DNA from: Roseofilum acuticapitatum BLCC-M154 | Lineage (GTDB): Bacteria; Cyanobacteriota; Cyanobacteriia; Cyanobacteriales; Desertifilaceae | Assembly: GCF_030068475.1 (NCBI RefSeq) | Contig: NZ_JAQOSP010000091.1 | Coordinates: 1-64,000 of the forward strand | Direction: 5' to 3' | Length of the DNA: 64,000 bases | Part shown: positions 1 through 64,000 of the stretch, piece after piece | Layout of the letters: every line of letters begins with the position of its first letter | Position numbering within the stretch: position 1 is the first letter of the stretch | Position numbers and translations under genes: made by a program | The notes under the pieces: generated by a model | Database searches by the model: none | Seen by the model: the letters and a program-made list of their open reading frames with translations, nothing else | Told to the model about the DNA's origin: nothing

Positions 1-89
1 AGCAGTTTCCTCTGCTATGAGGTACATTAATGATGGTTTTTAACGATATCTAGAACAGCTCAGAGCTTCTACCAAGTCTATTGTTTGCT

Positions 90-119
90 CCCCCCATTCC
101 CCCATTCCCCCATTCCCCC
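90..119. repeat. CCCCCATT microsatellite
   Basis: Tandem copies of the octamer CCCCCATT lie immediately downstream of the acyltransferase pseudogene stop. Related G-rich tracts (GGGGGAT units) occur near 27280 and 48441, so this is a recurrent intergenic low-complexity sequence of this genome. No function can be read from it. Confidence 0.7.
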
Positions 120-120
120 A

Positions 121-441
121 CTACAGCGCAAAGCGCTGTAAAGCTTGGAACAGGGCGGTGGTGAGCTGTTGGGCATCGGTTTTTAGGTGTCCGGAGGAAT
201 AGGTAGAAACCTCCAGGGGAGTACCAATGTTGAGGGTTACTGAGCAACCTTTTTGGGGAAAAGCTTGGTCGTAATTGAGATGGATGGGTAGGATTTTGAT
301 GGCGTTTTCTGGGGAGTTGGTTTGAGCTTGGAGGGCGAGACGAGCTAAACCGGGTTTGAGAGGATGAACTTGGCGATCGCGGAAAATCCCACCTTCAGGA
401 AAAATCACGAGGACTTCTCGATGGGCTAAGAGTTCTAATCC
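121..441 (-). pseudogene. Acyltransferase (PlsC-like), C-terminal fragment
   Basis: The minus-strand reading begins G-L-E-L-L-A-H-R-E-V-L and continues through FPEGGIFRD, the glycerolipid acyltransferase FPEG block, and PLKPGLARLAL to a TAG stop at 121-123. This is the C-terminal half of a 1-acyl-glycerol-3-phosphate acyltransferase-like protein. Its N-terminal part lies at 1761-1971 in the same orientation, and a tnpB element sits between them. From family knowledge, about 60-70 residues that normally join the halves, including the catalytic HX4D motif, are missing on both sides, so the insertion apparently came with a deletion. The fragment has an internal ATG but should be inactive without the HX4D block. 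Identification of the family is firm; the exact size of the deletion is inferred. Confidence 0.8.
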
Positions 442-600
442 TTGACATCCTCACCGCCCTAAAAGGGCGGTGATTCCTAAGACTCACGACTTAGGTTTCT
501 GTTTCCTTCCATTACTGGCTTTGCTGACGCACGCCCATTCGGGTCTACGCAACTGCCCTTTAGACTTATGCCTATCAGGTCTTATGTTCGCTCCACAGAC
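442..600 (-). ncRNA. Predicted omega RNA (reRNA) at the tnpB 3' end
   Basis: In characterised TnpB systems the guide RNA scaffold comes from the 3' end of tnpB plus the right end of the element, and the guide is the host sequence just outside. Here the right end contains a strong 9-bp hairpin ending in TGTCAA at 442, so the guide would be read from 441 downward into the acyltransferase fragment. The region is placed by analogy; its 5' boundary is unknown and no transcript evidence is available. Confidence 0.35.
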
Positions 601-1695
601 TGTAACGGTGTGTCCCACCGCCAAAAGGTTTTTAGCTGCATTGATATCCCGGTCGTGGCGCGTCCCACAGTTGGGGCAATCCCACTCTCGGATACTCAAC
701 GGCAACTTTTCCACAACGTGACCGCAATTCCCACAGCGTTTAGAACTGGGGAACCATCGGTCAATTTTTACCAAGTTTCGTCCGTACCATTTGGCTTTGT
801 ACTCCAGTTGTCTCACCCATTCACCCCATGCAGCATCACTGATAGCACGGGCAAGCTTGGGATTTTTGACCATGTTCTTAACTGCCAAATCCTCAACTAC
901 TATCGTTTGGTTTTCACGAATCAGCCGAGTTGTCAGTTTGTGCAAATGGTCTTTTCGAGAATCCGAGATTTTAGCTTGAATGCGAGCTACCTTGAGTCTT
1001 GCTTTGTCTCGGTTGCGAGAAGATTTTTGTTTACGGCTCAAAGACTTTTGCGCTTTCCGCAACTTTTGATAGTGTTTGTTAAACGCTTTGGGGTTAGCAA
1101 TTTTTTCACCCGTACTCAGGGTTGCAAGACTACTCACCCCGACATCTATTCCTACAGCACTATCAATTGGCTCCATGGTTTCATCAGTGGGATCGTTAAT
1201 CCGCAAACTGACAAACCAGCGTCCAGAAGGCTCAAGTTTAACTGTGATGGTACTCGGTTCACACCCATTTGGCAGTTGCCTAGACCATTTAATTGGCAGA
1301 GCTTCAGAACACTTTGCCAAATATACTTGTCCGTCCTTCCATCTAAAAGCAGACTTGGTAAACTCTGCACTACCACCACTGCGTTTCTTCTTAAAGTTGG
1401 GGTATTTTGCCCTACCAGCAAAGAAGTTCGTAAACCCTGTTTGCAGGTGTCTCAAGCCTTGTTGCAGTGGTACACAACTAACCTCATTGAGAAATTGCAG
1501 GTCTTCGAGTTTCTTCCACTGCGTCAACAGGGTGGAGGTTTGAACGTAGTCTACTCGTTCTTGCCTTTCATACCAAGCTTCGGTTCGGAAAGCCAAAGCT
1601 TTGTTAAAAACCAACCGCACACAACCAATTGTCCGGCGCAATATTTGTTCTTGCTCGGCAGTTGGGTAGAAACGGTAGCGGTAGGCTTTTTCCAT
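484..1695 (-). CDS. tnpB: RNA-guided endonuclease TnpB
   Basis: This 403-residue protein is an intact TnpB of the IS200/IS605 superfamily, the transposon-encoded ancestor of Cas12 nucleases. It has the N-terminal helical OrfB domain and a RuvC-like nuclease with D184 (in GIDVGV), E268 (in VVEDLA) and D350 (in RDINAAKN). A zinc finger is formed by C321-x2-C324 and C340-x2-C343. Length is normal for the family and no frame damage is seen. The known role is cleavage of DNA matching the omega RNA guide, promoting retention of the element. It is the only gene of the element. Start is the ATG giving MEKAYRYRFYP, a usual TnpB N-terminus. All three acidic residues being present suggests it is still active. 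Confidence 0.95.
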   Translation of the reverse strand: MEKAYRYRFYPTAEQEQILRRTIGCVRLVFNKALAFRTEAWYERQERVDYVQTSTLLTQWKKLEDLQFLNEVSCVPLQQGLRHLQTGFTNFFAGRAKYPNFKKKRSGGSAEFTKSAFRWKDGQVYLAKCSEALPIKWSRQLPNGCEPSTITVKLEPSGRWFVSLRINDPTDETMEPIDSAVGIDVGVSSLATLSTGEKIANPKAFNKHYQKLRKAQKSLSRKQKSSRNRDKARLKVARIQAKISDSRKDHLHKLTTRLIRENQTIVVEDLAVKNMVKNPKLARAISDAAWGEWVRQLEYKAKWYGRNLVKIDRWFPSSKRCGNCGHVVEKLPLSIREWDCPNCGTRHDRDINAAKNLLAVGHTVTVCGANIRPDRHKSKGQLRRPEWACVSKASNGRKQKPKS

Positions 1696-1760
1696 GTCTC
1701 ACATTCTACTACATTCCCTGTAAAGCCGTCCTAAAAGGACGGGGTTTCTACCCATTTTTC

Positions 1761-1971
1761 TGATGACGGGTGAACCATCCGTGGGGAAATGCTCGCGCCC
1801 TTTGACTTCCAGAGATCCAAAATAGGAGGGTAAGAGGAGATGTCGGGCGAAGGGATACACGAAGGGGGTTAACCAAGGCGAGATAGACGAGGCAGTGGGA
1901 GGGGGGGCGATCGCCGTTTTTTGTCTCTGGAACGGTAACTGTAATTCCCATTTCAAGAATTGAGCCAACAT
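1761..1971 (-). pseudogene. Acyltransferase (PlsC-like), N-terminal fragment
   Basis: The minus-strand frame starting at the ATG at 1971 reads MLAQFLKWELQLPFQRQK and runs to GREHFPTDGSPVI, which corresponds to the start of the PlsC-like domain just before the HX4D motif. After this point the reading enters the left end of the tnpB element and continues as unrelated residues. With the fragment at 121-441 it once formed a single gene on the minus strand. The short read-through product (about 90 residues) lacks every catalytic block. No second copy of the gene is present in the window. Confidence 0.75.
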
Positions 1972-2064
1972 CAGACTTTATCCCCTAAATTAAGACTTCT
2001 GGTACTTACCTTAATCAAGGGGTTATGGAGTTATGACATGGGTGATGACAGTTTTTCTGTTGTC

Positions 2065-2212
2065 ATATCAAGTCCGGATAAAGGGTGAAGAAGGGAGCAA
2101 GATGCCCGTACTCCTCTAATCCCTTGATATTACTGGAGTGGGAGCGTCTCGCTCCCTAAATTTTTAATCAGGGTATTTCCGCTTCGCGGACATGAAGAAT
2201 CGGACTTGATAT
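2065..2212. mobile_element. 148-bp MITE-like element, copy 1
   Basis: The element is bounded by 12-bp inverted ends, ATATCAAGTCCG at 2065-2076 and CGGACTTGATAT at 2201-2212. Inside are short hairpin-forming arms: GGGAGC with GCTCCC around 2140-2156, and CCGC-TTC-GCGG around 2179-2189. A second copy of exactly the same length lies at 36833-36980 and interrupts a Uma2 gene. There is no coding capacity, so it would be a non-autonomous element moved by an unseen transposase. Confidence 0.75.
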
Positions 2213-2283
2213 CACCCCTTAAGCTAATCTTCAATCCATTCCCTAAAATTACCCTTGAATGGTCTTCAATAACCGAACAGGAG

Positions 2284-2463
2284 CTATCCAAGGGCAATAA
2301 ACGGGGCCAGAAATTTTTGCCAGAGGGCGATCGCCAACTGAAGCGATAAGTAGGCAACCACTCCAGACAGAAAAATAAACAGACTAATACTGACGAGCGA
2401 TCGCAGTAAACTAGGATTAGTCTTTGGGGGAGAACTCAAAGGTGGCTCTATACCGATAGACAA
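2284..2463 (-). CDS. Small hypothetical membrane protein
   Basis: A 59-codon minus-strand frame starts at TTG (2461-2463) and ends at TAG (2284-2286). The product has a polar N-terminus (SIGIEPPLSSPPKTNPS) followed by a long hydrophobic stretch (SLVSISLFIFLSGVVAYLS and onward to WQKFLAP), consistent with one or two membrane segments. Codons include two HIP1 octamers in frame, as in neighbouring genes. I do not recognise the family. The unusual start codon and small size make this tentative; an upstream in-frame start was not found. Confidence 0.45.
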   Translation of the reverse strand: MSIGIEPPLSSPPKTNPSLLRSLVSISLFIFLSGVVAYLSLQLAIALWQKFLAPFIALG

Positions 2464-2605
2464 GTCAATTTATTTTTCATACAATGGTAATAAAAGTACA
2501 GTTTTATAGTAAACTTTCTGAGTATTTTGTCACTTTTTGTGAACCCATTCCTATCTTCATCAGAGATCCTAGAAAACCTGCACTTATGTATTACTCAGTT
2601 TTACG

Positions 2606-5533
2606 ATGGTAGCACTAAAGCCTCCTCGGCCCCAAATCTTAATTATTGATGATTCCATGAATAACCTGCATGTTCTCTGTAGCGCTCTGAAACAAGCTGG
2701 TTATAAAACTCGTGGGGTCAAAAATAGTAAGATGGCTCTAATTAGTATTCAAGCCGCTCCTCCCGATCTCATTTTACTCGATATTAGAATGCCCGATCTC
2801 AATGGGTATCAAGTCTGTCAACGGTTAAAAGAAAACCCTCGAATATCTCATATTCCCGTAATTTTTATTAGTGCCCTTGACGATCCCATTGACTTAATCC
2901 GAGCATTTGAGGTGGGAGGATGTGATTATATTACCAAACCCTTTCAAATTGAAGAAGTTTTGGTGAGAATCAAACACCAGTTGAGAATTCGGACTTTAGA
3001 ACAACAACTGCTCGATCAAAACCGGCAATTACAATACGAGATTGAACAGCAAGAAAAAACCCAAAAGGCCCTCCAGGAATCTGAAGAAAAATTTTCTAAA
3101 GCATTTTTACTCAGTCCTTATCCCATGGCGATAGCCAAATACCCCCATGGAGAATTCATCGATCTCAATCAAGCCTTTATCGACATCACTGGATATTCTA
3201 AAGCAGAAACCCTGGGTAAAAACCCCGTGGATCTCAATTTGTGGGCTTATCCGAGTCAGCGCGATCTGCTCATGGAAGAACTGAAGCGATCGCAACGAAT
3301 CCAAAACTACGAACTACAAATTTTAACCAAAACAGGAGAAATCCGCACCGTTCTCCTCTCGGCTGAATTACTCAATTTGCGAGCCAAATTCTATGTTCTC
3401 TGCCTTTTGAACGATATTACCGAACGTCAAAAAATAGAAGCCGAGCGCAACCAAGTCTTAACCGAGCTACAAGAGAAAATCAAACTGGAAAAAGCCACCC
3501 GCCAAGTCCTAGAACGGATGCGGAGTACCCTAGACATGGAGCAAGTTTTCTCCACCATTACCGAGGATATCCGCACAACCCTACAGTGCGATCGCGTAGG
3601 TGTATTTCGCTTTAATCCCGACTGGAGTGGACAATTTATCGCTGAATCCGTAGGCAAAGGGTGGGTTTCTGTCATGGGCAACCCCCGTCAATTCATAGAC
3701 CGCGATCGCTGCTTAGTTAACCTCTACACCCAACACCCTCAGACCATCACTGATACTTACTTTCAAAACAACCACAGTAAACGATATAAACACCCAACCA
3801 CCTATTTCTCCGTTCCCGACATCGAACAGGCCGGATTCAACCCCTGCTATCTCAACCTGCTGCACCAGTTTCAAGCAATGGCCTATCTCACCGTTCCCCT
3901 CTTCACCGAAACCCAACTCTGGGGTCTCTTAGCCTGCTATCAAAACGCCAATCCCCGCTTCTGGACAGACAGTGAAATTCATTTTGTCATTGAAATTGGC
4001 GAACAACTCGGTATTGCGCTTCAACAAGCCAAAATTCTAGAAACCGCGCAACAGCAATCCCAAGAACTCGCCCAAGCCAAAGATCTGGCCGAATCCGCGA
4101 ACCAAGCCAAAAGCGAATTCTTAGCCAAAATGACCCATGAACTCAGAACTCCTTTAAACGGGATTTTAGGCTTTACCCAAATTTTGCAACAAGATACAAG
4201 CCTTAGCGATCGAGTCCAAGACTACTTAAACATTATTCACCACAGTGGAGAACATCTGCTCCGCTTAATTAATGATGTTTTAGATATGTCCAAACTCGAA
4301 TCCGGGCGAATCAAACTCTATCCCAAACCCTTTGATTTGTGCCAATTTCTCGACTCCCTAACCCAGATCATTGAAACCAGAGCTACAGCCAAAGGACTGA
4401 CCTTTAAACTCTTTCTAGCAGAAAATACCCCCAGAACCCTTCAAACTGATGAACACAAACTGCGTCAAGTGCTGATTAACTTACTCGATAATAGTATTAA
4501 ATTTACCGATTCAGGGACTCTTATTCTACGGGTTTCTTGCCCCTCACAGTTACGCTTCGAGGTTGAAGACACAGGAATTGGCATACCTTCAGACGTTTTA
4601 TCGACCCTATTTAACCCCTTCTCTAATGCCCCTTCTCAAGATGGAACCGGTCTGGGTTTAGCCCTGAGTCAAAGACTGGTGAACTTAATGGGAGGGAAAA
4701 TCCAAGTCACAAGTCAACTTAACCAGGGGTCTCGCTTTAGCTTTGAGATTCCTTTAATTCTTGATGATCGTATTAATTTCAACGAAGAGAGTGAAATAGC
4801 CTCTGTGATTGGGCTTGCCCCGAATCAACCGAACTATCGTATATTAGTAGTTGAACATCACTGGGCAAACCGACAAAACTTAGTGAACCTACTGCAATCC
4901 GTTGGATTCCAAGTTCGCGAAGTCACTCAACGTGAAGAAGCGATCGCCCTGTGCCAAAACTGGTCTCCCGATTTGATTTTAATGGATATCCAAACTTCGG
5001 CGATCGATGGTCATACACCCACTGAGTCCATTCGAGCCACCCCCAAATGCAAAGATACCATCTTAATTGCTCTGATTCCTGAATTTGCATCAGAGCCACT
5101 CGGAGATCTCAGGGCAGACGGGTGGGATGACTACATCAAGCAACCTGTTCAAGAAGAAATTGTTTGGCAAAAAATCGCTCAGTATTTAGGAGTTCATTAT
5201 CAATATGCTAACGCATTGGAAGCGACTCAGATTACTCCAGAATTAACTCCAGATGCGAGGGTCGAGTGGATGGATAAAGACCCCGCTCCAAGCCTTGAAA
5301 ATTGTTCAGAAAACTTAAAAAGAATATTAACACAAATGCCTTCGGATTGGATCGAGCAGTTGTCCCAAGCAGCTCGTAAGGGATCGGATTCAGAAATTCT
5401 TAATTTAGTGCAATTCATTCCTTCTCCAGACGAAGGTTTGGCTGATGTATTAGAAAATTGGTCGAACAACTTTCAATTCGATCGGATTCTCGATCTGGTA
5501 GAAACTCTTGCCCCCTCTCAAGACATCCTATGA
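2606..5533 (+). CDS. Hybrid histidine kinase REC-PAS-GAF-HK-REC, cyanobacteriochrome-like
   Basis: A 975-residue cytoplasmic sensor kinase. Order: receiver (about 8-125, phosphoacceptor in LILLDIRMP), coiled coil (about 130-160), PAS (about 160-285), GAF (about 305-475), HisKA with H511 in [11 protein letters not shown], HATPase with GTGLGLALS, a second receiver (about 755-870) and an acidic tail. The GAF domain resembles cyanobacteriochromes: it keeps [14 protein letters not shown] and [11 protein letters not shown], where C414 is at the canonical bilin-attachment position, although the usual following His is Tyr. The second receiver has VEHHWAN where DD is expected, so phosphotransfer there is doubtful, although LILMDIQ is kept. 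The stop codon overlaps the ATG of the next kinase gene (ATGA), so the two are probably translationally coupled. The ligand or light quality is not known. Confidence 0.93.
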
Positions 5534-6675
5534 ATATTCAGTCTCAACTGGTCAATCACGCAGAAATTTTGGTTATTGATGATAATGTTGTCAACGTGCG
5601 CTTATTATCAGATATTTTAAGCGGTATGGGCTATGATGTGCGAAAAGCATTGAGTGGAAAAGCCGCGATTGATTCGATTTATAGTTCCTTACCTGACTTG
5701 ATTTTATTAGATATTAGAATGCCAGAAATGGATGGCTATGAAGTTTGTAAAGTCTTGAAAAACGATCCCAAAACCTGTGACATACCAGTAATTTTCATTA
5801 GTGCTTCTGATGATACCTGGGATAAGGTAAAAGCCTTTCAGCTAGGAGGAGCAGACTATATTACAAAACCCTTTAAGAATGCTGAAGTTTTGGCTAGGGT
5901 GAAAAATCACTTACAAATTCGTTCTCTACAACAACAACTGATCGAAAATAATGATAAACTGACTCAAGCCAATCAGGAGCTAGAAAAATTTACTTCAGTC
6001 GTCTCCCATGATTTACAGCAACCGATGCAAAGTATCTTAGGATTTGCCCGCATTCTGGATTTTACGTTAAAAGATAAGTTAGAACCTGAAGAATATACTC
6101 ATCTGCAAAGTATTATTAGTGCGGGCGATCGCATGAAGCGATTAATCCAAGATTTGCTGATCTATGCCAAAATGGGACAAGAGAAAATTAGCTTAGAACC
6201 GATTGATTGTAATGAGATTATAGAGCAAGTCAAAGAAAACTTAGCCAGTGCGATCGCCGAACGCAATGTAAAGATTATTTGCTCCTCATTACCCACGGTT
6301 CAAGGGAATGAAGTCCAGCTCATTCAACTGTTTCAAAATTTAATCAACAATGCGATTAAATTTACCGCCCCAGATCGACAACCCGAAATTCAAATCAAAG
6401 CGGTCATTCGTAAAACCAAATGCTTGATTAGTCTCAAAGATAATGGCATTGGTATTCCACCGGAAAAAACCGGAGAAGTTTTTCAAGTCTTTAAGCGCTT
6501 TCATGATGCCAAACAATATAGCGGACATGGCATTGGGTTAGCCACCTGTCGCAAAATTGCTGAGAATCATGGAGGCAAAATCTGGTTTAAGTCCGAAGTT
6601 GATGTGGGGACATCCTTTTACTTTACTCTTCTAATGTTCCAGATTCAAGAAGAGACGGAGGAAGTAGAGGAGTAA
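5530..6675 (+). CDS. Response regulator-histidine kinase (REC-HisKA-HATPase)
   Basis: This 381-residue protein starts at the ATG at 5530, overlapping the previous stop by 4 nt; an in-frame start further upstream would sit inside the previous gene. It has a receiver (about 12-130; [20 protein letters not shown], and the Lys in ITKPF), a short coiled coil, a HisKA domain with H160 in [11 protein letters not shown], and a HATPase ending with [12 protein letters not shown]. The HDLQQP form is the phytochrome-kinase type of H-box. The architecture suggests it receives phosphate from the preceding hybrid kinase and signals onward through its own His. There is no sensory PAS or GAF domain and no membrane segment. 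Its 3' end overlaps the convergent kinase gene by 53 nt. Confidence 0.92.
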
Positions 6676-9349
6676 GTAGATCTAGCAAACTCTCAAAATC
6701 AAAACGATTTAAGGTTTGCCTAATGAATTGGATCAGTTCTACTCGATCGGAGGGCAAATCTTCAATTAATTCTAAAATTCGTTGATCGTCGAGTGTAATC
6801 GTTGCATAGTAAAGCTGTTTTAGCCAAGCTTCTGGCATGATTAAAAATGCGCTGGTATCTAGGGGTTTAGAGTGAATGGCTTCTGAAAAAAGACTGATTG
6901 GGGATCGCTCTTCGTAGGTATACTCTAGGGGTAAAAATTCGGCAAGTGTTGTCAAAAGAATACTTTCTTGAATCGGCTTATAAAGTAGCTTATCGTAACT
7001 GATCGTAGTCCTTAAATAGTCTTCATTTTCAAAGACGGTGGCCGTCATCGCAATAATGGGTATGGACTGGCCTTGAGTGAGGGCGCGAATTTGTTCAATA
7101 GTTGGATATCCGAGCTGATGGGACATTGGTAAATTGATCAAAATCAGATCTGGATTAAACCTTTGCAATTGGGCGATCGCCTCTTGGGCATTTCCTACAC
7201 TCTGAACTGTAAACCCCACTATCTCCAACAACTGCACTAACCACTGAAGCTCCTCTAAGCGGTCTTCAACTCCTAAAATCCGATAAGACGGTTGACCAGG
7301 GGCTAACCCTTTGACGCGACGATGTTCTTGATATCGTTCAACTTGGGGTAAAACCTCCAGTTCTACCGGAATCTGAAACTTAAAAATACTCCCTTGATTG
7401 ACGACACTGGATACGGTTAGTTGGCCTCCCAATAGCTCCACAAACTTATGGCTAATGGACAGACCTAAACCCGTTCCTTCTTGAGCGACCAACCCCGTTG
7501 AAGTCTGCTGAAAGGGTTGAAACAATAACTCTAGTTCCTCCTGGGGAATTCCCGGCCCCGTATCTTCGACTTCAAAGGCTAATAAGGGGGGTTTTCCCTC
7601 TGTTTCTGAGAACCACACCCGTAAGATAACTTGCCCTCTAGAGGTAAACTTAATGGCATTACTGAGCAAATTGATCAAGATTTGGCGTAACTTACCTTCA
7701 TCCGTTTGCAAGCAAGGGGGAAAGGGAGTCATTTTTTCAATTTGAAACTTAAGCTGTTTTTCCCTGGCTCTCAGATTGAGCATCTGATAAAGCGTATCCA
7801 AGAAAACTTCTAGATTAATCGCGGTCAGATTGACCTCGATATAACCGGCTTCTACCTTAGATAAATCCAAAATATTATTAATTAGTCCTAATAAATGCTC
7901 GCCACTGCAATAAATGATATTGAGAGATTTGTGGAATTCGGGCAATAAATCAACATCTCGGAGGAGAACCTGAGTAAAGCCTAAAATGGCGTTGAGGGGG
8001 GTTCTGAGTTCATGACTCATATTAGCTAGAAATCGGCTTTTGGCGCGGTTGGCGGATTCAGCCTGTTCTAGGGCGAGGTCTCGCTCTAATTCGGCTTGTT
8101 TGCGTTGGGTGATGTCGCGGGCAATCCAAATCACCTGATCTTCTAACATGGGGGATAAGGTGGCGGAAAACCAAACTTTGGAGTCTTCGAGATCGAGGTA
8201 ATAATCAAAGGTGAGGGTAATGCGATCGCGAATGACTTGTTCTAACTGCTGACAGAGGGATGTCCGCTCTTCTCCATAAATAATCTGATTAATGGTCTCC
8301 GAAATTCGTTCTACTCCTTCTCCTAGGGCTGGAGCAGTGGGAATCATTTTAATGGTTTCTCCGGCTCTATCGAGGACTAAGACAATATCGCCCATGGCTC
8401 CAAATACCGATCGCATTTCCATTTCTGAAGTCTGGATTTTCTGCTCTAGAAGTTTGCGATCGCTAATATCCAGTAGAATGCCAAATAACCCCCTCACCTG
8501 ACCATCAAAGCCTAAGATCGGTTGTACTCGTAGCTCACAATAGCGCAGTTGTCCATCACCACTATAGAGGGAGAGTTCCCAATCTTGGCCTTTGGCTTGG
8601 ACAATAGCAGCTTGAATACGATGGTGAAACTCTCGCCTCTCCTCTGGATGAAGCCTTTTCAACACTTGTGCATAGGTCAACCGTTTAGGATCGATGCCTA
8701 AAATGCGATAAGTTTCCTGGGAAGCCCCGATTTCCTGAACTAGCACCGATTTGGGTTGATGTTCCCATTCCCAACTGCCAAAATGGGCAATTCGCTGTAT
8801 GGCTAATAGGGGCGAATCTCCTACCAGTAAATCCTCGGAGGAACTAGAGGGGGGAATAGGTTGTTGCCAGAGATAACATTCTGGACAGGGTAGAATATAG
8901 TTAGATTTTTGTCTAAACTGTTCTTCCATCCGACTGTGATGCAGTTGCCCTTCAATGGCACTCAGGAGATCGACGGGTTGGGTGGAGGAAATAAATTTTA
9001 CCCCATGGGAAAGAAAGGTTTTGATGGTTTGTACCTTGACTGAATGCCGAGTTAAGACCAGTAACGGTATCCTATGGGTTTTAGGATCGGATTTGAGGCT
9101 TTGATAAACCTGTTTCCAATAATAGGGACAATCCGATTGAATGAAGACTAAATCGGGTAAGTCGCTTGAATTTAAATCCGATTTCCCATCTGGACAGATC
9201 TGAACCTCATACCCCAGTTGAACTAATTGTTTTTCTAAGGATTTTGCTTGGGAAGGAGTGGGGGTAATTAACAGGAGGCGATCGCCATGAGAGACTTCAG
9301 GCGCTTGAGTATGCCTGGGATGGCTTCTATCTGTGAGAGGGTCTCTCAT
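6623..9349 (-). CDS. PAS-containing hybrid histidine kinase with degenerate receivers
   Basis: A 908-residue kinase on the minus strand, convergent with the two-kinase operon. An N-terminal receiver-like region (about 22-135) keeps the fold (LLLITPTPSQAKSL) but has VFIQSDCP where the phospho-Asp strand should be, so it is probably a pseudo-receiver. Two PAS domains follow (about 185-300 and 310-420), then HisKA with H446 in [15 protein letters not shown], HATPase with GTGLGLSIS, and a second receiver (about 690-810) in which the Asp is replaced (LILINLPMS). It therefore appears to sense through PAS and autophosphorylate without internal relay, with output to an unlinked partner. No membrane segments are evident. 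The start at the ATG at 9349 is the first in the frame; the next possible start would remove part of the first strand. Confidence 0.9.
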   Translation of the reverse strand: MRDPLTDRSHPRHTQAPEVSHGDRLLLITPTPSQAKSLEKQLVQLGYEVQICPDGKSDLNSSDLPDLVFIQSDCPYYWKQVYQSLKSDPKTHRIPLLVLTRHSVKVQTIKTFLSHGVKFISSTQPVDLLSAIEGQLHHSRMEEQFRQKSNYILPCPECYLWQQPIPPSSSSEDLLVGDSPLLAIQRIAHFGSWEWEHQPKSVLVQEIGASQETYRILGIDPKRLTYAQVLKRLHPEERREFHHRIQAAIVQAKGQDWELSLYSGDGQLRYCELRVQPILGFDGQVRGLFGILLDISDRKLLEQKIQTSEMEMRSVFGAMGDIVLVLDRAGETIKMIPTAPALGEGVERISETINQIIYGEERTSLCQQLEQVIRDRITLTFDYYLDLEDSKVWFSATLSPMLEDQVIWIARDITQRKQAELERDLALEQAESANRAKSRFLANMSHELRTPLNAILGFTQVLLRDVDLLPEFHKSLNIIYCSGEHLLGLINNILDLSKVEAGYIEVNLTAINLEVFLDTLYQMLNLRAREKQLKFQIEKMTPFPPCLQTDEGKLRQILINLLSNAIKFTSRGQVILRVWFSETEGKPPLLAFEVEDTGPGIPQEELELLFQPFQQTSTGLVAQEGTGLGLSISHKFVELLGGQLTVSSVVNQGSIFKFQIPVELEVLPQVERYQEHRRVKGLAPGQPSYRILGVEDRLEELQWLVQLLEIVGFTVQSVGNAQEAIAQLQRFNPDLILINLPMSHQLGYPTIEQIRALTQGQSIPIIAMTATVFENEDYLRTTISYDKLLYKPIQESILLTTLAEFLPLEYTYEERSPISLFSEAIHSKPLDTSAFLIMPEAWLKQLYYATITLDDQRILELIEDLPSDRVELIQFIRQTLNRFDFESLLDLLTPLLPPSLLESGTLEE

Positions 9350-9620
9350 GGTGAGAATATCCTTGGAATATACAGAGCGAATGATCCAGAAAGGGTTGAA
9401 TTTGGACAGTCGGTCATCTCGGATCTCTGAAGTAGTCTATCAACAACATCTATCAATTGCATAGGCATAGAGTGGGGATCGCCAGAGAACCCTGAATATG
9501 GGAAAATTACAGGGGGACTCTTAGTATGACCGATGAAGGCATGGGTGCAATTGGCTGGCGATCGCTTTAGTGATAAGCCTAAATTCCTGGGGACAATGGG
9601 CTATTTTTGGCCCCTTGAAC

Positions 9621-9659
9621 TTTAGGTTTGCGATAGATGAATTCTATCGCAAACCTAAA
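9621..9659. repeat. Perfect inverted repeat, 17-bp arms
   Basis: TTTAGGTTTGCGATAGA (9621-9637) is followed by a 5-nt spacer and its exact reverse complement (9643-9659). It lies between divergent genes (kinase at 6623-9349 and regulator at 9825-11837). No T-run follows on either strand, so it is not a standard terminator; it could be an operator, a recombination scar or an RNA hairpin. Confidence 0.8.
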
Positions 9660-9824
9660 TAAGTTATAAACGGTTGCCCCTGATGCCCTCTACCCCCTTC
9701 TCCCCCAGGAGAGAGATTGAGGGAGAGGAAATTTCCAGTTACACAACCTGCTTAAACTAGCTCTATTCCAATCCCCATGGTCATTCTTCTCGTTTCACAG
9801 CCGGACAGGGAGTAATCCATAACT

Positions 9825-11837
9825 ATGAGAATTTTAGTCACTGAAGATGACCCTATTTTAGCACCCATGCTGAAGGAAGCTTTAACCCATCAACACCATG
9901 TGGTAGATATTGCGGGTGATGGCCAAATGGGTTGGGAATATGCCGATGCCCTCACCTACGATTTAATTTTATTGGATATCGATCTGCCCAAATTAGATGG
10001 CATAAATTTATGTCGCCGTTTGCGACAACAGGGATATGAAGGAGCGATTATTTTATTGACCGGTAGGCATCAGAGTACGGATAAAGTTACAGGTCTAGAT
10101 GCCGGAGCTGATGATTATGTGGTTAAACCCTGTACCCTGGAGGAATTGAACGCCCGGATTCGGGCGGTGATGCGTCGTCGGCAAACCTATGCCCAATCGG
10201 TTTTAGTTTGGGGAGACTTATGCTTAAATCCGAAAACTTGTGAGGTGACTTATCAGGAAGAACCCCTCTCTCTGTCAGCCAAAGAATATGGTTTGCTGGA
10301 GTTATTTTTACGGCATCCAGAGAGGATTTTTAGTAGTAGTAGTATTTTGGATTATTTATGGTCCTTTCCCGATAGTCCAGGGGAAGAAACGGTGCGTGCC
10401 CATGTAAAACGTTTGCGACGCAAATTAAAGGATGTGGGAGCAGAAGGGATCATTGAAACGATTTATGGTATGGGTTATCGGATGAAAGCCTTACCCCCTA
10501 AAGCTTCAGAGAAGGAAATCCCGCCTCCTCTAGAGGATCGAGAACCCGATCAATCAGAGACTCCAGAAGCGCAAACTCAGGCGGCGATCGCCCAATTATG
10601 GGAGTCATTTAAGGGGCCGATCCTAGAGCGGTTAGCCCTGCTAGAGGATGTCATCACGGCTGTAGAACAGGGCAAATCTAGTGAGGATAACCGCCAGGAA
10701 GGACAACAAGCCGCCCATAAATTAGTGGGATCTTTGGGGATGTTTGGCTATCCCCAAGGCTCAGAAATCGCTCGGTCGATGGAAACCATCTTCCAATCCG
10801 ATCGCTGTAGGGATAAGGGGGGCGAATTGCGATCGCATCTGAAACAACTGCAAGCTCTACTCATCCCCCCAGAACCCAAAACCGAAGTCCGGAAAAAAGA
10901 AAGGCCTGATTTCCCCGATCCTGAGAACTCCAATCTTCCCGCTCCCCTAGTCGTTCTCGCCGTTGACGACGATCCCTTAATTCATCAACGTCTCACCACC
11001 TGTCTACCCCCCTGGGGAATTAACATCACGCCCCTAGGAAACCCCCATAACTTTTGGGCAACCCTCAAGCAAGTTCAACCCCATCTGCTCATTTTAGACA
11101 TCGATATGCCCGATATTACCGGACTCGATCTCTGTGAACAAGTTCGCAACCATCCAGACTGGAATAGTTTACCCATCCTCTTTCTAACCAGCTATAACGA
11201 CCCAGAAACCATTAATCGTCTCTATGCTCTGGGGGCAGATGATTATGTCAATAAAACAGCAACCGATTCCGAATTAGTCACCCGCATCCTCAACCGTCTA
11301 GAACGACATCAACTGCTACACTCTCGTTTAAACCTCTCTCCTCAAATCGATCCCCAGGATGAACTCACCCAAGTGATGCGCCGCTATCCAGCTTGGACAA
11401 AACTTGAACATCAGTTAGAAAGATGCCATCAAGATCGCCAGTCCTTAGCCATAATCCTCTTAGATATCGATCGCTTTCGGCAGATTAATCAACAGGGAGG
11501 GTATCGAGTCGGCGATCTCATCTTGCAAAATATTGCCCAAATTTTACGCCAGCAAGTCCCCCCAGAAACCCTAATCGTGCGATGGGGAGACGATCAATTT
11601 TTATTAGCCGTTCCGAGAATCAATCACCAACAAACCGAGCAATTAATCCAGACAATTCTCGCTGAAGTCACTCAGATCGATTTAGGAGGATTAAAACCGA
11701 TTAAAATTACCCTCAGTAGCGGCTATGCCCAATTTCCCGATTCCGCAAGCGGACATGAACACGCTCAGGAATTAGAGCAGCTCTGTCAACAGGCAGAAAA
11801 AGCCATGAATTTAGCCCGAAAAAATGGGGAGTCATAA
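9825..11837 (+). CDS. REC-wHTH-Hpt-REC-GGDEF response regulator
   Basis: A 670-residue multidomain regulator. Residues 1-120 form a receiver (TEDD, LILLDIDLPKLDG, and Lys in VVKPC); about 128-225 are an OmpR-type winged helix (GETVRAHVKRLRRKLKD, IETIYGMGYRM); about 250-345 are an Hpt-like domain with AAHKLVGSLGMFG, whose His is the likely phosphoacceptor; about 375-495 form a second receiver (AVDDD, LLILDIDMPDITG), with VNKTA at the usual Lys-Pro position; the C-terminus is GGDEF-like. The GGDEF signature reads RWGDDQF, so diguanylate cyclase activity is doubtful, though LLDIDRFRQIN is kept. It probably couples phosphorelay to DNA binding. An AGGGAG sequence upstream of the ATG serves as ribosome binding site. 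It is separated by about 475 bp from the divergent kinase. Confidence 0.92.
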   Translation: MRILVTEDDPILAPMLKEALTHQHHVVDIAGDGQMGWEYADALTYDLILLDIDLPKLDGINLCRRLRQQGYEGAIILLTGRHQSTDKVTGLDAGADDYVVKPCTLEELNARIRAVMRRRQTYAQSVLVWGDLCLNPKTCEVTYQEEPLSLSAKEYGLLELFLRHPERIFSSSSILDYLWSFPDSPGEETVRAHVKRLRRKLKDVGAEGIIETIYGMGYRMKALPPKASEKEIPPPLEDREPDQSETPEAQTQAAIAQLWESFKGPILERLALLEDVITAVEQGKSSEDNRQEGQQAAHKLVGSLGMFGYPQGSEIARSMETIFQSDRCRDKGGELRSHLKQLQALLIPPEPKTEVRKKERPDFPDPENSNLPAPLVVLAVDDDPLIHQRLTTCLPPWGINITPLGNPHNFWATLKQVQPHLLILDIDMPDITGLDLCEQVRNHPDWNSLPILFLTSYNDPETINRLYALGADDYVNKTATDSELVTRILNRLERHQLLHSRLNLSPQIDPQDELTQVMRRYPAWTKLEHQLERCHQDRQSLAIILLDIDRFRQINQQGGYRVGDLILQNIAQILRQQVPPETLIVRWGDDQFLLAVPRINHQQTEQLIQTILAEVTQIDLGGLKPIKITLSSGYAQFPDSASGHEHAQELEQLCQQAEKAMNLARKNGES

Positions 11838-11863
11838 CCCCCCTGTTTCAGTTTTAAATGATA

Positions 11864-12238
11864 TTAGACTTTCTGGTGTGAGGTTTCCAGTAGCGCCTCA
11901 ACAGCAGTACCTCTTTGCAATTCTTGCCATTGACCATTAATCGGTTGATACTGACAGTAACAGACTACAATTCGTTCATCCGTATCAAAACTGGCAAATT
12001 GGCAAACCTGTACCACCTTCCATTCACCCTCACGTCCGTGAGTTACACCATTACCCGGATCGCTGACATTCATATACTCTCTCACGCGATCGCCCACTTT
12101 GGGAATTTCTCCATTGCTGGAATAATGCCACTCTTCAGCCAGAATACTGGTTAAACTTCCTGATGGTAAAAGTTGTCGCTCTTCCCATCCCAAAGCATCT
12201 GCATCGCTACTCTTGTAGATAATCCATGTTTGTCTCAT
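11864..12238 (-). CDS. Hypothetical protein
   Basis: A 124-residue soluble protein, taking the ATG at 12238 (MRQTWIIYKSSDADALGWEE); upstream in-frame ATGs would add 11 residues. The sequence is rich in Trp and has a VGDRVREYMNV block, followed by WKVVQVCQF and IVVCYCQY strands, which suggests a small beta-rich fold. I do not recognise the family. It overlaps the upstream gene at 12207-12428 by 32 nt, so the two are likely co-transcribed. It is convergent with the regulator at 9825-11837 across a 26-nt gap. Confidence 0.65.
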   Translation of the reverse strand: MRQTWIIYKSSDADALGWEERQLLPSGSLTSILAEEWHYSSNGEIPKVGDRVREYMNVSDPGNGVTHGREGEWKVVQVCQFASFDTDERIVVCYCQYQPINGQWQELQRGTAVEALLETSHQKV

Positions 12239-12428
12239 ATCGTTCATCCTCGAAACTGGTTTGCTTTCCATAAAAAACGCAATCTACTTTTAGGATGCGG
12301 TCTCTGGTATTACGGATAACCTTAAGTTGCCATCCATATTTTTGTGCCATCTCAAAACATTTTTGGGGACTGCTTGCAGCATGAATATTTTCTGGGATAT
12401 TATCTCCATTAGAATGATGGCTCATCAA
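12207..12428 (-). CDS. Small hypothetical protein
   Basis: A 73-residue protein that begins MMSHHSNGDNIPENIHAAS and continues CFEMAQKYGWQLKVI with a short beta-strand-like region ending in CVFYGKQTSFEDERYE. It has no membrane segment and no motif I recognise. Its 3' end overlaps the next minus-strand gene by 32 nt in another frame, indicating translational coupling. Composition and codon use are ordinary for a real small gene. The second Met at 12425 is an equally possible start. Confidence 0.6.
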   Translation of the reverse strand: MMSHHSNGDNIPENIHAASSPQKCFEMAQKYGWQLKVIRNTRDRILKVDCVFYGKQTSFEDERYETNMDYLQE

Positions 12429-12515
12429 TTTAGCTGGATTTAAATATGAATATATGTTACCTCAATTGCTTCCTCAAAACTATACCAAGAGGAACCGATC
12501 GCCTTTAGAGAGCAT

Positions 12516-13349
12516 ATGATTAACCTTTATAGCCTATTGTTCATGACTCTGGTCACAGCCACCCTAGGGGGAGCCAGCTTTGCCCTATTCTGGCAGACTC
12601 GCCCCATGGTGAATACTTCCCCAACTCCCCAACCTTCTCTAGCTCCTTCTCCTGCTGCCGTTTCCCCGACTGCATCAATACAGACTCCTTCAGAAATCCG
12701 CCCGTTAAACCTCTTGGAACGAGATGAAGTAGAACCGGGAAGCGAATTCGATCGCTTTCGGCGGGAATTTCGTCATGCAGTAGCCGATCGCGATCGAGAA
12801 TTTATTACAGAATTACTCCCCGAACAAAGCCCCTTGTGGGAAAAAATGGGAGAAGCAAGAGTCTGGGAAGAGCTAGAAAAGGCGATCGCCCTCGGATGTA
12901 TTGCCCAAGAAAATTCCACCCATACTAAAATCGATCCCTTTACCTCCCTGTGGGTTTGTCCCCCAGTGCAATCCCAACTGCTGCAAGCCTATCCTCCCTC
13001 GATCCACTCACCCCAACCTAGACTAGACTGGGAAAAGAATCAGGTAGTGGTAGTAGGAGCGGGGGTAAATGTGCGATCTGCGCCCGATATTGACAGCGAG
13101 GCGATGGCGATCGTCTCCAATGAAGTGTTAACTCGGAGTCTTTCCCCCTCCGAGGAACCCCCCGATTCCCTTTCCAGTCCCCTCGATGGATGGACAGCCA
13201 TCTACTTACCCAATGGAGACACCGGCTATATTTATAATCGCTATGTCTATTCTCCCCTAGATCCCCAAATCCACTTTGGCCAAGTGCAAGGAAAATGGCA
13301 ACTGTTTTATTTTTTCCCAACAACTGGAGTAACGAGTCATGAGTATTAA
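12516..13349 (+). CDS. Membrane-anchored SH3b-domain protein
   Basis: A 277-residue protein with an N-terminal signal-anchor (LYSLLFMTLVTATLGGASFA), a Pro/Ser/Thr-rich linker (about 30-65), a middle helical domain and a C-terminal bacterial SH3 region (about 175-255; VNVRSAPDIDSEAM ... WTAIYLPNGDTGYIYNRYV). Bacterial SH3 domains usually bind cell-wall peptides or polymer. It is predicted to face the periplasm. The 3' end overlaps the start of ftsH by 11 nt, so it is probably co-expressed with that protease. No enzymatic motif is evident. The start ATG at 12516 is preceded by a weak AGAG. Confidence 0.8.
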   Translation: MINLYSLLFMTLVTATLGGASFALFWQTRPMVNTSPTPQPSLAPSPAAVSPTASIQTPSEIRPLNLLERDEVEPGSEFDRFRREFRHAVADRDREFITELLPEQSPLWEKMGEARVWEELEKAIALGCIAQENSTHTKIDPFTSLWVCPPVQSQLLQAYPPSIHSPQPRLDWEKNQVVVVGAGVNVRSAPDIDSEAMAIVSNEVLTRSLSPSEEPPDSLSSPLDGWTAIYLPNGDTGYIYNRYVYSPLDPQIHFGQVQGKWQLFYFFPTTGVTSHEY

Positions 13350-15216
13350 GAAAAAACCTAAATTACCTCGACCGCAACAGATGGGTTGGATTTTAGTCGG
13401 TGTTGCTGGAGTCATTGTTACCCTTAACTATATTCTCCCTCAATTTACACGGCCGAAAGTTCCCACCGTCCCCTACAGTGAATTTCTGGAGCAGGTAAAG
13501 GAGAATAAAGTTTCTGGCGTGCAAATTGGCTCCAAAGAAATTCGCTATCGTTTGAAGTCAGAAAATACAGGAGAACAACTCGGCCCCCTACTCTCGACGA
13601 CTCCCGTATTTGACCCCGAATTAGTCCAGCGCCTAGAAGCGAATGGGGTTTTGTTTCAAGCGGCTCCACCACCGACCAATACCTGGTTTGCCGTTCTCTT
13701 GAATTGGGTGATTCCGCCGATTATTTTGGTTGTTGCTTTTCAATTTTTCCTCAATCGGGGCAATTCCCAATCTTTAGCGATTAGTAAGAGTAAAGCGAAG
13801 ATTTATGTAGAAGGAGCATCGGATAAAGTCACTTTTGCAGATGTGGCTGGGGTGGAAGAAGCCAAAGTTGAATTAGCCGAAATTGTGGAGTTTCTCAAAA
13901 GTCCCGATCGCTTCAAAAAAATTGGCGCAAGAATTCCTAAAGGGGTATTATTAGTCGGCCCTCCAGGAACAGGAAAAACCCTGTTAGCTAAAGCCGTTGC
14001 CGGAGAAGCAAAAGTTTCTTTTTTCAGCATCTCAGCTTCTGAATTTGTGGAGCTGTTTGTGGGTACGGGAGCCGCACGAGTACGGGATTTATTTGAACAG
14101 GCAAAAAAGAAAGCTCCTTGTATTATTTTCATTGATGAATTGGATGCCATTGGCAAATCCCGCAGTAATGGCGCGGTGCAAAGTGGCTCTAATGATGAAC
14201 GGGAGCAAACCCTAAACCAACTTTTGACAGAAATGGACGGCTTTGGAGTGGGGGATGCTACCGTAATTGTTTTAGCGGCAACCAACCGCCCAGAAGCCTT
14301 AGATGCTGCCCTGTTGCGCCCCGGACGCTTCGATCGCCAAGTCTTAGTAGACCGACCGGATTTAGCGGGACGGTTGACAATTTTAGAGATTTATGCTAAG
14401 AAAGTCAAACTCGGAGATGATATCGACTTGAGGGCGATCGCCACCCAAACCCCCGGATTTGCCGGAGCCGACCTCGCCAACCTCGTCAACGAAGCCGCAT
14501 TGCTGGCGGCTCGCAACAATCGGGAAGCCGTATCCCAAGCCGACTTTAAAGAAGCGATCGAGCGCGTCATTGCTGGACTAGAGAAAAAGAGCCGCGTATT
14601 GAGCGATCGCGAGAAAAAACGAGTCGCCTATCATGAAGTCGGCCATGCGATCGTCGGAGCCTTAATGCCAGCAAGCAGCAAAGTCGCCAAAATCTCCATC
14701 GTTCCTCGTGGTCTATCCGCCCTCGGCTACACCCTCAAACTCCCCACCGAAGACCGCTTCCTCATGGAAGAATGGGAACTGCGCGACCAAATCGCCATGT
14801 TACTCGGCGGCAGAGCAGCCGAAGAACTCATCTTTGGCACAATATCCACCGGAGCATCAGACGACCTGCAACGAGCCACCAACCTCGCCGAACAAATGGT
14901 CACCACCTACGGCATGAGCAAAGTCTTAGGCCCCCTAGCCTATCAAAAACTCTCCTCCGGAAACTTCCTCGGTAATGGCAGTGGCAACACCCGCCGCATG
15001 ATGAGCGACGACACCGCCCAAACCATCGATCGCGAAGTCAAAGAAATCATCGAAAAAGGATATGCAAAAGCCTTCAGTATTTTGTCTCACAATCAAGAAC
15101 TGATGGAAAACATGACCGAAGAACTCTTAGAAACCGAAGTCTTAGAAGGCGAACAACTCTACGCTTGGTTAGATCGGGTTAACTCTGTATCTTCCGAGAA
15201 AACCCTAGAATTTTAG
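13339..15216 (+). CDS. ftsH: ATP-dependent zinc metalloprotease FtsH (FtsH1/FtsH4 clade)
   Basis: This 625-residue membrane AAA protease degrades damaged membrane proteins. It has two membrane segments (about 15-35 and 118-138) enclosing a lumenal or periplasmic domain, Walker A GPPGTGKT at 207-214, Walker B IIFIDELDAIG at about 262-272, the SRH region with NRPEALDAALLRPGRFD, and the zinc motif HEVGH at about 431-435, with a later Asp ligand in SDDLQRATNLAEQM. Length and N-terminal shape match the cyanobacterial FtsH1/FtsH4 group rather than the FtsH2/FtsH3 pair; the exact paralogue needs a tree. The start overlaps the SH3-protein gene by 11 nt. No disruption is visible. Confidence 0.95.
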   Translation: MSIKKKPKLPRPQQMGWILVGVAGVIVTLNYILPQFTRPKVPTVPYSEFLEQVKENKVSGVQIGSKEIRYRLKSENTGEQLGPLLSTTPVFDPELVQRLEANGVLFQAAPPPTNTWFAVLLNWVIPPIILVVAFQFFLNRGNSQSLAISKSKAKIYVEGASDKVTFADVAGVEEAKVELAEIVEFLKSPDRFKKIGARIPKGVLLVGPPGTGKTLLAKAVAGEAKVSFFSISASEFVELFVGTGAARVRDLFEQAKKKAPCIIFIDELDAIGKSRSNGAVQSGSNDEREQTLNQLLTEMDGFGVGDATVIVLAATNRPEALDAALLRPGRFDRQVLVDRPDLAGRLTILEIYAKKVKLGDDIDLRAIATQTPGFAGADLANLVNEAALLAARNNREAVSQADFKEAIERVIAGLEKKSRVLSDREKKRVAYHEVGHAIVGALMPASSKVAKISIVPRGLSALGYTLKLPTEDRFLMEEWELRDQIAMLLGGRAAEELIFGTISTGASDDLQRATNLAEQMVTTYGMSKVLGPLAYQKLSSGNFLGNGSGNTRRMMSDDTAQTIDREVKEIIEKGYAKAFSILSHNQELMENMTEELLETEVLEGEQLYAWLDRVNSVSSEKTLEF

Positions 15217-15397
15217 CCCTTAATTAACACAGATTAACCAGCAGGATAGGCAGACCATTTAGAACCTATCTTGCTCATTAAGTCATAATTATTAAACTGA
15301 AAATGGACTAAAATAAGTAATTATATTTACTCTTTATTTTAACTTCATAAAAATTATCGTAAACCCACGGACTTTTATTCCGAAAAAATGCGGTATC

Positions 15398-15438
15398 ATT
15401 CCCCTTAAGATTAGAAATTAAATTCTGTAAGGGGTGAA
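15398..15438 (+). promoter_or_regulatory. Hairpin that may hide a ribosome binding site
   Basis: ATTCCCCTTA at 15398-15407 can pair with TAAGGGG followed by GAAT (with a one-base bulge) at 15428-15439. The right arm contains AAGGGG, the apparent Shine-Dalgarno of the gene starting at 15442. Such pairing could limit translation. No ligand-binding structure is recognisable. Confidence 0.4.
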
Positions 15439-15441
15439 TTG

Positions 15442-16023
15442 ATGAGTACACTTTTAATGGTCTATACCCTGATTTCCTATGTATTTTCAGGGGCACTCTG
15501 CTATAGCAGCGCACGCAAAGAACAAGAAGACCTGAACTCAACCGAGTCTCAAAGCCTAGGATGGATTGTGCTATTTTGGCCCTTGTGGATCGGCCATGAA
15601 ATCGACAACACAACCTCCCTAAGCGCCAATATTTCCCATCTAGAACAACAAGAGTCAATCCCGACCTCTAAACTCATCGGGCAGAGACTCGAAGAAGCAG
15701 GACTGCTCACCCACAACCAAGTGCAAGCCATCTTAGCCTACCAACAAGATCATCACCATTTACGCTTCGGAGAAATCTCCGCCATGTGGGGATGGATCAA
15801 ATCAGAAACCGCCGACTTTTTTGCCGAACAGCTCCACCAACTCAAGAGTTACCAACAACCTCTAGGGCAAGCCCTCAAAGGTGCAGGCATTTTAGATGAC
15901 GAACAAATCCAAACCATCCTCACCTATCAGTCTCAAACCGGTCTCAGATTTGGAGAAATTGCCGTTCGCCACGGATGGGTGAATCAGCAAACCGTTGATT
16001 TCTTCGTCAGTACACTTTATTAA
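15442..16023 (+). CDS. Membrane-anchored protein with two PilB-N/MshE-N-like repeats
   Basis: A 193-residue protein. The ATG at 15442 is preferred over the adjacent TTG because of the AAGGGG ribosome site. An N-terminal hydrophobic segment (about 5-20) is followed by a second one (about 35-50). Two tandem repeats of about 45-50 residues follow, near 78-130 and 135-190: RLEEAGLLTHNQVQAILAYQ ... LRFGEISAMWGWI and ALKGAGILDDEQIQTILTYQ ... LRFGEIAVRHGWV. The repeat resembles the short helical modules at the N-termini of type IV pilus and type II secretion ATPases, where they bind cyclic di-GMP or partner proteins. Whether these copies bind a nucleotide is not shown. Confidence 0.75.
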   Translation: MSTLLMVYTLISYVFSGALCYSSARKEQEDLNSTESQSLGWIVLFWPLWIGHEIDNTTSLSANISHLEQQESIPTSKLIGQRLEEAGLLTHNQVQAILAYQQDHHHLRFGEISAMWGWIKSETADFFAEQLHQLKSYQQPLGQALKGAGILDDEQIQTILTYQSQTGLRFGEIAVRHGWVNQQTVDFFVSTLY

Positions 16024-16040
16024 AAGGATTCATACAAATC

Positions 16041-17555
16041 TTATGGGGCTTGGCAAGAGCGCCGTTGTTGATCGAGCTGTGGTTCTTGCCAAGAAAAAGC
16101 AAAATGGCTAATGGCCGAAATCCGACCCTGCCACCGTTGCAAATCGCGCATCTGCTCTTCCAAAGATGGGCGATTTCTGTAGTCTTGTCCCCATTGTCCG
16201 GCTAAAACGGGCTTCACTTGCACATTTTGAGTCGCCATACTTAAAACCCGCTCCACCTGTTCCGTAATACACTCGGTTCCGCTACACACACCATAGGACA
16301 TGGGATGCCATTCCATAGAAGTCGGGAATTTATCCCAAGGTTGCAGGCGAGAATCATAACCTTTACCCACAACTCGGTTAGCATCGGGGAAAAATACGGC
16401 TCCGGTGGGTAATCCTTGACGTTGAGCAGGGGCACTGGCAAGGACGAGAAAATCAATCACTCCTTGCAGAGCATGGGCAACGGTGAGTAACCAGAGTTCC
16501 TGTTGTAGGCGGTCTTGCTGTTGTCTTAAACTGAGGGAGCCTTGTGGAGTGTTGCGACCTTGCCACATCGGTTGTCCTTCTTGGGGATAGCGTTGCTTGG
16601 CGGCTTGAAGATCGTCAACTGTAATATATCCTTTGCTGATATAGGCTTGAATGATGTATTGACCCTGATTATTCGTGGCCCGTTGATAGAGGGACTGTTG
16701 GGAAGCCGGGCCATAAATCCATAAATCTTGGACTTTGGTGGCGACAGAAGCCGGGCCAGTCAGCCGAGGATAGCGAATATAATCAAATAGCATCCCATCG
16801 GGCTGACGTTGGAGGATGGAATTGACGAGGTAATAATAGTCTCGTTTGGCTTGGGGATGATAGGGATCGATAAAGACTTGTTCTGTATCGCCTCCGGTGA
16901 CTTCATAGCCGGTGTCTTTGGCATCATGAACCGATAGACTGGTTTCGTTGTTGCCATTGCGGGCTAGGGCTTGCTGGCGATCGCCCAACAGACTATAGTT
17001 ATAGCCAAAATTCATCGAAAACAACCAGGCATAAATCCGTAGTCCCCTTTGTCTCGCTTTCTGAATCGTCAGGGCTAAGAGATCGGCATTTTCCTGTCCC
17101 TGAAGCCGAACCACAGAGGGCCAAGGGGTGGGGTTATCATTAACGGGTAAGAGAACTTGACCATCATAAAACACCTCAACATAGACCTCGTTATAGCCCT
17201 TATTCACAATCTCATCCATCACCCGGTCTAAATTGCCGTTAAATAGATCGCAGGGATAAACCCGCAGCCAAATCGCCTGAGTTTGGGGCCAAGTGCGAGC
17301 GCGGCAGTTTTGTAGTTGAGCCGTATGCTGTTGAACCAAAGCTTGATAGCGCTGTTGAGCTTCTGGGTTTCCACTCAGAGCAGCTTGCCGTGCCTGTTCT
17401 TTTGCTTGTCGCTCTGGATTGGATAATTGACAATAGGCATTAACGGCCGCAGAACTCGGTTTGATCTCGGTGAGGGTTCCTAGAATCGGGGAGAGCAGCA
17501 GAAATAGGGCCAGCCAAAGATTGAACTTGTAAGGTCTCAGGAATGGAGAAGTCAT
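16041..17555 (-). CDS. Secreted glycoside hydrolase family 10-like protein
   Basis: A 504-residue protein with an N-terminal hydrophobic signal (about 13-35). The main domain is of the family 10 glycosyl-hydrolase-like (GHL10) type: QAIWLRVYPCDLFNG, YNEVYVEVFYDG, IYAWLFSMNFGYNY, VFIDPYHPQAKRDYYY and GMLFDYIRYPR are typical TIM-barrel strands. An N-terminal segment (about 40-90) is Gln/Ala-rich and coiled. The family is widespread in cyanobacteria and is assumed to act on cell-surface polysaccharide, but its substrate is unknown. It is convergent with the repeat protein gene at 15442-16023, with an 18-nt gap. No neighbour suggests a pathway. Confidence 0.82.
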   Translation of the reverse strand: MTSPFLRPYKFNLWLALFLLLSPILGTLTEIKPSSAAVNAYCQLSNPERQAKEQARQAALSGNPEAQQRYQALVQQHTAQLQNCRARTWPQTQAIWLRVYPCDLFNGNLDRVMDEIVNKGYNEVYVEVFYDGQVLLPVNDNPTPWPSVVRLQGQENADLLALTIQKARQRGLRIYAWLFSMNFGYNYSLLGDRQQALARNGNNETSLSVHDAKDTGYEVTGGDTEQVFIDPYHPQAKRDYYYLVNSILQRQPDGMLFDYIRYPRLTGPASVATKVQDLWIYGPASQQSLYQRATNNQGQYIIQAYISKGYITVDDLQAAKQRYPQEGQPMWQGRNTPQGSLSLRQQQDRLQQELWLLTVAHALQGVIDFLVLASAPAQRQGLPTGAVFFPDANRVVGKGYDSRLQPWDKFPTSMEWHPMSYGVCSGTECITEQVERVLSMATQNVQVKPVLAGQWGQDYRNRPSLEEQMRDLQRWQGRISAISHFAFSWQEPQLDQQRRSCQAP

Positions 17556-17650
17556 GAAAAATCAGGTAATAAATCAAGTGGATTACAGTCGCTTATCGGG
17601 GGAAAATCTTCCCGATCATAGCTTGTGACTGTTATGTTGTCTGTAAACGA

Positions 17651-18751
17651 TCAGCCTATTAGTATTTCGCAAAAGTCAAGTAATCTATTCATCCCCCAAA
17701 ATCGATCTTCCGAACGGTTGGATTGATTAATGTGAGCAATATGGCCGCCTTTTTCTGTGAGAATAAGATGAGCATTGGGATTTTGAGCCATACGCTGTTT
17801 CATTTGCGGGATAATTTGCGGATCGAATATGGGGTCATCTTCGGCATAAATAATTAAGTAGGGAAGAGTCAGCCGATCTAAAATGTACAGGGCGCTGGTT
17901 TGGCGATAATAGTCTTCGACCCTCTGAAAACCATAGTAGTCGATGACCATTTGGCGATCGCAACTATCCACTGAAGTCATTCTCTCTAAAGCGTCTGGTT
18001 TTAAGCTGTCGGGAAAGAGTGTCCGCCGTTTTTGGGCTTCAGCAATAAATTTACGGACAAAACTCTGTTCAATTTTGCGACCCATGAATGTAGTTCGCAA
18101 ATGGGCTAAGGAAAGGCTAGATTCAAGATTAGTCGATAAAGTCGCCCCTCCGCAGATCTCAGAAGAACCGCTTTCCATCGCTGCTTTCACTCCCCATAAA
18201 GCCAATTGTCCCCCCATAGAAGCACCCGTGAGAATCACTGGGGTAGGGCAACCCAGGTTGGTGAGTTGCTCTGCTAAATGAACTTGATCTTGTCCTTCCC
18301 GCCAACCGTAGGATGAAGGGACGGGGGAAAGCTCGGCGGTTTTGCCATGACCTCGCCAGTCATAGAGGAGAATGGCAAAATGACGCTGGTAAGCCTTGTG
18401 AGCGAGTAAATGAGCATACCATTCGTTGTTGACTATGCCATTGATGCCCGTATTGAAGATGATTGTACCTTTAGCATGGGGGGGACAGCTCCAAATTCCC
18501 CACAGGGGAACCCCTTCCGCACCCGTAAAGATCTGTTCTTGCCAAGGAACTGGGGGCAAATGACTTAACCAGGAAACGCGATCGCCCCATTTTTTCCAAG
18601 TGATTCCATACCAGTAGTCTACGACTAAGGTTTGAATTAAACCATCCTGGAAATATAAGGGCGATTGATATTCAATGATGAGTTGCTTTGACAAAGGTTG
18701 CAATGCTATGCCATTGTCTTGAATTGTTCTTTTCACCTGAGTTGCATCCAT
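17651..18751 (-). CDS. Alpha/beta hydrolase
   Basis: A 366-residue alpha/beta hydrolase. The nucleophile elbow is GASMGG; the acid is probably in YAEDDPIFD; the catalytic His is in KGGHIAH near the C-terminus. The oxyanion region is FNTGINGIVNNEWY, and LLYDWRGHGKT marks a conserved strand-turn. The layout resembles the YheT/EMB8-type cytosolic esterases of cyanobacteria. No signal peptide is apparent. The substrate is unknown. It lies 95 bp upstream (in its own direction) of the GH10-like gene on the same strand and the two could form one transcript, though there is no overlap. Confidence 0.88.
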   Translation of the reverse strand: MDATQVKRTIQDNGIALQPLSKQLIIEYQSPLYFQDGLIQTLVVDYWYGITWKKWGDRVSWLSHLPPVPWQEQIFTGAEGVPLWGIWSCPPHAKGTIIFNTGINGIVNNEWYAHLLAHKAYQRHFAILLYDWRGHGKTAELSPVPSSYGWREGQDQVHLAEQLTNLGCPTPVILTGASMGGQLALWGVKAAMESGSSEICGGATLSTNLESSLSLAHLRTTFMGRKIEQSFVRKFIAEAQKRRTLFPDSLKPDALERMTSVDSCDRQMVIDYYGFQRVEDYYRQTSALYILDRLTLPYLIIYAEDDPIFDPQIIPQMKQRMAQNPNAHLILTEKGGHIAHINQSNRSEDRFWGMNRLLDFCEILIG

Positions 18752-18821
18752 TCACCTTCTGAACTCTTCCCTAATGCCCACGCAAAGGGTATTCTAGATA
18801 GTTTATAGGATCACGATTGCA

Positions 18822-18977
18822 GTGCCTCCCCAATATACCAGTCAGAATTGTTCAAATTGCGGTAAGCAAGTTGTCAAAACATTGAGTCAAAGAACGCATT
18901 GCTGCGGGCATTGTGGTACTGTACTAGACCGTGACCACAATGCGGCTCTAAATATCTTAGCTAGTGGGCACTCATAG
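18822..18977 (+). pseudogene. TnpB C-terminal remnant
   Basis: A 51-codon frame ending at TAG (18975-18977) encodes the zinc finger and last RuvC segment of TnpB: CSNCGKQVV, CGHCGT and DRDHNAALNILASGHS. The finger cysteines and the final Asp are intact, but no preceding RuvC or helical domain remains, so no nuclease can be made. A GTG at 18822 opens the readable part. It is related to, but clearly diverged from, the intact TnpB at 484-1695, so it derives from a different element of the same superfamily. Confidence 0.85.
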
Positions 18978-19100
18978 GGTAGGGCATACCCAAATTCACG
19001 CCTGTGGAGAGAACGACCTCTGCCAAGCAGATGCAAGTCTGCTGGGTAAGTTGTCTCACTGAATCAGGAATCCCCGTCACTTCAGTGCGGGGAGTGTCAA
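18822..19100 (+). mobile_element. Degenerate tnpB element right end
   Basis: This is a remnant of an IS200/IS605-type element: the last about 50 codons of tnpB (18822-18977) followed by the right-end non-coding region, finishing in a hairpin at about 19066-19092 (CCCCG/CGGGG arms) and TGTCAA at 19100. The TGTCAA end matches the intact element at 442. The left end and most of tnpB are gone. The remnant lies immediately upstream of the amidase gene that starts at 19129. Confidence 0.75.
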
Positions 19101-19128
19101 GTTTATTCTTCACATCACAGTTTAGAAC

Positions 19129-19938
19129 ATGAAATCCTATCTCGCAGCCGCTATCCAGATGACCAGTAAGCCAGATCTGGAGAAAAACCTCGCTGAAGCG
19201 GAAGACCTAATTGACCTAGCCAAGCGCCAAGGAGCCGAACTGATTGGCTTACCGGAAAACTTCTCGTTCTTAGGTACAGAAACTGAGAAAATTGCCCAAG
19301 CCGGGGCGATCGCCGAGCAAACGGAGAAATTTCTCAAAACCATGGCTCAACGGTTCCAGGTGACTCTCCTAGGGGGCGGATTTCCCATCCCAGTCAGTAG
19401 CGATAAAGTTCACAATACAGCCCTATTGATTGACCCCAACGGTGAAGAACTGGCTCGATACCACAAAGTCCACTTGTTTGATGTAAATGTGCCCGATGGA
19501 AATACTTACCAAGAATCCTTAACGGTACAAGCGGGAACCGAACTCCCTCCCATCTACAAGTCTGAACTGTTCGGTTGCTTAGGATTATCGGTTTGTTATG
19601 ATGTGCGCTTTCCAGAATTGTACCGCTCCTTGTCCCAGCAAGGGGCGGAAGTTTTATTTATTCCGGCGGCGTTTACCGCTTATACCGGAAAAGACCATTG
19701 GAAAGTTTTATTGCAAGCCAGAGCCATTGAAAACACCTGTTATTGTATCGCCCCCGCCCAAACCGGTTGCCATTATGCTCGCCGCAAAACCCATGGCCAT
19801 GCCATGATTATCGACCCTTGGGGGATTATTCTCGCTGATGCAGGAGAAGAACCGGGAGTGGCGATCGCCGAAATCCGTCCCGACCGTTTACAACAAGTAC
19901 GCCGACAAATGCCCAGCCTTAATCATCGCGTCTTCTAA
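19129..19938 (+). CDS. Carbon-nitrogen hydrolase (Nit-type amidase)
   Basis: A 269-residue member of the nitrilase superfamily with the catalytic triad E43 (in LPENFSFLG), K113 (in YHKVHLFDV) and C156 (in SVCYDVRFPELYR). Length and motifs fit the Nit1/Nit2 branch, which includes deaminated-glutathione amidases acting in metabolite repair; the substrate here is inferred. It is cytosolic, with no signal peptide. The ATG at 19129 sits 28 bp after the end of a decayed IS element, so its promoter region is probably of transposon origin or has been shortened by it. The next gene downstream, the antiporter, is about 100 bp away. Confidence 0.9.
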   Translation: MKSYLAAAIQMTSKPDLEKNLAEAEDLIDLAKRQGAELIGLPENFSFLGTETEKIAQAGAIAEQTEKFLKTMAQRFQVTLLGGGFPIPVSSDKVHNTALLIDPNGEELARYHKVHLFDVNVPDGNTYQESLTVQAGTELPPIYKSELFGCLGLSVCYDVRFPELYRSLSQQGAEVLFIPAAFTAYTGKDHWKVLLQARAIENTCYCIAPAQTGCHYARRKTHGHAMIIDPWGIILADAGEEPGVAIAEIRPDRLQQVRRQMPSLNHRVF

Positions 19939-20036
19939 TCGCAATCATGTGAAACTCTTACTTTCGCTTTTCTTCAGATTTGCTTTACATTTGTAAAGAA
20001 CCTTGTACAGTAGACATCGATGAGTTAAAGAACATA

Positions 20037-21470
20037 ATGGTTGAAATACTCCCTTGGGTGTTTTCTCACACCCCAACCAGCCTCACCCCCTTGTTAGCCA
20101 CAGCAACCGAAGCCGAAGCGACCAGTCCTACCCTAGTCTTAGCTGGGGTTCTTCTGAGCCTTGTTACTATTTATCTTGCCAGTAAAATTGGTAGTGAATT
20201 ATGCGCTCGTCTGGAGTTACCTCCTGTCCTCGGAGAGCTTTTGGGAGGGGTGGTCATTGGGGTATCTGTCCTCAAATTGCTGGTTTTTCCAGAAGGCGGA
20301 GCTGGTGCAGAGGAATCCGTAATTATTACCTTGTTGGAAAAAACAGCCGGTTTAACCCCAGAAGCAGCCGATGGTGTTTTTCTCGCCCAAAGTGAAGTCA
20401 TCTCGGTTTTATCAGAATTAGGGGTGATTTTTCTCCTATTTCAAATTGGTTTAGAATCAGATTTAAAACAACTTATTGATGCCGGAGTCCAATCCGCCTT
20501 AGTTGCCGTGACTGGGGTGGTCGTCCCGTTTTTAACGGGAACCTTGGGACTGATTTATTTTTTCCATGTGCCCAATATTCCCGCTATCTTTGCCGGTGCA
20601 GCCTTAACCGCCACCAGTATTGGGATTACGGCGAAAGTGCTGGCAGAAATTAAACGTCTGAATGACAAAGAAGGACAAATCATTATCGGTGCAGCCGTAT
20701 TAGATGATATCCTCGGCATTATTATTCTGGCGATCGTAGCTTCCTTAGCCGAAAAAGGAGAAGTTGAGGTCTCCAGCATCATTTATCTGGTGATTAGTGC
20801 TGCGGCTTTCCTGATTGGCTCCATTATCTTAGGCCGCCTGGTCATGCCCTATTTTATGGGTTTACTTAATAAACTGACTACTCCAGGAACCCTCTTAATT
20901 GGTGGATTAATTATCGCCTTTATCTTTGCCTATATCGGTGCAGTTATTCAACTCGAAGCCATCTTAGGAGCCTTTACCGCCGGTCTAATTTTGGGAGAAA
21001 CGGAAAAACATCGAGAACTGGAAGAATTAGTGGAACCCATCGGATTTATGTTGGTTCCTGTCTTCTTCGTCACCGTGGGGGCGCAAACCGATCTCTCGGT
21101 TCTCAACCCTGCGGTTCCCAGTAACCGGGAAGGACTAATTATTGCCAGTTTCCTGGTGGTCGTGGCGATTATTGGTAAAGTGGTCAGTGGATTTACCCTC
21201 TTCGGTGGTGAACCGGTTAATCGGATTGCCGTTGGTGTGGGGATGATTCCACGGGGAGAAGTCGGATTAGTCTTTGCTGGAGTCGGTTCTGCCAGTGGTG
21301 TCTTACCCGAATCCTTAGATGCAGCGATTATTGTGATGGTGATTCTGACCACATTTGTTGCGCCCCCCTTATTAAGAGTGGCTTTTCAAAAATCAGAAAC
21401 TGTACCGAGTTCGAGTACAGAACCGAAAAAAGAACCCGCAGCGATCGCCGAATCAGATTCTAGCCAATAA
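20037..21470 (+). CDS. Cation:proton antiporter, NhaS3-like
   Basis: A 477-residue integral membrane antiporter of the CPA2 (KefB/NapA) family. The ATG at 20037 (MVEILPWVF) is preferred; an upstream TTG in frame would add 19 non-conserved residues. About 12 membrane helices are visible, with GELLGGVVIG, FLLFQIGLESDL, ITATSIGITAKVL-like TATSIGIT, AAVLDDILGIIIL (the DD of the ion site) and MIPRGEVGLVFAG. The short tail is polar (TEPKKEPAAIAESD). In Synechocystis, NhaS3 is an essential thylakoid Na+/H+ antiporter; assignment to that subgroup is by length and motif, not by tree. A strong terminator-like hairpin follows at 21524-21590. Confidence 0.9.
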   Translation: MVEILPWVFSHTPTSLTPLLATATEAEATSPTLVLAGVLLSLVTIYLASKIGSELCARLELPPVLGELLGGVVIGVSVLKLLVFPEGGAGAEESVIITLLEKTAGLTPEAADGVFLAQSEVISVLSELGVIFLLFQIGLESDLKQLIDAGVQSALVAVTGVVVPFLTGTLGLIYFFHVPNIPAIFAGAALTATSIGITAKVLAEIKRLNDKEGQIIIGAAVLDDILGIIILAIVASLAEKGEVEVSSIIYLVISAAAFLIGSIILGRLVMPYFMGLLNKLTTPGTLLIGGLIIAFIFAYIGAVIQLEAILGAFTAGLILGETEKHRELEELVEPIGFMLVPVFFVTVGAQTDLSVLNPAVPSNREGLIIASFLVVVAIIGKVVSGFTLFGGEPVNRIAVGVGMIPRGEVGLVFAGVGSASGVLPESLDAAIIVMVILTTFVAPPLLRVAFQKSETVPSSSTEPKKEPAAIAESDSSQ

Positions 21471-21523
21471 TCAGGCGATCTCTACCCATCGATATTACAA
21501 TCAGCATTGAAAACCAAATTATG

Positions 21524-21590
21524 GGGGTGCAATCATCTGGCCGGATCGCGATCGACTCGCAACCGTCGCCAAGATTGCACCCCATCTTTT
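21524..21590 (+). terminator. Terminator-like hairpin after the antiporter
   Basis: GGGGTGCAATC (21524-21534) pairs with GATTGCACCCC (21573-21583), followed by a run of seven T from 21586. The loop is long (38 nt) and contains its own palindromic GATCGCGATC. It sits 54 bp after the antiporter stop, as expected for a Rho-independent terminator. Confidence 0.7.
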
Positions 21591-21694
21591 TTTCCCGATT
21601 CGTCTGTAGTTGTAATATACTCATCACCTGAATCTTAATTAAAGACTCCTCCCAATCAACCGTCATGAAATTTAGTCATTCTAGAGGCCCATCT

Positions 21695-23599
21695 GTGAAA
21701 CTGAATTGGTTATTTCCTAGCCTTTTAGGACTCTGGCTCTGGTCAGCCCCAGTCCAAGCAGCCAGTTTACAATATTGGCGGTTCGATGCCAGAAACAATC
21801 GTCTGGAATTCACCACCAACGGCCGAGTTCAACCCACTGCCCAACTCATTTTTAATCCCACTCGCTTAGTCATCGATTTACCCGGAACCAGTTTGGGCAA
21901 CTCCATTCGTTCCCAACTGGTCTCTACCCCAGGGATTAAACAAGTCAGAACCGGGCAATTTGAGCGCAACACCACCCGCATCGTCATTGAATTAAACTCT
22001 GGCTATACCCTCGACCCCTCTCAAGTCAGATTTATCGGCTCTTCTGCCTCCCAATGGACAGTACAACTACCTCAACCCCAACGAGAAGGCACAACCCCAA
22101 CGCGCTCCAATCCTCCGCCTACTTTAACTTCACCTCCCCCCTCTCGGCCGGTAGCTCAACAACCTACCCCCAACCGCAGCACCAGTGGAAATGAAATTGA
22201 AGGGGTTCGAGTCACGGGTGATGGCTTTTTCATTCGCACCACCAACCAGCCAGAAATTGCTAGAGTGGAGCGCTCCTCAGACCAACGTCAAATTGAAATC
22301 GATCTCAAAGGGGTAAGTATACCCAATAGCTTAAACCCCAGACGTTTAAATATTAATAGTCGGGGACTCAATCAATTTATTCTCAGTCCCTTAGAGGGGG
22401 ATGAGACCGGAACTCGTATTACCCTCAATGTCAACCCGAATAGTGCAGATTGGCAAGCTATACCTAACCGCATAGGGCTGGTTCTGATTCCCAGAGCTGG
22501 GAGTGGAACCGATGTTGCCAGTGCTAATCCTTGGCCGGCTGGTCGCGAGATTCGAGCCGCCGATCCGAATGTGCCCGATCCCACTCAACCGCCCCTGATT
22601 CAGGCGATCGAGTTGTCTGGTAATAGCACCAATTCCCAATTGGTGATTCGTGCTAGTGGCCGAGTCACTGCGGTGGGGGAATGGCCCAATCCTTCGGTCT
22701 ATACTTTAAGATTATCGCCCGCTCGCTTAGGGCAAAATCCGCCTCAGATGCCTACAGGGGGAAATAGTCCCTTTACTCGCTTTGATGTGCAGCAAGCTGA
22801 TGACCAAACGGTGGTGATTTCTATGACTCCTCGTTCTGGATTTAGCTTGGGACAGATCAATCAAGCGGGTTCCCAGGTGATTGCCCTATCTTTGGGGTCA
22901 GGTACTCCTTCCTTACCCCCTATTGCCTCGACTCCCAATCCTCCCTCAGCCAATATTCCCATTCCTGTTCCTAGACCAGCGAATCCTCTACCTCCTCAGC
23001 CGACGACTCCACCCCGTACCCAATGGCCCCTACCTACTCCAGGACGGACTCCCAATTCTCGAATTCGGGTGGTGATCGATCCGGGTCATGGGGGCCGCGA
23101 TCCCGGTGCAGTCGGCATTCGTGGACTGCGAGAAACGGATGTAGTTTTAGATATCTCTCGACAGGTGGCCGCCATTCTGCAACAAAATGGGGTGCAAGTG
23201 GTTTTAACCCGCGATCGCGAAGTAGAAATCGACCTGGCTCCTAGGGTGAATCTAGCCGAACGGGTCAACGCCAACCTCTTTGTTAGCATTCATGCCAATG
23301 CAATTAGTATGAGTCGCCCGGATGTCAATGGAGTAGAAACGTACTACTACAATAGTGGCGCTCGCCTAGCCCAAGCGATTCAAGGTTCCATCCTCCGGAG
23401 CATACCGATGACTGACCGGGGAGTAAAAAGCGCTCGCTTTTATGTTCTCCGCCGAACATCCATGCCATCGGTATTAGTGGAAACTGGATTTGTAACCGGG
23501 GCCCAGGATGCTCCGAGGTTAGCGACTCCAGCCTTTAGAAGTCAAATGGCTCAGGCGATCGCCAATGGAATTTTGCTGTATATCCGGCAAAACTACTAG
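21695..23599 (+). CDS. N-acetylmuramoyl-L-alanine amidase with AMIN domains (AmiC-type)
   Basis: A 634-residue secreted amidase that cuts the amide between muramic acid and the stem peptide. The GTG at 21695 (VKLNWLFPSLLGLWL) is chosen because its paralogue begins the same way and an AGAGG lies upstream; an ATG at 21665 is the alternative. A signal peptide is followed by AMIN regions (about 25-130 and 170-270), a third AMIN-like region (about 300-400), a Pro-rich linker and a C-terminal Amidase_3 domain (about 455-630). Zinc and catalytic residues are visible in DPGHGGRDPG, RETD, SIHANA and VETGF. Cyanobacterial AmiC proteins split septa and drill septal pores in filaments. Confidence 0.92.
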   Translation: MKLNWLFPSLLGLWLWSAPVQAASLQYWRFDARNNRLEFTTNGRVQPTAQLIFNPTRLVIDLPGTSLGNSIRSQLVSTPGIKQVRTGQFERNTTRIVIELNSGYTLDPSQVRFIGSSASQWTVQLPQPQREGTTPTRSNPPPTLTSPPPSRPVAQQPTPNRSTSGNEIEGVRVTGDGFFIRTTNQPEIARVERSSDQRQIEIDLKGVSIPNSLNPRRLNINSRGLNQFILSPLEGDETGTRITLNVNPNSADWQAIPNRIGLVLIPRAGSGTDVASANPWPAGREIRAADPNVPDPTQPPLIQAIELSGNSTNSQLVIRASGRVTAVGEWPNPSVYTLRLSPARLGQNPPQMPTGGNSPFTRFDVQQADDQTVVISMTPRSGFSLGQINQAGSQVIALSLGSGTPSLPPIASTPNPPSANIPIPVPRPANPLPPQPTTPPRTQWPLPTPGRTPNSRIRVVIDPGHGGRDPGAVGIRGLRETDVVLDISRQVAAILQQNGVQVVLTRDREVEIDLAPRVNLAERVNANLFVSIHANAISMSRPDVNGVETYYYNSGARLAQAIQGSILRSIPMTDRGVKSARFYVLRRTSMPSVLVETGFVTGAQDAPRLATPAFRSQMAQAIANGILLYIRQNY

Positions 23600-23707
23600 A
23601 GCTATGTTCGGAAAGTTTCACGCCCTCATAGCGGGTTCATTTCCCAAGCTGATGTAGTGATTGTCGGAGCAGCAAGGGCGTATCACAATCATCAGCGAGG
23701 AAACGGC

Positions 23708-25240
23708 GTGAAACTTCATTGGCTTTTACCAGGTGTTTTAGGATTATGGCTGCTCTCATCTCCCGTCTATGCAGCCAGTTTGGAAAATTGGCGCTTTGAT
23801 GCCAGAAACAATCGCTTAGAGTTGACCACCGATACCAATGTCCAACCGAGAGCGCAACTGATTTATGGGCCGACTCGTTTGGTGGTTGACTTACCCGGAA
23901 TTCAATTAGGGAGAGCATTACGGGAGCAGTTGGTCAATACGCCTGGGATTGCCCAAGTCCGCACGGGGCAGTTTAATTCTAATACTACTCGCTTAGTCGT
24001 AGAACTCAAACCCGGTTATACCATTGACCCCAATCAAGTGAAATTCCAAGGGATTTCCCCTCGTCGATGGGTGGTGCAAATTCCCAATCCTCAACGGGTG
24101 CAAACACCGGTTACCCCTCCTCCGGTTTCTACTCCTCAACCGGTTCCTTCGAGCAGCGCTTCATCTGTAGTAGAAGGGATTCGGGTTACTCGTGATGGCT
24201 TTTTTTTACGGGTGAATGGAGATAATCCAGAAGTGAAGTCTGTCAAACGCAGCTCTAATCAACAGGAAATCACGATTGATTTTGAGGGAGTTACCTTAGC
24301 GAGCGATTTACATCAAAGACCTTTACCGATTAATAGTCGAGGGGTGCGCCAAATCCAGATGAGTCAATTGGAGGATTCTATTGTAAGGGTAACTTTAGAT
24401 GTGACCCCTGCCAGTCCGGATTGGAAAGCCGTTAGCCAATCCTATGCTGTTATTCTCATGCCGGTTCCTGGTAGTAGTATTTTATCTACCCAAGAAGCGC
24501 AACAACCTTGGCCGACCAATCAGGAACTAGCATCGGCAAATTCTTCTGTAGAGCCACTACCGACCCAACCCCCTCAAGATGGAGTGGTGATTAATGTACC
24601 GCCACCGGCTAATCCTTTGCCTCCTGCTCCTCCTCGTCCCCAACCCTTGCCTCCTCCGACGACTAATCCTCGTCCGTCTACTCCGACTCCTCCTCGCAAT
24701 ACTCGCATTCGAGTAGCCATTGACCCCGGCCATGGGGGTCGTGACCCTGGAGCGGTGGGGAATGGACTACGGGAGAAGGATATTGTGATGGATATCTCGA
24801 ATCAGGTGGCGGCTATCCTAGAGCAAAATGGGGTGCAAGCGGTGCTGACTCGTCGGGATGACCGGGAAATTGATTTAGCTCCTAGGGTGGCGACGGCCGA
24901 ACGAGCGAATGCGACCCTATTTGTGAGCATTCATGCGAATGCGATTAGTATGAGCCGTCCAGAAGTGAATGGGTTGGAAACCTTTTACTATCAAACGGGT
25001 CAGGCTTTAGCTCGCGATATCCATAATAGTATTCTGCAAACTTTAAATATTCGCGATCGCGGTATTCGTCGTGCTAGATTTTATGTGCTGAGAAACACAT
25101 CTATGCCTTCTGTCTTGGTGGAAACTGGATTTATCACGGGTCGGGAAGATTCGGCTAAATTAGCGAATCCCGTTTTCCGTCGTCAGATGGCTCAAGGGAT
25201 TGCCAATGGCATTCTGCGCCATATTCAGCAAAACTATTAG
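23708..25240 (+). CDS. N-acetylmuramoyl-L-alanine amidase, second AMIN paralogue
   Basis: A 510-residue paralogue of the preceding gene. The GTG at 23708 (VKLHWLLPGVLGLWL) is preferred, with GCGAGG upstream. It carries a signal peptide, two AMIN domains (about 25-125 and 160-260), a Pro-rich linker (about 285-340) and Amidase_3 (about 345-505), with DPGHGGRDPGA, REKD, SIHANA and VETGF. It lacks the third AMIN-like region present in its neighbour, so it is about 120 residues shorter. The tandem pair recalls AmiC1/AmiC2 of Nostoc-type cyanobacteria, where they act in cell separation and cell-cell communication. The 108-bp gap between the two has no visible terminator. Confidence 0.92.
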   Translation: MKLHWLLPGVLGLWLLSSPVYAASLENWRFDARNNRLELTTDTNVQPRAQLIYGPTRLVVDLPGIQLGRALREQLVNTPGIAQVRTGQFNSNTTRLVVELKPGYTIDPNQVKFQGISPRRWVVQIPNPQRVQTPVTPPPVSTPQPVPSSSASSVVEGIRVTRDGFFLRVNGDNPEVKSVKRSSNQQEITIDFEGVTLASDLHQRPLPINSRGVRQIQMSQLEDSIVRVTLDVTPASPDWKAVSQSYAVILMPVPGSSILSTQEAQQPWPTNQELASANSSVEPLPTQPPQDGVVINVPPPANPLPPAPPRPQPLPPPTTNPRPSTPTPPRNTRIRVAIDPGHGGRDPGAVGNGLREKDIVMDISNQVAAILEQNGVQAVLTRRDDREIDLAPRVATAERANATLFVSIHANAISMSRPEVNGLETFYYQTGQALARDIHNSILQTLNIRDRGIRRARFYVLRNTSMPSVLVETGFITGREDSAKLANPVFRRQMAQGIANGILRHIQQNY

Positions 25241-25304
25241 TGGGGGGAAGCACACATTGCTAAACCCCATGGTGTGAGTGAGTGATTTGGAGTAAATACA
25301 AAGC

Positions 25305-26129
25305 ATGACCATCAATCATCGGCCAATTGGGGTTTTTGATAGCGGTGTGGGTGGACTGACGGTTCTAAGCGAACTCTATCGTCAGCTTCCCCAAGAATCG
25401 GTTATTTATTTTGGAGATACGGCACGCTTGCCCTATGGTACGCGATCGCCTGAAGAGATTATTCAATTTGTACGGGAAATTATCACCTGGATGGAAGAGC
25501 AACAGGTGAAAATGGTCGTCATGGCGTGCAATACCAGTAATGCATTAGCCCTAGAAGCCATTAGTGATGAATTTTCAACGCCCATCCTGGGATTGATTCT
25601 ACCAGCCGCGAGAGCGGCTGTTTCTGTGGGTAAACGGGTGGGGGTGATTGCGACTCCTGCTACGGCTGCCAGTCAAGCCTATCGCCAAGCGATGATTGAA
25701 GTTGACCCAACGGTTCAGGTTTGGCAAGTGGGATGCCCAGAGTTTGTCCCTTTGATTGAACAAAATCGGATCAATGATCCCTATACTTATGAGGTTGCCC
25801 GCTCCTATTTGCAACCTCTGCTCCAACAAAATATTGATACTCTCATTTATGGCTGCACTCACTACCCTCTCTTAGATTCAGTGATTCGTCAACTGTTGCC
25901 TAAATCCGTACAAATCATTAATCCCGCCGTTCATGTGGTTAAAGCTACTGCACAAGAGCTGGATTTGCTGGGTTTACGAAATACCAATGCACCCTTACCA
26001 ACCCAATTTGGGGTCAGTGGTTCTCCTCAACAGTTTAGATCTCGTTCGGTGTTTTGGTTAGGATACACTCCCCAAGTTGAACAGGTGGATTTAAGCTATC
26101 TGCCCATATCTAATTCTCTGGCTTCTTAA
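25305..26129 (+). CDS. murI: Glutamate racemase MurI
   Basis: A 274-residue racemase that makes D-glutamate for peptidoglycan. The family blocks are present: GVFDSGVGGLTVL at the N-terminus, C75 in MACNTSNALAL and C184 in YGCTHYPLL, the two cysteines acting as acid and base. Length is typical. It follows the two amidase genes on the same strand after 64 bp, giving a cell-wall cluster, and is followed by a palindromic repeat at 26142 that may end transcription. No anomalies are seen. Confidence 0.95.
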   Translation: MTINHRPIGVFDSGVGGLTVLSELYRQLPQESVIYFGDTARLPYGTRSPEEIIQFVREIITWMEEQQVKMVVMACNTSNALALEAISDEFSTPILGLILPAARAAVSVGKRVGVIATPATAASQAYRQAMIEVDPTVQVWQVGCPEFVPLIEQNRINDPYTYEVARSYLQPLLQQNIDTLIYGCTHYPLLDSVIRQLLPKSVQIINPAVHVVKATAQELDLLGLRNTNAPLPTQFGVSGSPQQFRSRSVFWLGYTPQVEQVDLSYLPISNSLAS

Positions 26130-26141
26130 GCCCCTGTAGAT

Positions 26142-26173
26142 CAGAAACTGGGTTTCTAGAAACCCGGTTTCTG
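26142..26173. repeat. AGAAACC-type palindromic repeat
   Basis: Two 15-nt units, AGAAACTGGGTTTCT and AGAAACCCGGTTTCT, adjoin to give a near-perfect 32-bp palindrome just after murI. The same core recurs at 58676-58708 and 61807-61839 and as half copies near 50160 and 58972. It could act as a transcription terminator here, though no T-run follows. Confidence 0.75.
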
Positions 26174-26330
26174 GGCAAAAAGTAGGGGCAATTTTTGGGT
26201 TTTTTCACGTCTTGGAATTACGATATGGCCCAACCCCTGGGGTTGACTGATGACTTAAAACTTGCCGGTTGTCCATAGGCTTTGGGACAATGGGCAACAG
26301 TTCTCTATTGAATTGTTTTACCCGTTCAAC

Positions 26331-27269
26331 ATGAAAATCGCACAAGATATCACCAAATTGGTCGGCCATACTCCCTTAGTTCAGCTTAACCGCATCCCGC
26401 AAGCAGAAGGCTGTGTAGCCCGAATTGTGGTTAAGCTCGAAAGCATGAACCCAGCGTCCTCAGTCAAAGACCGAATTGGGGTCAATATGATTGATGCGGC
26501 CGAAAAAGAGGGGTTAATTTCGCCAGAAAAAACCGTATTGGTGGAACCGACTTCTGGCAATACGGGAATTGCTTTGGCGATGGTGGCTGCTGCGCGAGGC
26601 TATCGGTTAATCTTGTTAATGCCAGAAACGATGAGTTCAGAACGGCGAGCAATGCTCAAGGCTTATGGGGCTGAGTTAATTCTGACTCCGGGTTCGGAGG
26701 GTATGGGGGGATGTATTCGCCGAGCCATGGAAGTGGTGGAAGAAACCCCCAATGCGTATATGTTGCAGCAGTTTCAAAATCCAGCCAATCCCCAGATTCA
26801 CCGCAAAACTACGGCTGAAGAAATTTGGGCTGATACGGATGGCCAGGTAGATATGATTGTTTCGGGTGTGGGCACTGGGGGGACAATTACGGGAGTGGCA
26901 GAGGTGCTGAAGAAGAGAAATGAGAAGGTTAAGGCGATCGCCGTGGAACCGGTTACTTCTCCTGTATTATCGGGTGGCCAACCGGGGCCCCATAAAATTC
27001 AGGGGATTGGGGCTGGCTTTGTACCAGAGGTTTTGAAGGTCGATTTAATTGATGAAGTGGTGACCGTTTCTGATGAGGAGGCGATCGCCTATGGTCGGCG
27101 TTTAGCGAAGGAAGAGGGCTTACTCTCTGGAATTTCTAGTGGGGCCGCGGTTTGCGCCGCCATTCAAGTGGGCAAGCGTCCAGAAAATGAGGGTAAATTA
27201 ATTGTGGTGATTCAACCGAGTTTTGGCGAGCGCTATCTGAGTACCCCCTTATTCCAAGACCCAGTATAA
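26331..27269 (+). CDS. cysK: Cysteine synthase (O-acetylserine sulfhydrylase)
   Basis: A 312-residue PLP enzyme that makes cysteine from O-acetylserine and sulfide. The PLP lysine is K46 in SSVKDRIG; the phosphate- and substrate-binding loop is TSGNTG at 74-79; the glycine loop is [11 protein letters not shown]. The ATG at 26331 ([19 protein letters not shown]) is the normal family start; an upstream frame extension lacks similarity. This is the cytosolic CysK type. It has no obvious operon partner, and G-rich and A/T-rich simple repeats follow it. Confidence 0.95.
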
Positions 27270-27279
27270 GTTCAGGATA

Positions 27280-27347
27280 GGGGGATGGGGGGATGGGGAG
27301 ATGGGGGGATGGCTCTTTACCAGAATTTTTAATTTTTAATTTTTAAT
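27280..27347. repeat. G-rich tract and TTTTTAA tandem tract
   Basis: GGGGGAT-type units (27280-27312) are followed at 27324-27347 by three tandem AATTTTT units just ahead of the J-protein start. Similar A/T tracts occur near 53738, 54404 and 61716, and G-rich tracts near 48441. They are low-complexity intergenic features of this genome. Confidence 0.7.
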
Positions 27348-27356
27348 GGTTCAGAT

Positions 27357-28037
27357 GTGAATTACTATCAGACCCTAGAAATTGAGCCAAGAGCAACGGC
27401 GGAGGAAATTCGCCAAGCCTATCGCCGTTTGGTCAAACTTCATCATCCGGATCTCAATCCTGAAGTGGGTAGTGCTGACCGGATGGTGGCGATTAATCTG
27501 GCCTATGAAACCCTCAGCGATGTCCATCGTCGCCGAGTCTACGATCGCGAAAAGTTCCCCTATGCCCAAAGGAGCGATCGCCCCAAATCCACCAAATCTC
27601 CGACTCGTTCCCCCCAAAAACCTTTAGATCCCGATCGACATTGGCAACAATGGCTCTCAAGAGTTTATCATCCCGTCAATGCTTCCTTAATCGAAATTCT
27701 CGACTCCATCGAAACAGAAATTGATGACCTTTCTGCCGATCCCTTTGACGATCAATTGCTCGAAAATTTCCAAATCTATTTAGACAATTGTCGCTCCTTA
27801 TTAGACGAAGCCCAAGTGCGGTTTCGTTCTCTCCCCAATCCTGGGCCCGTTGCCAGCATTGCCGCCCATCTCTATTATTGTCTCAACCAAGTCAGTGATG
27901 GTCTCGATGAATTCTCTTGGTTTCCTCAAAATTATGACGAACATTATTTACATACGGGTCTAGAACTGTTCCGGATTGCCCGTGGATTGCGTCAAGAAGC
28001 CCAAGAAGCTCTACAAGAGGTTTATGCTGATGCTTAA
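27357..28037 (+). CDS. J-domain protein
   Basis: A 226-residue protein starting at GTG (27357; the preceding ATG runs into a stop at once). The N-terminal J-domain (about 1-65) has the HPD motif in HHPDLNPEVGSADRM and would stimulate an Hsp70 partner. A basic Ser/Pro linker (about 70-95) leads to a C-terminal helical domain (about 100-226) without the zinc finger or Gly/Phe region of classical DnaJ, so it is a type III J-protein. The C-terminal domain presumably selects the client; I do not recognise it. It is the last gene before the globin-cytochrome region and ends 205 bp upstream of it. Confidence 0.85.
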   Translation: MNYYQTLEIEPRATAEEIRQAYRRLVKLHHPDLNPEVGSADRMVAINLAYETLSDVHRRRVYDREKFPYAQRSDRPKSTKSPTRSPQKPLDPDRHWQQWLSRVYHPVNASLIEILDSIETEIDDLSADPFDDQLLENFQIYLDNCRSLLDEAQVRFRSLPNPGPVASIAAHLYYCLNQVSDGLDEFSWFPQNYDEHYLHTGLELFRIARGLRQEAQEALQEVYADA

Positions 28038-28076
28038 TCAATCGTTTTTTCATCGCCAATACCCTAAAAAACCTTG

Positions 28077-28097
28077 TTTATGTATTTTTTACATAAA
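28077..28097. promoter_or_regulatory. Palindrome A upstream of the globin operon
   Basis: TTTATGTA (28077-28084) and TACATAAA (28090-28097) flank a 5-nt T spacer, making a 21-bp palindrome about 150 bp before the globin start. The size and symmetry suit a dimeric regulator. It has no T-run outside and is 40 bp past the J-protein stop, so a weak terminator role cannot be excluded. Confidence 0.45.
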
Positions 28098-28157
28098 AAC
28101 AATGCATTAATCGTAAAATCTTTATTTTTTTGTGTTTTATATTACAGAATATCCTTA

Positions 28158-28179
28158 AACTTCTGGATATACAGAAGTT
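28158..28179. promoter_or_regulatory. Palindrome B upstream of the globin operon
   Basis: AACTTCTG (28158-28165), six spacer bases and CAGAAGTT (28172-28179) form a perfect 22-bp inverted repeat about 65 bp before the globin ATG. Its position is right for an operator or activator site. It is not an NtcA (GTA-N8-TAC) or FNR (TTGAT-N4-ATCAA) consensus, so the regulator is unknown. Confidence 0.5.
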
Positions 28180-28242
28180 ATATCTCGGACAAGAAAAAAC
28201 TTAAATATTTTATTACCGAGACAGGATAAGGAGAGGCAAAAA

Positions 28243-28674
28243 ATGTCACTAAAAGTTGAACTGTTGGAACAAAGCTTTGAGAAGGTTAAGCCGGAAGCCA
28301 ATGAATTTGTAGAGAGTTTTTACGCAAATATGTTCGCGGATAACCCGGAGGCCAAACCCCTATTTGAGCATACGGATATGAAAAAACAAAAGCAAATGCT
28401 TTTGCAGTCTTTGGTGTTCACAGTAGAGAACTTGAGAAAGCCAGAAGAGTTAAGTAGTGCCCTCAAAGGACTAGGGGCACGTCATGTTAAATATGGGGCC
28501 CTTCCTGTTCATTATCCCATCGTGGGTTCTGCACTCTTAAAAACCTTTGAACAATACTTAGGAGATCAGTGGACTCCTGAAGTTAAACAAGCTTGGATTG
28601 ATGCCTATCAAGCCATTACCGAACTGATGCTCTCAGGCGCAGATTACGACAAAGCAGAAACCCAACTTTCTTAG
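28243..28674 (+). CDS. Single-domain bacterial haemoglobin
   Basis: A 143-residue globin of the flavohaemoglobin-like single-domain type, without reductase domain. The proximal haem ligand is H81 in ARHVKYG; the distal pocket has Y27 (B10) and Q49 (E7), the pair found in Vitreoscilla haemoglobin and flavohaemoglobins and associated with NO dioxygenation. HYPIVG after the proximal His is also characteristic. A strong GGAGAGG ribosome site precedes the ATG. It is the first gene of a probable operon: the multihaem cytochrome gene starts 3 nt after its stop. Two palindromes upstream may control it. A role in NO or O2 handling is inferred from the residues and the neighbours, and electrons would have to come from a separate reductase. 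Confidence 0.92.
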   Translation: MSLKVELLEQSFEKVKPEANEFVESFYANMFADNPEAKPLFEHTDMKKQKQMLLQSLVFTVENLRKPEELSSALKGLGARHVKYGALPVHYPIVGSALLKTFEQYLGDQWTPEVKQAWIDAYQAITELMLSGADYDKAETQLS

Positions 28675-28677
28675 GTC

Positions 28678-29325
28678 ATGACCAGCAATTTGCAGCGATT
28701 TCCTCTGTTGAAAAATCTTTTTCAAGTCAAGACAGCTATCATTGCAGTGGTGGTTTTGCTATTAATTTGGGGAATTGCTGCGTTTGCCTTAGATCAGCGT
28801 CAAATCTTTCTGCCAGGAGTTACATCAGACGGACATACTTTAATCGAAGCCTCCTGTAGTTCCTGTCATGATGGGTTTAAACCGGTGAGCAATGAAACCT
28901 GTACGCGCTGTCATGAAGCGGAGTTAGTGAGTGATGCTCATGGCTCAAAAAAGTTTCGCGATCCCCGTTGGGCGGAATATCTGAGTAATTTAGATGTTTT
29001 GACTTGTACAGCTTGTCATGAAGAGCATGTTCATATGTTTGGTCGCGGGGTTCACCTAAAACCGGATTTATGTATGGCTTGTCATGAAGGGGTAATTGCT
29101 GGCGATATTCCCAGTCATAAGGGGTTTGAGCCGGATGGCTGCTGGACAGCCGGATGCCATAACTATCACGATCATCGGTCAATTTCGACGGGTTTTTTAC
29201 GGGAAAATTTAAATCAGCCGATCCTATTGCCGAAGCCAGAAATGCCGAATTTAGAGGTAACCCTAACTGAAAGTAAACCTCCTAAACCCGATTTAGGTGA
29301 AGCGTTTCTGGAGGGTGAAACATGA
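28678..29325 (+). CDS. Membrane-anchored multihaem cytochrome c (five haem sites)
   Basis: A 215-residue protein with an N-terminal signal-anchor (about 18-38) and a periplasmic domain with CXXCH motifs at C60, C75, C110 and C132, plus a CX4CH motif at C155-H161 (CWTAGCH). The tail (about 175-215) is Pro-rich. The size and single anchor recall NapC/NrfH-type quinol dehydrogenase cytochromes, but the spacing differs and I cannot assign it to that family with confidence. It starts 3 nt after the globin stop and its own stop overlaps the next cytochrome start by 4 nt (ATGA), so these genes are tightly coupled. Expected role: electron transfer between the membrane and the 6-haem partner. Confidence 0.88.
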   Translation: MTSNLQRFPLLKNLFQVKTAIIAVVVLLLIWGIAAFALDQRQIFLPGVTSDGHTLIEASCSSCHDGFKPVSNETCTRCHEAELVSDAHGSKKFRDPRWAEYLSNLDVLTCTACHEEHVHMFGRGVHLKPDLCMACHEGVIAGDIPSHKGFEPDGCWTAGCHNYHDHRSISTGFLRENLNQPILLPKPEMPNLEVTLTESKPPKPDLGEAFLEGET

Positions 29326-30107
29326 GCAGAAAAGTAATCGTTTCGATTCTCTGCTTGGTGCTGATGTTCTGGAGTCATGGGGCGATCGCCTCCCCGATTT
29401 CCGCCGAGCGAGTAACAGAAATTACTCAGCAGTGGGAACAGAGTGTCCATGCTCTGGCGGATGTGAACTGTTCCACCTGTCATGAAGACTCTAAAACCAA
29501 AACCTTGGTGGTGCGTCCTAACCACGAAAGTTGCCAAAGTTGTCATCAGCAACAGGTTGATACCTTTCTACTCGGTAAACATGGGATTCGCACGGCGGAA
29601 GGACTTTCCCCTTTAACTCCTAAGATGGCACACTTACCGATGAAAGACTCGGCTTTTGATACCTCTATGGGGTGCAATACTTGCCATGATGTCCATCAAC
29701 TTGACACTTTTAAGGCTTCCGTAGATTCCTGTTTGCAATGCCATAATGATGCCCATTCTCTCAATTATTGGGATTCAAAACATGGTTCTCAGTTTGCTGC
29801 ATCCGTCAGACTGCCTCGCCCCAGTCCCGATCTGGTGACTTGTGCAACCTGCCATTTACCCCGCACAGTCAATGAGAATACCAATTCCGTGTTTGTCAAT
29901 CACAATAACACTTATAACCTGCTTCCACGCGATCGCATGGTGAAAGAGGTTTGCATGAATTGCCACGGTTTGGAATATTCCTACAACAGCATCTTTGACG
30001 ATGACTTAATTGAGGGCAACTTTCACCATCCCCCTCAGCAAGATTTAGAGACTCTGAAGTTGGTTAGAGCGCTAGAAAAACAGCGAACCGCTTCAGACTC
30101 TGAATAA
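29322..30107 (+). CDS. Secreted six-haem cytochrome c
   Basis: A 261-residue protein with a cleavable-looking signal peptide (about 4-24, ending AIAS) and six CXXCH motifs, at C50, C71, C118, C137, C174 and C211. Additional His residues (KHG at 86-88, HDVH near 122-125, WDSKHG near 150-155) could act as distal ligands. The motif pattern resembles parts of the hydroxylamine oxidoreductase and octahaem reductase superfamily, but two haems fewer are present and no catalytic Tyr/Lys motif is recognised, so electron transfer is as likely as catalysis. It is translationally coupled to the previous gene by a 4-nt overlap. Confidence 0.87.
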   Translation: MSRKVIVSILCLVLMFWSHGAIASPISAERVTEITQQWEQSVHALADVNCSTCHEDSKTKTLVVRPNHESCQSCHQQQVDTFLLGKHGIRTAEGLSPLTPKMAHLPMKDSAFDTSMGCNTCHDVHQLDTFKASVDSCLQCHNDAHSLNYWDSKHGSQFAASVRLPRPSPDLVTCATCHLPRTVNENTNSVFVNHNNTYNLLPRDRMVKEVCMNCHGLEYSYNSIFDDDLIEGNFHHPPQQDLETLKLVRALEKQRTASDSE

Positions 30108-30137
30108 CAGATCTGTTCACCTACAGGAAAACCCCTT

Positions 30138-30794
30138 ATGTCTATCCTCCGAACTTGGATACGTTCACTGAAACTGAAAACCATCAGCTTATTTGTTTTA
30201 GCCACAGCTATTTGTTTAACTGCTGTTTCTTGTGCTGGAGGAAATACCAGTAGCTCGACTCAAACCAGTGGTATCGATCCTGCTCTCGTGGTTGATTATA
30301 TCCATGCCGTCGCTGAATCCGATCGTACTGCCTATACTAAGCATGTGGTGAATCGATTGAAAACCTTAGAAGGGCAAGAAAAACCCAACGGAGTAGTCCC
30401 CGCAGAAGCAACGGAAGCTTGGCAAGATGCCAATGGTATTCCTTTACCCGCGCAAATGTTCCGTTTAGGGGCAGAACTAGCCTCTGAACAAGGTACATTC
30501 ACGTATGGTTTAATTTCACCTTGGAATATTAATGATGCACAAGCTCCTAGAGGAGAGTTTGAAGAGGTGGGGATGCAAACCGTTATTGATACGGGAGAAC
30601 CCTATAAAGATTATCGGGAAATTGCTGGTCAAGAATATTACTCGGCTATTTATCCCGATAAGGCGATCGCCGAAGCCTGTGTCACCTGTCATAATCAGCA
30701 CCCCATCCATAAAGAACGCTATCCCGATAAAATCTTTGAATTGGGAGATGTTATGGGCGGTGTTGTGATTAACTTACCCATCGAAGGAACCTAA
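30138..30794 (+). CDS. Tll0287-like (DUF3365) c-type haem lipoprotein
   Basis: A 218-residue lipoprotein: a basic N-terminus, hydrophobic core and lipobox AVSC with C32 as lipid site. A DUF3365-type domain follows with one c-haem site, C181-x2-C184-H185, in ACVTCHNQHP near the C-terminus. The founder, Tll0287 of Thermosynechococcus, has a PAS-like fold and binds one haem; its function is unresolved, with redox sensing or electron transfer proposed. It starts 30 nt after the six-haem gene and so belongs to the operon. FTYGLISPWNINDAQAPRGE is a typical family segment. A palindromic repeat at 30841 lies between it and the next gene. Confidence 0.85.
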   Translation: MSILRTWIRSLKLKTISLFVLATAICLTAVSCAGGNTSSSTQTSGIDPALVVDYIHAVAESDRTAYTKHVVNRLKTLEGQEKPNGVVPAEATEAWQDANGIPLPAQMFRLGAELASEQGTFTYGLISPWNINDAQAPRGEFEEVGMQTVIDTGEPYKDYREIAGQEYYSAIYPDKAIAEACVTCHNQHPIHKERYPDKIFELGDVMGGVVINLPIEGT

Positions 30795-30840
30795 TCAAAT
30801 CATACTCAATAGTCATTCCCAATAATAGTTAGGACATGGC

Positions 30841-30868
30841 GTAGGGGCGAACAGCCGTTCACCCCTAC
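30841..30868. repeat. GTAGGGGCGAA palindromic REP
   Basis: GTAGGGGCGAACAG and the near-complement CCGTTCACCCCTAC form a 28-bp imperfect palindrome. The same sequence recurs as a perfect palindrome inside the gene at 59015-61735 (at 60124-60153). In the operon it lies between the haem lipoprotein and the membrane cytochrome genes and could affect transcription or mRNA stability. Confidence 0.7.
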
Positions 30869-30897
30869 TTTGTAAATATACAGCGACTAGCTATACC

Positions 30898-31500
30898 ATG
30901 AAACCCAAGTTTTCCACCCTCATTATTTTAACAGTCGTTTGTGCTGTTCTACTCACCCCTTTTGTATTTAGTCCCAACTATATCCCTGTTCTACGCTTAA
31001 ATGATTTCGATCTGTATTTAACCTTTCAAAGTGAACTATATAAGCAAATCACAGGATATTTATCCCTTATTTTTGTCCTATTAGAAATGGTATTAACCAT
31101 TCGCAAACGGGGTAGAAGTTGGAAAGTAAAAGTCAAAGTCCCCGGCAGTCTTCAGCTTTGGAGAAGCTTACATATTTTTCTAGGAATCGCCCTAGTTGGC
31201 AGCACCTTTATCCATACCGTAGGTGTACGCGGTTTTAACTTTAATGCTATTTTTCTATGGGTCTTTTTCTTAGTTACCTTATCTGCATTAGTCGGTGTAG
31301 TGGCTGAAACTGGCATTTTAGAATCTTCCCAGCGCTATTTCCGATTCAGTTTATCCCCCGCTAGTGAGAATCCAGGAATTTCTAAAGGTGTTTTAATTCG
31401 TAACCTTAGAGGAATATGGCTCAATAGCCATATGATTTTAGTTAGCATGTTTTTAGTTATGCTAGTTTTCCACATTATCATTGCCTATTATTATCAATAA
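30898..31500 (+). CDS. Predicted di-haem cytochrome b-like membrane protein
   Basis: A 200-residue protein with about five hydrophobic segments (about 6-24, 52-68, 90-108, 116-137, 177-197). Two of them carry histidine pairs: H92 and H106, and H178 and H192. Each pair is separated by 14 residues, the spacing used by cytochrome b helices to hold two haems across the membrane. This is consistent with a small quinol-oxidising or -reducing cytochrome b. I do not recognise a named family. It abuts the thioredoxin gene (stop at 31500, start at 31501). With the anchored and soluble multihaem cytochromes it would complete a quinone-to-periplasm electron path. The di-haem assignment is an inference from residue spacing. 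Confidence 0.7.
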   Translation: MKPKFSTLIILTVVCAVLLTPFVFSPNYIPVLRLNDFDLYLTFQSELYKQITGYLSLIFVLLEMVLTIRKRGRSWKVKVKVPGSLQLWRSLHIFLGIALVGSTFIHTVGVRGFNFNAIFLWVFFLVTLSALVGVVAETGILESSQRYFRFSLSPASENPGISKGVLIRNLRGIWLNSHMILVSMFLVMLVFHIIIAYYYQ

Positions 31501-31965
31501 ATGCAGCTCCATAAAATCACAAAAATTAGTTTAGGATTACTCTTCATTGGCGCGATTGCCTGTTTATTTCTGTTTCCTAAATCTCCTCCCGTACTCTCCT
31601 CTAGTTTAACGGGTTTGCAGCAACTTAAAGTTAGCGTCCAAGCTGCTGTTTCCTATTCTTTGGCGATAGAAAATAGTTTGCCTACAGTCATTGAGTTTTA
31701 TGCCAATTGGTGTACTACTTGTCAATCTATGGCTCCTGCGGTTCACAAAATTGAGCAAGAGTATGATAAGCAAATTAACTGGGTTATGATTAATATCGAT
31801 AATCCAGAATACACAGATACTATTGAACAATATCAGGTGCAAGCTGTCCCCCAATTCACTTTTTTAGATGCTGAAAATGTCTGGCAGAATAACCTAATGG
31901 GCAAAATCCCTCAATCTATACTGCTTGAGCAAGTTATAGCCCTACAATCCGATCATAGGGAATAG
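31501..31965 (+). CDS. Membrane-tethered thioredoxin-like protein
   Basis: A 154-residue protein with an N-terminal anchor (about 8-26) and a thioredoxin domain (about 45-150). The active site is WCTTC with C71 and C74; the cis-proline lies in VQAVPQF. It resembles HCF164/TxlA-type thioredoxins that keep CXXCH cysteines reduced for haem attachment, which fits the surrounding c-type cytochromes and the CcsBA-type genes nearby. The ATG follows the previous stop directly with no gap. Specific orthology to HCF164 is likely but unproved. Confidence 0.85.
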   Translation: MQLHKITKISLGLLFIGAIACLFLFPKSPPVLSSSLTGLQQLKVSVQAAVSYSLAIENSLPTVIEFYANWCTTCQSMAPAVHKIEQEYDKQINWVMINIDNPEYTDTIEQYQVQAVPQFTFLDAENVWQNNLMGKIPQSILLEQVIALQSDHRE

Positions 31966-31989
31966 GGAATGGGGATTTAATATTATCCA

Positions 31990-32916
31990 TTAATGGGGAA
32001 CATTCAATGCTCCATGATGTCTGAGCCAATCTTTTTGGGAATCGGTTAACCCTTGAGCATCAGTAAATGTTGCTCCCATCACCTGACAATTAATGAACTC
32101 AACATCTTTCCAAATTGTCCGTTCTAAATTAGCATCTTGGAAACTGGTTTCTACCAATTTTACTCCATCGAACAATGCAGATTCTAGATCTGTCGATAAA
32201 AATGAACAATATTCCAAAATACTATCCGTAAACGACGCATTAATACATTTTGCACCGACAATCTCTGTCTGTTCAAGCTGAACAGAACGAAAATCAACTT
32301 CAGATAAATTAGCAGATGCAAAATCAGAGTTTTTGACCTGGGTACTTAAAAAGATAGACCGGTGTAAATTGGCTTTTTCTAAATTTGTGTTTTCCAAAAG
32401 GCTTTGACTCAAATCTGCTTGTTCTAAAAGAGCCGATTCAAATACTGTTGAGGTCAGTTTACAATGAATTAATTGGGTATGACTGAGATTAGCTTGGCTG
32501 AAATCAGCAGAACCAAAATTTGCTTTCTGGGCTTTAATCTCCCTCATGTCTGACTTATGAAAATTAGCCTCAATAGCATTGATATAATCTAAGGTTGCAC
32601 CATAAAGTTTGGTGTAACGAGCGTCAAGAGATCGACAATTTGCACGCTCTAAACAGGCTCTATTGAGTTCGGCATGGGATAAGTTAGCACAAACTAAATT
32701 ACTTTCGGTCAAATTGGCTAACATCAAGTTGGCTTGAGAAAAATTGGTTCCTTGACAAAAGGCCCTAGATAGGTTTGCTCCTCGGAGATAGGCTTGACTA
32801 AAATCACCTTCATCAAGAATACAACCCTCTAGATTAATGCGGCTCAATTCAGCACCTACAAAAGATTCTCCTTGCTGGAGTTGGCTGACGACTTCTTCGG
32901 CTGTGAATAAACTCAT
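31990..32916 (-). CDS. Pentapeptide-repeat protein
   Basis: A 308-residue protein made almost entirely of A(D/N)LXX-type pentapeptide repeats (for example ANLSRAFCQGTNFSQANLM, ADLSQSLLENTNLEKANLH), which fold into a right-handed quadrilateral beta-helix. The last about 25 residues (FTDAQGLTDSQKDWLRHHG) form a non-repeat cap. Such proteins are common in cyanobacteria and mostly of unknown function; some mimic DNA. It lies on the minus strand between the two halves of the cytochrome region, which otherwise reads on the plus strand, so it is probably not part of that unit. Residues around 165-215 are less regular than the rest. Confidence 0.88.
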   Translation of the reverse strand: MSLFTAEEVVSQLQQGESFVGAELSRINLEGCILDEGDFSQAYLRGANLSRAFCQGTNFSQANLMLANLTESNLVCANLSHAELNRACLERANCRSLDARYTKLYGATLDYINAIEANFHKSDMREIKAQKANFGSADFSQANLSHTQLIHCKLTSTVFESALLEQADLSQSLLENTNLEKANLHRSIFLSTQVKNSDFASANLSEVDFRSVQLEQTEIVGAKCINASFTDSILEYCSFLSTDLESALFDGVKLVETSFQDANLERTIWKDVEFINCQVMGATFTDAQGLTDSQKDWLRHHGALNVPH

Positions 32917-33069
32917 AAATTAAGGGAATATGTGAAAAAACTTAAGTTCTAGCTTATCGCTTAATTGACCCTTCGCGCTACTTTTGTCATCCTGAATACA
33001 ACCCGACCTGCTCAAGGGAGTACAGTAGAGAGCAAGAAAATGATTTGATAATCTTTAAAGTATTTGACA

Positions 33070-34494
33070 ATGAATATGCCTTTGATCCGGTTCTTCGGTT
33101 CAATCCAATTTGCAGTTCCTCTTCTAGGGAGTATTGCTGCTATTTTAGTTGGAGCTACAATTTATGAAGCTCAAGTTGGCTCAAGTGTGGTGCAACATCT
33201 AATTTATAAAAGTCCTTGGTTTGGAATGTTGATGTTCTTGCTGGCGGTGAATTTATCGATTTCGGCTCTGACGCGCTATCCTTGGCGAGGCTCTCGTAAA
33301 GTGGGGTTTGCTTTAACTCATATTGGATTGGTTTTGATTATTATGGGTTCGGCGGGAGTGATTCACCTGAGCTTGGAGGGAATGTTACCGTTACGGGAAG
33401 ATGAAGTGGGTAATTATCAGATTCGCGTTGAGGGAGATTTATTGGAGGTGATGACTCCTGAAGGGGAGCGCGAACAAAGGGATATTTTTATTCGTCCGGA
33501 TGGCTCGATTTCTCCGTCTTCGGTTCTGGGAGTTTCTCTGTTAGGTTATGCGGAGAATACGGTAAAAACGGTGAGTTTTGAGGATGGGGGAAAGGTTGCG
33601 AATTTAGCTTTACGGTTGCGGTTAAGTAGCGAGCGGATGGGGCAAGATGTGGAGCAATGGTTGGCTTTTGCACCGTTATCTTATCGTAGGGTAAGTTTGG
33701 GGCCGGCTGAGTTGGGGCTGATGGTGGTGGAGAGTGAGGAGGAAGCGCAGGAGAAAATTGCAGAATTGGGAAAAGATTTAGGGAGGAATTATTTTGAGGC
33801 GATCGCCACTTCATCGGGTAAACTCTATTATGCAACTCATTCTGCTCAAGGCTTTCAATCGGGTATCCTGATGGCACATCAGCCGATTTCACTGGGTTGG
33901 GCAGACTTTGAGATGACTCTAGAAGAGCAACTTACCCATGCTCAGATTGACCGTCAAATTGTACCCGTTGGCGATCGCACGCTGCAAGGAAGTCCCGCTA
34001 TCTTGGTGGAAACCGAAACCGGGACTCAACAATGGCTTCCTTGGGGAGAACCCACCGCTATCCCTACACCGGATGGGGAAATTCTAGCCGCTTTTACCCC
34101 TAAGCTCTTTTCTCTTCCCTTTCAAATTGCCTTGCAAGACTTTATCGTAGAGCGCAACGAAGGTTCCGATAGTGTTGCCATGTGGACGAGCAAAATCCAA
34201 ATTCAAGACTATCATCAGCAGGTTAGCAGCGATCGCACCGTTTGGATGAACCACCCCACCTGGTATCAGGGATGGAAAATCGCCCAAGCCTCGTGGAATC
34301 CCGGAGATTTACGCCAATCCACCCTACAAGTGAAACGCGAACCCCTGTGGATAACCCTACTCACCTGGACAGGTTCCGCCCTTGTGGTTGTCGGCATTGG
34401 GACAATGTTCTACGGTAAAACTATTCAGAAAATACTCAGCCGTTACCCATCACCAGCCGTTAGTTTAGGAGAAAACAATTTAGTAGAAAATTAG
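33070..34494 (+). CDS. ResB/Ccs1-type cytochrome c biogenesis protein
   Basis: A 474-residue System II haem-attachment protein. The ATG at 33070 is preferred over an upstream TTG. Membrane helices lie at about 12-30, 45-62, 75-97 and 430-450, with a large periplasmic domain (about 100-425). Segments such as NLSISALTRYPWRG, FALTHIGLVLIIMGSAGVI and LEGMLPLREDEV recall the N-terminal half of fused CcsBA/NrfI proteins of epsilonproteobacteria and Bacteroidetes, not the usual Ccs1 of cyanobacteria. His in FALTHIG would be the haem ligand. It is followed after 13 nt by the CcsA gene. The distinct family suggests a second, dedicated maturation system, possibly acquired. Confidence 0.82.
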   Translation: MNMPLIRFFGSIQFAVPLLGSIAAILVGATIYEAQVGSSVVQHLIYKSPWFGMLMFLLAVNLSISALTRYPWRGSRKVGFALTHIGLVLIIMGSAGVIHLSLEGMLPLREDEVGNYQIRVEGDLLEVMTPEGEREQRDIFIRPDGSISPSSVLGVSLLGYAENTVKTVSFEDGGKVANLALRLRLSSERMGQDVEQWLAFAPLSYRRVSLGPAELGLMVVESEEEAQEKIAELGKDLGRNYFEAIATSSGKLYYATHSAQGFQSGILMAHQPISLGWADFEMTLEEQLTHAQIDRQIVPVGDRTLQGSPAILVETETGTQQWLPWGEPTAIPTPDGEILAAFTPKLFSLPFQIALQDFIVERNEGSDSVAMWTSKIQIQDYHQQVSSDRTVWMNHPTWYQGWKIAQASWNPGDLRQSTLQVKREPLWITLLTWTGSALVVVGIGTMFYGKTIQKILSRYPSPAVSLGENNLVEN

Positions 34495-34507
34495 CACATC
34501 GAAATCT

Positions 34508-36217
34508 ATGTTTTTAAATCCCTTTCCCATGAGCAATCTGATTAAATTTTTCATCGCTTTAACATTAGGGCTTCTCCTCTGCTTCTTCCCCGCAGTGCAA
34601 GGGATAATCTCTAGTCCAGACACCCATAATGATGCCCTTAAAACCCTAGCTGTACAACTTGATGGACGCAAAAAGCCCCTAGATACAGTTGCCAGAGAAA
34701 CAGTAACTCAAATCCACGGCAGTTTAGATTATCAACCCTTAACCGGAGAAAAGCTTGATTATCTCGATACCTATCTTTCCCTATTGTTCAATAACCGAGA
34801 CTGGAATGAAGAACCATTTATTCTGTTCAATTATCGTCCCTTAAAAACTGAACTAGGACTCAATCCAGAACAGAACTATTTTTCCTTTGTTGAATTGGTC
34901 TCTTCTCCGTTGGGTTCGTTTGTTTTACAAGCCCATGAAGCTCAAGCCGAAGATATGGATTTAACGCGAGATCAACGGGAAGCGCTAACCCTAGAAGACC
35001 GTTTAGCCTTAATGTTAGAGACCGTGAGTAGTACGCAGTTACCGCTTGTTCCCCATCCGAGCGATCCAAAAGGGAAATGGGTGGGAATAGTTCAGGCTTC
35101 TGAATATTATGCACCGGAACAAGTGGAGACCCTACAAGTAATCTATGGCGAAGTTAAACAAGGGGTGCAAATTGGGCTAACTTCTGATTTAAATTCTCAA
35201 GTTTTAGAACTGAAAAAACAACTGGTAGCCTTAAGTCCTGAAGTCTATCCTTCTGGAGAAAAATTAACGCGAGAAGTCCGTTTTTATGCGCTGCATTGGT
35301 TTACCCAAGCCTGGGTTTTGTATGGTTTAGGATTTCTGGTGATGTGGGTTACCCTTAGATGGGAAAAGTTACAAGCCTATTGGGTAGCATTAGGGTTATT
35401 TTGTAGTGGGTTAGCGGTGCATGGATATGGGTTTTGGGAGCGGATGCAAATTGCAGAACGCCCCCCAGTAACGAATATGTATGAGTCGGTGATTTGGGTG
35501 AGTTTGGGTATAGCGGCGATCGCCGTTACCTTTGAGTTTATGCATCGTGCGAAATATTACCTGTTAGCGGCCGCTCCCTTGTCTGTCTTGTGTTTGGTAT
35601 TAGGCGATCGCCTCCCAGCCGTCCTCGATCCCAGCATTAAACCCCTCGTCCCTGTATTGCGCGATAACTTTTGGCTCAGTGTCCATGTGCCCACCATCAC
35701 CCTCGGTTACGCCAGCTTTGCCCTCGCCTTTGGTTTCGGTCATCTGTTGTTGGGGGCTTATCTATTCAAGCCCACCAACAAAGACTTTATCAACAAACTC
35801 TCGCGCTGGAACTATTCTATCCTCCAAGTCGGCGTACTATTTTTAACAACTGGTATCATCCTCGGTGGCATTTGGGCCCACTTCTCCTGGGGACGATTTT
35901 GGGGATGGGACCCCAAAGAAACCTGGGCATTAATCGCCCTCATGTGCTACATTGTGCCCCTACATGGTCGATTAGCCGGTTGGCTCGGCAACTTTGGCAT
36001 GGCGATCGCCAGTGTCATCAGCTTTAATGCTATTCTCATGGCCTGGTATGGCGTAAACTTTGTCCTCGGAACCGGATTACACAGCTACGGCTTCAGTACC
36101 GGAGGCTCAGAGCTAATCATCGGTAGCTTAATCAGCCTAGATATGCTGTTTGTATTAGTCGTATTCCTGCGTCAACAAACCCTCAAAAACCAATCCCAAT
36201 CTCCAGCCCTATCCTAA
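34508..36217 (+). CDS. CcsA/ResC-type cytochrome c biogenesis protein with N-terminal extension
   Basis: A 569-residue protein. The C-terminal about 310 residues have eight or more membrane helices and the haem-handling WWD motif (WGRFWGWDPKETW at about 461-473), with conserved His in the flanking loops (SVHVPTI and LHSYGF). The N-terminal about 230 residues, with one anchor and then a periplasmic region, begin LAVQLDGRKKPLDTVARE; a GRxKPLDTxARE element at this point is found in fused CcsBA proteins. Typical cyanobacterial CcsA is about 340 residues without this region. With the gene at 33070 it forms a split CcsBA pair. An ATG at 34529 is an alternative start. Confidence 0.85.
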   Translation: MFLNPFPMSNLIKFFIALTLGLLLCFFPAVQGIISSPDTHNDALKTLAVQLDGRKKPLDTVARETVTQIHGSLDYQPLTGEKLDYLDTYLSLLFNNRDWNEEPFILFNYRPLKTELGLNPEQNYFSFVELVSSPLGSFVLQAHEAQAEDMDLTRDQREALTLEDRLALMLETVSSTQLPLVPHPSDPKGKWVGIVQASEYYAPEQVETLQVIYGEVKQGVQIGLTSDLNSQVLELKKQLVALSPEVYPSGEKLTREVRFYALHWFTQAWVLYGLGFLVMWVTLRWEKLQAYWVALGLFCSGLAVHGYGFWERMQIAERPPVTNMYESVIWVSLGIAAIAVTFEFMHRAKYYLLAAAPLSVLCLVLGDRLPAVLDPSIKPLVPVLRDNFWLSVHVPTITLGYASFALAFGFGHLLLGAYLFKPTNKDFINKLSRWNYSILQVGVLFLTTGIILGGIWAHFSWGRFWGWDPKETWALIALMCYIVPLHGRLAGWLGNFGMAIASVISFNAILMAWYGVNFVLGTGLHSYGFSTGGSELIIGSLISLDMLFVLVVFLRQQTLKNQSQSPALS

Positions 36218-36231
36218 AACCCCCACCTACT

Positions 36232-36690
36232 ATGGAACGTCGTTACTTTATCAGTTGGATGACCCTTGGCGCACTCGTGAGCGTCCTTCCTCCCACCCTC
36301 TCCGGTTGTGAGTCTGGGGACACCCCCCCAACTCCCCCTAGCGACGAGACCCCCCAAATAGATACCTCCATGCGCGAAGACGGGTTTCAAGCCCTCGGTA
36401 CAATTCCTCAACTCCAAGCCGAAGGAACCATTGTAGACCGACGCAATGCCCCCAAACCCGTCCTCATCTTCCGTCATCCCGAAACCCAAGCCATAGTCGC
36501 CCTCAATCCCATGTGTACCCATCAAGGTTGCACCGTCGAACTGTCTGCCGATGAAAATTTATTTGACTGTCCTTGTCACGGTTCCCAATTTGGTTTAGAT
36601 GGTGCAGTTTTATCCCCTCCTGCGGAAAAACCCTTACCCCTCTTTGAAGTCAAAGAGGAAGGAGACCTCATTTTAGTCAAAACTCAGTAG
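36232..36690 (+). CDS. Rieske [2Fe-2S] lipoprotein
   Basis: A 152-residue Rieske protein with MERRYFISWM at its N-terminus, a twin-arginine-like start, and a lipobox with C26 (LSGC). Cluster ligands are C95-H97 in CTHQGC and C113-H116 in CPCHGS, with C100 and C115 as the expected disulfide. A Pro-rich linker (about 27-45) separates the anchor from the domain. It is not the cytochrome b6f PetC, which is longer, has an N-terminal helix and is normally next to petA. It starts 15 nt after the CcsA gene, so it is likely part of the same transcript and may be a redox partner of the multihaem module. Confidence 0.88.
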   Translation: MERRYFISWMTLGALVSVLPPTLSGCESGDTPPTPPSDETPQIDTSMREDGFQALGTIPQLQAEGTIVDRRNAPKPVLIFRHPETQAIVALNPMCTHQGCTVELSADENLFDCPCHGSQFGLDGAVLSPPAEKPLPLFEVKEEGDLILVKTQ

Positions 36691-36728
36691 ATACAGCCTC
36701 TATACTTTAGCTGTAGACGACCCTTGCC

Positions 36729-37089
36729 AGGGTCAGGACTCGACTCGGATGAAATCTGCGAATTCGTTACCGAAGTATTTGTTAATCGATCAATATCAAA
36801 TTAAGGTTGAGCATTATTACAAAACACAAGTCATATCAAGTCCGGTGAATTTGTTAAGAAGCGGGCAAGATGCCCGCACTCCTCGAATTCTTTGATATGA
36901 CTGGAGTGGGAGCATCTTGCTCCCTGGCTTTTTAATTAGGGTATTTCCGCTTCGCGGACATGAATAAGCGAACTTGATATCAATCAATGGGTATTTTCTG
37001 ACTACAAAACTAGAGAAGATTCAGTCAACTTAACTTATCTACCTTGTGAGATTTCTTTGGCTGATTTATATGACGATCTGCAATGGTAA
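36729..37089 (+). pseudogene. Uma2-family gene split by a MITE
   Basis: Two collinear pieces of a Uma2-type (PD-(D/E)XK-like) protein flank a mobile element. The first (36729-36832) reads QDSTRMKSANSLPKYLLIDQ and on to HYYKTQ; the second (36981-37089) reads INQWVFSDYKTREDSV, then LPCEISLADLYDDLQW and a TAA stop. The 148-bp MITE-like copy lies between. The N-terminal half, with the nuclease motif, is missing, so the gene was also truncated at its 5' end. An intact Uma2 gene follows at 37140. Confidence 0.75.
36833..36980. mobile_element. 148-bp MITE-like element, copy 2
   Basis: Same length and design as the copy at 2065-2212: the start is ATATCAAGTCCG and the end is CGAACTTGATAT, with one mismatch between the arms. 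Internal hairpins include GCGGGCA-AGA-TGCCCGC, GGGAGC/GCTCCC and CCGC/GCGG. This copy keeps a better first hairpin than copy 1. It interrupts the Uma2 remnant. Confidence 0.8.
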
Positions 37090-37139
37090 ATGAGAGAGCA
37101 TTGTTACAATACAAGTACCCAACCTAATACTCCATTGCC

Positions 37140-38006
37140 ATGTCTCCCACCGAAACAGTTTTCAAACGGGTTTCTCCTCCCTTCCCCGAAAAAGAAACCC
37201 TGCCCACCATGTACGATTTACCCAGTGAAGAAATAGGAGATTCTGGATTGCCTGACCTGTATCATCTGTGGCAAGCCGAACTCTGTAGCGCCACATTTCA
37301 TCCCCCAACCTATCCCCCCGAACAAATCCTCGTTGCTGGTGACTTAAACCTCTACTATGACCCCGAACATACCCTATGGTACAAGCGACCGGATTGGTAT
37401 GCTGTCGTGGGAGTGCCTCACCTGTACAACGAAACCGAACCTCGGTTAAGTTATGTATTCTGGCAAGAAGAAGTGCCACCGATCGTTATGATGGAGCTAC
37501 TCTCCCCAGGAACCCGCAATGAAGACTTAGGAAAAACTGAGCGACGGGGCAAACAGCCAACCAAATGGGAAGTTTACGAGCAAATTCTCGGTATTCCTTA
37601 CTATATTGTTTTTGACCGTTATCGAGACCAGTTGCAAGTATTTCAACTGCAAGGAAATCGCTATCAAGAGCAAGAATTGACTGAATCGAGATTCTGGTTT
37701 CCAGAATTAGAATTAGGACTGGGATTATGGTTGGGAAAATACCATGGATTAGAGCGACAATGGTTACGCTGGTATGATGCCCAGGGAAATTGGATACCCA
37801 CACCAGAGGAAGAGGCTGAGAGGGCTAACCAACGAGCCAACCTTGCCCAGCAAGAAGCTGACAGAGCTAATCAACGAGCAAATGCTGCCGAACAAGCCCA
37901 GAAAGCAGCCATTCCTCGGCTTTTGAGTATGGGGATGAGTAGCGAACAAGTGGCTGAAATCTTGGGACTCTCTGTTGAGGAAGTTCGTCAGTGGGGACAA
38001 GGCTAA
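37140..38006 (+). CDS. Uma2-family endonuclease-like protein
   Basis: A 288-residue protein of the Uma2 (DUF820) family, a PD-(D/E)XK-type fold greatly expanded in cyanobacteria. Family blocks are ILVAGDLNLYYD, RPDWYAVVGVP, IVMMELLSPGTRNEDLG and YYIVFDRYRDQLQVFQL. The C-terminus (about 220-275) is a coiled region with repeats of RANQRANxAxQ, then a DUF-type helical tail (LLSMGMSSEQVAEILGLS) that resembles a helix-turn-helix. Activity is presumed to be DNA cleavage but is unproven for the family. It sits 50 bp after the decayed Uma2 copy. Confidence 0.85.
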   Translation: MSPTETVFKRVSPPFPEKETLPTMYDLPSEEIGDSGLPDLYHLWQAELCSATFHPPTYPPEQILVAGDLNLYYDPEHTLWYKRPDWYAVVGVPHLYNETEPRLSYVFWQEEVPPIVMMELLSPGTRNEDLGKTERRGKQPTKWEVYEQILGIPYYIVFDRYRDQLQVFQLQGNRYQEQELTESRFWFPELELGLGLWLGKYHGLERQWLRWYDAQGNWIPTPEEEAERANQRANLAQQEADRANQRANAAEQAQKAAIPRLLSMGMSSEQVAEILGLSVEEVRQWGQG

Positions 38007-38081
38007 ACCCATCTTTGTGTCTGTTTTTGAGCGATCGCCAACAGGCAATAGTTTGTAACAAATAGTCAATGAGAGGGCATT

Positions 38082-38537
38082 ATGGCTGCGAACATCCTGG
38101 ACACAATCGATCGCCAACAATTAGGGACATCTCTCAAACAAGCACGAGAACAGCGAGGCATGACTCAAGCAGATGCGGCTCAGGTGCTTGAGGTTTCGCG
38201 CACTACCCTAGTGGCGATCGAAAATGGTACTCGGCGCTTGAAAGCGGCTGAATTGATTAAACTCGCTCGTGCCTATGGGCGTTCTGTCAGTAATTTGGTA
38301 TCTCCACACTCTGTTGTCGAAGCCTTAGAAGGAACATTTGGGGCACTCTATCACCGTAGCCAGGAAGAACAAGCTGTCTTGGCTTTGAGAGCGCTAGATC
38401 GGGGTTTAATCACTGAAGGAAAATTTGCTCAGTTTTTAGGTGTGAACCGTCTAGAAGCACGTCACATTGCGGAACAATTACGAGACTCTTCAAGTAGAAT
38501 CCTGGGGGATGATCGGGTTGATCTGCGGGAAATGTGA
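38082..38537 (+). CDS. XRE-family HTH regulator
   Basis: A 151-residue protein with an N-terminal Cro/C1-type helix-turn-helix (about 14-70; MTQADAAQVLEVSRTTLVAIENG). The C-terminal part (about 100-151; LALRALDRGLITEGKFAQFL) is of the type that, in other genomes, precedes an ImmA/IrrE metalloprotease or a toxin partner. Here the next gene, 71 bp on, encodes the large nuclease-helicase, so the regulator may control that. It is probably a dimeric repressor acting near the promoter. No membrane segment. Confidence 0.85.
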   Translation: MAANILDTIDRQQLGTSLKQAREQRGMTQADAAQVLEVSRTTLVAIENGTRRLKAAELIKLARAYGRSVSNLVSPHSVVEALEGTFGALYHRSQEEQAVLALRALDRGLITEGKFAQFLGVNRLEARHIAEQLRDSSSRILGDDRVDLREM

Positions 38538-38608
38538 AATTTAGTGTATAGTCAGTAACTACAGCTATAGCTTTGAAGTAAAGTCATGTAGAGCTAGAGG
38601 TTAAGATT

Positions 38609-41600
38609 ATGTCAAATTACTCAATCAATGCTACTGACATAAGTGAATATGTTCGATATCAATCCTGCGATCGCCGGTTTAAGTTAAAGTTTGATAACTA
38701 TAAACTTGCAAAAGAGATTCCTTTTAACCAATTGATTTTTGCGACTTCTTTAGATCCTGTGCTAGAAGCAGAAGGTAAAAACAGAGAGAATGACTGGGAA
38801 TCTTCACTTAAGCAACAAGGATTGGTAAATTTAATTGACACCACTCATCAATCAGAGTTAGATCAATCAAGAACATGGAGTGATTTTGTTGAATCTTTAA
38901 ATACTTTGTCAGTCAATCAAAATGCTTACGGACGAGAAATTTCTATCAAGGGAACACTAGGAGATTTTTATATTAGTTGTAAAATTGATTTTGTCCTTGT
39001 TTTATGGGAAAACAATTGCCCTAAAATTAGGTTAGTTGAATGTAAAGCATCTCGAAAAGATAGAACTTATCATCACATACAAGTGGCTTTGTATCGAATG
39101 ATGATCTGTAAATCAATCAAAAATTACCCCATTGTTATTAATGGCATAGAGCTTAAAGATGAAAATATTGAATGTGTGGTTGTTCGCATCGATGAAAATA
39201 CCAACAAAAATCAAGATATTATTCAAGCCAATTGTATAAATTTAGATACGATTGAAGCTGACATTAATCGTCTGGTTTCCTCAGATGGTATACTCAAATA
39301 CATTATTGAAACTAATTTAAGTAATTTAGACTATCAATTAGATGAAAAGTGTAGTGATTGTACATTGAGTGTCCATTGTTTATCGGAGAGTGCAAGGCAA
39401 CGACGTTTAGAATTACTGGGGATAGATGCATCAACAGTAAAGTCATTAAATCAAGTAGGGATTAACAATATTGATGATTTAGCTGAAATGGATTTACAAG
39501 GAAATCAAGCTAGACAACTCCAGCAAGATATCAGCTTTACAGAAAGTTTAGATCTGCTTCAAGTAAAAGCGAGAACTCGTAGACGGACTCTTCCTGATGG
39601 AGATTTAGATCCGGATGATTATCAAGTAGAGCAACTCAATTATTCAGGTAAAAGTCAACTTCCAGAATATATAATTGATGGAGAACGTTTAATTCGTGTC
39701 TATCTTTCTGTTGAATATGATTACGTTGAAAATAGAATAGGTGCATTAGCTGCTCATGTCACTAAAAGTGAAGGTAAGTTAGATCCCAAGTTTAAGCAAG
39801 ATGAATTTGGTAAATGGAAGCCCGATCCTAACATTAAAGAATATATTGACTCAGGACAGGATCAAAAGAATAAGCCTCTTTACCAAGAAAAAGAACTTGA
39901 AGGAGAGGATTTAATTAAATTTAAGACATCCCCATGGTCGGGAGATTACAAAGAAGATAATGGTTCTGAAAAAGAACTGATTCAAGGATTTTTATTAGAA
40001 TTAGTAGATGCGATTTCCTCTGTTGCTGAAACAGAACAAGCTCCCATTCATTTTTATGTTTGGTCACGTCAAGAAATGACCCAATTAGTTGAAGGTTGTT
40101 CTCGCGTTAGTTCGCAACTCCTCAGTCATTTACGAGAGTTATTGGGATGTCGAGAAAGTTTAGATCAACTGATTTACTCGTGTCTATCTGATGAAGTTGA
40201 TCGACGTTATGCTCTTGGATGGACAGGGCGAGATTTAGCTGTTGTTAGTTCTCTTAAGTGGTTTGGAAGACGTTATCATTGGCACCGGAAGATAGCAGGA
40301 AAAATTGTAATTTTAGATCGGGTCTTTTCTCAAGATGTATTTGACTTTAAAACGAATTTAAAAATAGATGGTAATCATCAATGGGCCACATCACAAACTT
40401 CCAATCCTCGTAAGCATCAGTTTGAAGTTAGACTCAGATACTTTAATTCTCTGAGTGCAGCGTATTGGCGAGCGTATTGGCGACAACTTCCCGATCCCAA
40501 TGAACTCAAACATAAAGCAAAATTAAAAAAATCTATTGAGCGTTATAATCAAGCACAACTGCCTAATTATTTAAGAGAGTATTTTCGCGCTCGTACTCAT
40601 GCTATTAGATGGGTTGAAGAGGGGATTCGCTTTAAGAATCGAGAAATCACCAAAGAACCTTTAATTATTGCAAACTTACCAGATTTTAATTTAGGTGTAG
40701 ACAATGCAGCCCAAGCAGGAATTGATTTTTTACGTTTAGATCAGCATGTTAAAGTGACAGATTGGATTGCCAAACATTTGATCCCACCCATCTATCGTAT
40801 TTCTTCGGGCCGAACAATACCTATTGCAAATGTTAGATCAACTCAAAGTAATCAGCTAACAGCAGAAATTAATCTTGATAGATACAATATCACCCCTGAA
40901 GTGTTACAAGCTAACTGTACCATTGATGTAGGTTCTTTTATTAGAGTTACTCCTGCTTCTGATAATCCACATCAAGGTCAAACCCTCAATCAGCTTTTTG
41001 CGGGTGGAAGTACATGCGTTGTAGAAGATATAAATTGGAATAATGGACGTATTGTATTGGCTATTAGACAAAAAAGAGGTGGAGATCGCTACCAAATTCG
41101 TGGTCGTTTTTATGACCGAGAAGAAGATGTGTATACTTTTGCCACTATTGATGAAAGTCCCTCAGATTTTGTTGCTGGAAAAGTCGATCAAAAATTACAA
41201 AACAGCCGAGGAAATCATGTTTGTCAATGGTTAGCCCCGCAAAAACCTCAAATTCCTGCACAAACTCCTGTTTCAGAGAGTAATTTAAAACTATATCGAA
41301 ATCTACTTGAGACGTTACCCTTAGCCAATAGCAAAAAACTAGACCAGAAACAAATTGAAGCAGCTCTTAACGGACTCAATAGTAGAATTCAACTTTTGCA
41401 AGGGCCACCAGGAACTGGGAAAACAGAAACTACTGCGATTGCCACTTTTCTAAGAATCTTAGCACGTTGTCATCCGGGCGATATTGTTCTTATTGCCGGT
41501 CATACGCATACATCTGTAGATAATTTACTCTTACGCTTAGAGAACCTTTTACCAATTTTGCAAAAACATGCTACTGATTTGAGCTTAAATGTGCCATCAA

Positions 41601-42739
41601 TTGAACTAAGTCGAGTAGATCAGAAAAATGCTGAAGCTTTTGAAAATAAAAATATTGAATTATTTGCGTCTAAATCTTGCGTCAGAAAAGTCAATAAGAT
41701 GCGTAAAACTGGAACGTTAGTTATCGGAGGAACAACGAATGCAATTTTGAAGATGAGTCATGAGTTAAATACGAAAAAGCCTTTTAAGGATAACCCTCAA
41801 GGTTTTCAAACAACTATTCTAATCGTTGATGAAGCAAGTATGATGGTGTTTCCTCACTTTCTAGCGTTAGCTACGTTAGTTAAAGAAGATGGTGAAATTA
41901 TGTTAGCAGGAGATCATAGACAACTAGCTCCAATTATTACCCATGACTGGGAAAATGAAGATCGTCCTCCTGTTTTACTCTATCAACCTTATGTTAGTGC
42001 TTATCAAGCTATTCAAAACTTAAAAGAAAACTCGGATTTTCCAGTATCAGATCAATCAATATTACGTTCTGCTTTAAGTTTTAGCTTCCGTTTACCACCG
42101 GTTATTCGTGAACTTATTGCACGTCTTTATCGAAAAGACAATATTGAATTAGAAGGAGGTAAAACAAATGAAAATATACAAGGAGATCAAACTGCAAGAA
42201 CTTGGGAAAATCTTTTAGAGGCAAATGGAGGACTTTATCTTGTTCTGCATGATGAACGTGAATCCAAACTTAGCAATCCACTGGAAGTAGAAATCATCGA
42301 AACAATTCTTGGTGCAGCAGGAGAACTTCCTAATAGATCTACTGCAATTCTTACGCCCCATCGCGCTCAAAGATCGCTACTGAAAACAGAACTAGCAGAT
42401 GATTATAGAAATGCTGTAGATATCATTGACACAGTAGAGAAGGTACAAGGTGGTGAACGTGATAATGTTATTGTTTCTGCCACAGCCAGTAATTCATCAG
42501 CTATCGGCAAAAATGTGGAGTTTATTCTGGGTCTAAATCGATCTAATGTTGCTTTTTCAAGAGTGAAAAAGTGTTTGATCGTTGTAGTTTCTAAAACTCT
42601 TCTAGATTATATTCCTAGGGAGCTTGAAAACTACGAAGAAGCAATTCTTTGGAAAGCATTACGTGATGTTTGTTCGCATCTTCTTTTTAAAGACACAATT
42701 AATGGGCATAAGATACAAGTCTTTACCCATAACAAATAG
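38609..42739 (+). CDS. Fe-S PD-(D/E)XK nuclease fused to SF1 helicase (Dna2-like)
   Basis: A 1376-residue protein. The N-terminal nuclease (about 1-270) has a Cas4/AddB-type cluster: C20 in YQSCDRRF and C248, C251 and C257 in CSDCTLSVHC, with nuclease residues D127, E144 and K146 (VECKAS). The middle (about 270-900) has helical and beta-rich regions I do not recognise. The C-terminal SF1B (UPF1/Dna2-like) helicase has Walker A GPPGTGKT at 932-939, the Walker B DEAS box from D1074, AGDHRQLAP, ILTPHRAQ and VEKVQGGERD. The layout matches Dna2 and the TM0106-like RecB-nuclease/helicase families. A/T-rich composition and few HIP1 sites contrast with neighbours, suggesting transfer. Defence or DNA repair is the likely role. 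Confidence 0.85.
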   Translation: MSNYSINATDISEYVRYQSCDRRFKLKFDNYKLAKEIPFNQLIFATSLDPVLEAEGKNRENDWESSLKQQGLVNLIDTTHQSELDQSRTWSDFVESLNTLSVNQNAYGREISIKGTLGDFYISCKIDFVLVLWENNCPKIRLVECKASRKDRTYHHIQVALYRMMICKSIKNYPIVINGIELKDENIECVVVRIDENTNKNQDIIQANCINLDTIEADINRLVSSDGILKYIIETNLSNLDYQLDEKCSDCTLSVHCLSESARQRRLELLGIDASTVKSLNQVGINNIDDLAEMDLQGNQARQLQQDISFTESLDLLQVKARTRRRTLPDGDLDPDDYQVEQLNYSGKSQLPEYIIDGERLIRVYLSVEYDYVENRIGALAAHVTKSEGKLDPKFKQDEFGKWKPDPNIKEYIDSGQDQKNKPLYQEKELEGEDLIKFKTSPWSGDYKEDNGSEKELIQGFLLELVDAISSVAETEQAPIHFYVWSRQEMTQLVEGCSRVSSQLLSHLRELLGCRESLDQLIYSCLSDEVDRRYALGWTGRDLAVVSSLKWFGRRYHWHRKIAGKIVILDRVFSQDVFDFKTNLKIDGNHQWATSQTSNPRKHQFEVRLRYFNSLSAAYWRAYWRQLPDPNELKHKAKLKKSIERYNQAQLPNYLREYFRARTHAIRWVEEGIRFKNREITKEPLIIANLPDFNLGVDNAAQAGIDFLRLDQHVKVTDWIAKHLIPPIYRISSGRTIPIANVRSTQSNQLTAEINLDRYNITPEVLQANCTIDVGSFIRVTPASDNPHQGQTLNQLFAGGSTCVVEDINWNNGRIVLAIRQKRGGDRYQIRGRFYDREEDVYTFATIDESPSDFVAGKVDQKLQNSRGNHVCQWLAPQKPQIPAQTPVSESNLKLYRNLLETLPLANSKKLDQKQIEAALNGLNSRIQLLQGPPGTGKTETTAIATFLRILARCHPGDIVLIAGHTHTSVDNLLLRLENLLPILQKHATDLSLNVPSIELSRVDQKNAEAFENKNIELFASKSCVRKVNKMRKTGTLVIGGTTNAILKMSHELNTKKPFKDNPQGFQTTILIVDEASMMVFPHFLALATLVKEDGEIMLAGDHRQLAPIITHDWENEDRPPVLLYQPYVSAYQAIQNLKENSDFPVSDQSILRSALSFSFRLPPVIRELIARLYRKDNIELEGGKTNENIQGDQTARTWENLLEANGGLYLVLHDERESKLSNPLEVEIIETILGAAGELPNRSTAILTPHRAQRSLLKTELADDYRNAVDIIDTVEKVQGGERDNVIVSATASNSSAIGKNVEFILGLNRSNVAFSRVKKCLIVVVSKTLLDYIPRELENYEEAILWKALRDVCSHLLFKDTINGHKIQVFTHNK

Positions 42740-42793
42740 TATACCAAAATCTTTCTAGAGAATATGCATAATAATTCTAAATCTATCGATTTC

Positions 42794-42836
42794 GCGAACA
42801 GTATTCTGACCGATCTTGGGTCTCTATCCTGTTCGC
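42794..42836. terminator. Hairpin between convergent genes
   Basis: GCGAACAG (42794-42801) and CTGTTCGC (42829-42836) form perfect 8-bp arms with a 27-nt loop, in the 117-bp gap between two convergent genes. There is only a short A or T run outside, so termination is plausible but not clear. Confidence 0.4.
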
Positions 42837-42856
42837 AAAACCCGATAAGATGAGAA

Positions 42857-45274
42857 TTAATTCCCATTAACCCGCAAGGTTACCGATACTGTACCCTGAA
42901 CCGAACTGGGAACGGGCCAACCGAGTAAAACCGATCGCACTGCTTGAACCACATTTTCGTCTTCTATGGTGGAATTCTCCTCATCTAGAAGCACCCGACG
43001 GACGCGCCCATTATTTGTCCAGATTTCCAGAGTCAGATCGCCGGAAACCTCGTCAGGAAGGGAGATAGACTGGATGTACTCGGTTAAAGCGGCGATCGCC
43101 TCCTCACTCAGTCCCTCAGCCTTCACCACCTCAATACGTGGCTCTACCTCTACCTTCTCTTCCTCAGCAACCTCCATTTCCATGCTATCCATTAGGGGAG
43201 CAGGAGGAGGAGGAGCCGCAGCAGGCATGGGTGCTGACATCCTTAAAGGTGATGCAGAACGGGATGCTCCTCTGGTTCCAGCACTTTGCATCACTGCCTG
43301 ATCCTCTGGCTCGCCAAAAATACCCTCATAACTCACGCCATCAGGTAATTCTACCGGCACTTCTACCCGCACTCGTTCACCATTCGGGTTAACGCGCACT
43401 TCCTCACTCACGGCGATAAATGCTGTATATTCAGACAGCAGGCGATAATCTAGGGCCGTCTGCGTCACTGCATCCACTCCCGACTTGGTTTCGCCGCCGT
43501 ACATTGCTGTCATCAGATCCTTAATTTTCGCTCTACCCCAGAGTTGGGCGATCGCATCACTATCCCCCCGAAAATTGACCGAGAACACCTGTTCATAGCG
43601 TTTTCCCCCTGCCGAACCCCCCCGAATACTTAACGTCCCATTTTGGCTGTCTGCCTTGCGTCCGAACAGCACCAACGGTTGACTGGCAAACAGATCCGGG
43701 GGCGCGAGGGGATAAATTTCGGGAGCTTCTCCTGCACCGCTCCAGGTTACCTCAATATTGCTTAAGACTGGGTTATTAATTTGGCTGAAAAACTTCTTCA
43801 CCACCGGGTCAATGTTCTCATCCTGGCGTACCACTTGCACCGTTCCCCGGCCCACTTCTGCTAGTCTATCCAACAAAAATCGATTCGTGGAACTGCCCAC
43901 ACCAAAGCTATACAAGCGATTTCCCCGTTGCAGATTCTTTTGCACTGCCGCAATAATTTCCTGGTCATTGCCAATATAGCCATCGGTGAGTAAGACGACA
44001 CTCCGCAAGCGTCCTTCTGGGGGTGGGGGAAAGTTCATCACTGCATTGATGCCATTCATTAACTCGGTTCCCCCTTCGGCGTTCAGTTGATTAATATAGG
44101 AGAGCGCCTTCTGACGGTTTTGCGGGGTATTCGTGAGGGGAGATGCAGACAACTGGCGAGCCGTATCCGAAAAATCGATAATTGTAAACGTATCATCCGG
44201 ATTTAAACCCTGAATAAATGCTCGCATCAAGGCTTGAGATTGGGCAATGGGTGCGCCCGACTGGGAACCGGAAGTATCCATCAGAAAAACCACATCTTTG
44301 GGAATAATTTCCTTGGGTTGATAGTCTAAAGCGGGAATTAAATAGGCAGCAAAATGTCCCCCATTTCGATCTTTTTGGGTGAGGATAGTAGCTTGGGTTT
44401 CTTGTCCTGAAACTTGATAGCGCAATACGAGATCTTTGTTGGGAATTTGGTCTTCTGGAGAGAGTTGAATTTCAGTGATATTGCGCTGGGTTCGCACTAA
44501 GATTTTATGAGAAGTCGAGCTAATATTGCTGATGGGAACGCCAGCATCAATGTTAACGGAAACTTGGATATCATGACCCGATCGCGTCCCTGGTTTCAGT
44601 ACCGGGGGCGTAATCCGAGAAGCATCAGGCACTTGGTCAGTATCTTCCGTTCCTTGAATCGAGTTACCGGGAATATAGCGCGGCCCAACTACCATGGGAA
44701 ACACAAACTCATAATTGCCCCCTTCAAACGTGAGGGAGTCTGTGTAGCGAATGGTGACCTCAATTTTTTCCCCTGGTCGAATATTGGCTAAAGATTGGGT
44801 GAAAATGTTGGCTCTCTCTTGCTCCAAGAGTCCCGCAGTGCGTCCTTCTGCTCTGGCTTGTTCGTAGATTTCTTGGGCTTCTTCCCGCTTCTTAATGCTA
44901 CCCTTGATGATGCGATCGCCCAACTTAATCTCCATATCATACACCGCCGCCTCATCCGGAAGCGGAAACACATACACCGCTTCTAAGGGATCTTCAAACG
45001 GATTTTCAAAGGTTTGAGTCACTTCCACCTGGGAAACATTGCCGGAAACCGTAGCATTCACCGAAGTGTTTTTTAAGGGGAAAACTTGGGTTTGACCCTC
45101 TTCTGAGGTCACCCAGAGACCGTTAGCAGGGGAATCGGCGGGGGGCTGCATGGGGTTAGCGGCTTGCATCATGGGATTGGGGGAAGTAGGAGGAACAACG
45201 GAAATATGTGCAGTGCTGTTTAGACATCCGGTAAGCAGTAAGGATAGGGGGAGAAAATAGGTGAGTTTAGCCAT
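42857..45274 (-). CDS. VIT and vWA domain lipoprotein
   Basis: An 805-residue lipoprotein: signal sequence with lipobox LTGC (C17), a VIT domain (about 55-185; FENPFEDPLEAVYVFPLPDEAAVYDMEIKLGDR split over the domain), a vWA domain (about 325-495) with the MIDAS sequence DTSGSQSGAP, a helical region, an Ala/Pro/Met-rich linker (about 665-700) and a C-terminal TonB-like domain (about 730-805). VIT-vWA proteins of this form are related to inter-alpha-trypsin inhibitor heavy chains and to sortase-target proteins; in cyanobacteria their function is unknown, with surface adhesion likely. A stem-rich intergenic region lies upstream of its start at 45274. Confidence 0.87.
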   Translation of the reverse strand: MAKLTYFLPLSLLLTGCLNSTAHISVVPPTSPNPMMQAANPMQPPADSPANGLWVTSEEGQTQVFPLKNTSVNATVSGNVSQVEVTQTFENPFEDPLEAVYVFPLPDEAAVYDMEIKLGDRIIKGSIKKREEAQEIYEQARAEGRTAGLLEQERANIFTQSLANIRPGEKIEVTIRYTDSLTFEGGNYEFVFPMVVGPRYIPGNSIQGTEDTDQVPDASRITPPVLKPGTRSGHDIQVSVNIDAGVPISNISSTSHKILVRTQRNITEIQLSPEDQIPNKDLVLRYQVSGQETQATILTQKDRNGGHFAAYLIPALDYQPKEIIPKDVVFLMDTSGSQSGAPIAQSQALMRAFIQGLNPDDTFTIIDFSDTARQLSASPLTNTPQNRQKALSYINQLNAEGGTELMNGINAVMNFPPPPEGRLRSVVLLTDGYIGNDQEIIAAVQKNLQRGNRLYSFGVGSSTNRFLLDRLAEVGRGTVQVVRQDENIDPVVKKFFSQINNPVLSNIEVTWSGAGEAPEIYPLAPPDLFASQPLVLFGRKADSQNGTLSIRGGSAGGKRYEQVFSVNFRGDSDAIAQLWGRAKIKDLMTAMYGGETKSGVDAVTQTALDYRLLSEYTAFIAVSEEVRVNPNGERVRVEVPVELPDGVSYEGIFGEPEDQAVMQSAGTRGASRSASPLRMSAPMPAAAPPPPAPLMDSMEMEVAEEEKVEVEPRIEVVKAEGLSEEAIAALTEYIQSISLPDEVSGDLTLEIWTNNGRVRRVLLDEENSTIEDENVVQAVRSVLLGWPVPSSVQGTVSVTLRVNGN

Positions 45275-45309
45275 AAGAGTATTTCTTTCTGCTATAAGGA
45301 TAGATTTTG

Positions 45310-45383
45310 ATCCCCCTAAATCCCCCTTAAAAAGGGGGACTTTTTAAATTCCCCCCTCTTTTTAAGGGGGGCTAGGGGGGATC
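45310..45383. repeat. GATCCCCCTAAATCCCCC-type palindromic repeat
   Basis: A long inverted repeat: GATCCCCCTAAATCCCCC at the left and its loose complement ending GGGGGGATC at the right, with inner stems CCCCCTT/AAGGGGG (45322-45338) and CCCCCCTC/AAGGGGGG (45351-45371). This is a well-known kind of intergenic palindromic repeat of cyanobacteria. It lies upstream of the VIT-vWA gene. Confidence 0.7.
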
Positions 45384-45393
45384 TCTTGTAGTT

Positions 45394-45475
45394 CCAGAAT
45401 GGCATAACTGCAAGGGGGATTAGCCCAGGTTACACTTTTAGTAACACTCCGATTTTCTCTGGCTGAGGATTTTTT
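45394..45475 (+). repeat. 82-bp direct repeat, copy A
   Basis: This matches 46112-46193 (offset 718 bp); the first 51 bp, from CCAGAATGGCATAACTGCA to TTTTAGTAA, are identical. The rest is about 75-80% identical and ends in GGATTTTTT. Copy B is the upstream region of the lipase gene at 46195; copy A precedes no plus-strand gene, so it is likely a duplication tied to the insertion of the two genes between the copies. Confidence 0.85.
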
Positions 45476-45549
45476 ATAATGGCTCAGAGATCTCAATAGT
45501 TTACTCTGTTATACAGTGGATTTCCGATCCCCTTGCGTCAAACCCCCAG

Positions 45550-45765
45550 TTAATTAACCGTAATTGCCTCAAAGTTAACCTGAGTTCTATCAGTATCACC
45601 TCTAACAAAATTCAACTTTTCAAACCCAATCACTCGACCTTCTCGATTCTTCATCAAAATCACTTCATCTCCGGTTTCTTCGACTTCATATTCATCTTCT
45701 GGTTCATCGAACCAAACTACCAAAGTATTGCCAATGGTGTCGTGAAAAACTTTTACTTTTGCCAT
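45550..45765 (-). CDS. DUF2283-type small protein (antitoxin-like)
   Basis: A 71-residue protein starting MAKVKVFHDTIGNTLVVWF, with DEVILMKNREGRVIGFEKL, which matches the DUF2283 fold. DUF2283 proteins are usually the second gene of small toxin-antitoxin-like pairs. It overlaps the previous gene (45753-46088) by 13 nt in another frame, so the two are translationally coupled. The protein is small and acidic. Both genes lie between the two 82-bp direct repeats. Confidence 0.75.
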   Translation of the reverse strand: MAKVKVFHDTIGNTLVVWFDEPEDEYEVEETGDEVILMKNREGRVIGFEKLNFVRGDTDRTQVNFEAITVN

Positions 45766-46088
45766 ATCTTTTCTCCTTCTTTGATTGCACTGGTACGATA
45801 AGCCGTAATCAAAAATCCATTACCATTTAATCGTTTGGTGACTGCACAGACCCATCTTCTATCCCCATTGGCTCTATAAAATAAATAAACTTGGGAATCA
45901 CTCTTACTCAAATGAATAATATCAGGATGACTCAATGTTTCTTTCACATCTTCTAATCTTCCCTCCATAATCGGATGCTTAATTGTAGTAATCAATTCCC
46001 AGTAACTCACTGTTGTTTGAACTTGAAAGCCAATTGGAGTATCGACTATAAACAAAAGTTGCTCATCCACAGGAGAATTATCGCTCAT
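45753..46088 (-). CDS. DUF4258-like small protein (toxin-like)
   Basis: A 111-residue protein taking the ATG at 46088 (MSDNSPVDEQLLFIVDTP); a GTG 6 nt upstream is possible. The C-terminal part, IKHPIMEGRLEDVKETLSHP followed by YLFYRANGDRRWVCAVTKRL and ITAYRTSAIKEGEKIW, resembles the DUF4258/RelE-like or phage-Barnase type small toxins. With the DUF2283 gene it looks like a two-gene addiction module on the minus strand. Whether it is toxic is not shown. Confidence 0.7.
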   Translation of the reverse strand: MSDNSPVDEQLLFIVDTPIGFQVQTTVSYWELITTIKHPIMEGRLEDVKETLSHPDIIHLSKSDSQVYLFYRANGDRRWVCAVTKRLNGNGFLITAYRTSAIKEGEKIWQK

Positions 46089-46111
46089 TGTCACGTCCCC
46101 CCAATCTTATC

Positions 46112-46193
46112 CCAGAATGGCATAACTGCAAGGGGGATTAGCCCAGGTTACACTTTTAGTAAGACTTCCCTTTTCTCTCTCTAAGGATTTTTT
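46112..46193 (+). repeat. 82-bp direct repeat, copy B
   Basis: This second copy of the 82-bp repeat ends one base before the ATG of the lipase gene at 46195. It includes AAGGATTTTTT, so it probably holds the native promoter and ribosome region of that gene. See copy A at 45394-45475. Confidence 0.85.
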
Positions 46194-46194
46194 C

Positions 46195-46791
46195 ATGACG
46201 ACTCGCAATCCTGTTTTACTCATTCATGGCATTGATGATACCGGAGAAGTGTTCGCAAAAATGGCTGCGGTGTTAGAGCGTCAAGGATGGTTCACCTATG
46301 CTCTGGATTTAGTACCCAATAATGGTAAGGTGGGTTTAGATCGATTGGCCGAACAGATTAAGGGGTATGTAGACCAAGCCTTTAGCCAAGATACACGCTT
46401 CGATATTGTGGCCTTTAGTATGGGCGGAATCATTAGCCGGTACTACTTGCAGCGCTTGGGAGGGTTAGAGAGGTGCGATCGCTTCATTACCCTATCTTCT
46501 CCCCATCATGGCAGTTTAATGGCCTATGTGCGCCAAAATCCCGGTTGCGTGCAAATGCGTCCCAAGAGCAAGTTTTTAAAAAATTTAAACCGTGATTTCC
46601 AGCAATTGAACTCGATTCAGTTTACCTCCATTTGGACGAAAAACGATTTAATGATTTTGCCCGCCAAAAGTTCCCAAGTTCCGGTGGGCAAAAATATCAC
46701 TGTTCCCGTTCTCATTCATCCTTGGATGTTAAGCGATGATCGTACCATTAAGTTAGTGATGGAAGGTTTAAAAAGAAGTCCGGTTTCTTAA
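46195..46791 (+). CDS. Lipase-like alpha/beta hydrolase
   Basis: A 198-residue hydrolase with the oxyanion motif LLIHGIDDTGEVFAKM and nucleophile elbow FSMGGI, plus SSPHHGS downstream, as in triacylglycerol lipases of the class 2 type. The catalytic His probably lies in the C-terminal VLIHPWMLSDD. There is no signal peptide, so it would be cytosolic or released by another route. The gene starts directly after the 82-bp repeat copy B and is convergent with the protein kinase gene at 46796, which ends only 4 nt away. Confidence 0.85.
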   Translation: MTTRNPVLLIHGIDDTGEVFAKMAAVLERQGWFTYALDLVPNNGKVGLDRLAEQIKGYVDQAFSQDTRFDIVAFSMGGIISRYYLQRLGGLERCDRFITLSSPHHGSLMAYVRQNPGCVQMRPKSKFLKNLNRDFQQLNSIQFTSIWTKNDLMILPAKSSQVPVGKNITVPVLIHPWMLSDDRTIKLVMEGLKRSPVS

Positions 46792-46795
46792 TCCC

Positions 46796-48436
46796 TTATG
46801 ACTTAAAAACACCTTTGATATAGAATATGGGGGAAGCAATCACAAAAGCAGACAGGATCAAGGCAAAGGTATCTGATAAAAAGATATGTATATTAATTAA
46901 TCCTAATATGCCACCTATGACTACCCAATGTTTCAAGCATTGTTCTTCTTGAAATTTAGGATGATCGCGCATTAGATTTCGCACAAACATAAATCCCAAT
47001 GCCGTTAGAAAACCCAAAATTGGGCTAAGTAGTATAATTCTGGCAGTAAAGACAAAAGAGATCAAACTAAACAACAGTAGATCTAACCAAAATTCTTTCT
47101 TCTCTAATTGGGATAACCAAAACTTTTGATCGGAGTAATGGGATAGTTTTTGTTTAGCTCTATCTAGCCAGAAAAATTCTAAGGGTGAAGTTAAATTAAG
47201 AATATTTTGCCATTCTGGTGATTGGTTGTTACTTAATCGTCCATAAATTTTGACTGTTTTTATGCTATCTAAGGAAAATTTAGCGATCGTTTCCTCAATT
47301 TTTTTAACCAGATAAGTATAATTAACTGGAGTATCTTCATCGCGAATCAGAAATAAGGTAAAATGCTTTTTGCCCCAATAAATTTTTAATTTTACCCAAT
47401 AGGGATCTAGGGTAGATTTTAAAGCGTTTTCGACTTCTGTTTTTACGTCTGAAGTTTGTAGGGTGGTTTGGGGTTGGTTGGTGGGGGTAGAAGCTATGGC
47501 AAGGGCATATTCAGAATTAGATTGAGATTTTTCTAAGGGTAAAAATCCGGTGCTATAGGCAGAAGGGTTAAGTTGGGTGAGGATTTCCTGGGGAGATTGA
47601 TAGCGATATTTGGTTGCGGTATGAATCATTTTATCGAGAATTTGGGTTAATTCTGGATCGATGGTTTGGGAGAGATAGTCTTTCCATACCCAATTATTTT
47701 CACCACTGTCAAAGAGTTCAAAGGGCGGAATTTGGGTGAGTAAATAAAGGCAAGTTACGCCTAAACTGTAAATATCGCTATTATAGCTGGCTTTACCCAG
47801 CAGTTGTTCGGGGGCAGTATAGGCGGCGCTACCGATGATGGTTCCGGTTTGTTGTTGGGGACTGAGATGGATATATTTCGCTGCACCGAAATCGACTAAA
47901 AAGAGTTGTCCATCTTGTTGACAACGGATAATGTTATCGGGTTTAATGTCGCGGTGAATGATGTGGCGATCGCCGATAAATTGCAGCACAGGTAGTAAAT
48001 TCGTCAGCAGTTGCTTAATTTTCTCCTCGCTAAAGGCTCCAGTTTGCTCCAATTCTTGGCTTAAGGTGGGGCCGTCAATGTATTCTTGCACCAGATATTG
48101 GCGATCGCCTTCCGTAAAATAAGCATAGAGTTGGGGAATCTGCGGATGTTCCCCCAATGGCTCTAGCTGGATAGCTTCCCTACGGAATAACTCCGCCGCT
48201 TTGCTGCTATTCTGGGTTCCCTGTTGCTGGGGTAAAAACTGCTTAATCACGCAATAAGGGCGTGACGGTTTATGCTCATCAATCGCCAATAACGTCCGGC
48301 CAAAACCCCCTGCACCCAAGAGATGTAGCGCCCGATAGCGATTTCCCGCCAGTAACTTCGAGCCACAACTTTGACAAAATCGGGCCTCATCAGGATTTTG
48401 GGGAGTTTTACAGGCTAAATTGAAGCAGTAAGTCAT
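46796..48436 (-). CDS. Serine/threonine protein kinase with 4-Cys N-terminus
   Basis: A 546-residue eukaryotic-type kinase. The N-terminal zinc-ribbon-like module CFNLACKTP ... ARFCQSCGSKL (4 Cys) is common in cyanobacterial kinases. The kinase domain (about 35-300) has LLGAGGFGRT, IKQF as the VAIK-like Lys, HRDIKPDN and DFGAAK (the DFG). A middle region (about 330-410) resembles a DUF-type alpha/beta domain, and the C-terminus has hydrophobic segments (about 450-540), consistent with a membrane-anchored kinase. Its substrate is unknown. Confidence 0.92.
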   Translation of the reverse strand: MTYCFNLACKTPQNPDEARFCQSCGSKLLAGNRYRALHLLGAGGFGRTLLAIDEHKPSRPYCVIKQFLPQQQGTQNSSKAAELFRREAIQLEPLGEHPQIPQLYAYFTEGDRQYLVQEYIDGPTLSQELEQTGAFSEEKIKQLLTNLLPVLQFIGDRHIIHRDIKPDNIIRCQQDGQLFLVDFGAAKYIHLSPQQQTGTIIGSAAYTAPEQLLGKASYNSDIYSLGVTCLYLLTQIPPFELFDSGENNWVWKDYLSQTIDPELTQILDKMIHTATKYRYQSPQEILTQLNPSAYSTGFLPLEKSQSNSEYALAIASTPTNQPQTTLQTSDVKTEVENALKSTLDPYWVKLKIYWGKKHFTLFLIRDEDTPVNYTYLVKKIEETIAKFSLDSIKTVKIYGRLSNNQSPEWQNILNLTSPLEFFWLDRAKQKLSHYSDQKFWLSQLEKKEFWLDLLLFSLISFVFTARIILLSPILGFLTALGFMFVRNLMRDHPKFQEEQCLKHWVVIGGILGLINIHIFLSDTFALILSAFVIASPIFYIKGVFKS

Positions 48437-48440
48437 GGTG

Positions 48441-48484
48441 GAGACGGGGAGATGGGGAGATGGGGGGATGGGGGAATGGGGAGA
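48441..48484. repeat. G-rich microsatellite
   Basis: Tandem GGGGAGAT/GGGGGGAT/GGGGGAAT-type units lie just upstream of the kinase start. Similar tracts are at 27280-27312 and, on the other strand, at 90-119. No further structure is seen. Confidence 0.7.
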
Positions 48485-48518
48485 TTACCCATTACCTATT
48501 ACCCGGACAAAGCGCTGA

Positions 48519-48767
48519 TTATGTAGGAATCAACTCCCCTGGGCGCAACCTTGCCCATTTCCCCTGTTCTCGCTTAAAACTCTCACATCCGACGACATCC
48601 CATTCCATCTCAATTTCATGATCCCGATGGCGGATATTGACATTAATCTCAGGGTTGATGGCTTCAAAATCGGGATTTTCCGTCAGATGGGGTTGTTGGT
48701 GTTGACCTTCCACGGCATGATAGGTAAGGCAACGGTCTACATATTCGCAATTGACACAAATGCACAT
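48519..48767 (-). CDS. Ycf34-like protein
   Basis: An 82-residue protein matching Ycf34 of cyanobacteria and algal plastids: MCICVNCEYVDRCLTYHAVE at the start, with C2, C4, C7 and C13, and a second Cys in WDVVGCESF. Synechocystis Ycf34 is reported to bind an iron-sulfur cluster and affect photosynthetic electron flow. Length is normal. It is a lone gene, divergent from the CCA-adding enzyme gene. It is cytosolic or stromal in type. Confidence 0.88.
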   Translation of the reverse strand: MCICVNCEYVDRCLTYHAVEGQHQQPHLTENPDFEAINPEINVNIRHRDHEIEMEWDVVGCESFKREQGKWARLRPGELIPT

Positions 48768-48900
48768 AATCCAACATCAAGCTAAAACGTCACAATAGAA
48801 AAAGAGAAGGATAAAGCAGACTCCTCTTCCCTCACCCTTTTTGCTAATCTAACCTATTCCTTCTTGAGATTGCCCAAATGTGTTCAGATTTTAATCCATC

Positions 48901-50160
48901 ATGCTTGATTTAACCGTAGCTGCTCTGAGTCCCCAAACTTGGCCCTTTGGTTTAGAATGGCTTCCTGAAGATACCTGTTTAGTCGGGGGAGCAGTGCGCG
49001 ATGGCTTGCTACAACGGCAACGGGATTATCTAGATCTGGATTTTGTGCTGCCAGAAAAGGCAGTAGAAACGGCGCGTCAGATTGCTCGATTTTATCAGGC
49101 TGGGTTTGTGGTGTTGGATGCCGGGCGGCAAATTGCGCGGGTGGTGTTTGAGGGAGCAACAGCAGATTTTGCCCAACAGGAGGGGGAAACCCTGCATATT
49201 GACCTCAAGCGACGGGATTTTACGATTAATGCGATCGCCTATAATCCCTTTACCCAGACCTTAATCGATCCCTTAGACGGCTGTCAAGATTTGCAGCAGC
49301 AAGTCATCCGTATGGTATCGGCGCAAAACTTGGCGGACGATCCCCTCAGACTTCTGCGAGCCTATCGGCAAGCCAGTCAACTGGGCTTTACTCTCGACCC
49401 CGAAACCCAAGAAACGCTGATTGCGTTAGCGCCAAAATTGCGTCAGGTGGCAGCCGAACGGGTACGGATGGAGTTAGGATATTTACTGAATTTGCCCTCT
49501 GGAAGTGAAGCGCTAGAAAGGGCTTGGAAGGATGGGGTGTTAACCGGTTGGTTTCCCCATACCTGTGCCGAGCGAGTGAGTCAAGTGCATCAGGTGGATG
49601 GGGTGGTACAGGAATTTTGCGATCGCTGGTCTCAATTACCTGAACACTTTAATCAACCCATTCTCGCCAGTCAACCCACCCATGGCATCAGTTTAGCTAA
49701 GTTAATTCTCTTTATTGCTCCAGAAGTCCAAAAAGCCGAGGCAGAACTCAAAAATCTGAAACTCAGTCGTGCCGAAATTCGGGCGGCACTCTCGGTTATC
49801 CAACGTTTACCGGATATCCTGCACCCGGAGAAAATGGGCCTAAGAGACCAGTATTTTTTCTTTCAGGCGATCCGTCCCGTGTTTCCGACTTTGATGCTGT
49901 TAGCGCGGGTGGCAGGGGTGGCTATCGAGGCGATCGCCCCCTTGTGCGATCGCTACCTCAACCCCGACGATCCCCTTGTATATCCCCAACCGGCGATCGC
50001 TGGCAATACCTTAATTGAAGCCCTTAACCTACCCAAAGGCAAATTAATCGGCACATTATTAACCGAGATTCAAATTGCCCAAATTCAAGGCAAAGTCACC
50101 AGCGAAGCAGAGGCCATCGATTTTGCCCGACATTGGCTCAAACCCACCAAACCCGATTAG
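48901..50160 (+). CDS. tRNA nucleotidyltransferase / poly(A) polymerase family
   Basis: A 419-residue class II nucleotidyltransferase that adds or repairs the CCA end of tRNA, or polyadenylates RNA. Motifs: GGAVRDGLL, DLDFVLP (metal ligands DxD), RRDFTINAIAY, DPLDGCQDLQ, DPLRLLRAYRQASQLGF and RVRMELGYLL. N-terminal nucleotidyltransferase (about 20-150) and RNA-binding helical domain (about 170-410). In some cyanobacteria the A- and CC-adding activities are split between two proteins; which role this one has cannot be decided from the motifs. The ATG at 48901 is the first in frame. Confidence 0.92.
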   Translation: MLDLTVAALSPQTWPFGLEWLPEDTCLVGGAVRDGLLQRQRDYLDLDFVLPEKAVETARQIARFYQAGFVVLDAGRQIARVVFEGATADFAQQEGETLHIDLKRRDFTINAIAYNPFTQTLIDPLDGCQDLQQQVIRMVSAQNLADDPLRLLRAYRQASQLGFTLDPETQETLIALAPKLRQVAAERVRMELGYLLNLPSGSEALERAWKDGVLTGWFPHTCAERVSQVHQVDGVVQEFCDRWSQLPEHFNQPILASQPTHGISLAKLILFIAPEVQKAEAELKNLKLSRAEIRAALSVIQRLPDILHPEKMGLRDQYFFFQAIRPVFPTLMLLARVAGVAIEAIAPLCDRYLNPDDPLVYPQPAIAGNTLIEALNLPKGKLIGTLLTEIQIAQIQGKVTSEAEAIDFARHWLKPTKPD

Positions 50161-50228
50161 AAACCCGGTTGCTCCAGCCCTAAACCAAGGTAAACTTAAC
50201 CTAGTCGCCTATTCCCCCTGACCCACCC

Positions 50229-52181
50229 ATGCACAGTATCCTCAAAGTCGTCGATCGCATCCTAGACACCCGTCCCGACACCCTAGACTTTCGCGACCAA
50301 CTCTACCAAGCCACCCTCGTCGAAGTCCCCGCTCGTATCGACCTAGAAAACTATACCAAATGGAATATTCCCATCCTCGATCAAGGACGGGAAGGAGCTT
50401 GTACGGGCTTTGCCCTAGCCACCGTTGCCCATTATTTGCTCGTCAAACGCTATGGGTTAAAAAATTTGACTCAGGTCAGTCCCTGGATGTTGTATGCCAT
50501 GGCCAAACGCTACGATGAATGGCCAGGAGAAGACTATGAAGGATCGAGTGCCAGAGGAGCCATGAAAGCCTGGCATAAACACGGAGTTTGTAGCGATCGC
50601 CTCTGGACTCATCGCTCCGGCCAAGTCAAACGAGACCTCAACGACCCCCAAGCCTCCGATGCCGCCCAACGGCCCTTGGGAGCCTATTATCGGGTCAATC
50701 ATAAAGACCTGGTAGCCATGCATAGTGCGATCGCCGAAGTGGGTATCCTTTATGCCACCGGTCTCGTCCATGAAGGCTGGGAACAAATCAGCTCTGATGG
50801 CGTTATCCCCCTCAAAGAAACCATCCGGGGCGGCCATGCCTTTGCCCTCGTCGGCTATGATGAACGGGGCTTTTGGTTCCAAAACTCCTGGGGCAATACC
50901 TGGGGAAAAAATGGCTTTGCCCTGATCGCCTACGATGATTGGCTGATCAACGGCACAGATGTTTGGGTAGCGCGTTTGGGTGTGCCCGTCATCCTCAACA
51001 ACCCCATTCCCCGGAAACCCAAACAACTCAGTGGTCTGCAAAAAAGCAGCGCCTACATCTATCAAGACCTGCGTCCCCACCTGATCGGCATTGGTGCAGA
51101 AGGGGAATTAGCAGGTAGTGGAACTTATGGTACATCCCCGGAAGCCCTGCAACGAATTTTAACTGAAGACTTCCCTCGCATTACCCAATCTTGGCACAAA
51201 AAACGCCTTTGCCTCTTCGCCCCAGGAGGCTTAAAATCCCAAGACCAAGTGGTGGAAGCAATGACCAACTTGCGGCAAGTTTTTCTCAATCAAGAAATTT
51301 ATCCCCTGGCCTTTCTCTGGAATAATGAGTATGGGGCAACTTTAACCCAGATTCTGCAAAATGGATTGAAGCAGCGCCGACCGGAAGGCACAGTAGAAGA
51401 GAATCAGGATTTCATGCTCGATCGCCTCGATGATGCCCTAGAACCCCTTGTGCGTCCAGAGGGCAGTGTGCAATGGAACATTCTCAAAACCAAAGCCTTG
51501 CAAGCCGCAAAGGTCTATAATGGGGCGATTCGCTTAACCTTGCAATATATCGACCAATTGCAAAAGCAAGAGCCGAATCTAGAAATTCATCTCATCGGCC
51601 ATAGTTTAGGCAGTCTGCTCTTAGAACCCTTAGTACAACTGTTAACCACAAAGGATTTAATTAGTGGTTCCCTGCTAGGGGGGGATGTGGGCTATGATCG
51701 GGCGATCGCCTCCTGTACCCTCTGGGCCCCTGCGTCCAGTCTATCAGCGTTTCATGAAAGTTATGGCCAGGCGATCGCCAATAATAAAATTGGTAAATTT
51801 ACCCTCTTTACCCTTACCGATGATGCGGAAAATAACGACCAATGCGCTAATATTTATAATCGGTCTCTGCTCTATCTGATTGCCAATAGTCTAGAAGAAA
51901 AACCCCGCATTCCCTTTTCTCCTACCCATGCTCAAGGAACGGCGATCGCCGGAATGGAGAAATTTATCCGCCAAGATGAGCAACTGCAAAGCTGGATCGC
52001 TTCTGGACAAGTGGATTGGATCTTAGCCCCCAATACCGGTTCCCAGGGCGCTCAATTCCATTCTGCGGCTCGCTCCCATGAAGCCTTTCCCCAAGATCCA
52101 GCCACCTTAAAAGCGACATTTGCCCGCATTATGGGAGAACCGGAGTTAGAAGAGCGAGAAGAACCCGAAACTGAAGAATAG
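50229..52181 (+). CDS. Papain-like protease fused to an alpha/beta hydrolase
   Basis: A 650-residue protein with two apparent catalytic domains. The first (about 25-265) is a C1A-type protease: Q52, C58 in QGREGACTGFALA, H203 in GGHAFALVGY, and Asn in FQNSWGNTWG. The second (about 290-620) is alpha/beta hydrolase-like with the nucleophile elbow GHSLGS at S459; it includes CLFAPGGLKS and a C-terminal SAARSHEAFPQD, where a catalytic His could lie. There is no signal peptide or membrane anchor. The tail is acidic. Fusions like this are unusual. Substrate is unknown; processing of a secreted peptide, or a conflict function, can be considered. Confidence 0.85.
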   Translation: MHSILKVVDRILDTRPDTLDFRDQLYQATLVEVPARIDLENYTKWNIPILDQGREGACTGFALATVAHYLLVKRYGLKNLTQVSPWMLYAMAKRYDEWPGEDYEGSSARGAMKAWHKHGVCSDRLWTHRSGQVKRDLNDPQASDAAQRPLGAYYRVNHKDLVAMHSAIAEVGILYATGLVHEGWEQISSDGVIPLKETIRGGHAFALVGYDERGFWFQNSWGNTWGKNGFALIAYDDWLINGTDVWVARLGVPVILNNPIPRKPKQLSGLQKSSAYIYQDLRPHLIGIGAEGELAGSGTYGTSPEALQRILTEDFPRITQSWHKKRLCLFAPGGLKSQDQVVEAMTNLRQVFLNQEIYPLAFLWNNEYGATLTQILQNGLKQRRPEGTVEENQDFMLDRLDDALEPLVRPEGSVQWNILKTKALQAAKVYNGAIRLTLQYIDQLQKQEPNLEIHLIGHSLGSLLLEPLVQLLTTKDLISGSLLGGDVGYDRAIASCTLWAPASSLSAFHESYGQAIANNKIGKFTLFTLTDDAENNDQCANIYNRSLLYLIANSLEEKPRIPFSPTHAQGTAIAGMEKFIRQDEQLQSWIASGQVDWILAPNTGSQGAQFHSAARSHEAFPQDPATLKATFARIMGEPELEEREEPETEE

Positions 52182-52206
52182 GCGATCGCGACTTCAGTCA
52201 AAGGTG

Positions 52207-52518
52207 TCAAGCTTTTTGATAGAGAAAGCGGGCAAAATTCAAGAGTTCTTCCTGTTTTTCTTCAGATAAGCGATCGCTCATCCATTTAATTTTATCGCCA
52301 GTAGCCAGCCATTGTTTAGTTTCACTCTGCCAAACCACCATAAATTGCTCAGTGGACAGAGGACAAAGGGCAGTGGTTTCTCCGTCTGGGTTAGAAAACT
52401 CAATTTCAAAGTGAGTGTCGTCTAAACACTCAACAACTGCACCGCGATCGCCGATGAATAGGTGATATTCTGGTAAATCGATCAGCAGTTCTACAAGGTC
52501 GAAGAGTTCGGGTTTCAT
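52207..52518 (-). CDS. DUF4926-like protein
   Basis: A 103-residue protein with an N-terminal DUF4926-type beta-barrel (about 1-65; LFDLVELLIDLPEYHLFIGD, GAVVECLDDTHFEIEF) and a C-terminal DUF2281-like helix (LSEEKQEELLNFARFLY). DUF4926 genes are usually paired with DUF6883 genes, as seen here: the upstream gene ends with an ATGA overlap at 52515-52518. The pair resembles a toxin-antitoxin module, but which partner is toxic is unknown. Confidence 0.8.
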   Translation of the reverse strand: MKPELFDLVELLIDLPEYHLFIGDRGAVVECLDDTHFEIEFSNPDGETTALCPLSTEQFMVVWQSETKQWLATGDKIKWMSDRLSEEKQEELLNFARFLYQKA

Positions 52519-52904
52519 GGCGATCGCTTTTTAATAAAAAGGGTAGTCAGTCGAGCGTATTGGCCATTTTCGGGAATTAACCAACCCGTCCGCACGGTTT
52601 CGAGTTGTTCGGGTTCGATTCCTTGAATTTCAAGATCGATTTGATATCTTGTACCATATTGGTCTTGACTTTGGGCGATCGCTTCTGCATTGAGAACTTT
52701 TTGGTAAATTTGGTCGAGTAAGGCTTGATAGTTATCTTTGGTGTAACCTAAATGTTGAGCAAACATCAACGCTTTATTTTTTCCTTTGGGATTTTCTGGG
52801 TCTAGGGCATAGTGAGTGAGCTTGCGAGGATCGATGACAATTTCAACAACCAGTTCTTTAAGTTTCACGGTTGGACGCGGAGTTTGCCGCTCATGGGTTG
52901 GCAT
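52515..52904 (-). CDS. DUF6883-like protein
   Basis: A 129-residue protein taking the ATG at 52904 (MPTHERQTPRPTVKLKELVV); an ATG at 52976 would add 24 residues of poor conservation. Conserved blocks are IDPRKLTHYALDPENPKGKNKA, split by the family's short loop, and FAQHLGYTKDN and VRTGWLIPENG. The domain is a small alpha+beta fold found in mobile or conflict contexts with DUF4926. It is translationally coupled with the DUF4926 gene by 4 nt. The function is inferred from pairing only. Confidence 0.8.
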   Translation of the reverse strand: MPTHERQTPRPTVKLKELVVEIVIDPRKLTHYALDPENPKGKNKALMFAQHLGYTKDNYQALLDQIYQKVLNAEAIAQSQDQYGTRYQIDLEIQGIEPEQLETVRTGWLIPENGQYARLTTLFIKKRSP

Positions 52905-53009
52905 AGAACGCGAGTATTTTAAGGATAACGAGAAAATCCAGGTTAGAGGGGGCCAAATTCTGGCAGAATCAGACATAGAGCAGTCAAGAACCGGAAACCC
53001 TAGGCGATC

Positions 53010-53717
53010 GTGTCCATTTCCCCCATCTTTACTTTAGAGTTAAAATTTCTCACCATCAGTCTATGGCTAGGCTTGATCTTCTTTGCCTCAGTCTGGTTGA
53101 GTCGTTATCCTTGGGCGAATGCGGAAATCATTCGCAAGGTCGTCCATATTGGCTCAGGAAATGTAATTCTGTTGGCCTGGTTCTTTGATATTCCCGCTTG
53201 GGTGGGGATAGCGGCCTCCATTGTCTTTAGTGCGATCGCCCTGTTATCCTACTCTTTTCCTATCCTACCGGGCATCAATGGCATCGGTCGCCAAAGTTGG
53301 GGCACATTTTTCTACTCCATCAGTATTGGTTTGCTTATTGCCCTCTTTTGGCCCCTGCATCAGCCCTATTATGCAGCTTTGGGGATCTTGATTATGACTT
53401 GGGGCGATGCCCTAGCTGCCTTAGTCGGGCAAAATTTTGGCACTCATCCCTACTTCCTGGGAACAATCCAAAAAACCTGGGAAGGAACCGCTACCATGTT
53501 TGCCGTCAGCTATCTAATCGGTGTGGCGATCTTGCTACCGGTTTATGGCAATGTGGGCTTAATCTGGAGCAGTGCAGCGATTGTTGCTCTGTTTGCCACC
53601 TTCCTGGAAGCGTTTTCCCGCTTTGGTATTGATAATCTAACCGTCCCCCTCGGTAGCGCTATCCTCGCCTTTGGACTCATAGAAGGCTTAACCATCGGAG
53701 AATTGTATTTTCGTTAA
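53010..53717 (+). CDS. Phytol kinase-like / dolichol-type kinase family protein
   Basis: A 235-residue membrane protein with seven or so helices, starting at GTG (MSISPIFTLELKF). Motifs for the phosphatidate cytidylyltransferase-like/phytol kinase family are present: IIRKVVHIGSGNV, MTWGDALAALVGQNFG and KTWEGTATMF. The cyanobacterial homologue of plant VTE5 phosphorylates phytol released from chlorophyll, feeding tocopherol and chlorophyll recycling. The family assignment is sound; substrate is by homology. It stands alone, with the next genes in the same direction 107 bp away. Confidence 0.87.
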   Translation: MSISPIFTLELKFLTISLWLGLIFFASVWLSRYPWANAEIIRKVVHIGSGNVILLAWFFDIPAWVGIAASIVFSAIALLSYSFPILPGINGIGRQSWGTFFYSISIGLLIALFWPLHQPYYAALGILIMTWGDALAALVGQNFGTHPYFLGTIQKTWEGTATMFAVSYLIGVAILLPVYGNVGLIWSSAAIVALFATFLEAFSRFGIDNLTVPLGSAILAFGLIEGLTIGELYFR

Positions 53718-53737
53718 CTGTGCCCCACAGCAAATCT

Positions 53738-53760
53738 GAAATTTTTAATTTTTAATTGAA
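53738..53760. repeat. AATTTTT tandem tract
   Basis: A short AATTTTTAATTTTTAA tract follows the phytol-kinase-like gene and resembles those at 27324, 54404 and 61716. It is too short for functional inference. Confidence 0.6.
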
Positions 53761-53823
53761 CAGTTTGGTTTCCAAACCTGTAACACTCACACTAGAATCA
53801 ATACCATCCCCTATGCTTAAAGT

Positions 53824-54399
53824 ATGCCTTCACCCGTGAAGTCACCTAAATCACAGTCCCCATTGCCCTTGGAGCGAGTCCCCGAACCAGAGCAACTCGA
53901 CAATATTAAAGCCCAGTTAGATCTCATTTTACTGGCACTGGAGGCCTTAGCGGGAATTGGCTCCGAAGCCATGCTACAAGCAGCGAGTAAACTTAATCTA
54001 GAAGGAGTAACGGATCGCGTTAACTTGTGGCGTTTGCGTCAAGCGAACCCCTTACGCAAAGGGAGTGGCGGGCGGAAAAAACTGGATGTGGAAGAGGCGC
54101 GATCGCTCGTGTTAATCTGTTGTGAATTAGCCCAAAATCACCAAGAACTGATTCGCCGTGCCGTCGGACTCCTAGAACAACTGACTGCCGAAGACCGACC
54201 CCTGCATACCATCTCCCTCTTAGGAGACTATCTAGACACCTTTACCAACACCTATCAAGAGCGAATGCTTGATGGTGAAGATATCCCCCCTGATGAGCTG
54301 ACCCCCTTGGCCCTCAAACTCTTGATCGATTTGCTCTTCTACTCCAGTCCCGGAGGCCCCCGTCGTCTCTGGTTAGCCCTCCTAGACCGCTCCCTGTAA
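53824..54399 (+). CDS. DUF3038 protein
   Basis: A 191-residue protein of the cyanobacterial DUF3038 family: LDNIKAQLDLILLALEALAG, VTDRVNLWRLRQANPLRKG, GRRKK-like basic linker (GSGGRKKLD) and LLIDLLFYSSPGGPRRLW at the C-terminus. It is mostly helical and has no membrane segment. It is next to the DUF4335 gene, a common neighbour in cyanobacteria, which suggests a joint function, still unknown. The start ATG at 53824 has no strong ribosome site. Confidence 0.85.
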   Translation: MPSPVKSPKSQSPLPLERVPEPEQLDNIKAQLDLILLALEALAGIGSEAMLQAASKLNLEGVTDRVNLWRLRQANPLRKGSGGRKKLDVEEARSLVLICCELAQNHQELIRRAVGLLEQLTAEDRPLHTISLLGDYLDTFTNTYQERMLDGEDIPPDELTPLALKLLIDLLFYSSPGGPRRLWLALLDRSL

Positions 54400-54439
54400 A
54401 TTTCATTTTTAATTTTTAATTTTTAATTGAATTGACCCC

Positions 54440-55756
54440 ATGAGTTCCTCCGTCATCCGACGCTATACCCCACCCACCTGCACCCTAGAAATTATCGGTC
54501 AATCTTCTCCCCTCTCCCGATGGACGAAACAACCGGCGATCAAAAATCTGCGCTTTCGGTTGCACTTCGATGACCCAAGGGAGGGAATGGAGGCTAAAAT
54601 AATGGTTAAGGGCGATCGCACTCAACTCGAAACCCTCTCGGATACCGTCACCACCACTGTGCAAACCCTGCTCACCCAGTCTCCCCCAACGGAACCCAAA
54701 CGCCTCACCCAACATCAACTGAACCTTGGCCCCCTGGGAGAAGACGAGAATGACCTCACCGTTACCCTCAGCGCTTTACAACTGTTCGATTTGGCAACGG
54801 CGATCGAACAATATAATTTAGATCTAGTCGCCCTTCCCGAAGCAATTGAAACCGCCAAACCCATCCGTCAACCCAACCATTCCCTCAGATTTGTCGCCAG
54901 CTTACTCCTGGGTATTGGCATAACGGCCAGTAGTGTCATTGTCTTCAAAGACCTTTATCCCTATCCCGACTCAAGCTTTGAAACCGCCACTCAAGCTCCC
55001 AACCCAGAAACTTATGATAACCCCTCGATCGCTCAACAACCCACGCCCACTGTTCCCCCTGCACCCCTAGAGGCAGTCCCCTCCCCCTCTCCCTCTCCCA
55101 TGACCTCCGATGAAAAACTGCCTCCTCCTCCCCCCGTTGGTGGCATTACTCCTGAATCGGCGAATCTCCCTCCAGAACCCACTTTTTCCCCCTCGGCTCC
55201 CCCTCCAGAACCCACTTTTGCGCCCCCTGAGCCGGTCTTGAGTGCCCCTTCTGAGGGCATTTCTATCCCCCCCCCACCCAGCATTGAAGAAAGCATTGAA
55301 GAACCGGAACAAGCCGCCATTTTGCCCGCTCCTGAAGCTGAACTGCCCGCCCTGGCTCCTCCGCCTTCTTTAGAGCGTCCCCCCACGGAACTTGATGATG
55401 TCATTCCCCCCACAGAAGCTCAAAGCGCTTCCCCTCCTCTAGAGGCAAGGGGAGAAAATAGCCTATTTGATAACATTCCCCAAGTGGCTGAAGCTCGGCG
55501 CTATTTTGAACAGCGTTGGACTCCTCCAGAAAGTTTAGATAAAACCATTGAGTATAATATTGCTCTGAATTCCGATGGTACAGTTCAAGGCATTACCCCC
55601 CTAGGAGAAACTGCCGCCACTTATTTAGATCGTACGGGAATGCCTTTACTCGGTGAACGGTTGGTTTCTCCCCTAGAAGGTAATTTGCAACCCAGTTTGC
55701 GTGTTGTTTTAAACCCGGATGGAACGGTACAAACCTTCTTGCAATCAGGGAATTAG
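54440..55756 (+). CDS. DUF4335 protein
   Basis: A 438-residue protein with an N-terminal DUF4335 domain (about 5-135; SVIRRYTPPTCTLEIIGQS, NLRFRLHFDDP, LTVTLSALQLFDLATAIEQY), a membrane helix (about 150-168), a Pro-rich linker (about 185-330) and a C-terminal TonB-like segment (about 345-438). The cyanobacterial family is of unknown role. It is next to DUF3038 and its stop overlaps the convergent small gene at 55753 by 4 nt. A short A/T tract at 54404-54427 lies ahead of the start. The design suggests a link across the cell envelope. Confidence 0.82.
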   Translation: MSSSVIRRYTPPTCTLEIIGQSSPLSRWTKQPAIKNLRFRLHFDDPREGMEAKIMVKGDRTQLETLSDTVTTTVQTLLTQSPPTEPKRLTQHQLNLGPLGEDENDLTVTLSALQLFDLATAIEQYNLDLVALPEAIETAKPIRQPNHSLRFVASLLLGIGITASSVIVFKDLYPYPDSSFETATQAPNPETYDNPSIAQQPTPTVPPAPLEAVPSPSPSPMTSDEKLPPPPPVGGITPESANLPPEPTFSPSAPPPEPTFAPPEPVLSAPSEGISIPPPPSIEESIEEPEQAAILPAPEAELPALAPPPSLERPPTELDDVIPPTEAQSASPPLEARGENSLFDNIPQVAEARRYFEQRWTPPESLDKTIEYNIALNSDGTVQGITPLGETAATYLDRTGMPLLGERLVSPLEGNLQPSLRVVLNPDGTVQTFLQSGN

Positions 55757-55989
55757 CGACGGTGGAAGGCGATCGCCATCAACACCGCAATTTGGAGTAA
55801 AATCATGATCCCATACTCAGCCTGAATGCTGTTGATGAGATGATGATCGGTTGCCGGGATGTCGATATTGGCTGGAATTTGTACCTCAAACCGCAGATCG
55901 TGCGCCGTATCAAGATTACTCGCCGCCTCACCGATAAGATGAGCGCGGTGTCGATCGGTTTCCGTTTTGATCCGTTGTTGACTTTTCAT
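55753..55989 (-). CDS. Small hypothetical membrane protein
   Basis: A 78-residue protein starting MKSQQRIKTETDRHRAHLIG with a C-terminal hydrophobic segment (YGIMILLQIAVLMAIAF) ending HRR. It overlaps the DUF4335 stop by 4 nt from the opposite strand. The HIP1 site at the 3' end is in frame. I do not recognise the family, and the amphipathic first half is not well conserved by eye. It may be real because the C-terminal helix ends cleanly at the stop. Confidence 0.45.
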   Translation of the reverse strand: MKSQQRIKTETDRHRAHLIGEAASNLDTAHDLRFEVQIPANIDIPATDHHLINSIQAEYGIMILLQIAVLMAIAFHRR

Positions 55990-56185
55990 GATTTATACCG
56001 GGTAAACAATCCCCCAGATGCTGCCCGTGGTTAAATAGAGATAGCCTTGTTTGTTGTTTGCAGTTGTTGGGTTTCCCCGCGACTGCGAGCAGCATTTCTT
56101 GGGTTGATACCACCCTAATCGGAAGGCATAAGAAGTTCAAAACCCGATCAAAACCTGATCTTGACAAAATACTATTAATGGTGTA

Positions 56186-57340
56186 ATGCCTAAGAGTGAG
56201 AAACTACAAGCTACAGATGAGCAACTAACACAAATTGAAGCTAGAAGAAACGCTCTCGATTGGTCAACAGGAGACGATAGTGACGCATTAATTGAAGCGG
56301 CTAGAGTTTTAATTTTTGGCTCCAGTAATGGGGATTTACCCGCGAGAATCACTGAAGAAAGAATTACCAGAAAAGAATTGTGCGTTCGAGCGAAGTATAA
56401 TAAGTGGAAGATTAACGAGCAAATAGAAAAGTCAGAATTAGAGCGAAGTGATATTGACCAGCTAATCGGTGATAGAATTTTAGTTCCTCAAGGTATTTCT
56501 TATCGTTCATGGAAAGATTTTAGAGGACAAAAAGATCTAGATAAGAGGGCATTTAAAGCTTATTGGGTTGCCTTGGGGTTGAGTTTAGAAGAGCTAGGAC
56601 TCATCACACCTGGAAAATTAAGAGCGAATCGCTTATATCGTGCAATTCTTACCTTAGATCATACTGAACAACTTCATAGATTAACAACGATTGGTTGCTA
56701 TCGACCGAAAGTAGGTACATTTCTAATTAATACTCAATGTCGGTGTAGTCGAGCTTGGTTGATGTGGCGACTGGAAACTGAAATTTTAGCCTGTGATGAT
56801 GATAGTGCAGATCAAATCCAGCGTTACTCATTGAATGTATTATCAACTGATAACATCCAGAGCATTAAAGATACAATCAAGCAAAAAGTCTATCAATTTT
56901 CTAGGGGGAATTATAATTTAATTATTCGCCTTGACAACATCGATCAATTAGACAGGGATCAATTTGAAAACTTTTCACAATCTCTGGAAGACTGGAAAAG
57001 CATGATCCAAGAATCAGAAAATTATTTTATTCTCTATCTTATTGATGGCAATACAAACAATAATTGGCGAGAACAGTATGAGCAATTCAAATTCCCAATA
57101 ACACAACACTTAACGTTAACAGAATTAACCATGGGTTTACCTTCCATACATCGAGCTGTCAAAAAAACGCCAGAGTATCAATTTGATGTTTTAGCACGAC
57201 AAATCTTGGATAATACCAACGAGGGGCAAGTCAGTCTTATCCTAGAAAATATTTATCACTATTTGAAAGATCATTTTAAGCAAAACTTTGAATTTAATTT
57301 AGATTTACAAGGAGAAACACGATGGTTCAACTACCCTTAA
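56186..57340 (+). CDS. iSTAND-like protein upstream of MoxR
   Basis: A 384-residue protein. N-terminal helical region (about 1-90; KLQATDEQLTQIEARRNALD, VLIFGSSNGDLPARITEERITRKE) and a DUF-like core (about 95-165), then a C-terminal part (about 190-340; YNLIIRLDNIDQLDRDQFENF) that resembles the degenerate STAND-type NTPase (iSTAND), with no Walker A visible. The 3' end overlaps the MoxR gene by 19 nt. In published predictions of vWA-MoxR systems, a variable protein with effector and iSTAND modules accompanies MoxR and vWA. The first region is the expected place for an effector-associated domain. Family naming is inferred. Confidence 0.65.
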   Translation: MPKSEKLQATDEQLTQIEARRNALDWSTGDDSDALIEAARVLIFGSSNGDLPARITEERITRKELCVRAKYNKWKINEQIEKSELERSDIDQLIGDRILVPQGISYRSWKDFRGQKDLDKRAFKAYWVALGLSLEELGLITPGKLRANRLYRAILTLDHTEQLHRLTTIGCYRPKVGTFLINTQCRCSRAWLMWRLETEILACDDDSADQIQRYSLNVLSTDNIQSIKDTIKQKVYQFSRGNYNLIIRLDNIDQLDRDQFENFSQSLEDWKSMIQESENYFILYLIDGNTNNNWREQYEQFKFPITQHLTLTELTMGLPSIHRAVKKTPEYQFDVLARQILDNTNEGQVSLILENIYHYLKDHFKQNFEFNLDLQGETRWFNYP

Positions 57341-58236
57341 ACTATACTGGAGACGAACAACCGCAATCGGGGGAATGGAGCGAGCTAGTCCAGACTACAC
57401 TCTATCCCTATTATCCCAGTCCAGAATTGATTGAAGCGGTTAACTTAGCCTTATTGCTGAAGCGTCCCTTGTTGTTGGAGGGGGAACCGGGATGTGGCAA
57501 AAGTCGGTTAGCCTATGCTTTGGTTTATGAATTGAGTCAACGATATAAACAGATTAACTGGAAGTTTCGACTCTGGAATGTGCAATCGACGAGCAAAGCG
57601 GAAGAAGGGTTTTACACCTATGATTATATTGGCCGGTTGCAAGCCGCGCAGTTGCAGCAAACGGGGGTTAAAGAGAGTGAAAAAAATCCGGCTGAGGTAG
57701 GCAATTTTTTGAAAAAACGGGCGTTAGGACATGCTTTTCAGGATAAGGATGCTTGGACGGTGGTGTTGATTGATGAAATTGATAAAGCTGACCGGGATTT
57801 TCCCAATGATTTATTATTGGCATTGGAGGAAGGACATTATTTTGTCAAACCTTTAGATGAGCGGTGGGAATCGAACAAAGAGAAACCGCCTATTATCATC
57901 ATTACCAGTAATCAGGAGAAGAAGTTACCCCGCGCCTTTCTCAGGCGTTGTCTGTATCATTATATTGAATTGCCGAATCAAGAAGAGTTGAAGAGAATTC
58001 TTGAGGGCAGGTTTAAGGAAGCACCGGAAGCAGTGGTAACTCAAGCCATTGATAAATTCTTGGAGTTGCGAGAGGATATGGACGAGCGCAAGGTGAGTAC
58101 CAGTGAATTGATTGATTGGTTTCAGGCGTTAATTAGTTATGAACCGGACAAGGTTTTAGAGAAGTTAGGACAAAAAGATTTACCCTATGCGAATACATTG
58201 TTGAAAGAGCGACAAGAACGGCAAGATTTTTTGTAG
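57322..58236 (+). CDS. MoxR-family AAA ATPase
   Basis: A 304-residue AAA+ ATPase of MoxR type. Walker A GEPGCGKSRLAYAL (about 52-65), Walker B VVLIDEIDKADRDFPNDLL (about 148-166), sensor-1 ITSNQEKKLPRAFLRRC. A C-terminal lid (about 230-290) is helical. MoxR ATPases act as chaperones that work with a vWA protein on metal-dependent assemblies. It starts inside the iSTAND-like gene (19-nt overlap) and is on the same strand as the vWA-FGE gene at 59015, 778 bp on. The gap is filled by repeats and a decayed toxin-antitoxin pair, so the vWA gene may have been separated from MoxR secondarily. Confidence 0.88.
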   Translation: MVQLPLNYTGDEQPQSGEWSELVQTTLYPYYPSPELIEAVNLALLLKRPLLLEGEPGCGKSRLAYALVYELSQRYKQINWKFRLWNVQSTSKAEEGFYTYDYIGRLQAAQLQQTGVKESEKNPAEVGNFLKKRALGHAFQDKDAWTVVLIDEIDKADRDFPNDLLLALEEGHYFVKPLDERWESNKEKPPIIIITSNQEKKLPRAFLRRCLYHYIELPNQEELKRILEGRFKEAPEAVVTQAIDKFLELREDMDERKVSTSELIDWFQALISYEPDKVLEKLGQKDLPYANTLLKERQERQDFL

Positions 58237-58249
58237 TAGACTGTAGATC

Positions 58250-58283
58250 GTAGGGTGTGTTAGCGACAGCGTAACGCACCCTA
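58250..58283. repeat. TAGGGTG/CACCCTA palindromic repeat
   Basis: TAGGGTGTGTTA at 58251 and TAACGCACCCTA at 58272 are inverted arms around a short GCGACAGCG centre. It follows the MoxR stop by 14 bp and could act as a terminator, though no T-run follows. It is the first of a series of different palindromic repeats up to 58961. Confidence 0.7.
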
Positions 58284-58314
58284 ATGGCTGATTATTTTCT
58301 TTATTTTAAGCTTT

Positions 58315-58369
58315 GTAGGGTGGGCAATGCCCACCATAAAATATACTAGGTGGGCAATGCCCACCCTAC
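58315..58369. repeat. 55-bp composite palindrome, copy 1
   Basis: Two GTGGGCAATGCCCACC palindromes flank an A/T centre, bounded by GTAGGG and CCCTAC. A nearly identical element lies at 58799-58853 in inverse orientation (its centre is the reverse complement of this one). The pair brackets the DUF433 gene region. Confidence 0.8.
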
Positions 58370-58391
58370 TCCTAATTATGAGGTAAAGAGT

Positions 58392-58625
58392 ATGGATAGA
58401 TCTCGTCTGTTAACAATATTAGAACGTGACCCCAATAAAGTGAGTGGTGCGTGGGTTTTTCGAGGCACTCGTGTGCCAGTTGCTGCGTTTTTTGAGAATA
58501 TCAAAGATGGAGCTTCTATCGATCAATTTCTGGAATGGTTTCCTGGAGTCGAGCGAGAACAAGTGGAGGGATTATTAGAGTATGAACTGATGAGTTGGAA
58601 TGAAACAGTAGCGGTTGAGCGATGA
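58392..58625 (+). CDS. DUF433 antitoxin-like protein
   Basis: A 77-residue protein of the DUF433 (VapB-like) family: RDPNKVSGAWVFRGTRVPVA, and FFENIKDGASIDQFLEWFPG, then EQVEGLLEYELMSW, a helix-turn-helix-like fold. DUF433 genes are usually followed by a DUF5615 PIN-like toxin. The ATG at 58392 is the normal family start; a frame extension upstream has no similarity. The next gene begins with an ATGA overlap at 58622 but is broken after 11 codons. Confidence 0.85.
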   Translation: MDRSRLLTILERDPNKVSGAWVFRGTRVPVAAFFENIKDGASIDQFLEWFPGVEREQVEGLLEYELMSWNETVAVER

Positions 58626-58657
58626 AAATATTGTTTGATCAATTTTTTTTATCTTAA
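58622..58657 (+). pseudogene. Truncated DUF5615 toxin remnant
   Basis: The reading frame beginning at 58622, coupled to the DUF433 stop, gives MKILFDQFFLS and then TAA. MKILFDQ is the usual start of DUF5615 PIN-like toxins. The remaining about 100 codons are absent and repeats follow, so the toxin has been deleted and the antitoxin has been left alone. Confidence 0.65.
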
Positions 58658-58675
58658 ATCAATCCTAACGCTGTT

Positions 58676-58708
58676 AGAAACCCGGTTTCTTCAAGAAACC
58701 GGGTTTCT
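58676..58708. repeat. AGAAACC-type palindromic repeat
   Basis: AGAAACCCGGTTTCT and AGAAACCGGGTTTCT separated by TCA form a 33-bp inverted repeat. It belongs with the copies at 26142 and 61807. A partial copy occurs at about 58972-58987, next to the same flank TAGACCCTGG. Confidence 0.8.
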
Positions 58709-58798
58709 AGACCCTGGGCGAGTATAAGCGAGGATTGGGGATTTTGGAAGGAATCTCGGCTTGCATCTGATGATTTTCTTTATGTTCAACCTAGCTTT

Positions 58799-58853
58799 GT
58801 AGGGTGGGCAATGCCCACCTAGTATATTTTATGGTGGGCATTGCCCACCCTAC
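58799..58853. repeat. 55-bp composite palindrome, copy 2 (inverted)
   Basis: The reverse complement of the element at 58315-58369, with one base difference. Upstream flanks (TTTTCTTTAT ... GCTTTGT) are in the same orientation in both, so only the element is inverted, not the surrounding sequence. Confidence 0.8.
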
Positions 58854-58874
58854 TCAACTATAAAAAAAAGACTT

Positions 58875-58957
58875 GTCATTGCGATCGCAGGGAAGCAATC
58901 GCCAAGATTCGGAGATTTTGCGATTGCTTCATTCCACTGCGTTCCATTCGCAATGAC
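58875..58957. repeat. TTGCGAAGCAATCGC-type hairpin repeat
   Basis: GTCATTGCGA (58875-58884) pairs with TCGCAATGAC (58948-58957), and inside GAAGCAATCGC (58892-58902) pairs with GCGATTGCTTC (58920-58930). The result is a long cruciform-capable repeat of a kind common in cyanobacterial intergenic DNA. It lies about 55 bp upstream of the vWA-FGE start. Confidence 0.8.
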
Positions 58958-59014
58958 ATCCTGTAAGGTTTAAGAAACCGGGTTTCTAGACCCTGGTGTG
59001 GGTAAAATGGAACC

Positions 59015-61735
59015 ATGAAACATCCACCCTTATTGAACCTATTTTTAGAATTGCGCGAGCCGCTCCATCTGACGACTGAGCAGTATCGGTTGGCGCTGGA
59101 GGGGTTGGTGGATTCTTTGGAGAGGGGGTTAGAGGTTAGTGATGCTGAGAAGATTGGGCGGTTGTTTCGCATTGTGTGGGCGAAGTCGCCCCAGGAGCAG
59201 CGAATTTTTGATGATGCTTTTGCCCAGTGGCGAAAACGGGAGTCGGAGCAGGTGACGGTGGCGCTGGCAGAGTGGGTGCAGCGAGAGCAACGGCAAGAGC
59301 AACAGGAAAGGAGAGGAGAGGAAGAGAGGGGAAATGTTGTTCCCCTTGTAGATAAGCGCCAGTTTCCCGATGGGGAGGAGACGGGGGAGACGGTTGAGAG
59401 CTGGTTAAGTCGCAGGTATAGCGCCCCTGAAGTGGGGGAAGCGGTGCGGAAGTCGCCCCAAGAGCGCAATTATTTTCCCGTGAGTCGGCGGGAGATGGAG
59501 GAGTTTTGGAGTCGGTTACAGTCGCCGATGCTCTCAGAAGAGTTATCGCGGGAAGTGGATGTGGTGGCGACAGTGACGGAGGTGGCGCGGCGGGGATTTT
59601 TTACTGCTCCCGTGTATCATCGGCGGTGGTGCGAGGGGTTTGAGGTGATTCTGTTGGTGGATAGCTCGGCTTCGATGGTTCCGTTTCAGCCTTTGTGTCG
59701 GTTGCTGCTGAAAGCGGCGCAGGGGGTGCGGGTGTTGTATTTTCGCAATGTGCCGGGGTTGCGGGTGTATGAGGATGCCGAATGTTGGCGACAGGTGCGG
59801 GTGAGGGAGGTGTTGCGGAAGGGGCATCCAGAGCAGGTGATGGTGATTTTGAGTGATGGGGGGGCGGCGCGGGGGCGCTATGTGGAAGAGCGCATTGAGG
59901 AGACGGAGCGGTTTTTAGAGTATGGGTTGTTGTCGGTGGCGCGGATAGGCTGGTTGAATCCCTTGCCCCCTGTGCGTTGGGGGGATACGTCGGCGGAGGA
60001 GATTGCCCGGTTTGCCGAGGTGGATGGGCGGATGGGCATGTTTGGGTTGGAGGAGTTGGAGCAGTTGGGGAATTGGTTGGTGGGGGATGCCCTCATCCCA
60101 ACGAAACCTGTAGGGGCGAAACCTGTAGGGGCGAACGGCCGTTCGCCCCTACAATTAATGGATACATCCGTGACAATACGGGATTTTGATGCATTCTCGG
60201 TACAGGGGAGAATTGCCGGATTTTATCGGCGGTATGGGGAAGCCTGGGGGCGGTTGGCGCGGTATGGGGCGTTTCCGTTGGTGCTGACTGCGGATGTGTT
60301 GTATCGGTTGTGGGAGCGTTTTTTTAAGGATAGCCGTAAAGATGGGGGAGTTCCTTGGTATGGGGTGGCGGATGTGTTGTTGTCGAATCTCTGTCAAATG
60401 CAGTTGGGGGAGTCGGAGAAAGGGGAGCAGGAGTTAGAGGAAGTGTACCGGATGGAGTTGTCGATTCGGGAGGAGTTGTTGCGGGGATTGACTGATGAGG
60501 AGTTGAGGGAGTTATCAGAGTTTTTGGTTGAGTATGTGCAGCAGCAGGTGAAGAACCGGAAGTTGGCAGAGCGTCAGGGATGGGTGGCGCTGGCGTATGT
60601 GCAGCCGACGAAGGTAGCGCAGGAGTTGGCACAGGCGTTGCGACGGGCGTATTTAGCGGAGGATAAGGGGCAGTTGGTGCAGTTGGCGGCGCTGGTGGAG
60701 ACGTTGGCGGAACCGTTGCGCGGGGGGTTTGAGCCGTTGTTGGTGGTGGGGCACGAGTATGGAGCCTATGGGCGCGGTGTGCCTTCGGAGCGGGAGGGAG
60801 CGGAAGAGGTGGCAGGGGTGCGGTTGGAGTATCCCCGGAAGCGGGAAAGAACACCGTTGCGCTGGTTCTCGTTTGAGGTGGTGACGGTGAATCGGAGAGG
60901 GGAGGAAATTAACCGGGAGCTAAAACAAGCCCAGTATTTTAGTGAGGATTGTAATGGGGTGAACCTGGAGATGGTGGCGATACCGGGGGGAGAGTTTATG
61001 ATGGGAAGTCTAGAAACGGAGAAGGATAGTTATAGTGATGAGCGTCCCCAACATCGGGTGACGGTACAACCGTTTTTCATGGGGAAATATGCCATAACTC
61101 AGGGGCAATGGAAAGCGGTGGCGAGATTGCCGAAAGTGAAGCGAGATTTAAAGCCTGAGCCATCATATTTTAAAGGAGAAAATCGACCGGTAGAGAGCAT
61201 AACGTGGTATGATGCGGTAGAGTTCTGCGCCCGGTTGTCTCGATATACGGGAAAAGAGTATCGACTGCCGAGCGAAGCCGAATGGGAATATGCCTGTCGC
61301 GCCGGAACGATAACGCCGTTTCATTTTGGGGAGACGATAACGACAAAACTAGCTAATTATAATGGCAACTATACCTATGCTGAAGAGCCAAAGGGAGAAT
61401 ATCGAAAAGAAACTACCCCGGTGGGATATTTCCAAGTGGCGAATCCGTTTGGTCTTTATGACATGCATGGAAATGTATGGGAATGGTGCGCGGATGAGTG
61501 GCATGACAACTATGAAGGAGCTACTAGAGATGGAACTATATGGCTAAATAGTGATGAAAGAAATAATGAAGAAAAACGCCGGCTGCTTCGTGGCGGTTCT
61601 TGGGGCAACCTTCCTGCTTATTGTCGTTCTGCGTATCGCAGTAGGGATGCGGCGGACGGTAGGCACGGGGGCAGCGGTTTTCGCGTCGTTCTCTCCCCCG
61701 TTGCGATGACGAATCAATTAAAAATTAAAAATTAA
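59015..61735 (+). CDS. vWA domain protein with C-terminal FGE-sulfatase domain
   Basis: A 906-residue protein. N-terminal helical region (about 1-150), vWA domain (about 205-350) with MIDAS D216-x-S-x-S in VDSSASM, a long helical middle (about 400-640) and a C-terminal formylglycine-generating-enzyme-like (FGE-sulfatase/SUMF1) domain (about 645-900; [60 protein letters not shown]). In predicted vWA-MoxR conflict systems the vWA protein is a MoxR client and FGE-like domains are found as effector or sensor modules. Residues about 360-381 come from an in-frame palindromic repeat (see 60102-60153). The gene is G-rich and differs in base use from its neighbours. Confidence 0.85.
60102..60153 (+). 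repeat. REP palindrome inside the vWA-FGE gene
   Basis: Two 15-bp direct units CGAAACCTGTAGGGG (60102-60116, 60117-60131) lead into a 30-bp perfect palindrome at 60124-60153 with the TGTAGGGGCGAACGG arm. The related palindrome at 30841-30868 is intergenic. The reading frame is kept, adding the residues [18 protein letters not shown] between the vWA domain and the helical middle. Confidence 0.85.
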
Positions 61736-61746
61736 AAATTAAAAAT
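61716..61746. repeat. AATTAAAA tandem tract
   Basis: Five tandem AAAATTA-type heptamers span the 3' end of the vWA-FGE gene and the adjacent intergenic DNA; the tract is the complement of the TTTTTAA tracts at 27324, 53738 and 54404. It encodes the final residues and the stop. Confidence 0.7.
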
Positions 61747-61806
61747 GATTTTATAGGATGCAAAAGAAGGATATTTGCGATCCTTTAAGCACGCGCATGG
61801 GTTCCC

Positions 61807-61839
61807 AGAAACCCGGTTTCTTGGAGAAACCGGGTTTCT
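61807..61839. repeat. AGAAACC-type palindromic repeat
   Basis: AGAAACCCGGTTTCT and AGAAACCGGGTTTCT separated by TGG form a 33-bp palindrome, followed by TTG. It is about 70 bp past the vWA-FGE stop and could serve as a terminator. See the similar copies at 26142 and 58676. Confidence 0.75.
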
Positions 61840-61953
61840 TTGTCGTTAGGGATGGGGTTTCTTTGTGGTTATAGTCATTTTGATGGATGTTAAAATATAG
61901 TGCGAGCATCGTGCTGGCTGTCACCCCCTCTAAATTGTTAATGGTTAATTGCC

Positions 61954-62397
61954 ATGAATGTGATCTTTCGCGAATTTAATCCCTTTGATGTTTGGCTCTG
62001 GATGGAATTTAGCACCATTCCCAGTGATGCGGAAAAGCTGTATCTGCAAGAAGCCTTTGATGCTTGGTATTATTTGGGTAAATTGGGTGGATTTAATGCA
62101 GAAAATCTGCAAGTGCAAGAGGAAGGCTTGGATCTCAGTTATATGACCTATGATAGGGAGCAGGCCGATCGCTCCTTGATGGCCTTAATGCATAATATGG
62201 GAGAATTTGAATATGAAGGGAATTGGGGACGCTGTTGGTTTGACTTAGGAACCAGTGATGCTCTCGCTCTGGATATCCTGATTAATGCTCTGCGGCAACT
62301 GAGTCAGGAATTTGTAGCCATTGAGACCCTAGTCATTGGCGGAGTGAACGCAGATTGGCCAATTCCGGAGACTGAAGATACATTTGTGCAATATTAA
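61954..62397 (+). CDS. DUF3531 protein
   Basis: A 147-residue protein of the cyanobacterial and plastid DUF3531 family: MNVIFREFNPFDVWLWMEFS, YLQEAFDAWYYLGKLGGFN, SYMTYDREQADRSLMALMH and WGRCWFDLGTSDALALDILIN. No enzymatic motif or membrane segment. The function is unknown; the plant homologues are chloroplast proteins. It is followed after 5 nt by the Nudix gene, so the two probably share an mRNA. Confidence 0.85.
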   Translation: MNVIFREFNPFDVWLWMEFSTIPSDAEKLYLQEAFDAWYYLGKLGGFNAENLQVQEEGLDLSYMTYDREQADRSLMALMHNMGEFEYEGNWGRCWFDLGTSDALALDILINALRQLSQEFVAIETLVIGGVNADWPIPETEDTFVQY

Positions 62398-62402
62398 TCA
62401 CC

Positions 62403-62834
62403 ATGTCCAAGAAGAAGCCAAAAATCCGGGTAATTGCCCTGGGATTGATTCAAGAGGGCGATCGCATTTTCCTCTCGGAAGGCTACGATCGAGATAAAGA
62501 TCAAACCTTCTATCGCGCATTAGGGGGAGGCGTTGACTTTGGGGAAACCTCCCGCGAAGCCCTCAAACGGGAATTTCAGGAAGAATTAAACGCCGAGTTA
62601 ACCCAAATCGAGTATTTAGGCTGCATCGAAAGTATTTTTACTTGTCAGAATCAACCCGGACACGAAATCATTCAACTCTATCGCGCCCAATTTGTAGACC
62701 CCAAATTTTATCAGCAAACTCGCTTTACTTTCCAGGAAAACAAGCGCAGCAAAACCGCTCTCTGGGTGAATATTGAGGACTGCAAATCGGGAAAAATAAC
62801 CGTCGTTCCCTCAGAATTTTTAGAGTATTTTTAG
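62403..62834 (+). CDS. Nudix hydrolase
   Basis: A 143-residue Nudix hydrolase with the box G-x5-E-x7-REFQEE (GVDFGETSREALKREFQEEL) between residues about 41 and 63. The substrate cannot be read from the motif. It lies 5 nt after DUF3531 and is convergent with prs, from which it is separated by a terminator-like hairpin (62849-62870). The start ATG at 62403 gives a basic N-terminus (MSKKKPKIRVIALGL). Confidence 0.9.
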   Translation: MSKKKPKIRVIALGLIQEGDRIFLSEGYDRDKDQTFYRALGGGVDFGETSREALKREFQEELNAELTQIEYLGCIESIFTCQNQPGHEIIQLYRAQFVDPKFYQQTRFTFQENKRSKTALWVNIEDCKSGKITVVPSEFLEYF

Positions 62835-62848
62835 GGTAAAAAAACGTA

Positions 62849-62870
62849 GGGGCGAAAAAAAATCCGCCCC
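62849..62870. terminator. Terminator-like hairpin between Nudix and prs
   Basis: GGGGCG (62849-62854) and CGCCCC (62865-62870) form a 6-bp stem around an A-rich loop, between two convergent genes. The run of A before the stem (62838-62844) becomes T in the minus-strand transcript, so it would end prs transcription best. Confidence 0.5.
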
Positions 62871-62878
62871 GACAATAT

Positions 62879-63895
62879 TTATCGGAACATGCTGCTAACC
62901 GAACTATCTTCATGAATACGCCAAATGGTTTCTCCGACTAAATTCGCCACAGAAAGCACCCGCAGTTGTGGGAAATGTTTAGCTTCAGGGTATTGAATGG
63001 TATTCGTCACAATTACTTCTTCAAATAAACCACTAGAGAGCCGCTCAACGGCTGGATGGGAGAAAACGGCATGGGTAGCACAAGCATAAACTTGTCTTGC
63101 TCCTTTTTCGCGCAGCATTCTCGCCCCTTCCGAAATCGTTCCGGCGGTATCAATCATGTCATCCACCAATACGGCCGTTTTGCCTTCCACATCTCCAATC
63201 AGATTCAAGACTTCGGCCACATTGTGAGCTTGACGGCGTTTATCAATAATGGCTAAGGGAGCATCATTGAGTTTTTTCGCAAATGCTCTTGCTCTAGCGA
63301 CTCCACCGACATCCGGAGACACCACGACCAGATCGGGTAATTGCTTATTTAAAAGATAATCAATTAAAACGGGAGAACCATAAACATGGTCACAGGGAAT
63401 ATCAAAATAGCCTTGAATCTGGGCAGAATGTAAATCCATGGCTAGGACGCGACTCGCTCCAGCTTCCGTAATCAAATTAGCTACTAATTTAGCGGTAATT
63501 GATTCACGACCGGCAGTTTTACGGTCAGCTCTGGCATAACCATAGTAGGGGATAACGGCTGTAATTTGGCGGGCAGATGCTCGACGACAAGCGTCTACCA
63601 TGATCAACAGTTCCATTAAATGGTCGTTGACGGGGGAGCTAGACGGTTGAATCAAATAAACATCGCAACCGCGAATTGACTCTTGAATTTGAACATAAAG
63701 TTCGCCATCAGCGAACCGTTTACGAACCATTGGCCCTAAATCCACCCCTAGATAGCGGGCGACTTCTTGAGCCAAGAGCAAGTTAGCAGAGCCAGCAAAT
63801 AACCGAAGGCGGTTATTTTCATTGACAGATGGTAGCGTTGGCTGAATCGCCAAAGTCGCAGAACGGATCACGACAAACCCTCGAAGCGCACTCAT
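62879..63895 (-). CDS. prs: Ribose-phosphate pyrophosphokinase
   Basis: A 338-residue enzyme that makes PRPP from ribose 5-phosphate and ATP for nucleotide, His and Trp synthesis. The class I motifs are present: LRLFAGSANLLLAQEVARYLG, RFADGELYVQIQESIRG, DLHSAQIQGYF, SPDVGGVARARAFAKKL and VLVDDMIDTAGT (PRPP loop). The ATG at 63895 (MSALRGFVV) is preferred over a GTG 15 nt upstream. The first about 25 residues are an extension common in cyanobacteria. The C-terminus and length are normal. Confidence 0.95.
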   Translation of the reverse strand: MSALRGFVVIRSATLAIQPTLPSVNENNRLRLFAGSANLLLAQEVARYLGVDLGPMVRKRFADGELYVQIQESIRGCDVYLIQPSSSPVNDHLMELLIMVDACRRASARQITAVIPYYGYARADRKTAGRESITAKLVANLITEAGASRVLAMDLHSAQIQGYFDIPCDHVYGSPVLIDYLLNKQLPDLVVVSPDVGGVARARAFAKKLNDAPLAIIDKRRQAHNVAEVLNLIGDVEGKTAVLVDDMIDTAGTISEGARMLREKGARQVYACATHAVFSHPAVERLSSGLFEEVIVTNTIQYPEAKHFPQLRVLSVANLVGETIWRIHEDSSVSSMFR

Positions 63896-64000
63896 TGGCG
63901 ATCTTATCACTAGAAATTGGGTTCTGATTATGTATTTTTTATGAAAAGTTTATGATTGGGGGATTTAATGGGGGAAGTTTTGCCCAAAAACGGGAGGATG

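Follow-up and report, generated by a model that had tools for sequence, protein, structure and literature searches.

Gene content and order of the operon

We describe a conserved cyanobacterial operon for a globin, multihaem c-type cytochromes, and a putative cytochrome b. With about an even chance of being right, we propose that it encodes a self-maturing transmembrane conduit, or outlet, in which electrons would pass from haem b to haem c, with a cytoplasmic O2- or NO-binding globin alongside. Its parts are recognisable; for the system as a whole, no description was found in the open-access literature, which agrees with a sequence-only reading of the same DNA that knew of no named cyanobacterial system of such form.

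The operon lies in a 64,000-nucleotide stretch of Roseofilum acuticapitatum BLCC-M154 (assembly GCF_030068475.1, contig NZ_JAQOSP010000091.1, positions 1 to 64,000; here, the window). Six co-directional open reading frames (ORFs) at 28243 to 31965 of the plus strand, all present as the sequence-only reading had listed them, encode a single-domain globin of 143 aa (28243..28674; PF00042, 67.7 bits), a membrane-anchored pentahaem cytochrome c (C5; 28678..29325), a secreted hexahaem cytochrome c (C6; 29322..30107), a Tll0287-like (sCache_heme) lipoprotein (30138..30794), a helical membrane protein that is likely a di-haem cytochrome b (CytB; 30898..31500), and a membrane-tethered thioredoxin with a WCTTC motif (Trx; 31501..31965; PF00085). 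From globin to Trx, they are separated by a gap of 3 bases, an overlap of 4 bases, and gaps of 30, 103, and 0 bases. The extent of the unit had been underestimated, since it runs on from 31990 to 36690 with a convergent pentapeptide-repeat gene on the minus strand (31990..32916; 308 aa; PF00805, 143.9 bits) and, on the plus strand, a second, divergent pair of cytochrome c synthase genes, Ccs1/ResB-like (33064..34494) and a long CcsA-like gene (34508..36217; 569 aa), and a Rieske 2Fe-2S protein gene (36232..36690; PF00355, 48.4 bits), the product of which has a twin-Arg-like start and a lipobox-like LSGC, as read by eye. Two inverted repeats with 8-base arms and spacers of 5 and 6 bases lie 5' of the globin gene in the window; inspection of 22 upstream regions by eye revealed no inverted repeat common to different genera.

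Distribution and decay

A lack of co-conservation, one of the two outcomes that the sequence-only reading had named as refuting its proposal, is not what we found: gene order is conserved, and the block was recovered from 20 units of cyanobacteria (counted by species or strain, with all Roseofilum as one), including four of Moorena, three of Symploca, and three of Acaryochloris. Two duplicate loci are excluded from this number, as are 13 non-cyanobacterial loci among the 33 that the C6 bait retrieved. In the neighbouring DNA examined, C6 (by construction, as the bait) and the Tll0287-like gene are present in all 20 units, C5 in 19, and the globin and CytB genes in 18 each, the missing copies all falling at contig ends. 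Of the six block genes, Trx is missing most often (present in 13/20). Linkage to the block was seen for Ccs1 in 12 units, for CcsA in 10, and for Rieske in 8, and not in the neighbouring DNA of the remaining 8, 10, and 12, respectively. The hosts make up a limited set of cyanobacteria, among which are several apparent mat-formers of marine habitats and members of coral black band disease consortia.

Among 291 sampled genomes of the phylum, a number too small to test for habitat, the CytB profile matches only four, and these are the same four that have a long CcsA scoring above 600 bits. Two of them carry the operon and are strongly matched by C5 and C6. The other two carry decayed blocks without the globin, C5, C6, and Tll0287-like genes; an in-frame stop interrupts the long CcsA of one (G054), and in the other (G211) the CcsA frame is unbroken (570 aa) and CytB is fragmentary. 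Neither those four genes nor Ccs1 was found within 19.9 kb around the G211 block. The intact long CcsA there indicates that the association between the Ccs set and the operon cytochromes is not a strict one. Weak matches, namely, one to C6 (E value of 6.9e-4, 29%), five to C5 (20 to 23 bits), and three to long CcsA (147 to 190 bits), were left uncounted; in two of the genomes with these distant CcsAs, no CXXCH-containing ORF was found among the neighbours. These searches scored the best first-pass candidates, so that faint relatives may be missed.

Multihaem cytochromes and the Tll0287-like lipoprotein

C5 has four CXXCH motifs and one CX4CH motif (CWTAGCH in the window) in 21/21 sequences, and C6 has six CXXCH and no CXXCK in 21/21, partial copies from two loci and duplicates being left out of these counts. 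Together with the single CXXCH (CVTCH) of the Tll0287-like protein, the covalent haem motifs total 12, as had been estimated. Both cytochromes match Cytochrom_c3_2 and are related to each other (hhalign probability of 97); the N-terminal hydrophobic anchor of C5 and the signal peptide of C6 were read by eye.

The suggestion that a hydroxylamine oxidoreductase (HAO)-like pattern points to hydroxylamine or NO chemistry is not supported. C6 (261 aa) resembles an HAO-like structure over residues 39 to 164 only (E value of 3e-7), and its five invariant and one nearly invariant His residues outside the haem motifs are enough for bis-His ligation of all haems. Hydroxylamine oxidoreductase has eight haems, one of them a P460 haem crosslinked to Tyr, compared with six motifs in C6, which does not qualify as a member on this count. 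NrfA and octahaem nitrite reductases carry CXXCK at the catalytic haem; the lack of this motif and the sub-cut-off profile scores of C6 (PRK11125, 15.2 versus 595 bits; PF02335, 14.9 versus 24.1 bits) do not place it in that group. C6 is not a decahaem MtrA/DmsE cytochrome either, having six haems rather than ten and scoring 40.9 bits with TIGR03508 (cut-off of 192.2), and no MtrCAB-type outer-membrane porin partner was noticed among gene families common to at least three units. For C5, a NapC/NrfH quinol dehydrogenase identity was rejected because Cytochrom_NNT (which we take to be PF03264) is not among its matches at an E value of 0.1; at the same threshold, the C5 alignment matched no solved structure. 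The AlphaFold2 model of C6 has a mean pLDDT of 47 and was excluded from the fold search.

The Tll0287-like protein belongs to sCache_heme (PF11845, 57.8 bits; cut-off of 24.1), its CXXCH being invariant in 19 sequences. C32, C181, C184, and H185 are invariant in this alignment; C32 is likely the lipobox Cys, judging from the sequence, and no further Cys is invariant, so the Cys axial ligand of Tll0287 is probably absent here. The alignment matched no solved structure at an E value of 0.01.

CytB

No Pfam model scores over its cut-off with CytB. In an alignment of 17 sequences, H92/H106 and H178/H192 (two H-X13-H pairs) are invariant, and in the AlphaFold2 model (pLDDT of 76.6) each pair lies within one helix (85 to 109 and 163 to 198). 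CytB is thus likely a di-haem cytochrome b, as previously suggested, and the idea of a b-type to c-type redox chain gains support, haem b binding being predicted from sequence and model. Structural comparisons decide nothing: the alignment gave one chance-like match to solved structures (E value of 0.008), Foldseek gave none for the model at an E value of ≤0.001, and in the VIA comparison cytochromes b (E. coli hydrogenase-1 cytochrome b, 6g94_A, first, Z of 8.0, rmsd of 4.7, 131 aligned; cytochrome b6, 2e74_A, fifth, Z of 7.5; formate dehydrogenase-N cytochrome b, 1kqf_C, 38th, Z of 6.5) are interleaved with unrelated helical bundles. A ferric reductase/NADPH oxidase identity (PF01794) was rejected, as no Ferric_reduct, FAD, or NAD match appeared at an E value of 0.1; homology with NOX was dropped at an hhalign probability of 0.5 against three NOX proteins.

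A second cytochrome c synthase set

Both System II domains of the operon score over their cut-offs (ResB, PF05140, 46.4 versus 24.6 bits; Cytochrom_C_asm, PF01578, 108.8 versus 29.9 bits). With the equivalog TIGR03144, the operon CcsA reaches 149.4 bits (cut-off of 187.6) and is thus a divergent member. Elsewhere, the window's genome has a stronger ResB match (224 bits) and a short CcsA-like ORF, each on another contig, as well as another tethered thioredoxin; the operon copies therefore represent a second set. The sequence-only reading rightly recognised the operon Trx as tethered and missed its likeness (34% identity) to this other thioredoxin, which we take to be of the housekeeping TxlA/HCF164 type. 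The operon Trx is likely an apocytochrome thiol reductase. A long CcsA is present in all 23 operon-bearing genomes searched, including one in which it lies on another contig, and a separate short CcsA is present in 19 of them; because it was not found in the other four, the second set is demonstrated for 19. Presumably, the second CcsA serves the operon cytochromes.

The globin and its pentapeptide-repeat partner

Y27, Q49, and H81, presumably Tyr B10, Gln E7, and His F8, are retained in 35/35 aligned globin domains, in line with the pattern first noted for the window. With a Globin domain, this Tyr/Gln/His pattern, and no reductase domain, the protein is a single-domain flavohaemoglobin-like globin; it scores 83.2 bits with NF009805, under the cut-off of 432. 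The closest solved structures are 3s1i/3ubc ("Hemoglobin-like flavoprotein") and 3wfw. No signal peptide was seen in the Roseofilum globin, which is probably cytoplasmic. The description as single-domain is correct for the window and had overlooked the relatives, which have one to five tandem domains and, in 15/23 cases, a hydrophobic C-terminal tail that the Roseofilum globin lacks. The globin gene heads the block in all 18 units in which that part of the contig could be read.

A pentapeptide ORF is close to the operon in 18/20 units. The operon-type globin subfamily is also found without the operon cytochromes in other cyanobacteria: in 9 of 12 selected non-operon loci, globins of this subfamily are fused to pentapeptide repeats, and three of these nine loci also encode an NADPH oxidase of the EF-hand type, which is a b-haem enzyme that spans the membrane.

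Proposed function and alternatives

In the conduit that we propose, CytB, with its four invariant His residues and two putative haems b, would be reduced by the quinol pool or on its cytoplasmic side and would send the electrons across the membrane to the anchored C5 and on to the secreted C6. The Tll0287-like protein and the Rieske lipoprotein would then relay them to an acceptor in the periplasm (or lumen); stand-alone Tll0287 domains have been regarded as redox related (PMC12889525). Covalent haem attachment would fall to a System II of the operon's own, made up of the second Ccs1/CcsA pair and, where present, the tethered thioredoxin, and the unusual CX4CH site in C5 is perhaps the reason for it. 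On the cytoplasmic face, the globin, membrane-tied in many relatives, may bind O2 or NO beside the chain. The chain would probably act as an additional electron sink where O2 alternates between surplus and depletion, as it does in mats. Against this reading, no substrate-binding or catalytic subunit was recognised in the operon.

The globin may instead store or deliver O2 for respiration and merely share an operon with an independent cytochrome chain. Tandem amplification up to five domains and the cytochrome-free occurrences of the subfamily fit this idea, but we consider it unlikely given the constant first position of the globin gene and its loss from both decayed blocks. Slightly less probable is a nitrogen-oxide system, in which the periplasmic haems would reduce nitrite, hydroxylamine, or NO, the Tll0287-like protein would bind NO, and the globin would turn leaking NO into nitrate with CytB electrons. 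The flavohaemoglobin-like globin and the short stretches that C6 has in common with HAO-like, NrfA, and eight-haem nitrite reductase structures speak for it, as does the NO binding described for Tll0287-family members (PMC12889525); against it stand the absence of CXXCK from C6, matches to solved structures that span part of the protein only, and its capacity for bis-His haems. Moreover, the single stand-alone Tll0287-type protein described as tested released NO quickly and was considered to be of a redox kind (PMC12889525).

Electrons could also flow the other way, with sulfide, Fe(II), or some other donor in the periplasm reducing the c-haems and CytB delivering the electrons to the quinone pool. 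Haem b/c conduits can operate in either direction, and two hosts, Roseofilum and the record named Geitlerinema sp. BBD 1991-9, are linked by name to sulfidic black band mats. Yet no donor-binding subunit was seen, and Geitlerinema sp. BBD 1991 is reported to be unable to photosynthesise with sulfide and to have an SQR gene (PMC4918915); we regard this direction as quite improbable. Lowest in our estimation is a role in iron gain, as a ferric reductase or haem relay. It draws on ChaN-type haem-binding lipoprotein genes that adjoin the block in three units and two decayed loci (PF04187 was run on one decayed-locus copy, the others being assigned by likeness), but three of 20 units are few, and CytB has neither a Ferric_reduct match nor profile likeness to NOX proteins. 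As for dark sulfur respiration, the literature consulted held nothing that links it to the operon genes.

A bolder version of the conduit is possible but doubtful: a previously undescribed respiratory complex in cyanobacteria that form mats, with a four-His cytochrome b and eleven or twelve c-haems, that would be a dark or low-O2 outlet with its own CX4CH-handling synthase and with membrane-tied globin arrays as a cytoplasmic-face partner (O2/NO trap or electron acceptor). If this is true, the operon would represent one variant of a broader globin-membrane redox module that has no name as yet, given that the globin-pentapeptide pairing recurs in other cyanobacteria, sometimes with a b-haem oxidase nearby.

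The usual scheme of electron transport in cyanobacteria shows c-type cytochromes with one haem each, a single machinery for haem attachment, and oxidases that act as sinks. To this, a conserved chain of 12 haems that brings its own maturation genes would add an outlet. Its hosts include marine mat-formers and members of coral black band disease, the mats of which are described as anoxic at night (PMC4918915). The extra CcsA and the CX4CH cytochrome together offer a direct test of why several cytochrome c synthases are kept, and the one- to five-domain globins form a natural series for the question of why globins are membrane-tied.

Comparison with known systems

C6 has stretches around some haem sites in common with NrfA, eight-haem nitrite reductase, and HAO-like enzymes and differs from them in the lack of CXXCK, in having six haems, and in its length (261 aa, compared with 439 to 525 aa for the matched chains). 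Likeness to MtrA/DmsE is found among six distant proteobacterial relatives of C6 (23 to 27% identity), which are single ORFs with 10 CXXCH motifs. The operon Tll0287-like protein shares PF11845 and CXXCH with the Tll0287/sCache_heme family but probably not the Cys axial ligand reported for Tll0287 (PMC12889525).

An extra CcsA-type synthase accompanying particular multihaem cytochromes has a precedent in Wolinella NrfI and CcsA1, which are dedicated to unusual haem sites (PMC6976685). The operon differs in having Ccs1 and CcsA, often with a thioredoxin, in its CX4CH site, and in a substrate pairing that is putative. According to the title of Kern et al. 2010, as cited in PMC6976685, NrfI and CcsA1 need more than an unconventional motif to attach haem, which leaves the link to a CX4CH-dedicated synthase weak.

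The best structure matches of the operon globin, which we take to be single-domain globins of the Vitreoscilla and Hell's Gate types, have the Tyr/Gln/His pattern in common with it, whereas the operon relatives add tandem domains, hydrophobic tails, and a pentapeptide-repeat partner. The globin-pentapeptide fusions of other cyanobacteria resemble the operon in globin subfamily and repeats; their loci contain no match to the operon cytochromes, and their EF-hand NADPH oxidase is unrelated to CytB by profile.

Gene content and conservation of the operon

All six open reading frames (ORFs) that a sequence-only reading had assigned to a globin-multihaem cytochrome redox operon are present in the ORF calls of the window, at the positions claimed. 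Family searches identified a globin (Glb, 28243-28674), two multihaem cytochromes c (pentahaem C5, 28678-29325, and hexahaem C6, 29322-30107), a Tll0287-like protein (Tll, 30138-30794), and a tethered thioredoxin (Trx, 31501-31965), and assigned no family to the remaining ORF, a membrane protein (CytB, 30898-31500). Past the range of that reading lie a pentapeptide-repeat gene on the opposite strand (31990-32916) and, on the operon strand, genes encoding Ccs1/ResB (33064-34494), a long CcsA (34508-36217), and a Rieske protein (36232-36690).

Using C6 as bait in GTDB species genomes, we found 33 loci, which comprise 20 cyanobacterial loci (L004-L023) and 13 distant multihaem proteins. The comparison set, with Roseofilum collapsed to one unit and genome G170 added, has 20 units, which are not independent because they include four Moorena, three Symploca, and three Acaryochloris. 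Within the DNA examined around the loci, Tll is present in all 20 units (as is C6, by construction), C5 in 19, globin and CytB in 18 each, Trx in 13, Ccs1 in 12, CcsA in 10, and Rieske in 8. The missing C5, globin, CytB, and pentapeptide genes all fall at contig ends or on short contigs (L006, L015, L022, and L023); Trx is truly lacking beside CytB in some units (e.g., L042 and L044). Wherever it is readable, the order Glb-C5-C6-Tll-CytB is unchanged in other cyanobacteria, in agreement with the proposed operon. When C5, C6, and Tll sequences are concatenated for a tree, the loci cluster by genus, with weak deep nodes.

The block is sparsely distributed. In a phylum sample of 291 genomes, including that of the window, C6 matches occur in 3 genomes (one weak), C5 matches in 7 (five weak), and CytB matches in 4; the same four genomes (G000, G054, G170, and G211) are marked by CytB and by a long CcsA scoring above 600 bits. 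Six of 10 genomes in the family sample have C6, all from a single genus. We read the G054 and G211 loci as blocks in decay. The CytB and pentapeptide genes of G054 are each interrupted by a stretch with ORFs that resemble transposases by eye, and an in-frame stop lies within its long CcsA; the 19.5 kb examined includes ORFs for Ccs1, Trx, and Rieske but yielded no Glb, C5, C6, or Tll. In G211, what remains is a fragment of CytB together with Trx, a pentapeptide ORF, and a long CcsA whose frame is intact. Among the named hosts are Moorena bouillonii PNG, Lyngbya confervoides BDU141951, Coleofasciculus sp. LEGE 07092, a Geitlerinema sp. BBD record, and Roseofilum halophilum; the organism names suggest a link to marine and mat habitats. 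ChaN-type haem-binding lipoprotein genes adjoin intact or decayed blocks in L021, L023, L047, L087, and L088 (family tested for the L087 copy).

Elsewhere in the window are an OrfB/IS605 TnpB-like protein (484-1695, minus strand; a similar-looking ORF also adjoins the second tethered thioredoxin in L092), two adjacent similar ORFs resembling N-acetylmuramoyl-L-alanine amidases by eye (21665-25240), a 1376-amino-acid protein that matches a PD-(D/E)XK nuclease and has AAA domains of the helicase type (38609-42739), and an AAA ATPase gene followed by one for a large protein that combines an FGE-sulfatase domain with weak similarity to VWA_CoxE (57322-61735).

A second cytochrome c maturation set

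The co-occurrence of the operon with long CcsA is our strongest result. Long CcsA is present in all 23 operon-bearing genomes searched (the genome of L008 left out), the lowest score being 389 bits, for a match that covers part of the protein in G306. In G295, long CcsA and the operon lie on different contigs, so the tie holds by genome, beyond linkage. The window's genome also has a short CcsA-like ORF (335 amino acids, contig C139), a ResB match stronger than the operon's (224 bits, contig C35), and a further tethered thioredoxin (194 amino acids, 34% identity to Trx, contig C116); thus, the operon copies form an additional set. Of the 23 operon-bearing genomes, 19 also gave a match to a separate short CcsA; G303, G305, G309, and G315 gave no such match.

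Every C5 sequence (21/21) has one CX4CH motif. In Wolinella, distinct synthases serve CXXCK and CX15CH sites (PMC6976685). By this parallel, a private synthase set for the unusual C5 haem site would be an attractive explanation, although the C5 motif differs from both Wolinella sites. Such motifs are reportedly not sufficient, to judge from the title of a 2010 study by Kern et al., which cautions against the parallel.

Globins and pentapeptide-repeat proteins

Y27, Q49, and H81 are conserved in all 35 globin domains. Of 23 globin ORFs, 16 are single-domain, among them the L013 ORF, which is truncated at the edge of its contig; 4 carry two domains, 2 carry three, and 1 carries five. In the last, from L014, 94 to 98% identity among domains 2 to 5 suggests recent amplification. 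Fifteen of the 23 have a hydrophobic C-terminal stretch (mean hydropathy above 2.2 over 19 residues), which is absent from the six Roseofilum ORFs, L007, and L011. Second globin genes, 47 to 49% identical to the window's, lie downstream of CytB at L007:7066-7605 and L047:7334-7861, and the first 48 residues of a Rieske ORF (L015:2985-3560) resemble a globin start, perhaps a remnant or a fusion.

A pentapeptide ORF lies near the operon in 18 of 20 units within the DNA examined, a count that may include paralogues because such proteins are common. As a rough control, for which the cut-off differed, 12 other cyanobacterial loci of 12 to 19 kb were compared; an independent pentapeptide ORF occurs at 1 of them and a Ccs1 or CcsA match at none. 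Beyond the operon, the globin subfamily has matches in 31 of 291 genomes (E value of 1e-3, weak ones counted). At 9 of 12 non-operon globin loci, sampled from stronger matches and partly picked for long frames, one or two globin domains are fused to pentapeptide repeats (L119-L125, L129, and L130; 468 to 672 amino acids), which supports a functional link between the operon globin and the separate pentapeptide gene. Three of these nine loci also have an EF-hand NADPH oxidase gene.

Proposed electron transfer and function

CytB conserves H92/H106 and H178/H192, the partners being 14 residues apart and each pair inside one predicted helix, a spacing that we take to be that expected for two stacked haems b, as in bc- and b6f-type cytochromes. 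Profile comparison relates C5 to C6 (probability 97). Beyond the haem motifs of C6, five His are invariant and a sixth is nearly so; bis-His ligation is thus possible for all six haems, an arrangement that would fit electron transfer better than catalysis.

With about even confidence, we propose that the operon encodes a transmembrane electron outlet that matures its own cytochromes, together with a globin in the cytoplasm that binds O2 or NO. Nitrogen-oxide chemistry remains a rival; the earlier pointer to it is based on partial matches common to several multihaem families. Inward electron flow and iron handling also remain rivals to an electron outlet, as does a globin role unrelated to the cytochrome chain.

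Full-text searches of one open-access library listed no paper on such an operon, as judged by title and abstract (subscription papers were mostly outside this scope). The parts are of known kinds; what appears to be undescribed is their combination, along with the private maturation set and the arrays of globin domains.
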